This document shows, in pieces, positions 1 to 64,000 of a stretch of 64,000 nt of DNA. The DNA comes from Cylicocyclus nassatus. Lineage: Eukaryota > Nematoda > Chromadorea > Rhabditida > Strongylidae. Made by a program: the position numbers and the translations under genes. Positions within the stretch are counted from its first letter, which is position 1; every line of letters begins with the position of its first letter. Location: positions 41,606,833 to 41,670,832 of the forward strand of contig CATQJL010000112.1 in assembly GCA_958299035.1 (NCBI GenBank), in the 5' to 3' direction. The notes under the pieces were generated by a model. That model was not told where the DNA came from. It searched no databases and was given only the letters and a program-made list of their open reading frames with translations.

Positions 1-480
1 CTTTATTTTTGAATAGTTACTATCGGTCTGTAAGTGGCACGTAGGGCAACCCAAACGGGCAGGGAAACAGATTTTTTTTATGTTTGGGGCAGTTGTAATT
101 TTTGAACGGTCTTCAAGCGGCACGTAGGGCATGAACTCTCGTAAGCGGCACCTAGGGCAACCCGATCGGGCAGGGAAACAGATTTTTGTATGTTTGGGGC
201 AGTTCTTGTAATTTTTGAACGGTCTTCAAGCGGCACGTAGGGCATGAACTGTCTTTTAGATAGATAATATTGGTTTGTAAGCGGCAAGTAGGGCAACCCG
301 ATCGGGCAGGGAAACAGATTTTTGCATGTTTGGGGCGGTCCTTATAATTTTTAAACGGTCTTCAAGCGGCACGTAGGGAATAATCTTTTTGAATAGTTAC
401 TAAAGGTCTGTAAGCGGCACGTAGGGCAATTTGATCGGACAGGGAAAGAAATTTCACATACGTTTGTGCAGTTCTTATGA
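1..480. repeat. Tandem repeat array, unit about 110-140 bp
   Basis: The motif GCGGCACGTAGGGCAA recurs at about 35, 144, 281 and 413, each time followed by a conserved stretch with CAGGGAAACAGATTTTT and TGTTTGGGGCAG. A shorter related motif (CTTCAAGCGGCACGTAGGG) lies inside each unit. About four diverged copies are visible and the array probably continues to the left of the window. The small open frame here is a by-product of the repeat. Confidence 0.85.
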
Positions 481-2222
481 TTGGCGGTCTTTGGGTGGCT
501 CCCTTTTGTAGTAAAGCTTCATATTCCTTCAGCGAAAAAATAAGTATTCTCTAACAAAGTTCTTAGACGATTGATTTCGTTGCTGTCGGAATTGATTCTT
601 AGAGAAAAGTGTTTTTTGTAGTACACTAATTCTTATGGTGTATTTCCACTTCCAAAACGATAGATGTTCTGCTACTTACTTAACGATTTTTTATGGAACT
701 TGCTGAGAAGAACCGAAAGAGCAAATTCTCTTTGAGGGGGTAGTAAAGTGGGGGGGTGGGGTATCTGAATGTCTCTGTGAGGAGGGGAGTTGCATGAAGA
801 GCGTGTAAACGAAATAAGAATAATATCATGCATGGTTGTAGCAGGAATTTCGAGAAATGCTGAATGATTTGTGGAGATCATCGCTTCTTTGAGCACTTTT
901 CCTTTTGTAGAATCCTCTTCGCAAAAATATTCTCAGGAAAAGAGCAGGAAACTTATTCAGAAATACTTTTAGTCAAAGCTAAGCCCTTATATTGTATCTG
1001 CCCTGACCCACTTGCTAGCGACCCGTAGGGTCGCTAGTAATGATACAGAAAGATGCTTTTCGTTGTTTCTCACTCCTTGGTTCTCTGCTTATAACATCAA
1101 GACATATAAGTGTGCGCTGCACTCCTGTTTGTTTCCGCTGCAGTCTGGAAAATTTGGAGTGTTGGCAAAATTGTAGCTGCTTTGCCAACACTTAAGTTTT
1201 GCAGCATCCTAAAATCATAGTGAAATGGATAGTGCGAAGGTTTATATATGAACATCCTTTTTTGTAAGTATGACAAACGACAATGGCAGTGACTTATGAG
1301 TCATGACTTACGACACCCCCCCCCCCCCCACCCCACCTCTTCCCTCCAATGTACACCACATGGTGACATAGTCGACTCCTTATCAATATCTCGATCTGCC
1401 ATTGATCTCATTGTTAGGTTTCGCAGCGTTTTTAGAATTTATTTTTGACATAAAGAGAAATCAGGGGAGATGCCATCTGCATATTTTGGAATGAGTTCAA
1501 GGGTCATGCAGTTCATTTGAGTAAAATAGGGGTTAGTGTGATAAGCATAAGCGGTGTTGTTTTACGAAACGTTATTGATCTTATTTTCTTTGAATTTTTT
1601 CTGCCTGATAAGTGGCCTTTTTCCACCAATAACTTGTGATCTGTTGAATCAGTACCACATCCAGTACGGTGAGTAAATTAGTTTACTTCGGAGACTTTTA
1701 TTTCTTCGGTAATACAGTCTTTTTATGCAAAAAAATGTTCAAAGGAGCGCAAACTAATCTATGACTCCTCCACCTGACAAACCCAGGGTTCACAAAACTG
1801 CATTGATTGTCACTTACAAAATTATCAAATTATTATTCCCTTCCATTCTGAGCACATTATTCATATTTTCCGTTTAAGCAGGTCCTGCTTGATTTTGCAC
1901 AACATCTTTCAATGTTTCTTTACGACATCTTCGACCCCCCCCTCCTCATTGCCCACAACGACTGCAGCATAATTTAGTTCCCGTACTAGTCATGAGAAAT
2001 AAAAGATTTTGTATTGCGACTGCAACTCACGCTTCCATAGCTCAATTTCGCTTGTCAAAAGCTGATTTAGGACCCAACTGACACTTGCTTTACCTCTACC
2101 TGTTAGTCTTTGACTCAGAGCTTCTAAAAAATGAACGTTTTTTGTAGCAGGTTCTGAAGAAACTAGCCAACTAGTTGCGAACCAAAAAAGCTATAACAAT
2201 GTAAAAGTCTGTGTGAGTTAAA
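481..2222. other. Non-coding stretch, no gene seen
   Basis: Only short, unconvincing open frames are present and I recognise no domain. A run of 14 C residues lies at 1316-1329. Nothing supports a promoter or RNA gene. Confidence 0.5.
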
Positions 2223-2604
2223 GGCATCGTCCAGGAGGCATCGTCCAGGTCAACTGAAGGGTGGAATTTTGACGCAGTGCAGGAGCACGGTGCCTAGCTA
2301 TTCCAACAGTTCAATTCCGATCGAAAAAGTGGATTCTGAAGCGAGAAAATCGCTTCGGAAAAAAGGGACGGTACGCTAGTCCCACCTCCCTGACAAGTTT
2401 TGACGTGGCTTATACATTGAATCTAAGCGTTCGCCACGTCAAATCTTGTGAAGGAGGCGGGATTAGCGTAGCCCCTTTCTTTCCGAAACGATTTTCTCGC
2501 TGCGAATCCACCTTTTTCGATCGGACTTGAACGCATCAGTCAGGAGGCGTGCTCCCGCTGCGTCAAAATCCCACCACCTCCCAGTTGACCTGGACAATGC
2601 CTTT
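2223..2604. mobile_element. Fold-back element, about 380 bp
   Basis: Two arms of roughly 170 bp (about 2237-2410 and 2428-2602) are inverted copies: the left begins GGCATCGTCCAGGTCAACTG and the right ends with its near-complement CAGTTGACCTGGACAATGCC. Shared internal blocks include GATTTTGACGCAG, TCCGATCGAAAAAG and GCGAGAAAATCG. A partial extra copy of the outer 14 bp sits at 2223. This is a non-autonomous hairpin element without coding capacity; the family is not assigned. Confidence 0.85.
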
Positions 2605-2618
2605 GAGTTTCGCATACA

Positions 2619-3272
2619 AGGTATCCCAAAAGTAAGTACACACTTTTTAATCGTTAATGACTCTCTTACCAAGATGTCTTAGCCTAGGCTTGAATACCTT
2701 TCAGTAAAGCAGGCTTCAGCTATGATATGAAGCGGATCATCAATCGCCACTGATTACTGTAGGAATACGGTACGGAATCCAAGAAGGATTTTGAGCCATT
2801 ATGGGCCCCAGCTCGTCTCAGAAAGCAGACCCATTAACCTAAAAATCTTCACACTGGGCTCAAAGCAGCTGACACCAAATATGGGTTTTGCACTTTACTG
2901 CAAAACTTCATTTATAAGTTATCCCAAATAAATTGCAATAACTGCTTTTACAAGGCTTCTTGAAATTGTGATTACACCTTTTAAGAAGCCTACAAACTTG
3001 TGAGAAATTGAGTAATGAAATCAGCGCGCGTGAAAACCCTGCGCAGGTTTTCAGATTGTTTAGAAATTTCTTTGAAACGGCTAGTCCACAATGACGCTGT
3101 AAGCTGATGTTTATACAGTAATTCTACAGTAAACAAAAGCGGTCGATGATTCTCCATACTGTATATCTAAGTTGAAATCTGCTCTACCGAATGGTACTTG
3201 AGCTAAGCAAAAGACTTTGTGGGAGGAGAGTTATTCATGATTAAAAAGAGTGTACTTACTTTTGGGACACTC
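2619..3272. mobile_element. TIR element (MITE), about 650 bp
   Basis: The left end TATCCCAAAAGTAAGTACAC is matched by GTGTACTTACTTTTGGGACA on the right, and similarity continues for about 45 bp. The TCCCAAAAGTA core resembles the neighbouring element at 3298, which has Tc1/mariner-like features. No transposase is visible. Confidence 0.75.
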
Positions 3273-3297
3273 TGTAGAAAGTCAGAAGATTATTATA

Positions 3298-4028
3298 TTA
3301 GGTTGTCCCAAAAGTAAATTCCATTTCCAGATAAATTGAGCTGTTCTTTATTTCCTAACGGACTTAAGGTACCATTCGATAGAGCGGAGCAAGCTCTACA
3401 AAAAGACCACCAAAGATCCACCTAAGTCGTAATCCTGGTAAAATTTGGGGCCAAAATTCAAGATTTCTCAGCTACCCTAAAATTCGGATCTCCTTCCAGA
3501 GAATTCCAGCGGACTTCCAACTTGGTCTTTATATAGTAGACATATAGTAGTACTCAGAAATGTATTTCGGATTTTTTTCGGGGCTCAAAATTCCAAACAT
3601 GACAAAATGCCAGTTTTTTCGTTTTCATGTAAAACTTGATATTTCTCGAATATAAGAGCACATGCAGAGATAGGTTTTGAAATTATACTTAGTAAGGCTT
3701 GTTTTGTAATGACATATGTGGGAGGGCTGGGGGCGGGGTTTGCCATTTTTGGACAACCTTTATTTCTCGCTTTTCACGCTTGGAAAAAATTCGGTAAAGG
3801 CATGTTTGAGTACTACTATGTGCCTACTCGCAGAAATCCAGTTTTTAGGTGACGCAATTTTTTTTCAGATTTTGGCTCCAAACTTTCCACGGAATGCGGC
3901 TTAGGTGGACCCTTGGATGTTATATTGTAGAGCTTGATCTGCTCTATCGAATGATACCCTAAATTTACTGGGAAAACAAAAACAGCTTGAAATATTTGAA
4001 AAAGGAGTTTACTTTTGGGACAACCTAA
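3298..4028. mobile_element. Mariner-like MITE, 731 bp, family A copy 1
   Basis: The TIRs are TTAGGTTGTCCCAAAAGTAA at the left and the complement ending GGGACAACCTAA at the right, flanked by TA on both sides (3296-3297 and 4029-4030), as expected for Tc1/mariner insertion. Sub-terminal inverted blocks (CCATTCGATAGAGC and GCTCTATCGAATGATACC) extend the symmetry. A second copy lies at 17480. No transposase reading frame was found. Confidence 0.9.
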
Positions 4029-4030
4029 TA

Positions 4031-5172
4031 CTCATTTCCCTTCTTGTCATTGTTAGTTGCTTTACTTTGCCAGGTCATAAGAAACACCGGTTTATATGGC
4101 ATCTTATTTCATGGTTGCGTCGTTTTTTCAACGTTTTTATAATGCCGATAACTTGCTGACAAGCACTTATCATTTCGTGTGATATGCAGAACAGATTAGG
4201 GCAATATTGTCGAGAGCCCAACGTTCGGCTATCTGTTCGACGGCGATAGTGGAGGGTAATCAATAAGCGAAATTCGCATCATGTTGTTGGCACATCATCG
4301 ACGTGCAATTCGGCATGGCAATCCGAAGCACTGTGAGTCTGACTGTCACGGAAAAGCGTACTGGCATCAAATAAGAGGTGCAATCATGGATTATCGACGA
4401 TTATCGAGCTTTATGTACCGGTTTTATTTTTGATGTGCGTGCAACAAGTAGCAGCTGAGAGATAGCGCAATGAAGAGTGGAGGGAGTTGAAAGGATAGAG
4501 CGAGGTGAATGTGTAATGGACGATCTCTTCGACGCGCCTGTCGTGAGGTGCGACACGTGTCTGGCTGGCTACAGTCAGCCGTGTGCGGTCTATACTAATC
4601 ACTATCGACATCATCACTCCGACACTGGCATGCTAAAGCGATGTTGCGGTTGTGTCGTACAGGTCAGTCTCGTCACCGTAGATGTCCGCTCGCCACGAAT
4701 GCTCATCTTGCGGTTTTGCAAACTTGCCCTAGAGCGAAGCAAGTCGCAGGTTTCGTTGTCGCAATGGTCTAGTTAGGCTTGCGATGAGGCTCATCTTTTG
4801 CGTTCATAGCATGAGTGCGAACGATGCTTGCTTGATCAGTTCAAGGGAAAATCAATCCCTACTAATTCAAAGCAAACAACCGCCGTTCACTTCAAAACAA
4901 TCGATCACGTAAACACTTTTTTTTGGATTTGCGACTGCCGTGTGGAAAATTCGAATTTTTTTCTTTGAGGGGTTTTCGATCATATTAATGTCAACCTTAA
5001 GAGAGTTTTATTCCACAGTCACGAGGTTGTGCTCTTTGATATAATTTATCTACCTTATTCATATGTCGTACTTTATTTATTATTGTAACATATCACTTAG
5101 ACGTCCTTCTTTCCATTTTCTCAATGAAGCTTTGAGCTACATATGCATCTCTTTACTTCTGTAAAACCCCGT
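4031..5172. other. Non-coding stretch, no gene seen
   Basis: Overlapping small frames occur on both strands around 4411-4776, a sign of composition and not of a gene. I recognise no domain or RNA gene. Confidence 0.5.
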
Positions 5173-5349
5173 TACCCTAATTTCGCAAGTACAAGACACA
5201 GCTGTTTTTTCTAAGCTTGATTAGCCTAAACACACCAAAGAGTTTCGAGACCAAAGGACAGCGCTGCTACTTACTGTGGGAGAGCGACCATTTCGCGAGG
5301 CACTTGAATAAATGAAAAAGATGCGTCTTGTACATGTGAAATTAGGGTA
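5173..5349. mobile_element. Small TIR element (MITE), 177 bp
   Basis: The ends are TACCCTAATTTCGCAAGTAC and the near-complement GTACATGTGAAATTAGGGTA, with GACACA and TGCGTC continuing the symmetry inward. The terminal TA may be part of the target duplication. Too short to encode anything. Confidence 0.7.
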
Positions 5350-8300
5350 GCTGCAAATGTTTGGGTTCATACGAGCCTGAAAGCACTAGTGCTACAGTAA
5401 ATCTTTTGATGACGAGCGCTAGCGCATGTGTTTGAAGAGCGTATGCTTCGCTCCCGAACCAATTTTTTAGAATTGTCAATCAAATTTCGGATGCAAATAT
5501 CTCATCGATTATTGTTTCAAAATGAATTTCACTGAAATATCTTGATCTAGTAAAGCTGTCAAGTTTATTACCAATGTAAAAGTAGCATCTTTTCAGCAAA
5601 TCCCAGAGCAATGGATCGTTAGCGCTGATTTCGACGATAAAATCGCTGGGCACCTGAGCGTAGCCAAAGGCGAAAAAGCTTCTCTCTTGCGCAAACATTT
5701 GATATGAAGCAGCTGCATTGTTTGCATGATGGTATTTCTGTGCCAAAGTTTTTGGGTTGTTTGTAGAACAGCCCAAAAACTTTGAAGTAAGTGTTTCACT
5801 ATTTGGTCCTCGAGTTATATACGAAGAGAGATTGAGTCAATAACCATATTTGATAGCTGCGATCCGCCTTCGTATGCTTTTGTTCACTCAAAACTAAACT
5901 ACCTAGCAACATCTTCTTGCGCGTCACCCATCACCCAGTTCTATGGCAGTGCGCGCCACATGCTTTCACTCATTCTTCAATTGTTTACCAGTATGATGGT
6001 TCAAAGCGTCGCCTGTCTTTAGTTATCAAAAGCTACTTCGTGGCGCATTTGTATCAGTCGCTATTATGGTAGAGTTTGCACTGGTACTATTTTCATCCTA
6101 TAAGGAAAGGCACCTAACTTTGCTTGACCTTTTGGAAAGAGACATATGCATTCTGTATCATTTTGAAACGCTGATTCCAACTACGGGATTTCTAGTTGCG
6201 TCACGCCATTTTAAAGCGCGTTATGAGCTTCTTTTGCGAAATTGGCATACTACTAAATGGGAAGTCTGCCTGTAGATAAAAATCTGCCTGAAAAAGGTGC
6301 TGGGATATCAAAATAGCATCAAATCAAATTATTTCTCACTGATAAAGAACTTAACCCAAGTGTATTAGCACTTAGATGATAATGCCGTGAGCCAGTAAGT
6401 CGATGATTATGCAGATTTTGTACAAATGAAAGTCAACAACTTGCTCACGATTGATGCGTTGCGGTTACGGATAGCACAAAAAATGTGCTAAATTCAGTGT
6501 TTGAAGCTGATCTAGAACATTTACGTATCTCTCCAAGAGGACGAGCTAAGTTAGGTGCCTTTCCTTGTTAGTGCAATACGTTTTCACTCATAAATGACGC
6601 ATCATGCATCTTTTATATTTCCAACCGTTTTCTACGAGGAGGTAGGTTTTAAAAAGTTTGTATGGAATAAGGGTGTATCACAAATCACACATTGCATGTT
6701 ATATAAATCATTGGAATGTCATTAATATGAGTCAGAGCTCACATTCGAAGCTCTGCAGCAAAAGCTATTAGGCCTAGTTCGATAAACTGGTCAATTCGAA
6801 GCAGCAGACGACTTTCAGAGTATCGCCGCCGGTGAAGTACTCTGAGCCATAATATAGTTCATAAAGCCACAGCAATAATTTCAAGGGTTTCGCAGTTAGC
6901 GTTAAGAAAGTCCGGTCGGACACTCCCCCCGCCCTCCCTCCCCCCCTCCCCTCCCCAGCATAGATGAATTGGGCGTTAACATGTGAGGCGGCTTTCCGGT
7001 CTTTTCGATCATTTCACTCATGATAATGTAGAATTTATCAAGTCAAAACGTTATGCATAGAAGATGTCTAACGTGGGAGAGGGATGATAATAATAATAGA
7101 TGGCAATTCGAGTTAACGCTGAAGCTGCTCTTGCGTGGAACTTTTTTGAATGGCAACTTTTGTCGAGTAGAGTTGAGTCTGCTAGTGAAACTGGCAGCGG
7201 AATTTTTCTCTTCTGGAATTTCTGTGAAGCTAGTGCGTACCTGAACTGAACACTCCTCCAATCGGCCGCAGATGGCGGACAACTTTGCAAAAATGTTCGA
7301 GGTTCATTCTGAAATTGTTTAGATAATTGCATGCTTCCAACGCAGACATGCTCCAAACTTTAACGATATCTGTGTTTTGAATCACTGCTACCTATGCTGC
7401 TGTTTCACACCCTATTGTTGGACCCCGTGCGTAAATAATCAGAAATTCAGGAAGCTCTAAAGATTCGCGAAGGAGCTCATTTATGCTTAATGCCATTCTT
7501 TAGAACAGGACCTGAACTCATTTCGCATGTCTTATTGTAAGTTGTGTATGGGTTTAACTTATCTTTTTGATCAGACTTCTTAGGTTTGTGACTGAGTGAA
7601 GTGATCAAAGTATCTGCAGTTCTGTTTTCGTTGAAAAATGGCATTAACAATTAGATGATAGGATTAAGGTGACGATGTTTCATAGCATGTTTCCATACTT
7701 TCACTCCAATCTTCGCATCTAGTTTGGCTGTCGACAGAATAAGTATGACCTATGATAGATCAAAGTCTTGCAACCTACTCTTTTTAAGCGAGCTAGATCA
7801 TGCTGTTTGGATGTTTCTCATTCTAGCTGTCAGCACATTTCAGTTTTAGTTTGAAAAAAATCTAACATGCATAGTAAACTAGAACACCTCATACACCTTA
7901 CAAACGTACAATTTGAATTGAAACATATTTTTGAATATTTTTGGGAGAATTTTTAACATGTTTGGCGCAAGACTTATGAACCAATTTAAACCACCCTGAT
8001 AGATGACAAGTTTCAGTGAATAACTGACGTAAAAAGGTCTTTATCGATTGGAAGACATCTGCAAGTGATGTCATCGATATTTGAATGCCATTTTCGTAGT
8101 ATCCGACAAAATGTTGAGAGATTACTTTATCCTGCCAGTCTGAATCGTACTTAAAGGGTGAAGCAGCTCGGGTTTCGTGATTGCAGACGAGCATATTTTT
8201 TATTCACATGTCAATTTTCTGAAGGTGCTGGGTGATGCAGTCTCTGTAAGCCTCTTATGATGCATAGTTTATCGTTGGCTCTTTGTTATGATGTGAGTGT

Positions 8301-9885
8301 AGTAATTTTCGCATTTTTTCTGCAGCATCGGGCTGACCCGGAGGTAATTTGCATATTTCCTCATATAGATATTAAATATGGGCAACGAACAAAATTTTGA
8401 AGTTTATCATTTTTGCTCTTTTGGAATCCTAGAATCATCAGAATTATATCGCATTAGAGTTTATTTCCATGGCCAGTCCATGGCAGTTGCTATCGAACAT
8501 CGAGTCAAGATCACTTTTGTAAAAAGTCGTGAAGCTGGGTTATGGAGCGGGCAGAATCAGGTTGTTTTTGATGAACAAGTAGCATGTCGTTTGTGAATAT
8601 TCACAGAAATATGAAACGTCCTGAATTGGATGCTCCATAGCAACCCTATCTTGTTATATAATGCACAATGCTGTGTGTCTAGTGTTTGTGTCATTATTTG
8701 TTTGGTTTCTAAGGAAAATTTTGACAGAACCACTGTAAATCAAACTTTGCACACTCGAATTTTGTAAAGGGTATTATATATAGTCTATTATAAAGCATAG
8801 ATTGAACGTATAAATTCATTGGCATGCATATTTGCTCCATGCTAAATATTGATACGCCGTAGTAATGAATTACGATTGAGATTAGAATGTTAGTCAGTTG
8901 TATTGATTCTTGTATCAGTTCACTGCAATTCTGAATATGTGATATATGCAGGGATAGATCGGATATCAATATTTAGAGAAATTTTCCTTGCTCTCATCGG
9001 TTTATTGATTTTTTGCACTTTTATGAGTTAGGAGTGAACGAGTAGTAGTAGGCAAGCATACGAGTGCTAATCGTTTGAGAGATTTTGACAGCTTCTCTAT
9101 TATCGATTTTTTTCCACTCTGAGCTCTCAAAAGCTGCAAATGATACGTTGGGATTTTGGGAACTGGAAACTGCAATCTTGCCTGCCGATGAAACCACCAG
9201 TTGTCTTTGTCAGCTTATTCACTTCGGCCAGAGGTAGCCAACTGATGCTAGGGGGGAGCATGCCAACATTTCGGTATATTATAATTGGCAAGGAGCAAGT
9301 GAAGCAAGCTTGCCTCTGATAATTGCTCACCTATGCTGAGCGGATAACTCTTCTCTAAGCACCCATTAGACTGCGACAACATTTGCACCTTGCTAAGCAA
9401 GAAATATCGCCATGAATAAGAAAGTTAGTACACATCGAAACTTTGGTCATAGTTAGTCCAGTAGATATATAAAACAATTTGAACCTCTCTGCTGTGCTTC
9501 GTTTTGCACTTTTCACAAAAATGTTTATTTCAAACCTAAACGTATACTATAAGTGCATCCAATTCCTTTCGCGTAAGGTGTCTCGACGGATGTCAGGTTG
9601 ATCTTATTTTTCGAACAAGTAGATGTATATTGTGCACGGTTTTAGCGTCATAATCAAATTTTTAAGCAAGGGGCAGCACTGGTTTGGCCTAACAACCCAT
9701 ATAATGGACTTGTCTATGATGAATTAGGAGGGTTGATTTGTCATCATCTAGTGGCAGAAGAGGTTGAAAACTGGTTTTCTAGGACTCGAAACTTTTCGAG
9801 AGTGATGAATGATCTCAGAAATAAATTGTATCCGACAATAGGGCCTACTCGAATTGAGTGTTTAGAACAGTTGAGAATTTTCCAG
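5350..9885. other. 4.5 kb without a recognised gene
   Basis: Scattered short frames only. The first half of the SH3 domain that continues at 9886 should lie somewhere upstream, but I could not find it here. A pyrimidine-rich tract lies at about 6921-6958. An 18-bp stretch with exon-like borders at about 8327-8344 is discussed under rejected items. Confidence 0.45.
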
Positions 9886-9988
9886 ATGCTTGAGCAACAG
9901 AATGCGAGTGGAACTGACTGGGTACATGTGGTCGTGGTTGAGGACACCAGCAGGACTGGTCTCGTTCCTTGCTCAATTCTCTTGCCAG
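9886..9988 (+). CDS. unc-73: unc-73 exon: C-terminal half of an SH3 domain
   Basis: The acceptor TTTTCCAG precedes a phase-0 start and the donor is CCAG|GTGAGA, ending in phase 1. The 34 residues read MLEQQ...DWVHVVV...[11 protein letters not shown], which fits the second half of an SH3 fold: a Trp in the n-Src/distal region and the Gly-x-Val-Pro-x-x-(Ile/Leu) signature. In UNC-73/Trio an SH3 follows PH1 and precedes DH2, so position and strand fit. The larger open frame around it (9733-10062) is read-through of both introns. The next exon must start in phase 1, but the 13,949 exon needs phase 0, so either an exon between them is missed or the 13,949 exon starts a separate transcript. Confidence 0.65.
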
Positions 9989-12900
9989 GTGAGACATTGC
10001 TAGATTTCGTGCGTTGGATTAGAAAAACCTATATGTATCTGCAAAAAACTTCATACGGCTGATATCAAAGTTGTTATTGTTGCTCGAGATTTATCTCAGA
10101 GTGCTGATTCTGAACATGTTAGTCGGTCGTTGGACGTGACGACAGTGCTGGAAATCTGTTTCTGAACAAATCATTGTCGATGATTGATGTCTTTTTTTGC
10201 CGATGTTAGAGGAAGGGGCAACCAGCTGCGCGTGGGGCATGAGCATCGTATGCTGCAACAGCTCGATCGCGGTCCGCCCCGTGCACACACCTCGCCTGGA
10301 CGTGATCACGTTCGGCTGGTTATGCGAAATTTGTTGCCATCCCGTGACTGGGGACGAGTTGACCCGAAACCGTACTTGTCCACTGGCACCTGCTTTATTC
10401 GCGTTTGCCCAGTGTTCTAATGTCGAGCAATTTAATTGCAATTTGTTCGTCGTCGGCAGGTGTTCTGTCAATATGCATCACGTCCATTGCATGAGACTAC
10501 GAGACTTTACTGGCGCCTCTCGCTCTTAATCACTTGCTCTCACTAAGAAGCAGATCAGCTAGCCTGCCATCTCCTCGCCGCTTTTCTATCTCGCTTTCTC
10601 TCCTCTGTTTACTATGCTAATACTCAATCAGAAAATTACAGCTTGGCGTCAGCATCTCGGTTTGAGGCGTCCTAGTCTTCATTGATATATTTTTTATTCT
10701 GCTGGCGCTTTCCAGAATCTTCTAAAAAATGCTCACACTTCATCAACGCAATGAACTTGTAATACCTTCATCATAGGGCTAATATTTAAAAAAAGGGGAA
10801 AATTCGCTTGCTTGCGTTCACTTTGTTTACCTTTGTTCATCTTTCAGTGAGCTGCTTGATGACGCATATTTGCAGTTCACCATTCGAATGTGGTCGCCGG
10901 TTTGCTCATACCTCTTTTGTTAAGATATATGTATACACCATGTGACAGTTAGTACTAGTTTGGTTTGCACTATCGTTCTATGAGTCATTTCCATTTTTAC
11001 GCAGTTTGTCTCATTCTGGCGATCTCTTGCTCGCTTATAGAAGTCTCTAAATGCAATGCTTTCGAACTATTTCGTAAAAGAAGCTGAGCCAACGCCGCTG
11101 GAAGTCCAGGATGCGTTCAGCTACTGACAGATCGATTATCGAGATCTTTCGCCGCCCTAAGCCCAGCCCGTGTACACATCCGGCGCTTTGCTCTGCTGCG
11201 AAAGAAGCATATCACACGACTTTTGCCTCTGGATCTCCCTCCAGCTGCGCTTTCGCTAGTCAGCTTAGAGATTCGTAAAGTGATTATGGATGTTTTTCCC
11301 TGTATTCGCTATGGTCTGTTCGCTAACGCATCTAATCTAGAAATTTGTTTGTTTCAATGATCTCCAACTCTTAAAAAATATCTTGAATGCGCTTTTATTT
11401 CTTTCTGGTTTCCTCCTTCAAGCGCCAGCTGCCATTTATTGCAGCAAATACTGGATCTTGACTTTATATCTTCCCGGTTTCAGCCAGCGCTGGCGTTCGG
11501 CAAATATCGCACTTTCAGTCGAACATATTGGCTGAGCACGGCACCACTTATCCTCGTTCTCTGCACGCTCTTTTCTCTTGATCCGCCTGTCATTAGATTC
11601 CTTCCGGATCTCTTATTTGCATTTTCGCCCGTATTTGAAATTCATACCTCCTTCCCATCGGCTTCTTAGAGATGAAACAAATTGGAGTAATCACTGCAAT
11701 TTTTGCTAGTTGCCTGTCATTTTCCGGTGTCCCCCTTATTCTTTTGTGTGTGTCCATGTGCAGTCAAGAATCATCTTTCATCGCTTCTTCTGTTTCCCTG
11801 AGTCTTTACCAGTGGTGCAACTTTTGATATCATTGTGAAAACTTGTGAAGCTGTTTTTGTTTACATTGAGACTTGATAGTAAGAGATTGAAACAACTCTT
11901 TTTGCACTTGCATTTTCGCTTCGCAGTATCTCCTTGGGCTTGAGAAAAACATTTTTTGTTGTAGTGCTCAAAATACCACATCCAAAATTTTTAATACTTC
12001 CTCTGATACAAGTTCATTTAACCGGGATCACATGAAATGATGAGATCTCGATAAAAGCCAACACGCGCTTTCTATTAATCCGCATTCCGTATGCGTCTTA
12101 ACAAAATTGTCCAATCTGCATGAAATATCCGCCGTATTGCCATATGGGAAAATGGAGAAGAACGATGTACCTTTGCTTTCCCATAACATAGGCAGTATGA
12201 GGTATCTACAAAATTGCTACTGCTTTGACGTCAAACGGATTGAGCTCAGGCTCACAGTATCTCCAAGCATTATTTTGGAATGATACAGTTTTTCTGACTT
12301 TCGCAATCGTGTTTCATGTCCAAGCTTCGAATCTTTCAATGTGTAAGCGTTTGCCTTTGCACCCGATTAGGCTAATGCATTTGCACTATATTCTGACGTG
12401 GCGGAATGTTATGTATAATTTCCTGGGACGAAAATCTGCGGAGAAGCTGTTAGAATCAATTTTGAATCTTTCTTTGTTTATTTATGCCTATCGTCTTGTT
12501 CGTCTTTCCCACTGCCGTTTCAATGTTGTCTTCGTATCGGATTGCCGCACTTGGAGATTTTCGCATTATATTATTAACCCACTTTCTGCTTTTAGCAGCG
12601 TTTTACAAGTTTATATTTCCTCTCTTACATAGAAAATATCGATAACTTTTCGCATTGTGAACAGAAATATAAAGTCTGACCAGTTTTGAAGGGGAGTTCT
12701 TATTGCCCCGGCAAAAATTTCTGGATGAATATTTCAGAATGAGTTAAGTTGTTGGAAATGAAGCAGTAATAATAATATAAATATCTAATTTAATTAATAT
12801 AACTAATACGAGGAAATGAACTCTGATCGCGCTATGTTTGAGTACATGTTAGGGCGCAGCAAAAAAAGTTTCACGATTTAGTGGTATATTATTATCGATA

Positions 12901-15900
12901 ACTGTGCCGGATCTAGGGGGATAAGTTATCAAAACATGATAATATATTTCCCTTAACTATCATGAATCTGAGGTTTTCAAATAATCTTCTGTGTAACATT
13001 TTTGCTGAAAAGGCTAATATTCTTTTTGCGCATCCAACGGTTTGAATTCAAACTTTTTCTTTCACAAGTCTTTTGGAAATCTTCTCTTTTTTACGAGAAA
13101 AAGCTGTGCGCCTTTATTTATGCGCATTTCATTCCAACTAACATTTTGACCCGTACATAATTGTATTGTTGTGGTCTTGCAGGGAAACGTAGAAAATTTG
13201 AATACATCTTAGCAATATCCATGTGCTAATGCTGCATCACGCTTGCGCTGGTTCAGGATCTGACAAATTTTGAAAAACTGGGCCAATAAATGGGGACATC
13301 CATCTTTGGGAAAGAAAAATAGAGAAGGAAGGCTGCGAAATTGGATTGTACTCAGTCAAAAGCACATTTAAACAAACTTTGAATAATCATATGTAAATAT
13401 TCATACATTTTTTGATACAATGTTTAGCTGCTTTGATGATCCGTCTAAATCATGTGTTAGTTCGTATGAGCTAATAGTTTTCATATTTTACTGTAACTTT
13501 CCATCTGATTGGCGAGTATTCTAATTCATTTCCAATTTTCTTATACTTCTTATTCTAATATCAAATGAAAATGACTCATCTGTGTGACTGGTTATTCCTG
13601 CCCATAGCATCTTTGTGGGAAGTTTCAAAGTTTTTTCCTACGATGTTCCAAATTTAAGCGAAGAAAATCGCCATTAATCATTAACATTTCCAAGATTTAC
13701 GACCGATTTCCCATTGTATGCGCAAATGTAATGGCGATGCAACAACAGTATATGACCGTCAGATCTAATAAATTTACAAAAAGTTGTCATAGCTCAAAGT
13801 TGAGGTTCCAAGCTTGATATATTTATGGCATCTGCAAAAGAGAAAGATTTGACTTCCAAGTGCGGTGACTCGTCTTTTCGTGATTTTCGCGATATTGTCG
13901 TGTCGCAATCCCTTGTATCTACCCATATCCTTGTTCTTATAGCCGCAGTGCGGGGATTTGAATACATCTTCCAACGTATTGTATGTCAATATGTCGCGTT
14001 CACGCCATGGTCCTGACTCCCCGGTCGTGGACGACCCACACAAATCAAAAGAAGGCAGCGGAAGTCGCAAAAAGCGATGGTCGTTTGCGTTTCGGAGACG
14101 CTGGTTTTCAACATCTTCACGAGATTCTAAAGATAATCTCGGCTCGCCAAGTGATAGACCGACGTCACCGACGGAGACGTGCAGTGCAGCTGGTGTACTG
14201 ATGTCACCCCGCCAGACAACGCTCGGCTCAACATGGCATTCAGGTCTTTGGAGCTTCTCTTTTTGAAGATACTGTTTCAGTTAGTTTAGTGCTGGTGAAC
14301 TGCGAAAAGAAGTTCTCTTTTTTGAAGCAATGTTTTTGCAGAGATCGATCCCATGTAAAAGTTCCATTGTTTGGAATCTTTTTTTCCACTCCATATATAT
14401 ATGCGCTAATTGCGTGTAAACATATCCCATTTTTATATGAGTAAAAACAGAATCTGCATGTCCTTGAGCTTGAGTACATCATCTGCACTTTGAAGGTACA
14501 AGACCACGCGTTATTGCTGTTTGAAAATCGGAGTTTCTAGCGGTTACATGTTTTTACAAAGTATTGAGATCAACAAGATTGTTGTATGCCATGCCTGAGA
14601 TGGATTTTATAAATCAAAATCTTTTATGAGTTGAGTATTGAGTATGAGCAAAAATGCCTCATTTACCGCTGTAAGAGACGGAAGTCTTGATCGTTTGATG
14701 ATTTGCAACCACTCGCTAGGCAATCCATTGAATGTCGTAATGCCATTAATTTGCCCATCCATCGGCCCTAACATGGGAAAAAAGAGAAGAATAATGTGGC
14801 TGGAGTTTGGAACATCGAAGAATTATTCTATAGAAACAGAAAGGGAAAAGAGATGTTTTTACAAGTACAATAATCATAAACAATCACATGAAACGAGAGC
14901 CTTTTGCTCCCTTTAGCTTGTCTTTAATTTTCTATCACAGGCTGCGGCACTTCGTTTTCTCTGTTGTTGCCGTTTACACCCATTTTCACACATTTCCTTA
15001 CCTCAAGAGATGGCTTCATACCTTACATAATTTGTTTTGCAGACTTTCTCACCCAGGATTTATGTTTTGAGAAGTAAAATATTGAAAATCTTTTCAATAC
15101 GAACTGCTTGTAGCTTGCATAGAATAACAGTCCTATGCAAATAGTTGAGCATACTGTTCCCATCGTATTTCAGCCATAGTAACGGCATTGTCATATCTCG
15201 ATGAGATGCGTGTTCGAAATGTCAATAATTCAGAAGTACTCTATCAAGATACTCTAAACATGAACTCAACTTGACAGCCTATATGCATTAAGTCAGTCTT
15301 ATAACAGAGGCTCTAAATAGGTGAAGCCTTAGGGCAAGCATTTTTTAAAGGACAAAAGAGGAAAAAATTCTACCTACTCATTCTACGCGTACATGTTTTT
15401 GTTTTTCAGACGCTCCATCATCCTCCTGTACCGATCGACCAGACACTGGAAGTTCGGGTAGCGTTATCAAGAGAAAATCGTTGAGGTAAGAGCTTTGTGA
15501 TTCTCTTTATCTTTTTATCGTACTTACTCGATTATCAATCCTTGTGGTTTGCGTTTGCTCAACGCATATGGGCTGCTCATTTGTCATGCATATTTCTCAT
15601 ATCTTTATGCACTTTTCAACAGTGTTCATGCTTAGCGTTTCAATACCTGCGTTATCCAAAGTGGGTTTTAGTCTCTGTGGTCTCCATTTCGAAGACCGCT
15701 CGTTGTTGATATCCAAAGTGGGTTCTGGTCTTTGTGGTACCATTTCGAAGCTTTGATCTCTCGTTGTTGGTTGTCATCGGAACAGAATGTGGGACATCTG
15801 ATCTGCGTTGCCTCTGTAGCTGTTTCAGTGTTTGAAATCTTACTTCTGACTGCGCATCTTCATGAGGTCCAACAATGCACAGATTTGCGTTCTCGATCGA

Positions 15901-18900
15901 ATTTTGGGATAATTTGCTAGAGGGAGCCTTAATGATGTCTGCGAAATTACATAACAAGAGAACTTGCTTACAAACTTGATTTCGCTACGAAAAACCTGTT
16001 CTGCTATCTTTTGTCGCCATGGCACATCGATGCACAAAGTGGAAAAAGACGGTAATTTTTTTGTTTATTGCTTTCATTACGTGCAAAGACGTTGAAGACG
16101 GTAGAAATGTCATGATTTGATACGCCATTGACTACTCAATCCGTTGTGAACTTATGGGCGAAGCTTTTGCATCAAGAAAAAATTTATTGCGACAAGTTCC
16201 CCACTAGCTTGGTGATTGAAGAAATGAAATCGGAGAAGTTTTTCTTTATCGGGACTTCCTATGGGAATAAAGTCAGAAAAAGAGTGACTGAACACTGCCT
16301 TCATAAGCAGCGGTGCCACCCTCTTTCAACACCAACCTCGACATGTCGGTGATGTATAGAAAATAAATGTTGGTTGGTTATGAATCTTCAAGTTCGTGAA
16401 GCATGTTATTTGGATCTATCGGAAAGCGTGCTAATAATATGGGCATGTGTTATCCATATGAGAGTGCTGCATGCGGAAAATGGTTTTCGTTTGATTTGCT
16501 GACAGACTAGCATCAGATCGGTAATGCTCGTAATGTTCATACATTCGTTCATACGTACATGTTTATACATTTGTGGATTGATGAGCTCTTTAGCGCTCAC
16601 TGTGCTTGATGAAGCATGACATTTGCAAAGGTCGAAGTCTGCTGAATTTGGTCTTATGTGTAGCTCCCTTCTCCCTCTCGAAGCATAGGATTACGATTGT
16701 GAACAACAATCTACTTCTTCACTTATGTTTCGTTGAACATCGAGTCCGTTTTGTCCATTTGACGCCTTTTCGTGACCTAGCTTACAGAACTAATCAGGCG
16801 TATGAAAGCTAAGGGAACGCATTCACCCGAGGTTCTAATTGGCTGTGTAACTCAGAGGACAAGTTTTGCATTCTCAAAGACTAGGGATATTAGTGTCGCA
16901 TTGAAAAGGAGAATTCTTTCAAAACGCGTGGCAAGAGTTTCTGATTTACGTGAACTTCCTACAGCATGTTATAAAGTTTTCATCTGAAAAGTTGAAAATA
17001 TTTCAAAATCATGGTTATTAGTACGGAAGTCTGAACAGCTCGAATTTTTCTTTGGTGGAATAACGAGGTCATCAAACCAAATCATATCTAAATTCAGATC
17101 TCACTAGACGTTTTAGCAAGTTCAGCGAGCAAAATTCATAACGTTGAATTTTGAGGGTTTCTCTTGAGCTTTTATCTTTGCGTTTTGTCAACAAGGTTTT
17201 ATAAGCCAACCTCCTAGAAAGCGCAAGGTTTTTTCGTGTGTGTAAAATCCAGATGATCCATTTGGAGTTAGAGATAGCGAAATTTCAGACGCTGCAAGAT
17301 TTTATCGACCTAATATTAGATCAGAATAAAATTTACTAGTATGCATGAAGCATCGTGAGAAGAATACCTTTACTTTGTCTGCATTGGCGTGGGTGGCGTG
17401 CATTTGGCGATTTTCGGCTAATTCACCTCATCACACTATGTGTCGAAGATATATTTGACTTGCCAAGGTATAACATATATTGGGTTGTCCAAAAGTCATT
17501 TCTAAATAAATTGAGCCCTTTAGTTTTCCTAGCAGTCGTAAGGTATCATTCGACAGAGCAAAGCAAGCTCTGCATGATGAACACCAAAGGTCCACTCAAG
17601 ATTGATCTAAGTGAAGTTTGGAGCCAAAATTGAAAAAGATTTTATCACCTTAAAATTGATTTTTGCGGAAAAAATTCTACACCAAATTACATTATGCAGT
17701 AGACGCATGGCATATCCAAACATGCCTTTTTTGCCTGGATTTTTTCCGCGCGTAGACTAGGAAACAATAGGAAATGGCAAACTCCGCCTCCAGCCCCTCC
17801 CGCATCTTTGTAAAATACAAGCCTTATCAAGTATAACTTTGAATTTTTATTTCTGTATGCGTTCTGGTAATCGAGAAATTCCAGTTTCAACATGAAACCT
17901 CGAAAAAGCGACGTTTTGCATTTTCGGGCTATTGTGATTCCTCAATTTGAGCCCCCGAAAAAATCCTCCGAATACATTTTTGGGACTATTATGTGTGTCT
18001 ACTGCATACCAAGTCAGAGGTCCGTTGAAATTTTTTGGGAGGGGATCCGATATCTTTAGTTGAAAAAAATTTTGATTTTCTGCCATCAAATTTTACCTGG
18101 ATTTAGGCGGACCTTTGGCGGGCGTTTTCTTAGGCTTGCTTCGCTCTATCGCATGATACGCTTAGTCTGCTAGCTAAACAACAACCTTGATTCATTCAAA
18201 AATAGGAATCTACTCTTGGAACAACCTGATAAATACGCTGAATGTCGAGGAAGTAGGCGTCAGTCCCCATATCTATTCGATTTCTGTAGGGTTAAGAAGG
18301 AAAACAATAGCTGATTTCTTTTTTTGTGTTGCCAAGGAAACAACAGCCAGTAGTTGAAGTTTTGCAGAAATCAGAGGTTTCGTACAAAAAAAGTGTGCGT
18401 TTATCAATGATTATGTATACTTCATGTGTTTATTACTTCTTTGTCATCCTTTTTTGCCATTGTGAGCGTAAACGAAGTTAATAGTAGCTGAATCCGTTTT
18501 GCTGCTATTTATCAGTATTTTTTGGGATAAATGAAAAAGAAGGAAGAAGTTGAGGAAGGAGGGGGGAAAAGTAGAAGAGAGACAATTTGGATTTTGTTTT
18601 CACTTAGAGGGTTACAAAAGAGAATGGGAAATTTTGGTGAAAAAAACGGTGAAAGTTTTGGAATTGCCCTACATAGGTTATATGTGCAAGTTTCATGTGT
18701 ATGTGATTTGTTTGCACTTAGAAAAGAAATGATTTTTGAAAAATTTTGAACAACTTAAAACCGTAAAAAAATTTTTCGCAAAATAATGGGGCGCAGTCAC
18801 GCGAAAGCCTTGAGCTTCTCATAGAATCATTCAAGAAGTTGTTGTGTTCTCTGAAAAAAAATTTTCTCGTGCCACCCCTCCTATTCTCCTTTTCGTACAG

Positions 18901-21900
18901 TCACTGCTGAGAACAGTAAATGTTAATGCTGAATAGCACGAAAATATACAAAAAATAGAAACCCTTCGTCATTCAGTCTTGTTGAAGCATAAAAGAAGCA
19001 TAAGATCTAGCAGAAGGAGCAATGCCAAGTTAAAAGAAAAGTTAAAAGAGCGCACATGCCACCCACGTTAATAAGCAAGGATTCGTACAATTCTTGGCAA
19101 TTGCAGAACTAACTATCCATAGATTTATTTTCGATTTTTGCATTCGTGACCGATTCTTCAGACTGTATCGGCCGGTTAATTTTGTCATAAAACCTGTTTC
19201 CTTATGAGGTTAGCGCGTCTGAAGCAGGCTGTAAAGTCTTGCGCACGGCGTTTACCCCTTTTACCCCTCCGGTTATCGAATGACACTCGTCGGTTTCCTT
19301 ATTTAGCCCAGTATCCTTGTCCTTCGTGAGACTTCGAGCGTTAATTCCTGCAGCGGCAGTCGAACAGGCGATGACGTAATCGTGTGCACAAACTCGTTTG
19401 CGATGATTGCGTGCCCTGCGCTGTCATCTTCGTGCCGATCGATTTATATGATCGCTGTTTCTCTTCGTCCGAGTCCCGTGTTCCTCTTCTTCTTCTTCAC
19501 GTTAAACATCTTATTGTTCTCTCATCTGTGCACGCCCGACTCCTGTGCAATTGATGCCCAAATGTTGCCATGGAATCGCGATCGTACGGTAATTTACTTT
19601 TCTCCTTTCAGCTTTCGCTTTTTCTTGTTACTAATCACTAGAGATTATCATGCTTTTATCAGATCGTTACATGAGCTTTGTTACACTTTCTTCGTCATCC
19701 TTTGAAACCTCTAATATTCTGCAAAGCCTCCTATCTTGCATATTTCGGAAAGGGATGAAGAACTATCCATCGGCCTTGTTTTTGCTTTCACGGACTTGAA
19801 TTACTTTGAATATAAAGGCAATTCTCTAATGCCTTGGCCATACTTCGCGCGATTTGAGGCGCCACGCGTTTTGGCGATTTGTCAGATGTCTTCAAATCCA
19901 CTTATAAAAACTCTACGTATACGTATTTGTGCATAACTTTGTGAGTCGATGAAATGACTCAAATTTTGTATACCCATTCGATTACGATGAACTATAAACA
20001 TATGGAGCATTGCCAAGGTAGCGACTCTCGCGCGAGATTTCGCCAGGGCTAACGGCGCTCTAATACCCATTGCTTGGCCTCATCATTCTGCACTTTTCTC
20101 ATTCTTTTTTTGTGGTCTATTAAGAATTTTTATGGCTTTCGTGAACATCAAGTAGTAAACAAGGGCAGTTCGAAGGTTTAAGTTCTTCAACAACGCAAGT
20201 TGGGAATTTGCTCAAAAATATTCGGAAAAATTTCGAAAATTCAAAATTTGGTTATTCATGTGTGACATGTGTATAACGAAAGTCCCCAACCTTTCACATA
20301 ATTTGGAAATGAGGAAAAACCTTTTGAGAAGGTATCAGATCCATAAAGTGTAACAAAATTCTTGTAACGACTCAATACTTGCTAATCGCTAAGGATTATC
20401 ATGCTTTTGATAAGTGTCTTATCAGCCTATTTGAAAAAAAAAATGTGACTTTCCAATAGTGAGTAGTATCTTACAACCATCACAAGCGAACTCTTATCAT
20501 AGCCTTAGCATCTTGTTTTTGCAATGTTGTGTGTTTTGCCATGCTTCTGTTATTCAAATGTCTTCCTCTTGGCCAAAATTTTGTTTGCTGTCGCATAGTA
20601 TTGAAGGGAGTGTTGATAGAAATTCTGTGCATCTCTTCGCTATATGCACAGTTCAAGCTTACGAAGTATTTTCATGTTGTGCAAGTACTGAACTTTTGCG
20701 TTGAAATAGAAGTTCTTGACCCTCATTTCTTTACATTTATAATTTTATCACGTTTGTTTTCCATTTGTTTTCAAATTCAAAAAGAATTTTTTCATTTCCT
20801 TTCAAAATCTAGAGCCTTGTAGGCTATTCACTGTATCTGAAGAGGATACAATATTTTTAGTGAAATTACCATCATGTTCTTTTTATTTTGCTCCTGATAG
20901 GCTCGAAAAGAGGGAGTAAGGCGAAGACATTTTGGTCGGTTTTTCGTTTGCTGTTCAGCTGTGATTTTGCTGTCAACATGTACTTAGTCTGTGATTCATA
21001 ACAGTTTGGCATTTTGATCGTAATCATGCTCTCACTGCTCACTTTATGAAAATTTGTAATGGTATTCGACACCATATAACCAGTTCCAACGTCGATATAG
21101 CGAACGCTCGTTTTAAAGTGTGAGATTGATACGGAGACAACGTTTCTCATCGAATAGTTAAATTGAAACGAGCATGAAAAACGTTCTTTAATCTTTTAGA
21201 GAAATGTTTCCTGAAAGACCCAAGTTTATAGTATCCTGTAAGTTTACAAATGGTGGCTACGGTATCTGCGGTTTCAAGTAAACTTTTGAGATCTTCCATT
21301 TTTTTTCTGTTCTGCCTAATTTCAGTTCACTGATCATTTTCCTTTTGGATTCGAAGAATTCTAGGCATATACTCACACAGGAGGTGGCCTCATGAGTGAC
21401 GAGCTATGAAAGATTCATTTTCTAACTTTTTTTCGTGCTATTTTGTCTTGGTATAATATTGGTCATTTCCTTTCACAATTTCAATCTTACTATCCCGAAC
21501 TCTGATTAGAATTTAGCATTGTGTGAGTTAATTCTAAAAATATTGATTTGAGTGTTTTCTTTATCAAGCAAATTTTATCTATTGTCAGCAAGCTTTTTTG
21601 GTACAAGCGTTGCTCATCTCTTCTTTTTTTGAAACGTGTTAAATAGAAACTTTTGAAAGCATCAGATGAAGTGCCGCTCGCATCTTAAAGAATTTTCGGA
21701 AGAGTAGATGCTGTAGAGTTGGCGTACCTTCTGAATCTGACCCAGAAGAGGTCATGCGGATTTTATTCTGTCAGACAGAAACGTGTTTGCATTTGAAGTT
21801 CTGTGCAAAGTTTTGAGCATTTCTTTTACATTTCTTGTAATCACCTCATAGCGTTTGGTACAATAAGCTTTATTTCCGACTTTCGAGGAGCTAAAAATTT

Positions 21901-24900
21901 TTTCCCTGGAAATTGTGTTATGTGAATCTAGGAAATTTCGATAGTCATGAATTAATTTAGAGTTAAAGATGAGTTCCCGCGAGGGTCAAAAATTAATTTG
22001 CTTTTCTGTGACTTCCGCAGCCGTATATCGCATGACTCACAATCATATGAAGCTGCACAGTCGCAATTGCGTCATCTGTCTCTTATCCCGCACATTGCCA
22101 CTTCCGATTATCAAATTTTTTGGTCCATAATCTAGAAGTAGAAGGAGGTTACTTCATTTTCGGACGTGTCCAAATAGTTGCTTTTGATAGAAATTCATAA
22201 AATAATCTTGTTGAGGGAAAGACTTTTGTGCCTTTTCCACAGAGTGTGTTTTACTTTGTATATGATAACTCCACTGTAAAAATCTCGAGAATGTCTCTGT
22301 TGAAGGCAGAATGCCCTGGAAGGTATTCTCTAGCTTACCACAAGTTTGCAAATTGAGTTTTCTTCGATAATTCTCAGAAGATGCTAGATTTTGAGCTGAG
22401 CCAAACAAACTCATGCAAATGCGAGGCTAGTTCTGCAAATTCCCACTCATTTGATTTGCAGAGATATTCGTGAAGACTTGGCATTTTTATCTCGATAAAC
22501 TATATCTTCCTCAGCAATCGGATGTCAATTAAATGCACCCCCGCTGAAGGTGATGTCATAGTTGAGCCAAATATAGGAATCGGAAGCAGAGAAGGTTTTT
22601 TCTCTCGTAGAACCTACTTTGACGCATCATAATTTCCATATTACAGGTTTTCATATGGGGTGAAACTGATCTGTTAATAAGCTAAAAGCCACTACTTTCA
22701 TAGCGCACTCAAATAACCAAACCCACCTTTCTTAGCAAAATTTCGAATGAATTTGAGTACAGTTGTCTAGTTATTCTAGACCTGCGTGCATGGCTCATCT
22801 GAAGTGAACATAATTTTCTTTCGTATACTAAATGCCTTGTAACTTTCTCAAAAACCAGTCATAAAGTGCTTTTGTTACACTCTTACTACAGGAAAAAGTT
22901 CCCCAGGTTAACTTTTCTGTCCACCTTTTTGTAGGCGGAAAATGTTGTGGTGATCCTTGTTCAAGCTTTATCTCCTCATTTTGAAGGGCTGCCAAGAAAA
23001 TGTTGAAGCGTTCATTATTTGAACCACTCTTGAGATCGCGTTTCAGAAGACTCTATTCTTTGAACTTTGGGTTTAGGGCAGAATATCAAGGATGGGAAAA
23101 TTTTGTCCCGTCATTTCCCTTGGAACACTTGAACTTCCTAATAGTTCACGACAGAAACTAAAGCAAACACGCGCAAGGAAGTGCAAGGAAGTTTTGGTGT
23201 AATTTTGTTGAAAAAGCATTATGGAATGCTTTGGGAGCACATGCTCCCTTTTTGGACCAATGTTATACTTTTGCGGTAGTCCTATAATGCCATTTTCTCA
23301 TAGGTCATTTTCTGAAACACCAACGAGCTACTTCATATTCACTTTCTCTTACCCTCTAATGGTAGAGCACTAGTAGTTTCTCGTTCTCGCCTTTCTGCCT
23401 CATGTACTCACTTATGGATGAACTGGGTGCAGTAATTGTCACTGCTCTAACCTGCGATTATGTTTACGATGAATTTCATTTGTCGCAGCAACCAAATCGT
23501 GGAGTGCCAACCTCAGTGCCGGCAAAATCGATCTGCAAAGGCGCTCGTTCGTCTTTATTAAAAAACGCTCTCTCTGTAATCGGATGGGAGCGCACTCTAC
23601 TTCTAATTCCCTCCATAATGAGCACTATGCCTAGAGAAGCTTGCCCATGTGTGTCTGTTATTTCACTTGATGCAATGCGTGCAGCCGTGAATATAACAAC
23701 TGACATACACAAAGCGTACAAGTCGTTGACAGATTTGGCAGCGCGCGACATGCTGGTGTTTTTGTGTTGAAGTCGAGTCACGGGAGCAGATTCATTCGAT
23801 TTGCGCAAGTTACGTTTTTGTTATTTGGGAGTTGGTCGCTGAAAAAGCGGCTTATCGCGGTTTCGCTTGTTGCCTTCGCAACTTGCGCAGCAATACTTCA
23901 GCGATAACTCGTTCTCCCGGTGCAGCCGCCCCTGTGATTGGGCCTGTCCGGCCGCTTGCACACCGGACTCGCATGACGTCGTCGCACTCAGCTTTGCAGC
24001 TCCGTGAACACATACATCAATGGAGCTGTTTATTTTTGAGAAACCATTAGATGAGGCTGCGAGTGCGGCGAACAGATCGCCGCGAAGGCCTGCCACTGCC
24101 TCGCATCGATCGCCGCCGGAGGCGACGCAGCTCAGACGGAGCCCGGCGGAGGCTCGCAGCCACGGTTAATAGGCTTCCCTGTGGGCGGCGCTTCACTGTT
24201 CCTTTCGTCCTCTTCGCCCCTCAACTCGACACCTCCAAATTTTCCTACCCATCATCTCCATTTGTGGGCCAGTACATCGCTTCGAGTATCGCGTCTCCTG
24301 CCTTAACATATCACAACATAACGCTACGCGGCATCTAACTCCACTTGAACTTCCGAAATCTCAAAAATTCTCTCAGCATTATGATTACAGGCGAATTTTC
24401 GGTAGTTCGAATCCATCGAAGGACCATCACCATCATCATCATTCGTCATCGAGCCCCACGAGAAGGAAGAGATTGAGCGAAGTGAGTAAAAGTTTGATTT
24501 TCCTAGATGAGCGAACCTTTCCTCGTGCAGTCGTGTACCTGGGTTGAAGCTTATTTTCGCTTCATTTTTGAGAGATTTTACTACTCGTGTTCAATAATAA
24601 CGATTTCAACTCAGATTTGCAGAAACATCATTAGCTGAAGGTCTATATTTGACATTTACGGAACTTATTCTGAAAAGAATAAACGAGAACGCTGTTCTGT
24701 AATTAACAAATCAAACGTTGTGCATCAAACGTCATTATATCATCTCAAATTTACAATTTACAGCTTTTTTTTCATGCATAATTCGTACCTTTCAGTTCGT
24801 CTTTCTTTTTCTCAAAAGTTAGACTTTATTATTTGAATGAGAATTTATAGGAAGTCCCTCGTTCGGTGCTATCTGGCTGTGACGCTAATTCGACGATTCC

Positions 24901-27900
24901 CAGTGCCTGCACTGCTGCCGCTCAGGACACAGTATTGGACGGAGTTCTTTCGCTTGAAGCGGAATCTAATTGCACTGCTTCCGTAGACGAAGGCCTGCCG
25001 CCTCCCATGGATGAGATTACACTGAATAATTCGCACATGGTGAGTCATCATCACATGCAGTTTTCATCTACAAAAAATTTTACGCTCTCGAGACCCTTGT
25101 CGGCAGCTGGTTCACAATCCATTCACGCGCATCATTCGGTATCCTCAGGGGTGCCATGCGGTAATATGATTCGGGTGGCTCAGCCTCGTTTCGCTCGTTT
25201 CTTTCGCTGCCTTGCACAAAAACTCGACAATAGCGAAGCATCTAGGCCGCAGAAAGCCAGCAGTATCAAGAAAATTGTCGCTAATCTACAGAAAAGGATA
25301 AATCTTTCTTTATTTGCCTGCGATTTTGAGGCTAATCTATAGGTTTTATACATTCTTGAGATTGGCTTGGATTAATCAGCTATGCTCCTCCAGAATAAGT
25401 GAAATAAGTAAAATTAAGTAAAATATCTTGGCATCATAGAGCTGGTGGTTGCTTGTGTTTATCATTTTTAAGTCTTAGCGTCTATGGTAATATGTATTTA
25501 CGGTATTCGATTAATCTCATTTTCGTCTTTCCTCTTATAAGTCAACATTTTTTCATAATGCAAGAGGTGTAAAGTATATGTATATGTGTGCAATATATTC
25601 TGTGCAAGTAAGAATTCCTTTAGCTCTGCGTTCTGTTTGGGATTGCTTCAAGCTGAGGACTATGTGAATTGTCTGCCATGCTCTAAAACAATTTCAAAAA
25701 AAGTAGCGCTCGTCTCGTTTTTTGCTGAGACCGCCTCTGCTATTTCTCTTTCTTGACATCGAATTCTCTTCGCTGGTGTATTCATGCTCGTACACATCCG
25801 TCTTTGTGCGGATTGTGATTTTTCTTTTTTTTTCATTTTCATTTTGTCATCGAGTAAGCGAATTGTTCAGACTTGCATAAAACTCATCGAAGTCATTCTA
25901 TCTAATCACGCTTCGATGATAGAAATTTCCTTGTCCCCTTCGCAAGCTGCTTTTTTCTGCAAAATGTAGATTAGTCTGACCTCAAACTTACGACCCATAT
26001 CGTCGCTAACTGCTCCGTTTGACGTCATCACTTCGTGGAAATAGTCCCTTCAAAACTAGATCTGCAATGCAATAAAAACTACTTTGTGAGGGCAATCATT
26101 TATGCAGCTGCTAACTTATTGCCATTCTAAGCTGCTTTTTCTCTTCGCCGTGGGATTTATCAAATTCTCTTCGTTTTCTTGCCGACGGCAATATAAGATG
26201 AAATCCTAACATTATCGCTTTCAAGAATGAGGAGGCGACACAAGAAACGAACATGGCAGAAATGAGGGATAGTGTAGAGGAGGAAGCAACTCCAGAAAAG
26301 CAGGAAAAAACCCCAGAAGAGATGGCTCGTCTCAAACGACAGTGAGTTTGGCATAGATTGTTTGCAAATTGGGCGTAAATGCAGCTATTTTAGTTACGTG
26401 CTCATGGAATTGGTGGAGACTGAGAAAGATTACGTCAGAGATCTTGCTTCTGTCGTCGAAGGTTACATTGCAAATCTAGAAAAAATGAATCTACCCGATG
26501 ATCTTGTTGGGAAAGACAAAATTATATTCGCTAACATAGCGCAAATACTTGAATTTCATAAGAAGTAAGTGTTTGAAGCTTTCTATCTTTGCGTTCGTTT
26601 CCCTAATGTTTTCTTTGCAGCATTTTCTTGAAGGAGATCGAAAAGTGCCTTGATAATTACGAAGTTGCCGGAAGTGCCTTTGTCAAATATGTGAGTTCAG
26701 CTTCATTTCTTCCCACTGGGCCGATAGTTTTACTGGAGAATATTAGGGCACTTTTGATCAGCACTTATCTGATTTTCGCAACAGTGGAACATTTGCCTCC
26801 AAGGAAATCCTAACTTTTGCAGAAAGGAAGACTGGAGACTATGTACGTTCGATATTGCCAAAATAAGCCAAAATCGGATTATCTCGTGTCTCAGGAGGAT
26901 TTTGAACAGGTTAGTTAGCTTGCTCTCTGAAGGTATGCATCCTTATATTTTGATGTTTCTAGTTCTTCGCCGAGACGAAAGCGAAATTAGGTCATAAAGT
27001 AGCGTTGAGCGATTTACTTATAAAGCCGGTACAGCGTATTATGAAGTACCAACTACTGCTGAAGGATATTTTGAAATTTACCGAAAGAGCCAAGGACAAA
27101 ACGGAGATACTAAAAAAGGCACTTGCGGTAGGTATCAGTTGCTGCCTTGCAAAGAAACTGAACGAAAAAAAATTTGCAGGTTATGCATGTTGTGCCGAAA
27201 GCATGTGATGATATGATGCAAGTTGGTAGACTACAGAACTTTGATGGAAATCTCAACGCGCAAGGGAAGCTTATCTTCCAAGTGAGTACCATATATCTCA
27301 TATTATTATCGCTCAGAAGTATTCCGCACTTTTAGGGCACACTTCCTATATCTGATAGTCAAGGCGGAACATCGCAGAAGTCGAAAGACCGTCGAATCTT
27401 CTTATTTGAGCAGTCTGTCATCATTGCGGATCATATACCACCCAAAAAAGAGTTCGGAAATCCTATCTACATTTTTAAGAACCAGATTATGGTAAGATCC
27501 CTAAGCTAGTCCTTATCGTTTGCTCAGAAAGCTATTTTAGGTAAACAAAATGCTTTTCGAACCCTCTGTGGCAGATGATCCTTTAAAGTTCATCATTCGC
27601 AGTTCGGATCCAGCACAACCGACGTCGTTCATTGCCACTGCTCAAACCCAGGATGAAAAGGTTTGGTGTTGTAATTTCGAGGAAAATGGAATCAGTAACA
27701 CTAATGTTTAGAATGAATGGGTACGTTACATTAGCGAACAGCTCGACCAGCAAAAACGTATGCTAGCCGCACTGGTGGATCCGCGACGATTTATGGGAGG
27801 AGCAACGGACGATTTGAGTGGGGCTATGTCAGGATTGGGAATGTGAGCTCTTGGTTTTTTTTTCTAAATATAAAAGTCAATCGCAAATCGATTGTGCGCT

Positions 27901-30900
27901 CTTTATTTTATCCAGACATATGTTGGTTATCCATAGTCGTGCCTAAAAATGTTCGGTAGCTACAGTATTTAGTAAAGGGACCAGTATTCTGGATATTGAA
28001 GGAAGGACAAGTACATGGATACTGCCAGTGGGATTCAAAGAAAGGGAATCTTCTTCAAAGAGCTCTGGAAACATGACATCATATAGCTGGGAGGCTCGCC
28101 TTTGTTAGACGAGCAGGAGCCTCTTGTGCTTTTTTATTCTGCCTAGCAACAGCTAAGTAGCTTCTAACTATGTTTTTCTTTTCTTCGACAGAGATAACGG
28201 AGAATTGAATTGCAATGACCGGGTGTCATTTTGCTAATTATCATTATGTGTATTTATCATCGAAATTACTGTAGGCTCTTTTTTGGTACTGGCATGCAGT
28301 TTTGATGCTCACCCTTCATCTCATTCAGTTGACGCTGTGCGGCGATCAAGTTCTAATTTATATGGGAATAAATCCACTAAGGATTGACCGAACTGATTAG
28401 ACTGAACAATGTTTACGACCAGAGATAATTCACCATGAGTAATAGCTTAGTAGGGAGTCCGTGGCAATTTCCTATCTTTTTTCCACTCTTTCCAATAGCG
28501 CAAGGAAATGGCAATGCGCTTTACTCTAGTGCCACATCGCTCCATCTGTGTCCATATGAGTAGCAACGATTGTCATGTGTCGTTTTTGTCGGCATGAAAC
28601 TGCGCAAACTTTTTGTTTAATGTACCAAAAGGGCGAAGTAGTTGGATTGTGTAATTGAACAGCTGAATGTTTGTAGGGGTGCTGATGGAAAGAAGTCGCC
28701 TTCCACGACGGGTGCAGGAGCTGCCACCACAGGGACGTCCCGATTTGGATCGAGCACGTCAAAATCCACGCATCAGAAGCCAGAATCGCCAAAGAAAGAG
28801 AGCAAAGGGAAGCTGTTCGGATTCGGGAAGAAAGCGTCGGCTAAGTCACCCACATCTCCGCCACCGGTAGGCAAGTTGAAGTAGTTGCGAAAGCTGTAAT
28901 GCGCTCTAATGCTGTTCTGCCAGTCAATATCACTCCTAGTCCTGGCCATATCTCGTCTACCCACCTAGTTCGCCACCCCGTACCCGTTCTTTGCATCTTC
29001 CCCCTTTTTGAGCAGTGTTCATCATCTCGCCCGTACCAGTGCTAGTGCCCGACTTGTCCTTGATAGGCCTTGATGTATATAATCGCTTGCGCCAGCCTGT
29101 ATTCTTGTTCCACATTTGATTCAATCGGCAGACGAAAACTGAACCGCTACACCTTAGCAGCTGCGCCAAGCGCTGTGTCGCGATCGCCTCAGTTTCCGTT
29201 TCCGGTGTCCAGTTTACGGTTAGCGTCGTTGCTCCTAAGAGATGCGTATTTAGGCGTAAGAGAATGTGTTTTAGTTGTACTTATTCGTCCTTATGTTATC
29301 ATTACACCACACAGATTTCTACCATTTCTTACCCTACTCAACAGCATTGTATGACTTTTCGATTTGTTTTTTGAAACCGATTTGCTTTGTTTGTTTGGAA
29401 TATTGTGATCTCTCTCAACAATTCATAATCTAATAAAGGTCCTCGCTTTGGTTGTGCATCCTGATGTTTTGCCACTCAACAAGTTTTGAGCGGGGAGAGT
29501 TTTCAAAATAGAATGATGGAATCACCACCGGGTGGGGACTGCTGTGTGCAGTGGTGATTGTTGCATTAGGTTCCTAACTATACATGTGTAACTGAATGGA
29601 ATGTTTCTGAACTCAAAGTGATGGGATTGAGGGCATGTGTATGCGAATGACTTGCTAAATTCCGAATACTTTCCAAGCGTCAAGTTCGTTTCCGCCGCAA
29701 AAGTGAGATTGTAGATTACTGATTCTCTGCATATTATCACTGAAGTACTATTTTAAGACTAATAGTGTCTTTTTGAACTCTTTCATCACTGGCTAAATTT
29801 GTGAAAGCGATGAATGGGAAGGTACTTAGGCAACAGCGAAGGCAGAGTTGGTGCGGAGATTATGTGCAACATGGTTATTAAGAGATGTAATTGTCTCTGC
29901 GGATTATCCATAGCTAATCATTTACCAGAGCTCTGCCTTGGTGATATGATATGGGGGATATTTGATGCGAGTTTGAGCTCTCCACCTTATTTCAAGTTTT
30001 TTGATGCTCACATTAAGGCCGCCTTTGAGGAATGCTATAAGAGTTCAACCTCACAAGAGCGGGTGCTTTAACATGACTTACTAATGAGTTGCATATGCAA
30101 AGCGGGGTTGCGAAGTCGTTTAGTTTTTCATCGCTTGTAATTCTGTGAGTTACATAATTACCGCATTTAACTTGTCAGCCATTGACTTAGGTTTTTTTCC
30201 GTGGGCTGACGTCGTTTGATGAAGTCAGACGTGGGCGAGCTCTACTTGCTTGAAGTAAAATTGTTCGTTAAAGCTGCAATTGACGCGCTGTTTTCGTTAT
30301 TGTCTTAGCTCTAATTCAACTGTTTGATCGCTAGAAAAAAATCACATGAATTATTAATCGACATACAGTGAACATCCTCTTGCAAACTTAAAGGCAGTGT
30401 CTCACCAAAATTTATTTGCTGAGATTTTTGCATTTTGCAAGCCTGTCGGACCCTGTATAGCACTATATGGGCTTAAAATCGCACGAAGTTTCTAAAAACC
30501 CCGCTTTCTGGAGGCCCCGCGGAAGCAACATGGACGAGTTGTGCCTTCCAACTTCAGCCTCAGCCACAGTGGCAGCAACAGAGGGGAGGTGGATGACAAG
30601 TGGAGGGACATGTTCAAACGCGTAAGGGGGGAGACCGAAGGAGTCGTCCGCGCGTACCAACTCGCTCTCCGCGTACCACTTTGAGCAAGTTTTTCTCAGC
30701 GTGGAGGGGGTCAAATTGAGTGGGACTTGTTGCAATGGCCTATTTAGAGGTCCCTATAATAGATTATGTGAAGATCCGCGCGACCTCAACTTAGGTGAGA
30801 CACTGCCTTTAAGTTGAAGGTTTTCCTGTAGGAGCAAATGTAAGACCACGGCGATAGAAAATTTTTTGGAAATACCATAGACATGCTAGGGTACTCTACA

Positions 30901-33900
30901 AATCAACATCCCGAGTGAATGTTGCATTTCAGACTTTTTCTCCAGCTTATCCACCATTTGAATCAATAACTCTTTTCGTGCCCGATCTTTAATTTTGCAT
31001 AAACATGCGTCATCGAGAAGAACTTTTTGAAGATCCTTCGCCAGACTTCGCGCAAGTGACCATCAAGCTCATCTGTGACAAAAGGTAGGGAAAGACATAT
31101 TGCCTGTATAGGGTAAAGGTAGAGGGTAATGTCGAGTATGCATCTCAAATCTGCTAAATAATCTCAACTGGTTATATTGGCATTTTTCCTGGTTTTCTTC
31201 CAAATATTTTCGAATGCAGGAAAATAAATGGTTGTTTGCCGTAGAAAATAGTAGTTTCAACTTGAACTACCTGCGTCATTACGCCTGAATTTGGTTTTGT
31301 AATCTCAAGTGGTTATATTAATATTTTTCCTGGCATCTGGCCAAACATTTTCGAGTACAGGAGAAGAAATGATTGTCTGTCGTAAAAAAACGGTTGTTTC
31401 AACTTCGAATACTTGCGTCATTACCTCTAAATCTTTCGGTTTTGAAGTACCTCTTAAAGCTCATTCAGAATGATCGTTTCAAATTTCAAATGCGCAATCG
31501 AGATCACCGTTTAGGGGAAATCTGCACCGTATACATCATCTTGCAAGTCACCCGGCAATTTTTCCTTGTAAACTTTCTCCGCCATACATAAAATTGGCGG
31601 TTTGGAGGAAAGCCTTTGAAAACGGGTGGAAATGCCTGCCATGCTCGAATTCTTTTTCTAGACATTTTCTATTTTTTGGGATGCTTGAATGAAAGTCGAG
31701 GCTGTAAGCGAAAATGTTAGAATAGGAAGCACACTTCACTGTGGCGTTGCCGTTTAACAAAGCATGAATTCTGCAAGATTCGTAAGGCAAAGCTTTAACT
31801 GATAATCATGCAGCCCTATTAACTGAAAAAACCCTTGATGAGTCACTGACTCACAAGCAGGCTCACATGTCATGGTAGCTGTGCATCATGTGTTTTGCGC
31901 TTACAGTGCTGAAGTGCTTAGCACCAGCAGTGCCGGCTTGGTAAAAAGTTGTTCAACAAAACTTTGTGACTCATCGTCGTACTTCGCTAATCAGAGCAGG
32001 GAAGCCAAAATCATGAATTGTGTTGCAATGCAAGGATCAAGTTGCCATGGATTAAGATCATATTCAAAAGGCTTATTTCATCATCACTCATATTCTGACA
32101 ATCGAAAGTGAAGGACTTGCACTAGTTCGCTGGCTGAAGCAATAGCAACCACCTCAGGGTCGGCACAGGTGCCTTATAAGCAAGGTGGATGTCGTTTTGG
32201 GACAAAAAGCAAAGCAGATATGGTTTTTGGCGTTTGAATAAAAAGAAATTAGGTTAGATTTTTTTGGTGCGTTTCTGATTTTGGGTCAGGACCTTCTTAA
32301 AGTTTTGCGAATGTCAGAGGGGACTTATTTTTTTGCATGATTGGAAAGCCACCTCGTACCGAGCCCTGAGCCACCTATTAGAAGTTGAACAGTAATGATA
32401 AAATGAAGTTGATCCCTAGATGGTAAGGCTATCATCCAGTCATCCTATATCTTTGTGCCAGTGAAAGCTTTAGATTTGGGAGTGGAGAGGAGAGGAGGTA
32501 GTTTCTTCTAGATTGAGGGGTTAGCCACGTTTCTTATCTATATAGAATCTACCAATTTTTGGACAAATGAGATTTTTCCGTGTGAGATTTGAAGTCAGTA
32601 CTCTTGCACAAATGCAAACAAGTAATTCTCACGATTCTGTAATTTATGTGGACCACTAAAAAACCTCGTGAACTTTCGCGGGAATGGGGGGGGGGGGAGG
32701 GGTGGCCATGTCCATCCTTCACATAAAGCATCAAAGATTATTTGTTGAGTAAGTTATGTAACAACTTATCCATCATCTATTTAAAAAACGCAGGGCTAGT
32801 TTATTTTTCTCTATCTTAAGTCTGTAATCCGCTGCAAAGGCTTTACACTAGTTTTCGGGAGCGATACAAATTTCCGAAAAAGTGCGTAAAATTTCAGTAA
32901 AAGACGACATATTCCCGTCAAGCTACACAAAAGGCTTAAAGTATGGTGCGTTTTACATTATGCTATCGTTTGTTTGAAATCTGCAAATCTGATTCTGTGT
33001 AAACTCTTGGAAGCCTTGTTTTATAAACTTTCGCCGCGACGACTACGAGTCGCAGTGAACAAGTGCAGTTTTTTGCTGCAGTTTTTCTTTGGCAGCAGCC
33101 CGATCTAGCCAATTTTTCGTTGCCAGAACTTAGAAGATATGGACGCTAAAGTTTCAACATTTTCCGGCGGATGCACTTGAATTAATAAATCGGCCATTGT
33201 TCCTTTTCCGTTCTTTCGACTGCTTTGAGAATTTTCGTTTTTTCGATCGCGCATTTTCTGATGATATTCAAGGAAACTTTTCCGTTATAACGGAAAATGA
33301 CTTGGAAGCTGGGTCGAAAACTATTTTTCCAAACTTTCTTCAACTTGCATTTGTTTACGAATAGATGCAAGCCATTGCGTCCAAGTTTATGCTTTATCAA
33401 GTTCTTAAAAATCAAATAAGTTTGAGAAGCAAACGAGCGCATGGCTAATGCATTTGTGTAAACAGACACAAGTTCGTGCAGACAACCTCATTTTTTCAGA
33501 AAACTTTAGGGCATGTAAAATGATTGCATTTTGATACGTTACCAACTTTGTATACTCGAGCGATAGTGTTTCATAATTTCCGCCAAAGAGTTATCAAAAA
33601 TTTTGTTGCAAAATAAGGAAACAACACATTTGGTGTACACTTTTCTTGGGTATGATGAATTTTGTACCTTTGCAAGTCGAAGAATTATCAAAATGAAATC
33701 AGTAAGGCGCTCAGAAAAATTCGAAAACTGACGGTAAAGAAGTGCAACTTTTTCTCTGTTGAAAGATAGGACAAGAACAAAACCTTAAGTAAGATCAGAT
33801 ATAAGCATTCTAGCATTTTCGTGGTACAAAGGTAAAAACGACTAGTTTTTCCCGTTGAGAACCTTTATCGCTGAGGTTGCGCAAAATGATTCTCATATAT

Positions 33901-36900
33901 AGCGCATCAAGCTGATGGTTTGCTTCCTCCATTGAAATTTGAACCAAATAGAGTAAGGCAAGTAAATTGAAAATGAGTGTGTTTATAGATTATTGAAAAA
34001 TTTGGCGCAAGACTTATGGTGCCTATTTATCAATCTAATGGACACATGCCATTCGCTGCAGAGCTAGCTCAGCTAATAATATGTCCACCTTTTTTGCTCC
34101 CAAATTAATAGAACTGTGTGGGCAATCAAAGCTACAAAAATTGGGTACCGTAGTTTGACTACTTGCTCATAAACGCTCTCAAGAGATGTTGGTTGGTGGC
34201 AAATCTTTAAGCAAAGTTGATGCGTAGATTGTGCTACTTTAACTTCTGTCCTTTTCTGAGCACTACTTCGACCTTATGCACTTTCCATCTTCTGGTTAAT
34301 CTACTTTTGATATGCTTTTTATAAACAAATGGCACAAAAAGGGCTCTGAACTGAATGCTCTAATCTAAGCATTACCTAAGCTCAAAAATATACGAGTGTG
34401 AAAACTAGAAAACGAATGCGATTCTAAACGGCAGGGCTGGGTTTTCGTAGGACTTGTGAATCTTTAGTAGCTGTGAACGGAAAAAAATTTGCTCTTGAAA
34501 GGAAGTATAGGATTACTATGAGAATGGTCGAAGCTTGTATTATCGAAGAAATGCACCTCGCAATTATTCACAAACAACAACGTTATGAACGATCTGAAAT
34601 TTCTTGGGTTTTTGTTTACCTCTAAACTGATTTTGTAACTTTGATACTTTTTTCGGGCTTCTCAGAGCCACAGCGTTCCATTTTCCATGGATTTGAAGAT
34701 AACTGTTTTTTTTTTGAAAGTCCAAATCAAAGAACTCGCGCATGTTAGATTCGATAAAGTTTTTACAAGAAAAAATTGCTGACGAAAACTCGCAAATCCA
34801 TTCTCCGATATGCCAATCCTGAGGGGATTTGTTGCTTTTTTGGCGATTACGTCAGAGTCTCGTTCCCAGAGTGTTGCCCTCGGCTAGCTGGTCTTAGCTG
34901 CCCCCGTTTTGCACTTGAAGTCGTAAGTCGAGCTTAGGAGTGCAGCTTCATCGTGTGATTTCGCTCTGGAGAAAAAAATGTATTTCCAGTTCTACTAGGT
35001 CGCTGCAAGTCATTAGCATTCTGCATATGCTCATCTTTGAACTCAAATTTCTGCAAGAATGCTCTGTTCAACATATGGACAGTGTTCCTCCAGCAAAACA
35101 TCAACTATGAAAGAGTAATCAAAGTTCGAGAAATCCAAAATAGGAAGGTTGGGTTTGGAAGACCCCTACAGTTTTTGAAGGGCTTATTTGTAAGGAAAAG
35201 CAAAGGTGGAATATTTTGAGCTAGCCAAAACTCGAGCTGGTATACTTTTCAAGTTTGATAGAAGAAAACTGAAAGCAATGCAAGACTGTCACACTCTTTA
35301 CTTTTGTTCTAACTACTCATACGTCCTTGCTTCGATATGCTTTAGGTTTTCACTTCTTTCGAGCAATGAAGGCTGGAAGGCTCTAACGCTTACGCTTTTT
35401 ATCTACAAGTGTTTATTTTATGAGTGTTATCCACATGAGGGCTGCAATTGAACCCCTACTTTTAGGTGGGAAAGACGGCCTGCGACGAAATAAGAAACCG
35501 TCGAGACTCCATGATGACTTTGTTCCAAATGTATTTCATGAGATGAGATTTGGATATTGGAAAGAATGTTTCGTCGCGATCTTACTGTTGGGGTAATTCA
35601 ATGAAAACCTTTTTACTGAAAGTAGATTCTAAACATTTAATGATTTTCGAATCGTTGTGAAATTTTCTTTCTTTTGAAATTAGACCTCATGAAAATTATT
35701 TTGAACAAAATCATGGAGTCCTGACGGTTTCATCAAGATTGATATGTCGCAGGCCGTCTTTTCTAGTGGACTTAGGGGCGCAGTTTAGATGATCTCTTTT
35801 AATCAGCTACAACCCACTAATATTAGGTTGCTGCATAAGTTCTGTCCGATTTGAAATTTTTGAGTTTAAAATGTCATAACTTCTTTCGAAGTCAACATTT
35901 TTCCGAGAATCTTGGCTTCTATATGTTGTGCAGTTCCTTGGCTATCAGAGACCTATTGAGATCTGCGAAACTCCTTTTCGAGGAAGAAGCAGGAACTCCA
36001 ATACTTCACAGCGTTTGCCTCCAAATCTGTCTTTTTTGACATGTTCCGTTATGAGAATTGATAGGCATCTTAAACAACAATGGATAGATAAAAAATTTTT
36101 GTAGATTCTTTTGCAACACAAAAGACCATAGGGTCTGCCGAGAGATTTTTTGAACGGGCAAAAAAGAAGCCACTTTTTGACCTTGCTTTTTGACCATGTG
36201 TGCATGCCTATTCACAAAGTAAGAAAATTTTACAATTGAGGTGAGAGCGCTAAAAAAGAATTGGTGGATGGGCCCTCCTGCATCTACTAGCTTTCTACAC
36301 CCTTATTCCGCAACCAATAAAAAAACTTGACTTGAGGGGCGCATTCTGGAGATTTCCTAGCAAGAACATATTTCTGGAGTGAGAACGTACCTCGGCGACT
36401 GGAGATTTTATGTCTAAAATCTCCTAGCACTAAAGAATTTATTGAAATTTGATATGGTGAAAAGAGCGAAAAGCACTTTCTAATAATGCTAACAATACCA
36501 CATTAGAGATGAAATTCTCTTAGAACAGCTGCTTCAAACATAAAGCAAAAAAAATCGGACAGAAGTTATGCAGCAGCCCAATACATCAGAAACTCTCTTC
36601 AGTATGCAAAGGCCAACTTTTTTCAGATAAATTTCAAGAAAAAAGCTTGCGTAATGAATGTTCCCATTTTGCAGAGTTCACGATTTCTACAGCCGCTGCT
36701 CGGGGTCGCAAGCTGCGAGTACCATGCCTTGCGAAAAGGCGAATTAGATTTGCACGTCGGAGAGAAGGTAGGTGGTTCTCTAGCATAGTTTCTGCTTAAA
36801 TTAGGTAGGTAGAGGTCGTGCTGTTCAAGGTTTTGCGAACCTAGCAATTTCCACAGAAAAAAGATAGACAGGCTCTCCAACACCGTCCGAAAATCTATTA

Positions 36901-39900
36901 GGTTGTTGAATTATTTCTCTTACGCTTTTTCCTATTTTCTTCTGGAAAATTCCAGAAGCTTACTGAAAATCACAAATTTGTGATGCGCTTAGAACATAAC
37001 AGGGTCTCGTCATCGGCATAATTAGCGCTACAAATGACCAAGTTACGGCATTTTTGCAAACACTCATTTCCACAATTTTTTTGAAATGTATTTTGGTACT
37101 ATCTCCACAATGAAGGCACTCCGGTGCCTCTAACGTTCGAAAAGAGGAGTGAAGGAGTGAAAAAAATCAAAAAGATCGAAAACTGCTTTAAATTTTTCAT
37201 CTTATGTGTGTCGTGTAGAAATGAATACAGGAAGCTCAGAAATAATTTTTTGAAGACGTTTTCTTTGTTAGAATGTTGTGATTGCAAAGATAGCGCACTT
37301 GACATTTGAACCGCTCAGAAAAAATGTGTGACATGCTTGTCACTCCCGATCCCCCTCCCCCCCCCCCATATTTGCTGAACGCAACTGTGTCCTGCCTGAT
37401 TACCACATCGCCCGGTCTCTCGTTAGTCGACTGGAAGAAACAATTCAGTTGTAAAAATGGGAACAAAGCGGATTTTCTGCCACAAAGTGAGTGTTTTGCG
37501 CACGGACCGCGGACGAGACAGTACTGATGAATACGTTTCAATCCTGCTTGAGTTCTTAACCCATTGTTTTCACCCATGTAACTTTGTCTCAGAATAGCTC
37601 TCAGAATTCCATTTCGGATTTCTGGAAATGATTTGATAATCAGGAACGACCGGAACTTTTGCATTGCAATATTTTTTTCGCATCTTCCACCTGGCCGCTT
37701 TCACTTTTTGGAGTTCTTTTGCAGCGACCTTTTATACTGATTTATTCAATCCCACAGGAATTCGATCTGTAAGTAGTGCAAATTACAAGCAAAAAATGAT
37801 TCAATTCGCCAGCAAATTGCAGAGTTTTCATGTTTTGTTTCATGTCTCGTGTAATTATAGTGCGCAGTTTCTTTTTTCGGACAAATTTTAGAAAATTATT
37901 TTGACTCAAACTATTGATTACCAAAGTCCTTTGAACGTTTGAAATGAAAACTCCGCAAATTACATAGCTACACTTAGACAATTTCAAAACAATAGGTTGG
38001 AAAGTGCACCGTTAATCAGCGCTAGGCAAGAATCACTTCACGACTGTAACTTCTGAACAAAGATACAGATATAAAAGTGACACTGAGTCAGTTACTCTTT
38101 GAAGGAATTAATTAATATACCAAGAGATCATCGTATAGGGGAAGAAACCGTACGATAGCACGGCTCCAACACAATATTGTACGTTAGCCTTCAAATCTTC
38201 ATACATATTTAACCTGCCTTTTGAGTAAAGCTTTTTATCCCACTCAGAGGGTGATTGTCCTTTGAGTACAGATTTTTTGTTAGTATGCCAATCAACCATT
38301 GACACTGGACCCGACGAAGAACTAGACCAGCATCAACGCAGCTTTTTTTCTCATGACTGGGTTGCGAGGCGATTTCTGTGAACCTTTCTTGATTAACCTC
38401 AAAATATCCAGGACTTTATTGGCATACAAAAACCCTTAACAGTCGCATTTCGTTTCAGGTCGAAATTCTCGACGTGAGCTTTGGAGTTTCTCATGTACTG
38501 AAAAATGATGGAACGTGTGGAAACGTGCCGAGCTATTTTTTGGAGCTGCGGGATATTCCTGGCAACACTTTGGCGGAACAAATCAGGTAAAAATCCTGTT
38601 CCCTTCAGAAGTTTGCCATTCTAGCGGTTGATTGAGTGAGGTCTTCTAAAAATTATTTTCTTACAATACGTGATTTTCAGTTATCGTCGAATGTGGCACG
38701 CGCTGGTGGATGAGCTTGTGCCTATACTACCTCCCTTTTCACCGCTCACGGGTCAACGCTCGCACTCAGAACAATTTCCTCTGGTAAAGTCGACTGCACG
38801 AAATCGCCCGGGTCCCTGTAGGCTGAACGCTCGCGAGCGTGCCTGCAAGCGCCTGCCGTGTACAGGCGCCATGATGACTCATGCATGCGAATGCCAATGT
38901 TAGCTCGCCAGAGACACGGCGTTCAACCCATGCGATTCTGTGCAGTCGACTATGACTTGTAAACGACTACAAAGAAGATTCTACAGCACTTCCCTTCAGA
39001 TCCTGGACGAGCGACCACAGTTTGTTCTTCCGCTCGCAGACGTAACCATTTGTGAAGGAGAAGATTTGGTCCTAAGGAGCAAGATTAGTTCCGCCTCGCC
39101 TTATACGGTTACATGGCGAGGAACAGCTGTACAAAGCGGGAGAGCTCAAATTGAGGTGAGTTGCTCACTCGATGTCAAACACAGCGAAAGTTTTTCTCTC
39201 TAGCATGATGCCGATTCTACGTCCATGAGGATATCCAAGATCGCTGCACTAGAATGTGGGCCCTATTCTGTGATTGCTGAAAATGAAAACGGTTCATCTT
39301 CAACACTTGCCGTTGTCAAAGTCATAGCCCGCCCAGGTACATCAGTTTCTCTTTTCACCTTTACATATGTACCAGTGGCAGTCCCAGGATTTCCATTCGG
39401 GGGGATGGGGACGGCAAAAACATCCCAAAAAATTTTTAGGGGTGCTTCTCAAAATTTTTGTGGGTCCCCACCCCCGAAAATTTTTTTCTATAAGGCTAAT
39501 TTGAATTTTTGAAAAATTTCAAAAATTATTTTGATTGTTTACAGAAATAAACAAGTCACTTGCACAATTTTATAACCCACGTAATTGGATTTCAAAAATT
39601 TCGCGACCAACTCTCAGAGGCCCCCCTCCTTTCCTTGGCCCGCCACTGATATGTACGCGAACATGTCGAATGGCTCGAATGGCTCGATACCCGCTTTGGC
39701 TATGGCAAGACTGGCATCAGACATCTCGTGAAATTCATTTCAAGAAAATTCACAGACCCTGTAGATCATAAGATCAGGAGGGGAACGAAAAAAGTTAATT
39801 TCGGGGGTGCAGGAGCTAATTGTAGAAGAATATTAGCTTCACTAGTGAGCTCGTCTCTCGCTGGTGTTCTGCAAATTTAAATTTTCAGCGAAGAAGGCTA

Positions 39901-42900
39901 GTAGCATATCATGAACTCCATCGTTCAGTTCTGGATAAACAACCATGATCAGGTATTCTAGATGCTCCGACTGCGGTAGTTTGTGAACGAGTTGGAAGGA
40001 ATGCTCTCCTCCTTAGCTGGAGCCCTGCAACAAGATCTGACATTCTCTTCTGTGTAGAATACAAAAGCGAAGGTTGGTGCGTCATTTTTTATGGTAACAA
40101 GACTGAGCGTGAGGTGTGGAGGGATGAATCGGCTGATCAGCCTAAAAGTACAATTCTTGCAACGCAGCAAGAACGGACCCTCATCGCAGTCTATACTCCT
40201 TCCCAGCCGATTGGAATAAAACTTCGCAGGCATTGGACATACTTCACGCGATTTCAATCGCAACGCGACTTGGCGCCAAATTTCTACAAATCAACATTTG
40301 CAGACTACAATTGTATTGTGGGTATCACCTTAGCAGGTTATAAAATGCTCCATCTATACCTACATAAAGCTGAGTGTTGGAAAATTGTTAGTTTGTGAGT
40401 TCTTTAACACACTGATGACCGTTTGACACACCGTGTGTGTAAAGCAATGACTACCACGTGGGACCGCTTGACACACATGATGTGTCAAAGCTTGAACTTC
40501 GTTGAAATGACGACTATCTCAGTACAAACTCATTCCAAAAGTTTTGTTTTGCTGTGAATCTAGAAGTGACCTCTATCTTCTTTGTCAACCTTCCACAGTA
40601 CTGTAGGTATACTGTCGATGGCACTATGCGTGATCTTATCTAAAAAATGCTGACTGGTCCGTGAAAATCTTGGTCCCAAGAGGTGGACAATAAAAAATTT
40701 GGCGTTGTCGTCAATGTGTTGAAGAATTTTTTGTGTACTCAGACAATCGACGGGACCCCTCCGCCGGACCCTCCGAAACTGCCAGAGTCGCGCCGGACCC
40801 AGTTGACCAATGAGAGAAGGGCAAATGGGCAGTCCATCGCGGTGACATCACTGGCAGGCAAATGGGAGGCTTCTCCGGCCCTGCTGCAAAGGTCCGCCAT
40901 TTCTCCGGCGCGACTCTGCCAGATTTGGCGGACTCCGCGCCGGAGAAATTTGCGCGGCGCGTGTCCGCCAAATTTGGGAGAGCCGCGCAGGAGAAAATGG
41001 GAGGGGTCCGGAGCAGAAATGGGAGGTATCCGGAGCAGAAAATGGGAGGTATCCGGAGCAGAAATGGGAGGTCTCCGCCGGAGAAATGGGAGGGCTCCGC
41101 CGGACAAATGGGAGACCCACCGCTGGGGAAACGCCGCGACCCTGCCATTTCTCCGGCGGAGGGGTCCTATCCGCTGCCTGAGTATGGACGGATCAGTGCC
41201 AAACTTTGCACACTTATGTTTTCGACACCGTTTCACCTCATAGACTACTTTTCGAGGCGAAAATCCCACTCCTTCTATTGATTTATCTACTTATCATGTA
41301 ATATCAAATCAATTCCAACTCGAGTAACAAAAGCAGTAGACTTATTTTTATACCACGATAAGGGAGATTCGGTAATTGATGGGGTCAGCAAGTATCTGCA
41401 CTGCATTACAAGAAAAAGAGAAGGAAACCAGCAGATGATTTGAACCTTTAGAGTTAGGCACCAATTCTGCTCGTGGTTGAACTAGTTGAACCCACAGTGC
41501 AGACGAAGCTGGGCATGCCAGCTAGTCTTTTATACTTTCGGAATGCGCTCACGACGAGTCATAAACGGCTGGAGTTGCCAGATCGCATCGCGACTGAAAT
41601 CGCGTGAAGTATGCCTGCGGCCATGCGCTTTTCTCCAAACTTTGAGTCTGATTTAGTCTCTGAAGGCTGGCTCTGAGTCCTGGAAAACGCATGCCCTATA
41701 CTGAAGACCGTAAGACCTGGCTTAAGTAAATTTGTATTTTTATCGAACTGAAAACAGTTTACATGTTGTAATGGCGCAGCTACTCCCGAGGATGCTACTT
41801 CCTACTTACAGGCTGAGATCAAGATTCTACTAGAAAAGGCTTATCCCTACTTATTGGCTAACTCCGCTCACCCTTTTATTTCTAGTTTGCGATTGTTTGG
41901 TACCGGCTCATCTTCATTTTTGAACTGTTTAGAAAATCCTTATAAAAAGGTTGAATACGGGATACTGACCATGAGAGAAATGCGCAATGATCTTGCGCTA
42001 AGCTTATGTCAACAGTTTTAAATGAAATTTAGATATGTCGTATTTTCGTTGTGCTGCTTCCGCACTGCGATCTACTACAATCTCACTACGTCACTTCCGC
42101 TCCATTAGATATCGGATCCGGATATTTGCTTACAACCTCTGTTGCCGCAGCAAACCAAGCAAAGAAGTCGAAGTGGACTTTAGAAGCGAAGTCAGCCTCA
42201 TTGTGAGTTTACATAATGATCGCTTTTTTCAATATCAACAATTACAGAATGTTTGAAAAGTTTCTGGCCTAAAGTATTTCTGCGAATCTTAATTCGCTTT
42301 TTACTATATGTGCTCGCTAAATCTAGAAACCACCCAATCAACAAAGAAAATATTTTTTGCCTCAAGACACCCGGAAATTTGGAAGTAAACAATTTTTTCA
42401 GCTTCCTTGAAGAGGCGGAAGTGGATAGATTCGTTCTTCTTTTCTTCAATGCCGGAAAACATAAACAACTTTCCGTATTTTTAATGCAAATATTCCTAAG
42501 TTTACACTTTTTTTATAACAAAAGTTTTCAGTAGCTTGCAAACGCTGATTTTTTATGTGCTTAATTTCAGTAGGCAATCGCGGCACAAGTTTGCGTTGAA
42601 ATTTTTTCATTTTGAAAGTTTTCGGAAGTCTTGTTTCAAGTGTATCTGTAGCACAACTCATTGAACTTCCTTGCATCGTTTTTAAAAAGTTCACACTTTC
42701 GTAAAGATTTTGAAGATAATGTATAAACAATTTGGCGCTGCATATCTTGACGAAAAATCCTGAAACTGAATTTCTTGTCTTTCAAGGCACTGTATTTCAT
42801 AATGAACTTTCTATGAAAATAAAAGCACATGTAAGAAACCTTAAAGAAAGAGCCTTCAAAAGTTAGACCAATGTTTCTGTAAATCATGTTTCCTTCTTTG

Positions 42901-45900
42901 TAAGAAGCGTTTCAAGGAAAGAGGTTTGGAAAGCTTTATTGATGTGTTTCGATCTGATAAAAAATCAAAGAAACCATGAAGAAATATCCATGAACTATTT
43001 TGATATTCACTGAAATAATGTTATCTAAGCCAAATGAGTACAGTAAAACAAAAGGCGCGTCAAAATTGAATTGGAAGTACTTCTTTAGACCAGGTACTTT
43101 CCAAATGCCTTGTTAAAAAGTTGGTGAGGTCTCTCCCGACGGTCACTTCTTATAAAATCACTTTTTGTATGTCTTGCGGCCGTTTTATGCCTTTGGATGG
43201 TCTGAACTTACTTCGCGAAACTGGTTGTAAGTGAACCTAAAAACATGACTCAAAACAAAAGCTTTAATATTCTCACTCTTTTGCTAGACAAAGCTGTATA
43301 GTCTGCAGATGTTCAGAATTTCACGTAGTGTCGACATGCTTGTAGATCCTGCTACACAGCTTCTTAGTCTCTTTTCTGAAATTCTCCTTCATACGATCTG
43401 TGTATAAAAGCGCTATATGGTGGAATGGACGCATTTCTACATTGATGGAGAGCGAACGGTGATTTGCACCATATTGTATATCTAAACCGAGGCGGACCTA
43501 TAGAATGGTACCTTAGGAGAGGCGAAGGACATTCAAGGGAGAAAAGGCTACGATCAAACAGTGTGTCCACTTTTCAGGGCCCTTTGTATACTAAATAAAC
43601 GGTCTTAGTAATATCCTAACTATTAGCGTCTCAAAGTTATTGAAATTTTTTGAATTTTTGATAATAAGCCCCCCCCCCCCTCCTCCACTCCTCCGCTCAG
43701 CTCAGCTCTTTCTAACTCAAAGCTAGTCGAGGGGGAGAGGCAGTCAGATGACATAAGAAGGCAGTCAGACCACATAAGAACAGTATGCTCAGTTGTAGAC
43801 GTATTGTAACTCAACATATGGCATTGAGGAAAATGCGTCGGACTTAAGAGATTCTATCGAGCTTGGGGAGGTACTGGGTCGGGGACGATTTTCCACAGTT
43901 TATGAAGCAACGCACATAAAAACGCAACGTACTGTAGTGGTAAAGATGCTTATCGAAGGAAGAGATAAAGCAGACACTGAAAGAGAGGTAAACGTTGTTT
44001 AGACGTCCACTCATCTTAATATGTGAACTTATTTCTAGGTTGCAATACTTTCGATGCTACATCATGCGCACATGCCTCGACTCAAAGGCATTTTTGTATC
44101 GGACGGTCGCTACTGCATAGCTATGAAAAGGTTTGCCTAATGACCAGGGCTCGGCACGAGCTGGCACCGGAGAAATTTCAAAACGAAGTCCCTTTGATCC
44201 TGAAAATTTTGTACGAAGTCTCCTTTGACCTATTTTGAAACCGTCATTATTTTTAGATTATGTAAAAGTATGTAGTAGGGTTTCCATGCACGCTGATCTC
44301 AAGAAACAACTTTTCACAACTTTCTGAGCTTTTTAAGCGGCTGAATCACATCTTGAGAACCAGAAAAAGCCGATTTTTCGACTGCGGAGCAGACCGAATT
44401 TTCAGATGTCTATAAAACGCTAAAAAACATTATGAAATTGTTTTTTCTTCGTATGTAAATTTTTACAGTGTACTTTTTACATTTTATGTAAAAAAGTATG
44501 AAAACTTATGTGAGCAAAGTGTCGGTGGCACCCAGCTGGCACGGTGCTAGCTAATTCAGAAAAAAATTCAGCACAGCTTTCATTCACATAACTTTTCATA
44601 AATTTCTCGGCCCTAGTTCGGGTCCCCCAACGCGCATGTACACACCAAATTTGGTACCATACTATTGCGTTTTGGCTGAAAACAACGCCTTTGTTTATTT
44701 GATGGACAGATGCCGGTGGCTTGCCGGCGGCATTCTTGCGGCTCTTCTCCGCCCCGGACCTTGGAAAAACGATATCCCCTTTGCTTTCCGCCCTAACGAT
44801 ATCCAGCTTGACCCGGTGCCAGCCGTGCCGAGGCCTGCTAGTGACAAAATTGTGAAACTTCATTAAAACTTACAGGATGGCTGGGATCCCGATCTCCACA
44901 TACGTTGAAGATTACGTGCACGCAGATGAGGTGGGCAGAAATCCTGAAGAGCTCATGCGTCGCCTTTCCATGGATATCCTATCTGCACTTTCATATCTGC
45001 ACGGAAGGAGCATTGTGCACCTGGATGTCAAAGTTTGAGTTTGAAGAGATGCGGGCTTTGAACGACAATACTAAGAATTTCCAGCCGGCAAATTTGCTAG
45101 TTTCTGAATGGGTTTCACTGATAGATTTTGGTTGCGCGAGGTTTGTGGAGGCTGCTGATTTGGACTGGGGAGACGGCGACAAGAGGTAAACAGTGCCTGG
45201 AAATAATGCAAATAACAATTATAAATAATGATAACAATAAATAATAATAGCAAGTGGAATAACTTAAACAACTACGAATAAACAACTGAAAAGTTCTTCA
45301 TGCTTGACGCAAATATTTTCAGCTACTCAGCTCCAGAGCGGATAGCGGGGAAACGTCCATCAACAAAATCGGATATCTGGTGAGCGTTTAACGCTGCCGT
45401 AGCTTTTAATTTCTATTAATAAAAAAACTGAAGGGAAAATAGAGCAGCTACACGATTTACACTTTCTACCAGCTCCGAGGCTTAGTAGTAGAGCTGAACA
45501 GGGGTTACTTAATGATTTTTTTAGAACTTTAACTTGGTTGGCAATTCTCAGATGTCAGGTTGGCGCTTGTTTTAAACTTCTCAACTCTTATTTTGATTTT
45601 TGGAGTTATATAGATTGTGTTGTAAACTTTGTTAACATAATAAAAAGAGTTTGAGCAAATTTTTAAAATTGCTGAGAATCGAGTTTTATAGTTTTTGAGC
45701 AAAAACGAAGCCGTGCACAACCTGAAGCTAGAGATTGACTTATTGAAGTGTTATAAGTCTGACAAATAAAGAGGGCTTTCAAGGATCCAACAAGTTGACT
45801 ACGAAAATTGGAGCATTAACCAAGCTGTGAAACCCGCGAAACTGCCAAAACTTCGGATGGGGTAACGATAAGCTGAAGACGAACATCATATTCATCTGTT

Positions 45901-46571
45901 GCTAAATGGAGCAATTTCACCTTGATCTTACGAAATAGGCCCTTTCATGAGGAACAGGATGCTTTGTAATCAGCATATCGAAACCGCTTGAACCTAGTTT
46001 CAGAAAAACCTGAAGTGATCTATTTCCCTTGTACCGTAAACCTATCGTAACCCAAACATACAATTGCGGAAATCGACAAAACGGCTGCATTTTTATATTG
46101 CTCATAATTTATTATAGATAAAACAGTGATTGAATGCACCACAATCGAAAGACAAATTATTTAGATCTTTGCATTACTTATGCTCAACATAACAATAAGA
46201 ATAGATGATTTAGGTCATTTGGAGCGGTACTGTTTGAGACGTGCTTTGATGCTGCTCCACACACAATGCTCGCTGCACTAGCTTTGAACGCGGAGCAGAG
46301 GTCACCAGCGTTGATCTCCTTTCTCAACGAGGTATGCTATGAAGCAGGTCCTGAAGTTTATCCCTACACGATAGAATTCACTCAGGTGCTCGCATTTGAT
46401 GCGGCACGACGCCCGTCGGCAGAAATGTGCATGCAAAACCAATGGTTTGGGGTATGTTCTGACTGTTTTTGACCTAAGATAGTATCGAACTTACTTTAGG
46501 CCTGTAATCAGCTCCAAGTACCTCACGAAAAACGGGAATTCAGGTCAAGAAGTGCCAGTTTTGAAGGCTGA
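9886..46571 (+). CDS. unc-73: UNC-73/Trio-like Rho guanine-nucleotide exchange factor with C-terminal kinase, 3' part of gene
   Basis: Gene-level entry for about 25 exons. The domain order is SH3 (second half), basic Ser-rich linker, DH2, PH2, Lys/Ser-rich spacer, Ig, FN3, protein kinase. From the ATG at 13,991 all junction phases agree and give about 1,130 codons: DH at residues about 242-420, PH about 425-575, Ig 640-735, FN3 736-825, kinase 850-1108. DH2-PH2 of this family activates a Rho GTPase in axon guidance, migration and synaptic signalling; in C. elegans the second GEF acts on RHO-1. The layout DH2-PH2-Ig-FN3 without a second SH3 is the UNC-73 layout, while the kinase is a Trio/Kalirin feature that C. 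elegans lacks. The sequence upstream of the SH3 half, with DH1 and the spectrin repeats, is not in the window. Three possible ends (after 27,842, at 28,884 and at 46,571) suggest alternative isoforms. The joined model is inferred from splice consensus and frame only. Confidence 0.9.
9989..13948 (+). other. Intron or inter-promoter DNA, one uncertain exon
   Basis: No recognised domain. At 10,208-10,529 an open frame follows the possible acceptor GATGTTAG at 10,200-10,207 and is in phase with the SH3 exon. It is Cys-rich (WLCEICC), matches no family I know, and competes with a 126-codon open frame on the minus strand. The rest is AT-rich with no gene. Confidence 0.4.
13949..14243 (+). CDS. unc-73: unc-73 exon: basic Ser-rich linker, possible internal start
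   Basis: The frame opens directly after the acceptor TAGCCGCAG; the codon just upstream is a stop. An in-frame ATG at 13,991 gives [11 protein letters not shown], so this could be the first coding exon of a shorter isoform that starts upstream of DH2, as known for C. elegans unc-73. It contains a basic block ([15 protein letters not shown]) and many Ser-Pro/Thr-Pro sites ([11 protein letters not shown]). The donor CATTCAG|GTCTTT ends in phase 1 and joins the next exon to give HSDAPSSS. No globular domain. The internal-start idea is an inference. Confidence 0.75.
14244..15409 (+). other. unc-73 intron, about 1.2 kb
   Basis: AT-rich, with only minor frames such as 14,638-14,916 that lack splice support or domain similarity. 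No repeat element was identified. Confidence 0.6.
15410..15485 (+). CDS. unc-73: unc-73 exon: Ser-rich linker
   Basis: It is bounded by GTTTTTCAG and GAG|GTAAGA. It enters in phase 1 and leaves in phase 2, reading [16 protein letters not shown] and then VIKRKSL. The last two bases join the first base of the 24,391 exon to make an Arg codon, giving KRKSLRRIFGSS. This is a disordered basic linker with candidate phosphosites and no catalytic motif. Confidence 0.8.
15654..15771. repeat. Two-copy tandem repeat, 57 bp
   Basis: The unit beginning ATCCAAAGTGGGTT and containing CCATTTCGAAG and CTCGTTGTTG occurs twice, at 15,654 and 15,711, with small differences. It is intronic, and the open frames over it on both strands are chance. 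Confidence 0.75.
17480..18229. mobile_element. Mariner-like MITE, 750 bp, family A copy 2
   Basis: The ends are TTGGGTTGTCCAAAAGTC and the complement ending AACAACCTGA, flanked by TA on each side (17,478-17,479 and 18,230-18,231). Inner blocks (GGTATCATTCGACAGAGC, CAAGCTCTGCATGA, ACCAAAGGTCCACT) match those of the 3298 copy, so the two belong to one family. It lies inside the long unc-73 intron. Confidence 0.88.
24391..24481 (+). CDS. unc-73: unc-73 exon: linker with natural six-His run
   Basis: The acceptor is GATTACAG and the donor GAA|GTGAGT. It enters in phase 2 and exits in phase 0. The peptide includes RIFGSSNP, then [13 protein letters not shown] and RRKRLSE: a histidine run, a serine run and a basic cluster. 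It lies N-terminal to DH2 and is probably disordered. The phase match with both neighbours across 8.9 kb supports the call. Confidence 0.85.
24851..25039 (+). CDS. unc-73: unc-73 exon: acidic linker before DH2
   Basis: This is a phase 0 to phase 0 exon of 63 codons between TTTATAG and ATG|GTGAGT. It starts [15 protein letters not shown] and ends [17 protein letters not shown]. No folded domain; acidic and Pro-rich near the end. The frame stays open for another 100 codons past the donor, to a stop at 25,340, so a longer variant is possible. Confidence 0.8.
25040..26225 (+). other. unc-73 intron, possible exon extension at its start
   Basis: The first 300 bp are open in the upstream exon's frame ([10 protein letters not shown]...). 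If retained, this gives a truncated product without the GEF domain. The rest is AT-rich with only small frames. Confidence 0.5.
26226..26341 (+). CDS. unc-73: unc-73 exon: charged segment entering DH2
   Basis: The acceptor is CTTTCAAG and the donor ACA|GTGAGT. It reads [16 protein letters not shown], then [11 protein letters not shown] and [10 protein letters not shown]. The last bases join the next exon to make KRHYVLMEL, which matches the start of the Trio DH2 domain. The acidic/Lys-rich stretch could be a short coiled helix. Confidence 0.85.
26394..26564 (+). CDS. unc-73: unc-73 exon: DH2 (RhoGEF) domain, CR1 region
   Basis: After CTATTTTAG the peptide runs [17 protein letters not shown], the conserved region 1 helix of Dbl-homology domains with its invariant Glu (ELVETE) and DYV. 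It continues to [20 protein letters not shown] and [14 protein letters not shown]. It is strikingly close to the Trio/Kalirin DH2 pattern. The donor AAGAA|GTAAGT leaves in phase 2. Confidence 0.97.
26621..26690 (+). CDS. unc-73: unc-73 exon: DH2 domain
   Basis: It lies between TTTGCAG and AAATAT|GTGAGT. It reads [20 protein letters not shown] then VKY, the helix after CR1 and start of CR2 in the DH fold. Phase matches both neighbours. Confidence 0.95.
26823..26909 (+). CDS. unc-73: unc-73 exon: DH2 domain, CR2 region
   Basis: It lies between CTTTTGCAG and GAACAG|GTTAGT, 29 codons in phase 0. It includes [17 protein letters not shown], matching the [11 protein letters not shown] stretch of Trio-type DH2 domains, and ends EDFEQ. 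Confidence 0.96.
26963..27127 (+). CDS. unc-73: unc-73 exon: DH2 domain, CR3 catalytic helix
   Basis: It lies between GTTTCTAG and GCG|GTAGGT, 55 codons in phase 0. It contains [20 protein letters not shown], the diagnostic CR3 helix of RhoGEFs that contacts the GTPase switch regions, with the conserved KPVQR and YxLLLK residues intact. The GEF module should be catalytically able. Confidence 0.98.
27180..27281 (+). CDS. unc-73: unc-73 exon: end of DH2 and start of PH2
   Basis: It lies between AATTTGCAG and CAA|GTGAGT. It reads [19 protein letters not shown] and then [14 protein letters not shown]. MMxVGRLQxFDG is the family signature linking the last DH helix to the first PH strand. Confidence 0.96.
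27336..27491 (+). CDS. unc-73: unc-73 exon: PH2 domain, first strands
   Basis: It lies between CTTTTAG and ATG|GTAAGA, 52 codons. It contains [15 protein letters not shown], the beta-3/beta-4 hairpin typical of RhoGEF PH domains, then [18 protein letters not shown]. In this family PH2 helps position the GTPase on DH2. Confidence 0.95.
27541..27660 (+). CDS. unc-73: unc-73 exon: PH2 domain, middle strands
   Basis: It lies between CTATTTTAG and GAAAAG|GTTTGG, 40 codons in phase 0. The peptide [20 protein letters not shown] and then [13 protein letters not shown] matches the second beta-sheet of PH2. The donor GTTTGG is weaker than its neighbours, but the frame continues exactly. Confidence 0.93.
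27712..27842 (+). CDS. unc-73: unc-73 exon: PH2 C-terminal helix
   Basis: The acceptor is AATGTTTAG. It reads [20 protein letters not shown], the C-terminal alpha-helix of the PH fold with its conserved Trp, then a Gly-rich end ([16 protein letters not shown]). The donor AT|GTGAGC overlaps a stop: unspliced, the frame reads ATG TGA and stops at 27,844-27,846. Spliced, it joins the 28,677 exon in phase 2. Confidence 0.92.
27843..28676 (+). other. unc-73 intron, 0.8 kb
   Basis: AT-rich with no open frame of note and no repeat recognised. It would become 3'-UTR if the adjacent in-frame TGA is used. Confidence 0.6.
28677..28884 (+). CDS. unc-73: unc-73 exon: Lys/Ser-rich tail with alternative end
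   Basis: The acceptor GTTTGTAG joins in phase 2 to give [20 protein letters not shown]. The tail is rich in Ser, Thr, Lys, Gly and Pro ([27 protein letters not shown]), disordered and with several S/T-P sites. It ends in two ways: a TAG stop at 28,882-28,884 (PVGKLK end) for a GEF-only isoform, or the donor CCACCG|GTAGGC after 28,866, in phase 0 and compatible with the Ig exon at 39,000. Which is used needs transcripts. Confidence 0.85.
29432..29437 (+). terminator. Poly(A) signal for the short unc-73 isoform
   Basis: An AATAAA hexamer lies 550 bp after the stop at 28,884, followed by a GT-rich stretch (GGTTGTGCATCCTGATGTTTTG region at 29,450-29,471). This supports transcripts that end after the PH2 tail. 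Confidence 0.6.
30386..30815. mobile_element. TIR element (MITE), about 430 bp
   Basis: AACTTAAAGGCAGTGTCTCA at the left mirrors TGAGACACTGCCTTTAAGTT at the right. The interior is GC-richer than its surroundings and carries a meaningless minus-strand frame (30,463-30,735). Target duplication not clear. Confidence 0.8.
31160..31445. repeat. Two-copy tandem repeat, about 141 bp
   Basis: Units start with AATCTCAACTGGTTATATT (31,160) and AATCTCAAGTGGTTATATT (31,301) and share TTTTTCCTGG, ATTTTCGA, GGTTGTTT/GATTGTCT and TGCGTCATTAC blocks. Two diverged copies, non-coding. Confidence 0.8.
35823..36581. mobile_element. Mariner-like MITE, 759 bp, family B
   Basis: The TIRs are TTAGGTTGCTGCATAAGTTC at the left and, on the complement, TTGGGCTGCTGCATAACTTC at the right; the similarity runs about 30 bp through CTGTCCGATTT. 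TA flanks both ends (35,821-35,822 and 36,582-36,583). It is a different family from those at 3,298 and 17,480. No transposase is evident in its small frames. Confidence 0.9.
39000..39155 (+). CDS. unc-73: unc-73 exon: Ig (I-set) domain, first half
   Basis: The acceptor is CTTCCCTTCAG and the donor GAG|GTGAGT, 52 codons in phase 0. The peptide [20 protein letters not shown] then YTVTWRG has the I-set start (PxF..PL.DV...EGE.L) and the core Trp of strand C. The strand B cysteine is absent: the position reads LVLRSKI. An upstream in-frame acceptor at 38,945 and an ATG at 38,952 would add about 18 residues or start a separate isoform. Confidence 0.9.
39204..39336 (+). CDS. unc-73: unc-73 exon: Ig domain, second half
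   Basis: The acceptor is CTCTCTAG and the donor CCAG|GTACAT; enters in phase 0, exits in phase 1. It reads [20 protein letters not shown] then [13 protein letters not shown]: the strand E, F and G pattern L.I...  .D.G.Y.C.A.N..G, but the F-strand cysteine after Tyr is Ser-Val. The canonical disulphide therefore seems lost, as fits an intracellular Ig fold. Confidence 0.9.
39373..39648. mobile_element. hAT-type MITE, 276 bp, copy 1
   Basis: It begins CAGTGGCAG and ends CCGCCACTG, flanked by a perfect 8-bp target duplication ATATGTAC (39,365-39,372 and 39,649-39,656), the hallmark of hAT transposition. It sits in the intron between the Ig and FN3 exons, 36 bp after the Ig donor. Its inner sequence (GTTTACAGAAATAAACAAGT) is the inverse of part of the 55,491 copy. 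Confidence 0.93.
39962..40072 (+). CDS. unc-73: unc-73 exon: FN3 domain, first half
   Basis: The acceptor is TATTCTAG, and it joins in phase 1 to make a [14 protein letters not shown] start. It continues [20 protein letters not shown], the A-B-C strands of a fibronectin type III fold with the core Trp (LSWSP) and the VEY of strand C. The donor GAAG|GTTGGT leaves in phase 1. Confidence 0.88.
40073..42032 (+). other. unc-73 intron within FN3, 2 kb, nested repeats
   Basis: It contains the GC-rich TIR element at about 40,735-41,182. Outside that lies a longer inverted pair: TACTTCACGCGATTTCAATC at about 40,238 and its near-complement around 41,580-41,620, a related copy of which is seen at 19,847. 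A short duplicated motif with CTTGACACAC is at 40,420-40,490. Confidence 0.6.
40735..41182. mobile_element. GC-rich TIR element with internal minisatellite
   Basis: The left end TACTCAGACAATCGACGGGA runs into CCCCTCCGCCGGA; the right end is its near-complement (TCCGGCGGAGGGGTCC then CTGCCTGAGTA). Inside, GGAGCAGAAATGGGAGGT-like 20-bp units repeat about four times near 41,005-41,100, along with many CTCCGCC/GGCGGAG words. Five overlapping open frames on both strands reflect the composition, not genes. Confidence 0.75.
42033..42202 (+). CDS. unc-73: unc-73 exon: FN3 domain, second half
   Basis: The acceptor is GAAATTTAG. It joins in phase 1 and exits in phase 0 at ATT|GTGAGT. The peptide [20 protein letters not shown] then [11 protein letters not shown] has the FN3 strand E-F-G pattern: Tyr-x-(hydrophobic)-x-(hydrophobic)-x-Ala-x-Asn and the S.PS end. 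Together with 39,962-40,072 it makes one complete FN3 of about 88 residues. Confidence 0.88.
42203..43798 (+). other. unc-73 intron, 1.6 kb
   Basis: AT-rich, with overlapping low-complexity frames on both strands at 42,250-42,890. A C12 tract at 43,669-43,680 is followed by a pyrimidine stretch upstream of the kinase exon. No element recognised. Confidence 0.6.
43799..43987 (+). CDS. unc-73: unc-73 exon: kinase domain, glycine loop and Lys
   Basis: The acceptor CAGTTGTAG follows an in-frame stop, so the frame opens exactly at the exon; the donor is GAG|GTAAAC. It contains [17 protein letters not shown], a glycine-rich loop (GxGxFS) of the Trio/Kalirin type, then [19 protein letters not shown] with the ATP-binding Lys (about residue 878) and the helix C Glu. 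63 codons in phase 0. Confidence 0.95.
44039..44130 (+). CDS. unc-73: unc-73 exon: kinase N-lobe
   Basis: It lies between ATTTCTAG and AAAAG|GTTTGC. The peptide [20 protein letters not shown] then [10 protein letters not shown] covers helix C to strand 5 (the LHHAHxPxLKG pattern of Ser/Thr kinases). Exits in phase 2. Confidence 0.92.
44131..44875 (+). other. unc-73 intron, 0.75 kb
   Basis: It contains overlapping open frames on both strands (44,477-44,866) in a GC-richer part at 44,690-44,850. They have no kinase-like content and no phase-compatible splice sites, so I treat them as chance. Confidence 0.6.
44876..45032 (+). CDS. unc-73: unc-73 exon: kinase hinge to catalytic loop
   Basis: The acceptor is CTTACAG and the donor AAA|GTTTGA. 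It runs [19 protein letters not shown] to [21 protein letters not shown] is the catalytic loop with the general base Asp (about residue 973); Leu in place of Arg in HRD is normal for the Trio, MLCK and DAPK kinases. The exon breaks inside the catalytic loop. Confidence 0.93.
45085..45185 (+). CDS. unc-73: unc-73 exon: kinase catalytic loop end and DFG
   Basis: The acceptor is TTTCCAG and the donor AAGAG|GTAAAC. It reads [20 protein letters not shown], giving the metal-binding Asn (KPAN) and the DFG motif, then an acidic activation segment ([13 protein letters not shown]). The preceding intron is only 52 bp. Confidence 0.95.
45323..45379 (+). CDS. unc-73: unc-73 exon: kinase APE motif
   Basis: The acceptor is ATTTTCAG. 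It joins in phase 2 to give [21 protein letters not shown]: the APE motif that closes the activation segment and the invariant Asp of helix F (SDIW). The donor is TG|GTGAGC. Confidence 0.93.
45380..46213 (+). other. unc-73 intron, 0.8 kb
   Basis: AT-rich and without a recognisable exon or repeat; the minor minus-strand frames at 45,529 and 45,917 are chance. Confidence 0.6.
46214..46451 (+). CDS. unc-73: unc-73 exon: kinase C-lobe
   Basis: The acceptor is GATTTAG and it joins in phase 2 to make [12 protein letters not shown] (helix F). It continues through helices G and H to [20 protein letters not shown], with the helix I Arg (RRPSA). RPSA...QxQW closely follows the Trio/Kalirin kinase end. 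The donor GGG|GTATGT leaves in phase 0. Confidence 0.93.
46500..46571 (+). CDS. unc-73: unc-73 last coding exon
   Basis: The acceptor is TTACTTTAG. It encodes [14 protein letters not shown], then RSRSASFEG and the TGA stop at 46,569-46,571. The tail has an RSxS basic phosphosite-like motif. The frame is fixed by the kinase exons, and a poly(A) signal follows 28 bp later. Confidence 0.88.
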   Translation, partial: ACNQLQVPHEKREFRSRSASFEG

Positions 46572-46598
46572 AATTAGATGTTAAAATGTTTCGTTTGA

Positions 46599-46604
46599 AA
46601 TAAA
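46599..46604 (+). terminator. Poly(A) signal for the long unc-73 isoform
   Basis: AATAAA, 28 bp after the TGA stop, followed by a T-rich stretch (TATATTTTCTCATTCTG). It implies a very short 3'-UTR. Confidence 0.75.
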
Positions 46605-48361
46605 CTATATTTTCTCATTCTGCTATCTCAGATAATGATGATTGTTTTCCGTGAATGTGGAAATCAACTTTTTGAGCTATACAGTGGGCTCAGAGACAAA
46701 TCCAAAATGTTGCGAAATCTCAAAAAGTACCATCCAGAAGTTCTATAGCCGATTGGATCGATTATCATTCTCTGATACTGTTATGGTAGCACCATCAAAT
46801 TTTCGTGCAAAAGAGCAAGATATTTTTCTTTTCAATTCATATCCCCCTCAATAGGTCTCAATGTCAGTAATCCCACCTTTTCTTCGCAACCCGTTCCGAA
46901 CAAATAAGCGATGAGAACAATTATTGGAAAATTCTGCCGTAACAGAGCCTGCCTAGCTTTGCAGTTCTCAAAGGCTTTTAATATACAATCTAAAACTACA
47001 TCCCGACTCTGCTCAAACAGACGACAGCAGCATGCGTTTGATGCCAAGATTACTAAACAGCGAAGGGACCATCTATGAAGAAATTCTTGCGGGTGTATGT
47101 CAAGAGGCACACTTCTTGATTTCCAGATAAAAAGCGTATTTTCAGTATTTTATGATGTTCTGGAAGTAATTTAATTTCATAACAAGCTAAGTCTCCCATA
47201 CCCGATGCTTTGGTTGCTCGATCTAATTATTTTGAAACAGAATCAAAACATAAGTGTAGGGATCGAAAGCCCGTGAAAATGCAACTAATAGCGCTTTTGT
47301 GTTTATTTCAATCAAGTTTCTTACAAACACCGTCAAACTTAGCTAGTGGCTTACAGCCACGAATCGCTTACATGGCCGGTCGCCTTCGAAATATTAAGAC
47401 AAAAATCATGAACAAGTCCCTTTACGCATGCAAGATCATTTTCATCGAAGTGCGAATTCAAAAAATCAATGAATTTTGTGATTCACTCGCACAGTCACGT
47501 GGCGTACCGCTGCCCAACATGTTATTTAGACTGAGCTCTTCCTGAAGCAAGTTGATTAAATCGAATGTAAGGGGTAACACCAAGCTTCCGAGTTTACACA
47601 CTGGCATATTTCGGTCTTCCGAGGTGAAGAGTGGCCTAGCGAATCTTAAATAACCAGGTTTCGTTAAATTCGGAAAATTCGCCATAAGCCATGCAATTCC
47701 ACGTTGCAATCAAAACGGTAATCGTCATAGCGGTTCTAGAACTTCCGAGAAGTGCAAAGTCTAACTTTGACAGTAGTTGGTAAAGAAATATAGTACCGTC
47801 TTCATGTGTCATCGGTATGTTGCAGTCTCCTTCTTGTAGTAGCAAATAGTGAGATGAAGGCGATTGAGGTTTGAAGTTATCTCGTTTAATAGGTCTACTT
47901 ACCCCGGTCTACCATGGCTTTCGCTTCCCTAACCTAAAGCTTCTTCAGTAATAAAACATGAACCACTGATCCGCCCAAGAATGGGCGCAAATTTTGTAGC
48001 GGTATAGACAGGCTATGAAAGATAACCAATATGGCTTGTAGAGTAGCTTGTTATCTATATAGCAATGCGTCACCTCTGCTTCGCAGAGGCACTAGCCCTA
48101 CTTTCTGTATGCCTTACTCATTCCCGCATAGTAATGACATTGAAACTCAATTTCTCGGGCAATGCAGGCTATCACGAATGATTTATAAAGCTACTCATTC
48201 CGAGAGTGTGTGAGATCGGTATTTTCGCATCTAAAACCACCACAAGTAATCGAAACTCTGAGCCGAGAAATTTCAAAGCAAATTCAACGGTCTTTGCGGT
48301 CCGTCTGCCCTGTATAAAAATCCTCAGCCCGAAGCGACTGCAGATCTTTCGCTTTATATTC

Positions 48362-48513
48362 AAAGACCACCTCCTCAATAACAAAGGACAAAGCAAGGGA
48401 TTTAAAAGTGCTTGTTATGTGCAAAGCCTCAATCAGCGTGGATCGAGGCTTTGCACATAACAAGCACTTTTAGATCCCTTGCTTTGTCCTTTATAATTGA
48501 GGAGGTGGTTTTT
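48362..48513. repeat. Long hairpin: 69-bp arms, 14-bp loop
   Basis: The left arm 48,362-48,430 (ending TTATGTGCAAAGCCTC) and right arm 48,445-48,513 (starting GAGGCTTTGCACATAA) are inverted copies with only about three or four mismatches. The loop is 48,431-48,444. Transcription would give a long, nearly perfect stem, a possible source of small RNAs or a recent fold-back insertion. Confidence 0.92.
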
Positions 48514-50888
48514 GATCACGTTGCCGACGCTTTCCATGCAGACAAGCTCAAGACTGAATTGCACTTTGCCTATGAACACTGCAACACTCTGGACCCTTGC
48601 CAATGCAAACCATATGCCTGTCATTGAGTGCATACACACAGCATTACTCTCTCGACTAGGCGGAGCCTTCCTCTGCACATCTTTGTTGATTCATTAATCG
48701 CAGAGCAGCATTGTAAACGAACAGACAGTCACATCTATCACAAACGGACAAGTACCGTTTCGTTAATATTATAGAAGGATTTTGTTAGGTTGTAAAGAAA
48801 TTTCCCGAGCACACGCGAAATTTTTCTCAAATCGCTGTAACTTCAAGCAGACTGTTCTTTTTGAAAGCTGCGAACCTTTCTGCAAAGGCAATGTTGTCTA
48901 CAAGATTCTAGTTTGCTGGATCCCTCAGCACTTCTTTTCTGGCCATTAGCATACGCAGTATAAAAAAGGTCGACTTATTGCTAGAATTTGGCCTGTTAGT
49001 GCAGGAATTTCTCAGGCATGAAGAGAGCTGGGGAGCTCATACCGGGTAGTTATGTAGAACTCTGCTGCGGCAATTTTAAACTGTGTCACAGTTCTAAAGC
49101 AAAGCCTGTAAAAATTTTTTTCCGGAAAAATTGAAAAATCAGAAATTTGCACCTTGAAAATGCCCCATTTTTGAGTAACTGAGTTTGACGTCTTTATTTT
49201 TTTCACGAAATGAACCCAAACCTTTGATTGCTCCAGAAATTATTGGGGTGTTGTCTTGCACATCTTTTGGGCTCATCACTGAGGAGTGAATAGTATGGTT
49301 TTAACTTGTATTTCGCCTGCCCTTTCAGACATCGATTGCGAAAACAGGTACGGCCGAATCTTTGCGCGTATTGTAAAATCCGAGCAAAGCTGCGATTTTG
49401 AAGCGGACAACCTCTTTACACTGGTCAAACCCTTAAATGGTTTTCTTTGTTCGGTCGAAAAACTGGCAATAGAAAGAAGAATTGGTTATCGGTGCACACA
49501 CTTCCTTTCTTTTGCGGTTGTAGGTCATAGGTCTGACATCGATGAAAAATGTGTGCGAGCGTGGAAAGCTTAAGGATTCTTCTACAGAACCATATAAAAT
49601 TTGTCATATGAATTTAGCCTAGAGCGAAAAAAAGAGCCTGAAAATACAATTTCCAAAACTGCCTGGGAACTTTCTCTACAACCCAATACAAAGTAACTAA
49701 TGAAAATGACTGCAACCGAAATTCAAAACTTGAATATGAAAATTTGAAGTTTTCAGTTATGAAAATGAACTTGGTTTCTCTCAAACATAAATACAGCTTA
49801 AAGGCAGAGTTCACCCAAATTTTCTCTGCCATGTTTTTATCGTTATCGGGTTCCATGGCACTGACTTTGGAGTGGGGTTCAAATCACCGGAAGCTCCAAT
49901 ATTGCCCGTTTCTGAAACCTATTTTGGCAGACGTGACCCGGCGCTAGTCACGTCGCTGCAACAGGAACTCTTGTCGTGTGCAACAGTGCTACATCACAAA
50001 CTGTGCCTCTCGACGTTGCTTGTCATGTTAGAGCACGTCACGGGGCAAGCTGTGCGTGGGTGGAGCGCAAAAAAGGGGCGGAGCGCAAAAAGAATCCAGG
50101 TCCGATCTTCTTTTGTAGGCAACACTAGCGGACCAAACTAACGAGGTTGGTCTACTTTTAGGGTCTGCTAGTAGGAAAAGTAGCATGGGAGCATGGACTG
50201 AGTAGATTTTAGACATATGCTGTCTCTTTAAGCTTTGCTCCCCAAAAAAGCGTTGCGCGTTCTCTTCCATGCACTACTGAAAAATTTTGCTTTCATGAGT
50301 AACACCGATTAAGATGTAGTAGCTTTGAACTCTCAAAACCACTTAAAGGCAACGGTTTTCAATATATAGTGTTTTTGTTTTTTGAAACATGTATTTTCAT
50401 ATTCTTCGTCCAATGCACATGTTTGAGCTTGAAAGGCAGGCCAGTAAAAACCAGAGGTTTGGGTGAAATGGAAATCCTCAATAAGAGAGGTCCATGAGAC
50501 TTGCTTCAACACCGATTATGATTTTGTATACGGTTCAGTTGCTCAGTTTTGGTGGAGGTGTTGCGCAGTAGCACAACTGACAGATAATTTTCTGCGCCAG
50601 TTTGAATGCAAATAATGGCATGCTTTGAGAGGTTTTCAAAAATTGATCACGCGATCGATCAACACTGTTTCATTGGATTTGACAGTGACAGCAGACCCAG
50701 GAAGAGTATCCAAAGTGCTATGGATCAATTCCCTCAGCGCCAAGTTGGCTCGCTCACAAAGCCGCTTCTCAAAAGGTTTTATTATCCGGACACCTTTCCA
50801 TAAGCACCTCAAAGGACAGTACTACGAAAGAAGCTTAATCAAATTAGAGAATGGATCCGTGTTAGTTAGAGCTTTTCGTTGCTAGTGC

Positions 50889-51335
50889 TCAGAATTTGCT
50901 CAAAAAAGAACATTCATACAATGGTATCCCCAAATAGATCCAATCACATGATTGTCTGACACATTTGCACTTACGTGCACAGAACGAAGAACCAAAACAA
51001 GCGCTGATATTACCATCGGGACAATAAGTTATTCGGCTAAAATCATCAGCTAAATAAACGGCTAAACCTCCTCGGTTGACCTTTCCCTTAAATAGCAATT
51101 TGCTATCCACAACTCTGAGGGCTTTCCTGTGCGCCATCGTGCGCTCGTCCCGATCAAGCAATACTTGTGTTCTTTCAAAGCATCTGCCGTAGCTACTTAT
51201 TTTAAATAGTGTTAATTCAATTGAAGCTTCAATGACTAATGAAGTGTATGTCGTAGCCAGCCATAATAGCGTAGACATATTTTTTATAATACAAATCCGC
51301 AGAATCTGATCGCTCCTTGTCACCTCTGCGAGCAA
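50889..51335 (-). pseudogene. Unidentified 148-codon frame, perhaps a retroelement endonuclease remnant
   Basis: This is the longest open frame of the intergenic region. I do not recognise it with certainty. The segment RGGLAVYLADDFS resembles the GG(V/L)xVY(L/V) loop of the endonuclease domain of non-LTR retrotransposons, and the N-terminal LRICIIKNM could correspond to its first strand. No reverse transcriptase follows, so if real it is a fragment. Chance cannot be excluded. Confidence 0.25.
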
Positions 51336-53278
51336 ATGATGAAATTCTTCCTATTTTTCACGAGCGCCAAGAAATAACAACCTTCTGATATTTCTAGTAA
51401 GGACATTCATTATCATGCTTCAGAGCACCACTTTCCGCCAGAAAATGTACGTTGCATTTCAAAAGATTTCCAATCTTTACAACATTGAGGGACAACATTG
51501 CTGAATCTTCGCTGAGACATCCTCTGTAGTTGCTTCGAACACTTCTTAGCGTTTCAACAGTTCTGCGCAAACAGTGTAAGTTAGTGTATAATGTGAAGCA
51601 GTCCAGATAGTAAAATACTCATTGCCTGCCTCTGACATAACTCGGCTTACAGCATGTTCTGCACATAAGTCATGCCCGACACTAGTCACATGATTTCTCA
51701 TCTCAAATTATAGCATGAAGATTTCAGAGTGAGCAACCAATCTTCATCATAGGTGCTGACAGTTGAGGTAGACCATGCACTCTTTGAAACCCTTGTCATT
51801 GGCACACTGCAATGAAGGAATTTTTACCAGTGTTTTTAGTGTATAACATACCATGAAACAGCAATACGCCAATGTTCTAGCAGAAATACTTTGAAACAGT
51901 AATATCTGCTGAGCCATATGTGATTTTTTAGTTTAAAGAATGATTTCAAGCTTACGAAAATAGTTCCGAAAGTTTTTTTCCTCATTTTAAACAAGACAAA
52001 CTTTGGTTAGAGCATAGTATGTTGCCATAAAAATTACGGTCTACCATCACTTGGGCCTTATTGTAGGATAATGGTTGATTGCATCCGTGGCGAAAAACCG
52101 GTACCCACCCTCTGGAAAAATGGGTGTATGTAAAGAGGCGCGATTTTTATTGCCAGATGGACATCAAATAGTACTTAATAAGTGTTTTATAACTCTCTAA
52201 AAGTACTTAAATTTGGAAGGAGATGTATCAGATAGTTGCGTTGGTTGCTTAATCTTGCTTCCTTGGAATCAGTTCAAAAAAGCAATTTTGAAGGGCAAAA
52301 ACCCATGAAAATGCAGTTAAGAAAAAATCCGTAATTAATTCTGTCCGTTTTCCAGGAAAAGCCACCAAGCTCAGCAATTGTTAATGTCAGACACACTTCA
52401 AGCCAATACACTTCCCTGGTAATTTTTGAAGACTCACACAGCACTAAACTGGAGTTTTAAGTTAGTGACAGCGGGAAAAATCGCGCCTCTTGACCATCTC
52501 CCTGGAAAAATTATACATCAGCTTGATTCACAAAAGCTACATTTGAAGCAAACTCTGCGTCTTGATGAAAGGATGTAGTGAAGTTAAAGAGAGGCAATTT
52601 TGCAAACGAGAGAACTCGGAGAGCAATTCACTTATCTACAGGTGAATGGTACTTGTTGACCATGGCCATTCGTGAAAAGAGAACATATCACTAAACACGT
52701 TTCAAAGTGCTGATTTGAAAACTGCCTTCGGCATCTACTCATCGATCGTCTTAAATAGGTTATGAGATTTTCCCAAAATAATTTGTACTATTTCTTAAAC
52801 AAAAACTAGTAAAATCGCTCAAATTTCTTGTTCCGCTCCCCGCAACAACATTTGTAGAAGAGAGCAATTACGTTGAACTTGCATAACTGTCTCAATTGCG
52901 TTTATCCTCAAAGAGCCTAGATATCAGTGATTTTGATATGCTTTAGTATGCAAAAATTATACAAGAAAAAGCTCATATCCTGTTTTAGACAATCGATTAG
53001 CAGATAGCTAAAGCAGATATGCAAGCGTCTAGTGATCTCATAAAGGATAGTCACGGTCACCAAGTACCCTTCCCTTATTAGAGGCACAACAAGTCCATGA
53101 AAGTTACTGAGCATTCGTAAGCACTGTCTCTCAATAAACTGGGACACTTCCTCAGTTTTTTTTCCATATTCGATGATTAAAACTTAAGAAATCGATAACA
53201 TGCATAGGAAGTTAGAGCAATAAATAGAAGCATGAATGGATATGCTAGCTTGCTGCATGAGTTCTGTCATATTTTTGT

Positions 53279-53529
53279 TATCGTTTATTCGTTGACCGTA
53301 ACGACTGCTGACCGCGCGGCGACCGCTGCGCGTGCATGATGTTTTCGTAGAAAAGATGAATAGAAAGAAAACAGAGGATTCTTCTCATCTTTATAATGTA
53401 GAAAAGAAACAAAGAATTCTTCTCATCTTAAGCCACGGTCCAACTTGTCACTTTTTCGCAAGTTTAGAAGGCACGCGTCGCAGTCGCCACGCGGTCGGCA
53501 GTCCGTACGGTCAACGAATGAACGATACC
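53279..53529. mobile_element. TIR element (MITE), about 250 bp
   Basis: Inverted arms of about 55 bp: TATCGTTTATTCGTTGACCG at the left and, on the complement, TATCGTTCATTCGTTGACCG at the right. Both continue through GCGACCGC/GCGACTGC to CGCGTGC. The interior has a degenerate direct duplication with ATTCTTCTCATCTT. GTTCTGTCATATTT just outside the left arm resembles a family B mariner TIR fragment. Confidence 0.85.
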
Positions 53530-53578
53530 TTATATTTGAAGCAGCTCTTTCATTAGATTCTCATATTTAAAAGCAGCG

Positions 53579-53934
53579 TTCAAGCAAATCTGGGCATATG
53601 GGGGATCTCACCTGGACAGTAATTTTGGGACCCTGTAAAAGACTTGCCCAACCGGCAGCTCAGATGCTGTTCTAACGGCTGAAATATTCGCTTCCAAACT
53701 GGACCCAGGATCTTATTTCGCATGGATTCATGGCACACCCAACAGTTTCGCGTGGGTCCTCTCGCGGAAGCATGCAAACACGATGCAAGTCGTCCGATAA
53801 TACGATCCTGGGGTCCAGTTTAGAGGCATATATCTCCGCCGTTAGTGAGTCATTTGCGCTGCCGCTGGCCGTGTCTTAGTTGGGGCCACAAAATTACTTT
53901 CCACGTAAAATCCCCATAAGCCAAATTTGTTTGG
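53579..53934. mobile_element. Fold-back element, about 356 bp
   Basis: The two halves are inverted relatives: TTCAAGCAAATCTGGG at the left corresponds to CCAAATTTGTTTGGA at the right, AGTAATTTTG to CAAAATTACT, and CCAAACTGGACCCAGGATC to GATCCTGGGGTCCAGTTTA. The arms are about 130 bp with scattered mismatches, so the element is older than the 48,362 hairpin. Confidence 0.82.
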
Positions 53935-55490
53935 AGCTGCCTTCAATGCGTAAAGGTTTTTGTCGTCAGAAGAAGCTTGCAGGCCTAGGAGGGTAGGTGG
54001 CCGAGATATGGTTTTTAGTGAAAACATAATCTTGTAAGAAAATCTCTACAATGCTCCCGCAGTTAAATCCTTCTAATGATGAGCGAGTAAGGGCACAACT
54101 GCTTAATATATGCTCTAATTTACTTTTGCTAAACGTGCTGCTTGAAGAATTTGATGTCGAGAATCAACGCTCTATATAAACGTTTTACAGCCAATAACAT
54201 TCTGTGAATAGAGGCAATCGATGAGCCGAAAGTTGTAGGTGAGATTAAAGCAAAAGCTAGCAGAGTCCATACATCAGTAACTCTCCAGCGATCGCGGCAT
54301 TCGTAATAATCTTGTATTTTGAATTGAGGTCATAAATGCATGTACAAAAGCGCAAAAAAGTCGGCCATTTTCATTTGTTCAAAAAATCTCTAGGTACTAA
54401 AGATTCTACGAATTTTTCAGTCAAGAAGTAATCTTCAAAAGCTCTGCTATCCACTATGGCTACTAGATGTGCCTACAAATTCATATAGGGGAGCAGCGCC
54501 CAAAGAAAAACAGCTCTAAAGAAAACGTTGCAAAATTTATGTACTGTTTTCTTTAGAATTTAGTTCTTCTGCAGTGACGTATTCGTAAAGAATATTACTG
54601 ATAGCCAAAAACTTGCCTATCTAGAGTAACTGAATTTATTGGAAAAAGTTGATTTTGCAAGAAGCTGTGATATTTTGAACTTGAGAATTGCAAACGTTCA
54701 GAACTTATCAGCAGATTAATACAATTTAGGACCCACTGCGGAGGTAGATGTCGACATATATCTTTTTATTCGCAATTTTGTAGACATCTAAACGTATGTA
54801 TGAGTGAGGCAATTCATGCGAACTGACGCACATGTAGAACGCTACATACGACTAAATGTCACAGAGCAGCGAAATATCTAAAAGGTAAATCCCACAGGCA
54901 GGTAATGAAACTGATTGAAGCATTGAATTCGAATTTACTTCGAATGAAGTGCAAAGATTTCTGTGCTATCAATACAATTGAGTCCCGCCGTTGACTAGCA
55001 CATACTTGTAAATCCAGTGAGTCAGTTTGGAAGATTTGCAAGTGGAAGAATCTTTCTCAATTTTTTATCAGCGTGGACCTTTGTCTCATGCGGTGGTGGG
55101 TATGGGGGGTATGATATGGTCTGCATACTTCATGCAAAATGGCTGCCAAACTGACCAAGTTATGGGCCGAAGATTCGCGCACGCGCGAGGCGAGCGGCTA
55201 TTTCCATATGAAATTTATGCGGGCAGCCGCGCTCGCTAGCAGCTTTGCTCATAATGATTTGGTAATCATCCAGCATTCGACTATAAAATTACAGCTTAAA
55301 ACGGAAATGAACTTAGCTTCATTAAGAGTTCAGTTTTTGTAGCATGCGGTTTTCGCAAGCGAAAAAGCAGAGATTGGACGTTCTACTGAAATTTATGTCA
55401 CTATTTTTGTTTTTATATTTTTATGACGCATGCTAGGCTCGCTAAGTAGCTCAAGTATTGGTAAGATTTTTTCTACGGATACTCTGACAG
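53935..55490. other. Intergenic, no gene seen
   Basis: Only short frames without domain similarity on either strand; no repeat recognised. Confidence 0.5.
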
Positions 55491-55885
55491 CAGTGGCGGA
55501 ACGAGGAGAAGGGGGAAAGGGACGCGCGCCCCCCTCCCCCAAGAATGGGTCTCGAAATTTTTGAAATTTACTTAAATGGTTATAAAAATATGCAAGTGAC
55601 TTGTTTGTTTCTGTAAACAATTAAAATAACTTTCAGAGTTTTTCAAAAATTCAAATTAGCCTTGTAAAAATTTCCTTTCGAGGCATGGCTGCCGCCACGC
55701 CTCCTTTTTCTGGATTTTAGGGGTTATGGACCCGTAAAAATTTTGGAAAGCACCCCAAAATTTTCTTTGGAGTGTGTGGCTAACGCCACGCACTTTCATT
55801 TGAAAAGCTTTTTTGCCGCTCCCCCCCCCCCCCCTCCCTTCCCCCTCCCCTCCCCCTTCCGCACGGAAGTCTGCGACCGCCACTG
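55491..55885. mobile_element. hAT-type MITE, 395 bp, copy 2
   Basis: It starts CAGTGGCGGAAC and ends CGACCGCCACTG. The flanks TCTGACAG (55,483-55,490) and TTTGACAG (55,886-55,893) form an 8-bp target duplication with one mismatch. It shares the ACTTGTTTGTTTCTGTAAAC block with the 39,373 copy in opposite orientation. Pyrimidine tract and poly-C near the right end. Confidence 0.92.
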
Positions 55886-56477
55886 TTTGACAGCAATCAG
55901 AGGTTTCTTCGATGCCGCACTCAAATCTCTTAAAGTGTAAAGCACAGCCTCTTTCCCTTCTACATACTTTCGTAGAAGCAATTTTATAGAAAATGAAAGC
56001 TCCTCTTTGCAGGGATAGCAAGGCATGGAAGAGGTTGAGATGGAACGATAGTCAGTCCAAAATATGTTTTACATTGTGAACCAACAACTCAAATTTTGGA
56101 AGGCAAGAACTTCACTGTTCGTCTAGGAGATAAAGATATTCTTGTACACTCCTACTACAAGAAGCACACGCACACATATTTTTGAAACGTAGCAAAAAGC
56201 AGCGCAGTTGTAATAATAATCAATCTAATCGAAGGCCTGCAGCTCGCATTTTTTTCACGATCGATATTTTTTTAAGCACACATCCGGTGAAACTCATTTA
56301 AACCATGCACTTGTACCCAGCATAGAAATATTTTCGATTTACAAGCTATTGTTCCACAAGCTGAGCCCATCCAAATTACGTATTGCACAGCTTGTACAAA
56401 AGAAAGTCACGATTCATTGTAGATTTCAATTCTTCAAATCCCGGCAGAGCGTTTATTTGGGTTTTTCAAATTGAAAA
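55886..56477 (+). other. Upstream region of the hyaluronidase gene
   Basis: About 0.6 kb of AT-rich DNA without open frames of note. It should contain the promoter or a trans-splice site of the downstream gene, but I could not identify a specific element. Confidence 0.4.
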
Positions 56478-56673
56478 ATGATCAGCGCCGCAGCCGTAAT
56501 GCCAGTGCTGATGAACGCATTCTCTGTAAGCTCTTTTTATCAAATAAACTCCTTGCATCAAAAGGAATTTCAGACTATATGGGAATATCCGTCGCAGCAG
56601 TGCCACAATAAAACCGTACATGGAGAAAAATACATAATAGATTTCAAGAAGTACAATATCACGACAAATACGA
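56478..56673 (+). CDS. Hyaluronidase exon 1
   Basis: ATG start, then a hydrophobic leader and EFQTIWEYPSQQCHNK, matching the FxVxWNxPSxxC start of GH56 proteins with its first disulphide Cys. The donor ACGA|GTATGT exits in phase 1. The NITT sequon is a candidate N-glycosylation site. Confidence 0.82.
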
Positions 56674-57874
56674 GTATGTGATATGTTACGTATAGCAGAG
56701 TCGCAAAATTGAAAAGATCCTTCTCGCTTTGAAGTGGTGAGAAGAATTAACACGAGGTATAAAAATTTGAAATCTTCATCATCGCTTCAAAGCTCCACAC
56801 AGTAAGTCAGGATGTTTTTATTCTGCACACCGAATTATATTCTTGCTCAATTTACCACACTTATCTTTAGATTTCACATTTAATGGAGACAAAATTGTGA
56901 TATTTTACGAAACAAGCTTTGGACTATACCCATACTTTATAAATTACAGTATGGAGCATCCGGTCAACGGCGGCATACCTCAGGTAATATACATTTGAAG
57001 AAACGACAGATTTCCATAGACTAGTGAGCATTTAGAACTGCAATTTGAAGGCACACCTGGAAAAGGCAAAGAAAGATATCAATAGGAGCATACCCGATAA
57101 AAATTTCAGTGGTTATGCCATAATCGATTTCGAAAAATGGCGCCCTCTGTTTTCCGAAAATGACTGGATGCAGAAAAGAGTAAGATTTGCGTCAGCACGT
57201 ATTGCGAGGCGAATCCGCAGAACGGTATACTAAGTTATTTACTCAAGGTATTTCAAAACGAATCGATACGCAAGTATAGCGGAACTCCTAACGGAACGAA
57301 CATAAGCGAAGCTGCCTATCATAGATTTTACAGGGAAGCTGAAAGCGATTTCAATAAACACGCAAAGTAAGATAGCTGGGACGGAAAGTTGATTGTGGAT
57401 GTAAAATCAGTTAGAATAATAGCTTTTCAGACGATTTTTTCTTCAAACCATTAAATTGGGCAAACGTATGAGGAAAAATGCCAAGTGGGGATTTTATGGC
57501 TTTCCGTATTGCAATTATGACGCAGGGAATGGAACATATGAGTGTCAAGACAAATATAAGAAATGGAATGATGAGTATGCGATTTAAATTAGAATTTTCT
57601 AAGCCCCCATTTTGACGTTTGGTTTAATCAACGTTATCGAAAGTTTCTTGATAGAAATCAAACCGAACAAAGCGTTGAATCCAAAAGTTGAACCAATAAA
57701 AGTCAAATAAGTTGAAAGAAAATAAGTTTTCTACAATGCTTATCTTTTTTTTTTCAAAATAAAAATTTCAGGATGAACTTTATATTCAATGCAAGCCAAG
57801 CGTTGTTCCCGTCTGTATATCTAGGCAACAATATCAAAACGCAGAAGCCAAAACAGCGCTTTTTTTACGTGCAG
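56478..57874 (+). CDS. Hyaluronidase (glycoside hydrolase family 56), 5' part, C-terminus not found
   Basis: Six exons (56,478-56,673; 56,871-56,983; 57,036-57,179; 57,248-57,366; 57,431-57,574; 57,772-57,874) join in frame to 273 codons. GH56 enzymes cleave hyaluronan or chondroitin; nematode members act mainly on chondroitin and are secreted. Seen: a short hydrophobic N-terminus (MISAAAVMPVLMNAFSV), EFQTIWEYPSQQC, FNGDKIVIFYETSFGLYP, GGIPQNCNLKAHLEKAKKDI, the catalytic Asp-x-Glu in YAIIDFEKWRP (about D134 and E136), QNESIRKY, WGFYGFPYCNY and NASQALFPSVYL. Family members are usually 350-450 residues, so roughly the last third is missing. The last exon ends at a good donor (GTGCAG|GTAAGG), but 175 bp on a 3-kb palindromic element begins and no later exon is visible up to 64,000. 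Either the next intron is over 6 kb or the gene is broken. The first ATG is my choice; an upstream leader exon is possible. Confidence 0.9.
56871..56983 (+). CDS. Hyaluronidase exon 2
   Basis: The acceptor is ATCTTTAG and it joins in phase 1 to give NFTFNGDKIVIFYE, then GLYPYF and NGGIPQ. The donor CAG|GTAATA ends in phase 0. (G)xKIxIFYExxxGLYPY and NGGxPQ are GH56 signatures. Confidence 0.93.
57036..57179 (+). CDS. Hyaluronidase exon 3: catalytic Asp and Glu
   Basis: The acceptor is GCATTTAG. It reads NCNLKAHLEKAKKDINRSIP, then FSGYAIIDFEKWRPLFSEND and WMQKR. IDFE carries the acid/base Glu and the Asp that positions the substrate acetamido group. The donor AGA|GTAAGA is in phase 0; reading on past it gives a spurious stop at 57,231. 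Confidence 0.95.
57248..57366 (+). CDS. Hyaluronidase exon 4
   Basis: The acceptor is TTACTCAAG. It reads VFQNESIRKYSGTPNGTNIS then YREAESDFNKHA. QNESI and the xxExxFxxxA pattern are conserved in the family. The donor AAA|GTAAGA, phase 2. Confidence 0.93.
57431..57574 (+). CDS. Hyaluronidase exon 5
   Basis: The acceptor is GCTTTTCAG. It reads RFFLQTIKLGKRMRKNAKWG, then FYGFPYCNY and YECQDKYKKWNDE. WGFYGFPxCxNY is a hallmark GH56 strand with a conserved Cys. The donor GA|GTATGC leaves in phase 2. Confidence 0.95.
57772..57874 (+). CDS. Hyaluronidase exon 6, last one recognised
   Basis: The acceptor is AAATTTCAG. It reads MNFIFNASQALFPSVYLGNN then QRFFYVQ; (T/S)xALFPSxYL is conserved. It ends at GTGCAG|GTAAGG, so a further exon is expected but not seen. 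Confidence 0.93.
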
Positions 57875-58167
57875 GTAAGGTCGCAAAGTTCATCCATCAC
57901 TTACTCACTTGCTTATCGTTGAATTCATACGATTCAGCAATATTCTTGTTGCCTAACTAGTTTTGGGTTTGCAGACTTCACGTATTCAGGGATAGTAATC
58001 TTTTTGTTGGCTTGTTCCGTTCCATGGTCTGTCCAGTTATAATTAACACCAGGGTCAAGCGTGGGGTGTGGCACGCCACACCTGTGGGAGGGTCGTATTG
58101 AGGAGTCAAAAGGGGAGGGGGTCATAGTTGGGTAATCTGATGATAGTGATAACATGATATTCGTATC

Positions 58168-59795
58168 ATATCCATAATTAGCATGTCAATTAACCCCTGT
58201 AGACAAAGTTTGAGCGAATTCTGAAGGTTCAAGATACTAGGCTACCTAAGTGAAATGGTCATATTCCAACATGGTTAACTTTTTTTCACAGGTGAATTAG
58301 GTATCCGTTTTTGCATTGTCCAGCGTACAGGGGAAGAATGATCGGTCGAAGTGGCCATTTGGAATGAGCTGTATATTAGGAAACCGTCCTCGGTAAGGCA
58401 AACTCAAAACTATTTTTGCTAGGTGCCGAGCGGTTTTGTGGGGGGAGTTACAAGGCCATTTTCCTCCGGCGCAGCCGGCGCACCCAGTGAAGAGCGAGGC
58501 GCTAGAACAACGCAGTGGTGTGGCGTTGGCGCAGTGGCAAGAACTATGAAGCAGATGGGAGGGTTCGAGTCGTGTTGTTGCTGTTTGTTTTGCAGTTCTG
58601 TAAAAAGTCTATTGTTTGAGAGTAGACGAAAAAATACTTATTTTTAGGCAGTTGAAACAAGCTATTTACTGCAAAAAAGTCACTATTTCTACAATAAGCC
58701 ATAATCTTCTACAATATGTAAATCTGTGGAGGTTATGATGTCACAACAATGGATTCAAATGATATATTAACATGTATGGAATACAACCACAAAATGCTCG
58801 AAGCAGAAGAGCTTCTCGCAGCGCGCGCACTTGCAATTGCAATCGATTCACATCCCATGTATTGGCTCTCGATCTGAACTTCACCTTGCATCATAGGGTT
58901 TCCATCCTTAAGATCTTATCGCTCATTTACACACAATTGCTCGCCGCGATGCAAAAATTTATTTTCATACCCATGGCATGCAGCCGGATACATTGACAAA
59001 CACCCCGGCGAATTCGAGTCTCGTATTCAGTACTGTTTCACCGACTTTGTTAGGCAATTGTGAAGCTGCTGATTGTCATCGTTTATATTTTATCCCATGT
59101 GCGCGCTGCGAGAAGCTCTTCTATTTTGAGCATTTTGTTGTTGTATTCCATACATGTTGATATATCATTCAAATCCCTTGTTGTGACATCATAACCTCCA
59201 CAGATTTACATATTGTAGAAGATTATGGCTTATTGTAAAAATAGTGACCTTTTTTGCAGTACATAGCTTGTTTCAACTGCCTAGAAATGAGTATTTTTCG
59301 TTTACTCTTACCCAATAGACTTTTTACAGAACTACAAAACAAAATAGCAACAACACGACTCGAACCCTCCCATCTGCTTCATAGTTCTTGCCACTGCGCC
59401 ACCGCCACACCACTGCGTTGTTCTAGCGCCTCGCTCATCACTGGGTGCGCCGGCTGCGCCGGAGGAAAATGGCCTTGTAATTCCCCCCCCCCCCCCCAAA
59501 ACCACTCGGCACCTAGCAAAAATAGTTTTGAGTTTGCCTTACCGAGGACGGTTTCCTAATATACAGCTCATTCCAAATGGCCTCTCGACCGATCATCCTT
59601 CCCTTGTACGATGGACAAAGAAGGAGTAGTGCTTTGTCTTGAGTGCAAAAACGGATAGCTAATTCACCTGTGAAAAAAAGTTAACCATGTTGGAATATGA
59701 CCATTTCACTTGGGTAGCCTAGTGTTTTGAATCTTCAGAATTCGCTCAAACTTTGTCTACAGGGGTTAATTGACATGCATTATGGATATGTTGCC
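58168..59795. repeat. Palindrome 1: arms of about 660-700 bp, spacer 268 bp
   Basis: The left arm 58,168-58,830 ends GCTTCTCGCAGCGCGCGCAC and the right arm 59,099-59,795 starts GTGCGCGCTGCGAGAAGC. Matching blocks run the whole length (for example CATAACCTCCACAGATTTAC against its complement). A C-run of about 17 bases near 59,480 faces a shorter poly-G stretch in the left arm. The arms include tRNA-like boxes. The spacer 58,831-59,098 shows nothing recognisable. Confidence 0.9.
58527..58571 (+). promoter_or_regulatory. tRNA-like pol III box A and box B in the palindrome arm
   Basis: Box A TGGCGCAGTGG (58,527-58,537) and box B GGTTCGAGTC (58,562-58,571) fit the internal RNA polymerase III promoter consensus. 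The same pair lies in the right arm on the minus strand (59,357-59,401). The 24-bp gap between boxes is shorter than in ordinary tRNA genes and I see no full cloverleaf, so this is more like a tRNA-derived SINE piece than a tRNA gene. Confidence 0.6.
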
Positions 59796-59899
59796 TATTA
59801 TGTTTGACTGGGCCTTCAGGTAATGCTATCTTAGGTATATAATTCAGGGGGGGGGGGTCCTATTAAGACAGCAATCGGGGGGGGGGGGGTCGTAATCAG

Positions 59900-60990
59900 G
59901 GTCAAGCGTGGGGTGCGGCACGCCACACCTGGGGGGTCGTATTGAGGAGTCAAAAGGGGAGGGGGTCGTAGTTGGGTAATCTAATGATAGTGATAACATG
60001 ATATTGGTATCCTATCCATAATTAGCATGTCAATTAACCCCTGTAGACAAAGTTTGAGCGAATTCCGAAGGTTCAAGATACTAGGCCACCTATGTGAAAT
60101 GGTCAAATTCCAACATGGTTAACTTTGTTTCAAAGGTGAATCAGCTATCCGTTTTTGCACTCAAGACAAAGCACTGCTCTTTCTTTGTCCATCTGAGGAA
60201 TCCCGCTTTAGAAGACCTCCAAACTGTGGAATTAGAAGCCAACCAAAATCTCGTTTTTCCCATTTTTCGCTTTTGGTCGCTGTGCTTTCACCAAATATTA
60301 CTCAGAGCTAAGAAGACGAATCAGCCAAACAGTTCTATGGAATCTGCAAGGTTTAGGCTATCGATTCGTGTAAATACTGTCCGCTAAAGCTGTTTTTTTT
60401 TGATATAGTTAATGGGGTGCGGCACATCCCTTTAAAAACTGCGGCGGCCGCAGCTTCTAAGGGGGTGTGCCGCACCCTATTAACTATACCAAAAAAAACA
60501 TTTTTAGCGGACAATGTTAATATGGATCGATAGCCTAAATCACCTAGTATTCACAGGAGTGATTTGAGGCTGATTCGTTTTCTTTGCTCTGAGTAATAGT
60601 TGGTGAAATCACAGCGACCAAAAGCGAAAAATGGGAAAAACGAGATTTTGGTTGGCTTCTAATTCCACAGTTTGGAGGTCTTCCGAAGCGGGATTCCTGA
60701 GATGGACAAAGAAGGAGTAGTGCTTTGTGTTGAGTGCAAACTGGATAGCTAGTTTACCTTTAAAACAAAATAAACCATGTTGGAATTTGACCATTTCACT
60801 TAGGTGGCCTAGTATCTTGAATCTTCAGGATTCGCTCACACTTTGTCTACAGGGGTTATTTGACATGCTAGTTATGGATATGTTGCCCATTATGTTTGAC
60901 AGGGCCTTCAAATAATGCTATCTTAAGTGTATAGTTTAGGGGGGGGGTCTTTATTAAGACAGCAATCAGGGGGGGGGGGGGTCGTAACCA
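59900..60990. repeat. Palindrome 2, centre near 60,446
   Basis: The arms run outward from GCGGCGGCCGCAGC at about 60,443. GGGGTGCGGCACATCCC/GGGTGTGCCGCACCC, TTAATGGGG/CCCTATTAA and AACCAAAATCTCGTTTTTCC against its complement at about 60,640 show arms of about 500 bp with almost no spacer. The outer 250 bp are shared with palindrome 1. Confidence 0.88.
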
Positions 60991-61067
60991 GCGATCGTGT
61001 GTCACACCCCTTGCTCAACCCTGGTCGTAACCAGCGATCATGTGCCACACCCCTTGCTTGACCCTGG

Positions 61068-62060
61068 TTACCAATTGAGCGCATGCGTCACTTTTAGTAA
61101 AGCGCTTTAGGATGTACCGTAAGCCCCATTCTTCTTGTCACGTGTAGGCTAAGTTTGTCTTTATGTCGTTATGCACTGTTTTGAGCCACAGAAAGAGATT
61201 TTTTTTCTGATCTACTAATGTACAAAAAGATGTTGAACGTGACAAACATAACTCAAATAACTTAGTCAAAGCTTGCATCTCTTGAATAGCTGTATGCAGG
61301 TTATCCTGCTTTATAACTGCATAGCAGAGCGCTGGAAGGTGCAAGCCCTGGCAAAACAGGGATTCATCGCGAGGCGATTTGTGCAATATGACAGCTGCCA
61401 CATGCTCAAACCATGACGGCAAATCATGCATGTCGGTCGTGCTAGTCCTTCGACGCGACGGATCACCGTTCTGATCACCGTTCTTTCCTAGCCATACCAA
61501 TTCCAGCGATATCGCCGCGATTGGCCTAAAGTCTAGCGATATCGCAGCGTCGATTTTAAATCAGCTGAAGTAGCTGCAGTGTTTTCCCTTTGAATTTCTT
61601 ATGTATTTCTTTCTTCTTTTGTAGCTGTTGATGATTTCTGTATCATCAACCATTGATGAACTCTATATTCCATGTAGCCTACGGAATCCCCGTAGGCTAA
61701 ATGATGAGCTACTCACTTTCGAGTATCTAATCATTCAAGAGTGGTTCCCGTGCGCCAGGAGTGTAGCCAATCGGCGGCATCTCCTTTCAAGCATCAACTC
61801 GTGTACATTGTACCCAGTACTCGGTTCAGCTTCGCCTTCCTTCATATATAAGGAGCCTCCGAATGTATTAGAGGTTCCTCTTCGGTCCACACTGGGACTC
61901 CTCGATATTCTGTCCAAATCACGTGCGAATAAACCTATTTCACAACTACTCCATCACTTGGTACACACCAAATTGGTGCATCGTCCAGTATCATTGCAAT
62001 TTCTCAGCGACTCGTTTACCTAAGGGAATTCAAGGCCTAAGACCGCGTGGCAGACCTTCA
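61068..62060 (+). repeat. Possible LTR-like region, no gene recognised
   Basis: A CCAAT motif (61,765-61,771), a TATATAAG box (61,843-61,850) and an AATAAA (61,927-61,932) are ordered as in a retrotransposon LTR, upstream of the Bel/Pao gag relic. I could not find a matching second LTR or clear ends. The minus-strand frame 61,138-61,500 (120 codons) is unidentified. Confidence 0.35.
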
Positions 62061-62069
62061 CATCTGAAC

Positions 62070-62370
62070 CCTTCCAAGCACTCTTTTTGTAAGACGATCA
62101 GAATGGAAACTCTTGCTATAGAAAGTAGTGAAAGCCCCAGCTGTAAAAATTTTTCACTGGTTAATTGAACCTTTCTGAGCTCTCTTTCCATAAGATGACC
62201 AGGAAGTAGTAAAAGCCCGGTTGAAGAACTTCTCACCACTGATCAATTGAACCCTTCTGAGCTCTCTTTTCGTAAGACGATCAGAAGTTAGTAAAAACAT
62301 CATTTGGTCAGACCAATACCACTGCAAATTGAACATCTCTGTGCTCTCTTTCCATAAGACGACCAGAGAT
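62070..62370. repeat. Tandem repeat, four units of about 85-100 bp
   Basis: The block CTCTTTTCGTAAGACGATCA, or close variants with CCATAAGATGACCAG, recurs at about 62,080, 62,180, 62,263 and 62,345, each preceded by ATTGAACC(C)TTCTGAG-like sequence. The open frames across it on both strands have no meaning. Confidence 0.8.
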
Positions 62371-62512
62371 CAGGAAAGGACCAGCTGGCAACAGCTAACA
62401 AGTTCGAAGTTCATTAAAAACTCGAGCTTCGGATTGCCATCAATCCTCAATTAAAGGTCCAATTCACATTACCGTCCAGTACGGGTTCCTTCATACTAAG
62501 CCTCAGGATGTG

Positions 62513-63225
62513 GCAGCCTGCCGCGTGCGCTGCGTGCGCCGCAGCACGCAGCGTACGCCGCTGCACTCACAGTGAAAATACGCACATGGCAGTACAATTT
62601 CGTTGTTTATCGATGTACCTCTAGATCTGCTGCACGTGTGTTCTTCGAGAGTATTTTTTTAGAGTTTGCAACCTTTTTCCTTTTACCTTTCCTCATCGTC
62701 GATCAAATGATTCTTCATTCAGGTTTTGATTTTGTGTGCGCTCTCGGTTCCACGAAACTTATCTTGCTCCACTTTGTTGTCATCAATGACTTTAGTGCGC
62801 TGCTTTGTTTATTTTTACTCATAAGGTACTAGATTTTTGTCTTTTCATCGAAGCCCTTACATCGAGCGATGTATTATAGGAAACTTTTAGCAACAACAAA
62901 ATAATAGGGTCAGATTATGCATGATGCAGTTAGCCATGATGCAAACTGTGCAAAATCAAAAGTGACGGAGCACACGAATTCAAAATGAATGAAGAAACAT
63001 TCGATTAATGATGAGACACGTAAGAAGAGAAAAAGGATAGTAAACTCTGAGGGAATACTCTCGAAGAACACGAAGGAGCATTAGATATAGAAATCGCTGA
63101 TAGACAGCGTGTGCTGTTTCATGAGCGTATTCTCATTGCGACTGCTGCGGCGTACGCCGCAGGACGCGGCAGGCTGCGGCGTACGCAGCGTACATGGCGG
63201 GCTGCCGCGTCCTGCGGCATGAGTA
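62513..63225. mobile_element. Fold-back element with GC-rich caps, about 0.7 kb
   Basis: Outer caps are GC-rich: CAGCCTGCCGCGTGCGCTGC at 62,515 and complementary GCGGCAGGCTGCGGCG at about 63,165. Inside them, GTGTTCTTCGAGAGTATT (62,636) is mirrored by AATACTCTCGAAGAACAC (63,055), and similarity goes on for 100 bp or more (ATTCTTCATTCAG against GAATGAAGAA). It separates the LTR-like region from the gag relic, suggesting insertion into the retrotransposon. Confidence 0.8.
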
Positions 63226-63289
63226 TGAGGGACCCTACAGCGTACAAGCCAGCCAGGCACGCTTGATGACAGCTAGTAGAAGCCCGGCA

Positions 63290-64000
63290 CTCAGTTGCCA
63301 GCTCACCAAAAAGCTTCCCTGCCCCAGTAAGGACAGCTATCATATGAGGCCAGCTTTGCTGTCGTCCTCAAACATACTCTTCAACGAGATCGAAAAACTA
63401 TCCACGGCCTCAGATGACCCGAAAGATTTCCCCTGACACCTTTGAGCAATCAAGTCAAGGATCATTCACCTGGAGCGAAAAGCAAAGTTGAACGCAGACA
63501 GAGTTTGGCGTCGAATAATCGTCTCCAAATTTCCCGAATCCATCTGTACGACCGCTATCCAAAACGAAGCGGTACAAGATGATCCATTTGATGTTCGCGA
63601 AATTCTGAACACCATTGACAGCATCATTTCATTACGAGAAACAATCTTGCTAACGACGGCAACTCTTTTTCCAACCGACTACTTCTCGAATAACCAAGAA
63701 AATGAAAAAATTATCAGATGCGAAGAAAAAGAACACTTCTCGAAACGAAAACGCTTGTGTTTATGCGGACAGCCACACTCGCCTTACAAGTGCCAGAAGT
63801 ACATCACACCTGAAACTCGACGACTTGAAGCAACAAACTAAGGAGTGTGTTGGACATGTTTCGTAAGAAACCACACTCGGACGCTTGTACGAATATTGGA
63901 GTATGCCCTAAATGTAAGGGATATCGCACCATGGATCTCTTTGCTTGTCAGAAGTAAGACAACGTAGTGGATTTTCCGCGCACCGAGATTATGCACTCGA
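63290..64000 (+). pseudogene. Bel/Pao retrotransposon gag, decayed
   Basis: The frame 63,290-63,436 (LPCPSKDSYHM...) stops, and a second frame 63,488-63,837 reads KFPESICTTAIQNEA, then DPFDVREILNTIDSIISLRE and a zinc knuckle CLCGQPHSPYKCQKYITPET. The (I/L)xxKFPxxI... and LxxIDxIIxxRE patterns, followed by CxxCGxxHxxxxCxKYxTxxxR, are typical of Pao-type gag polyproteins. A TAA at 63,838 interrupts, and the next knuckle (GVCWTCF) continues only with a one-base frame change. A second Cys pair (CPKC) is followed by a TAA near 63,957. It is a non-functional copy cut by the window end. Confidence 0.75.

Follow-up and report, generated by a model that had tools for sequence, protein, structure and literature searches.

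The locus carried by the 64,000-nucleotide stretch of DNA analysed here, from the horse parasite Cylicocyclus nassatus (the window: contig CATQJL010000112.1, positions 41,606,833-41,670,832, + strand, in a genome of 514,686,895 bases and 369 contigs) is, judging from its sequence, a strongylid unc-73/Trio gene, coding for a regulator of cell shape, of which the window covers the 3' half; the longest predicted product ends in the order SH3-DH2-PH2-SH3-Ig-FN3-kinase. Such a kinase was probably present in the ancestors of roundworms and dropped by some lines. Taken together, this gene architecture and this history of the kinase in nematodes are in our view very likely correct, a judgement that leaves the activity of the kinase aside. 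Coordinates below are window positions on the + strand, unless stated otherwise.

The kinase exons

A complete Ser/Thr kinase is encoded at 43,799-46,571 (Pfam Pkinase, E = 1.1e-42, residues 21-277 of the uncorrected model), a match far beyond what chance could explain. Its exons join at GT..AG borders in a single frame, which closes with a TGA stop at 46,569-46,571; an AATAAA poly(A) signal follows at 46,599-46,604. Exon 1 (43,799-43,987) carries the G-loop (from 43,877), the VVVK Lys (43,943) and the helix-C Glu (43,985). After exon 2 (44,039-44,130), exon 3 (44,876-45,032) ends in HLDVK and holds the HLD Asp (45,024) and the catalytic Lys (45,030). The PAN Asn (45,091), the DFG Asp (45,124) and an activation segment with DWGDGD lie in exon 4 (45,085-45,185), the APE Glu (45,336) and the helix-F Asp (45,372) in exon 5 (45,323-45,379). 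A first-pass annotation of the window had described frame-consistent kinase exons. Frame and borders held, but the exon drawn undivided at 46,214-46,451 contains a stop-free 54-nt intron with GT..AG borders (46,332-46,385), and is split by it into exon 6 (46,214-46,331) and exon 7 (46,386-46,451, with the helix-I Arg at 46,410). The 18 residues read from this intron are missing in all six relatives whose models extend across it (P0001, P0002, P0006, P0121, P0122 and P0123), and the model from which it was removed matched Pkinase with E = 2.4e-42. The last exon (46,500-46,571) encodes a conserved C-terminal tail ending in SRSASFEG.

At the 5' border, acceptors 43,799 and 43,829 are both in frame. 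The former (TTGTAG) is the better-looking splice site, yet the first 10 residues read from it have no counterpart in any of the six junction-spanning relatives (P0002, P0004, P0005, P0121, P0122 and P0123), and 43,829 is therefore kept as an alternative acceptor.

The closest relatives of the window proteins were those of strongylid nematodes (Ancylostoma, Oesophagostomum, Necator, Trichostrongylus), and the region from Ig to the end was 74% identical to Ancylostoma P0121 over 100% of its length. Among the scored genome matches the kinase occupies one locus: eight of the nine were the exons described above, and no second copy of the kinase was found among them.

Domain order and gene ends

Seventeen more exons upstream (26,200-42,202) hold the same frame as the kinase exons. 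Eight of them, between 26,394 and 27,842, encode the DH2-PH2 module, or RhoGEF-2 (26,394-26,564, 26,621-26,690, 26,823-26,909, 26,963-27,127, 27,180-27,281, 27,336-27,491, 27,541-27,660 and 27,712-27,842; Pfam RhoGEF 1e-39, SOS1_NGEF_PH 9.6e-25). Among the best 120 of 544 matches, this module was 95% identical to Necator UNC-73 (P0241). Downstream of a linker exon (28,677-28,866), the exons for the second SH3 and further linker (36,675-36,767, 38,459-38,586 and 38,681-38,783) were recognized by homology to the SH3 segments of P0121 and P0123; the window model gave no Pfam SH3 match there, and the P0121 segment has a confident predicted fold. The linker between 28,866 and 36,675 may contain exons beyond those found. 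Two Ig exons (39,000-39,155 and 39,204-39,336; Pfam I-set 3.9e-9) and two FN3 exons (39,962-40,072 and 42,033-42,202; Pfam fn3 0.001, below the cut-off) then lead to the kinase.

Upstream of these exons, a partial exon at 9,840-9,990, downstream of the DH1-PH1 exons, was named SH3 by eye. With a piece of human TRIO as query, tblastn located DH1/PH1 pieces at about 41,575,005-41,589,253 of the contig, on the same strand and some 17.6-31.8 kb before the start of the window. An SH3, named by eye, thus separates two DH-PH modules, of which DH2-PH2 was identified by Pfam and DH1-PH1 by tblastn, and the order on one strand (DH1-PH1, SH3, DH2-PH2, SH3, Ig, FN3, kinase) is that of Trio. The annotation had called the gene an UNC-73/Trio orthologue with the kinase placed after DH2-PH2, Ig and FN3. 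Domain order and the identity to Necator UNC-73 bear out the first part, the single frame shared with the kinase the second, and the phases at the junctions it had singled out (40,072/42,033 and 42,202/43,799) are consistent.

Shorter products can also be read from the locus. Read-through of the linker exon past 28,866 leads to an alternative end, PPPVGKLK, with a stop at 28,882-28,884 (region 28,677-28,884). Diploscapter P0249 has identical residues at its C terminus, which makes a form lacking SH3-2, Ig, FN3 and kinase likely. Retention of the intron after the second FN3 exon (42,203-42,256) would give a stop at 42,254-42,256, near the place where Caenorhabditis proteins end, and AATAAA sites lie downstream of that stop, at 42,818 and 43,594. 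Alternative 3' ends after PH2 (28,882) or FN3 (42,254) could thus yield kinase-less forms resembling those of C. elegans.

Several other features were noted. The intron between the FN3 exons holds a 22-nt tandem repeat (AAATGGGAGGTATCCGGAGCAG) in 5.4 copies at 40,995-41,114 (region 40,986-41,114). An inverted repeat at 48,360-48,515, with 75-nt arms 93% complementary and 6 nt apart, may be a hairpin or a small mobile element. A nearly identical stretch (RLEPSHLLHSSCHCA..) occurs in two open reading frames, at 58,297-58,608 (- strand) and 59,248-59,559 (+ strand), and is suggestive of an inverted repeated element. At 63,446-63,841 (+ strand), a 131-aa frame in which Cys and His cluster close to the end (CLCGQPHSPYKC) resembles, by eye, a piece of a retroelement gag; no Pfam match was obtained for the three frames near 61-64 kb, this one included. 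More RhoGEF pieces lie near the start of another contig (G000:C311:5797-7257, - strand).

Presence and absence of the kinase in nematodes

A profile built from five strongylid kinases (the window, P0121, P0122, P0123 and P0002) matched 9 of 31 Trio/UNC-73 proteins selected from the best 120 of 544 matches. The nematode proteins among them were Trichostrongylus P0123, itself part of the profile, Dirofilaria P0259, Mesorhabditis P0260 (a truncated model) and Rhabditophanes P0266; the others were the fish proteins P0264 and P0305, P0313, springtail P0331 and hemichordate P0345. Absence was counted only for models reaching FN3. Seven Caenorhabditis and Pristionchus models do so, and all of them end in or just after FN3 with no kinase: P0242, P0245, P0246, P0247, P0250 and P0251 (from C. 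remanei, C. auriculariae, C. bovis, C. brenneri, Pristionchus pacificus and P. fissidentatus) stop 4-28 residues past the last FN3 strand, and the C. sp. 36 model (P0248) stops inside FN3. Models ending before Ig, among others Necator P0241, C. elegans P0244, Diploscapter P0249, Trichuris P0252 and P0253, Heterodera P0254 and Steinernema P0261, are uninformative in this respect. The annotation had also held that C. elegans UNC-73 and Drosophila Trio lack the kinase, and a passage of PMC3541206 says so of the fly and worm orthologues; for C. elegans itself the absence is taken from that passage, the listed model P0244 ending after PH2. Tick, Limulus and scorpion models, which are outside the tree described below, had no kinase among the matches listed.

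In a DH2-PH2 tree of 26 rows, the window joined Necator and Trichostrongylus (100/100) and fell within the nematodes (100/99), hence on the side of nematode UNC-73 and away from Trio of other animals. The strongylids were nested with Caenorhabditis and Diploscapter (83/76), and Mesorhabditis and Pristionchus branched outside. Kinase state was scored for 16 of the 26 rows, nine with and seven without (P0248 counted as without); the ten unscored rows include the dragonfly Ischnura, with a model that stops shortly behind PH2. Presence and absence required two changes over the 16 rows, a count that does not by itself separate gain from loss. We read the two changes as losses, because the kinase is found in the four scored non-nematode rows, which were picked for having it, and also in Dirofilaria, Rhabditophanes and Mesorhabditis. 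According to a passage of PMC12198301, a Trio kinase predates bilaterians. On our reading the kinase would go back to an ancestor shared by several nematode lineages, and would have been kept here and lost on the lines to Caenorhabditis and Pristionchus, much as the annotation had proposed in calling it ancestral and lost in some lineages.

Catalytic residues and structural features

Ten key residues were checked (the VAIK Lys, the helix-C Glu, the catalytic-loop Asp, Lys and Asn, the DFG Asp and Gly, the APE motif, the helix-F Asp and the helix-I Arg), and the window kinase has them all (10/10); the annotation's statement that all key residues are visible proved right. All ten are also present in Ancylostoma, P0122 and Trichostrongylus, Ancylostoma reading GRGRSS where the window reads GRGRFS. 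One or two catalytic-loop or DFG residues were missing in four of the nine nematode kinases aligned, those of Dictyocaulus, Angiostrongylus, Dirofilaria and Rhabditophanes. Where the window has HLDVK, Dictyocaulus and Angiostrongylus have HLDVN, a reading also seen in Parelaphostrongylus P0006. In Dirofilaria, DFG has become NFG. Rhabditophanes carries HLN, and Asp replaces both its catalytic-loop Asn and its APE Glu. In Mesorhabditis, nine positions are covered and eight are conserved, the exception being an Asp at the APE Glu. The springtail kinase reads HLDIE. Oesophagostomum P0001 and Teladorsagia P0004 and P0005, all partial models, read HLDVK. Different residues are thus gone in different lines (P0002, P0003, P0006, P0259 and P0266, with HLDVN, NFG or HLN), a pattern that looks like repeated independent decay.

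Between the helix-F Asp and the helix-I Arg, the window kinase and those of P0121, P0122 and P0123 have 50 residues and that of Dictyocaulus has 57; the remaining six that span the stretch, among them Dirofilaria and Rhabditophanes, have 62-65. The activation segment contains a Trp in all eight nematode kinases of one alignment, versus none of the four non-nematode ones of another. Six strongylids (the window, P0001, P0005, P0121, P0122 and P0123) end in RS(A/V)SFEG. Dictyocaulus P0002 and Parelaphostrongylus P0006 stop one exon earlier, at ..WFQ, without SRSxSFEG, which is either a truncated model or real. No CaMK-type C-terminal regulatory helix is present in the window, where the tail consists of 23 residues; in the predicted model of P0121, pLDDT is below 50 from residue 579 on.

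Alternative explanations

The FN3-kinase junction is common to P0121, P0122, P0123, P0002 (Dictyocaulus) and P0005 (Teladorsagia), and Trichostrongylus P0123, of 1,098 aa, holds RhoGEF, Ig and kinase within one model. P0122 is a 589-aa frame on a contig of 1,999 nt, hence without introns, versus about 9.9 kb for the same stretch in the window; the contig is presumably an assembled transcript. Were the kinase a separate downstream gene, misfused to UNC-73 by gene predictors in several strongylids, the 1.6-kb intron before it, with its two internal AATAAA sites (42,818 and 43,594), and the automatic look of the named relatives' gene models would fit; such a gene would, however, have to account for the identical junction residue in several models (..SLL/ENASEL..), for the run SH3-Ig-FN3-kinase on the intron-free P0122 contig, for a first kinase exon whose frame opens at 43,799 after a stop, with no Met before the VVVK Lys, and for RhoGEF and kinase being joined in models from four nematode genera among the matches listed. 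We consider it very improbable, and the shared junction and the P0122 contig led us to discard it as the origin of the kinase. Another possibility is that nematode UNC-73 captured a DAPK/MLCK-like kinase at this position, which would then not be the ancestral Trio kinase. A kinase tree, a check that the annotation had asked for, of 20 rows (31 rows minus 11 long or distant ones, including Orchesella and the second Amphimedon kinase) did not recover a joint clade of nematode and Trio/Kalirin kinases, and rejected neither that clade (AU p 0.105) nor DAPK (0.104) nor MARK (0.141); Trio and DAPK were likewise not separated in the 31-row tree, and a long branch leads to the nematode group. A PDB search with the window kinase alone (uncorrected model) ranked EGFR, MEK, ULK3 and SIK3 above DAPK. 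We set this ranking aside, the single sequence being too divergent; the nematode profile and the Dirofilaria kinase both rank DAPK first. DAPK as the best structural neighbour would fit a capture, as would the kinase trees and the long branch, but likeness to DAPK is expected, because vertebrate Trio also has DAPK as its best PDB match. The kinase stands at the same place after Ig-FN3 as in Kalirin, a Trio kinase is older than bilaterians according to a passage of PMC12198301, and loss followed by capture at the identical site needs more steps, so that we give capture hardly any credence and retain a Trio kinase inherited within its own gene.

As to activity, the inherited kinase could be a pseudokinase or a decaying remnant, kept within the gene for binding or as a scaffold and performing no phosphotransfer. 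This would agree with the absence of a catalytic-loop or DFG residue in four of the nine nematode kinases aligned, HLDVN in Parelaphostrongylus P0006 too, with the shortened stretch between the helix-F Asp and the helix-I Arg, and with a kinase less conserved than DH2-PH2 (78% versus 95% identity to the nearest relative). In addition, Trio kinase activity was unreported as of 2022, according to a passage of PMC9372627. However, all ten residues are kept in the window, Ancylostoma, Trichostrongylus and P0122, and unselected drift would rarely spare exactly these; the predicted fold of the Ancylostoma P0121 kinase is moreover confident, and for Kalirin-Duet 12 a passage of PMC3541206 cites a kinase that is active. 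On balance we find a kinase without phosphotransfer rather unlikely, and think it somewhat probable that the window kinase is catalytically active. Catalytic residues have decayed in several relatives, and activity may therefore be unimportant.

Discussion

With vertebrate Trio and Kalirin-12, the strongylid protein shares the order DH1-PH1-SH3-DH2-PH2-SH3-Ig(-FN3)-kinase, the GRGRF loop and the HLD-KP.N catalytic loop. The window kinase is nevertheless only 26% identical to a fish Trio kinase, has 50 residues between the helix-F Asp and the helix-I Arg versus 64, carries the activation-segment Trp, and ends in SRSxSFEG instead of the basic post-kinase segment of vertebrates (SFIERRKHQND type). 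Such a segment is retained in Dirofilaria (DYLEDYKERRKEQ) and Rhabditophanes (DYLQEYFVRRN), and is lacking in strongylids. The Dirofilaria immitis Triple functional domain protein (P0259) combines RhoGEF, SH3, Ig and kinase within a single model and shares the Trp, but differs by this segment and by NFG for DFG. Caenorhabditis UNC-73 has a DH2-PH2 81-83% identical in the six models listed, with Ig in five of the six, whereas the five listed models extending to FN3 stop inside it or directly behind it, without a kinase. The closest solved folds are those of DAPK1/3 and the titin/twitchin kinases. DAPK has a non-RD catalytic loop as well (HFD), and titin and twitchin have Ig/FN3 beside the kinase, but the solved chains have no GEF modules. 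DAPK and twitchin carry C-terminal regulatory segments. Non-RD kinases of the DAPK/titin/Trio kind do not depend on phosphorylation of the activation loop, and a C-terminal segment often keeps them in check.

The window kinase would be a non-RD enzyme (HLD for HRD) of this kind, with all catalytic residues in place, for which activation-loop phosphorylation would be unnecessary. Where vertebrate Trio, Dirofilaria and Rhabditophanes carry a basic, probably helical segment, strongylids have the short SRSxSFEG tail. Without the segment, the strongylid kinase would be either open or held by Ig-FN3, and would not be autoinhibited by its tail. The GEF scaffold would bring it to places where Rac/Rho are activated, and its substrates there might be cytoskeletal partners or its own RSxS tail. 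The annotation had suggested that the cytoskeletal output of the protein may be wired differently from that of the C. elegans model.

Trio and Kalirin with a kinase are already known, and databases already contain automatic nematode models. No description of a nematode Trio kinase was found in the literature searched, which mostly does not extend to subscription journals, and the sole match for Haemonchus kinome literature naming Trio concerned RIO kinases. The fly and worm orthologues, being kinase-less, are said in a passage of PMC3541206 to give no insight into the role of the kinase.

We propose, tentatively and with slightly less than even confidence, that strongylid UNC-73 is a GEF-kinase fusion bearing a fully catalytic Trio kinase without the C-terminal regulatory segment, and that elsewhere in nematodes this kinase was repeatedly discarded or disabled, by deletion in Caenorhabditis and Pristionchus and by damage in Dirofilaria, in Rhabditophanes, and in Dictyocaulus and other lungworms. 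The presence of the kinase in nematodes near Caenorhabditis suggests that the UNC-73 of Caenorhabditis is a reduced form. If so, the C. elegans model would be that of a secondarily kinase-less Trio, and close relatives would offer a natural series for learning what the Trio kinase does.
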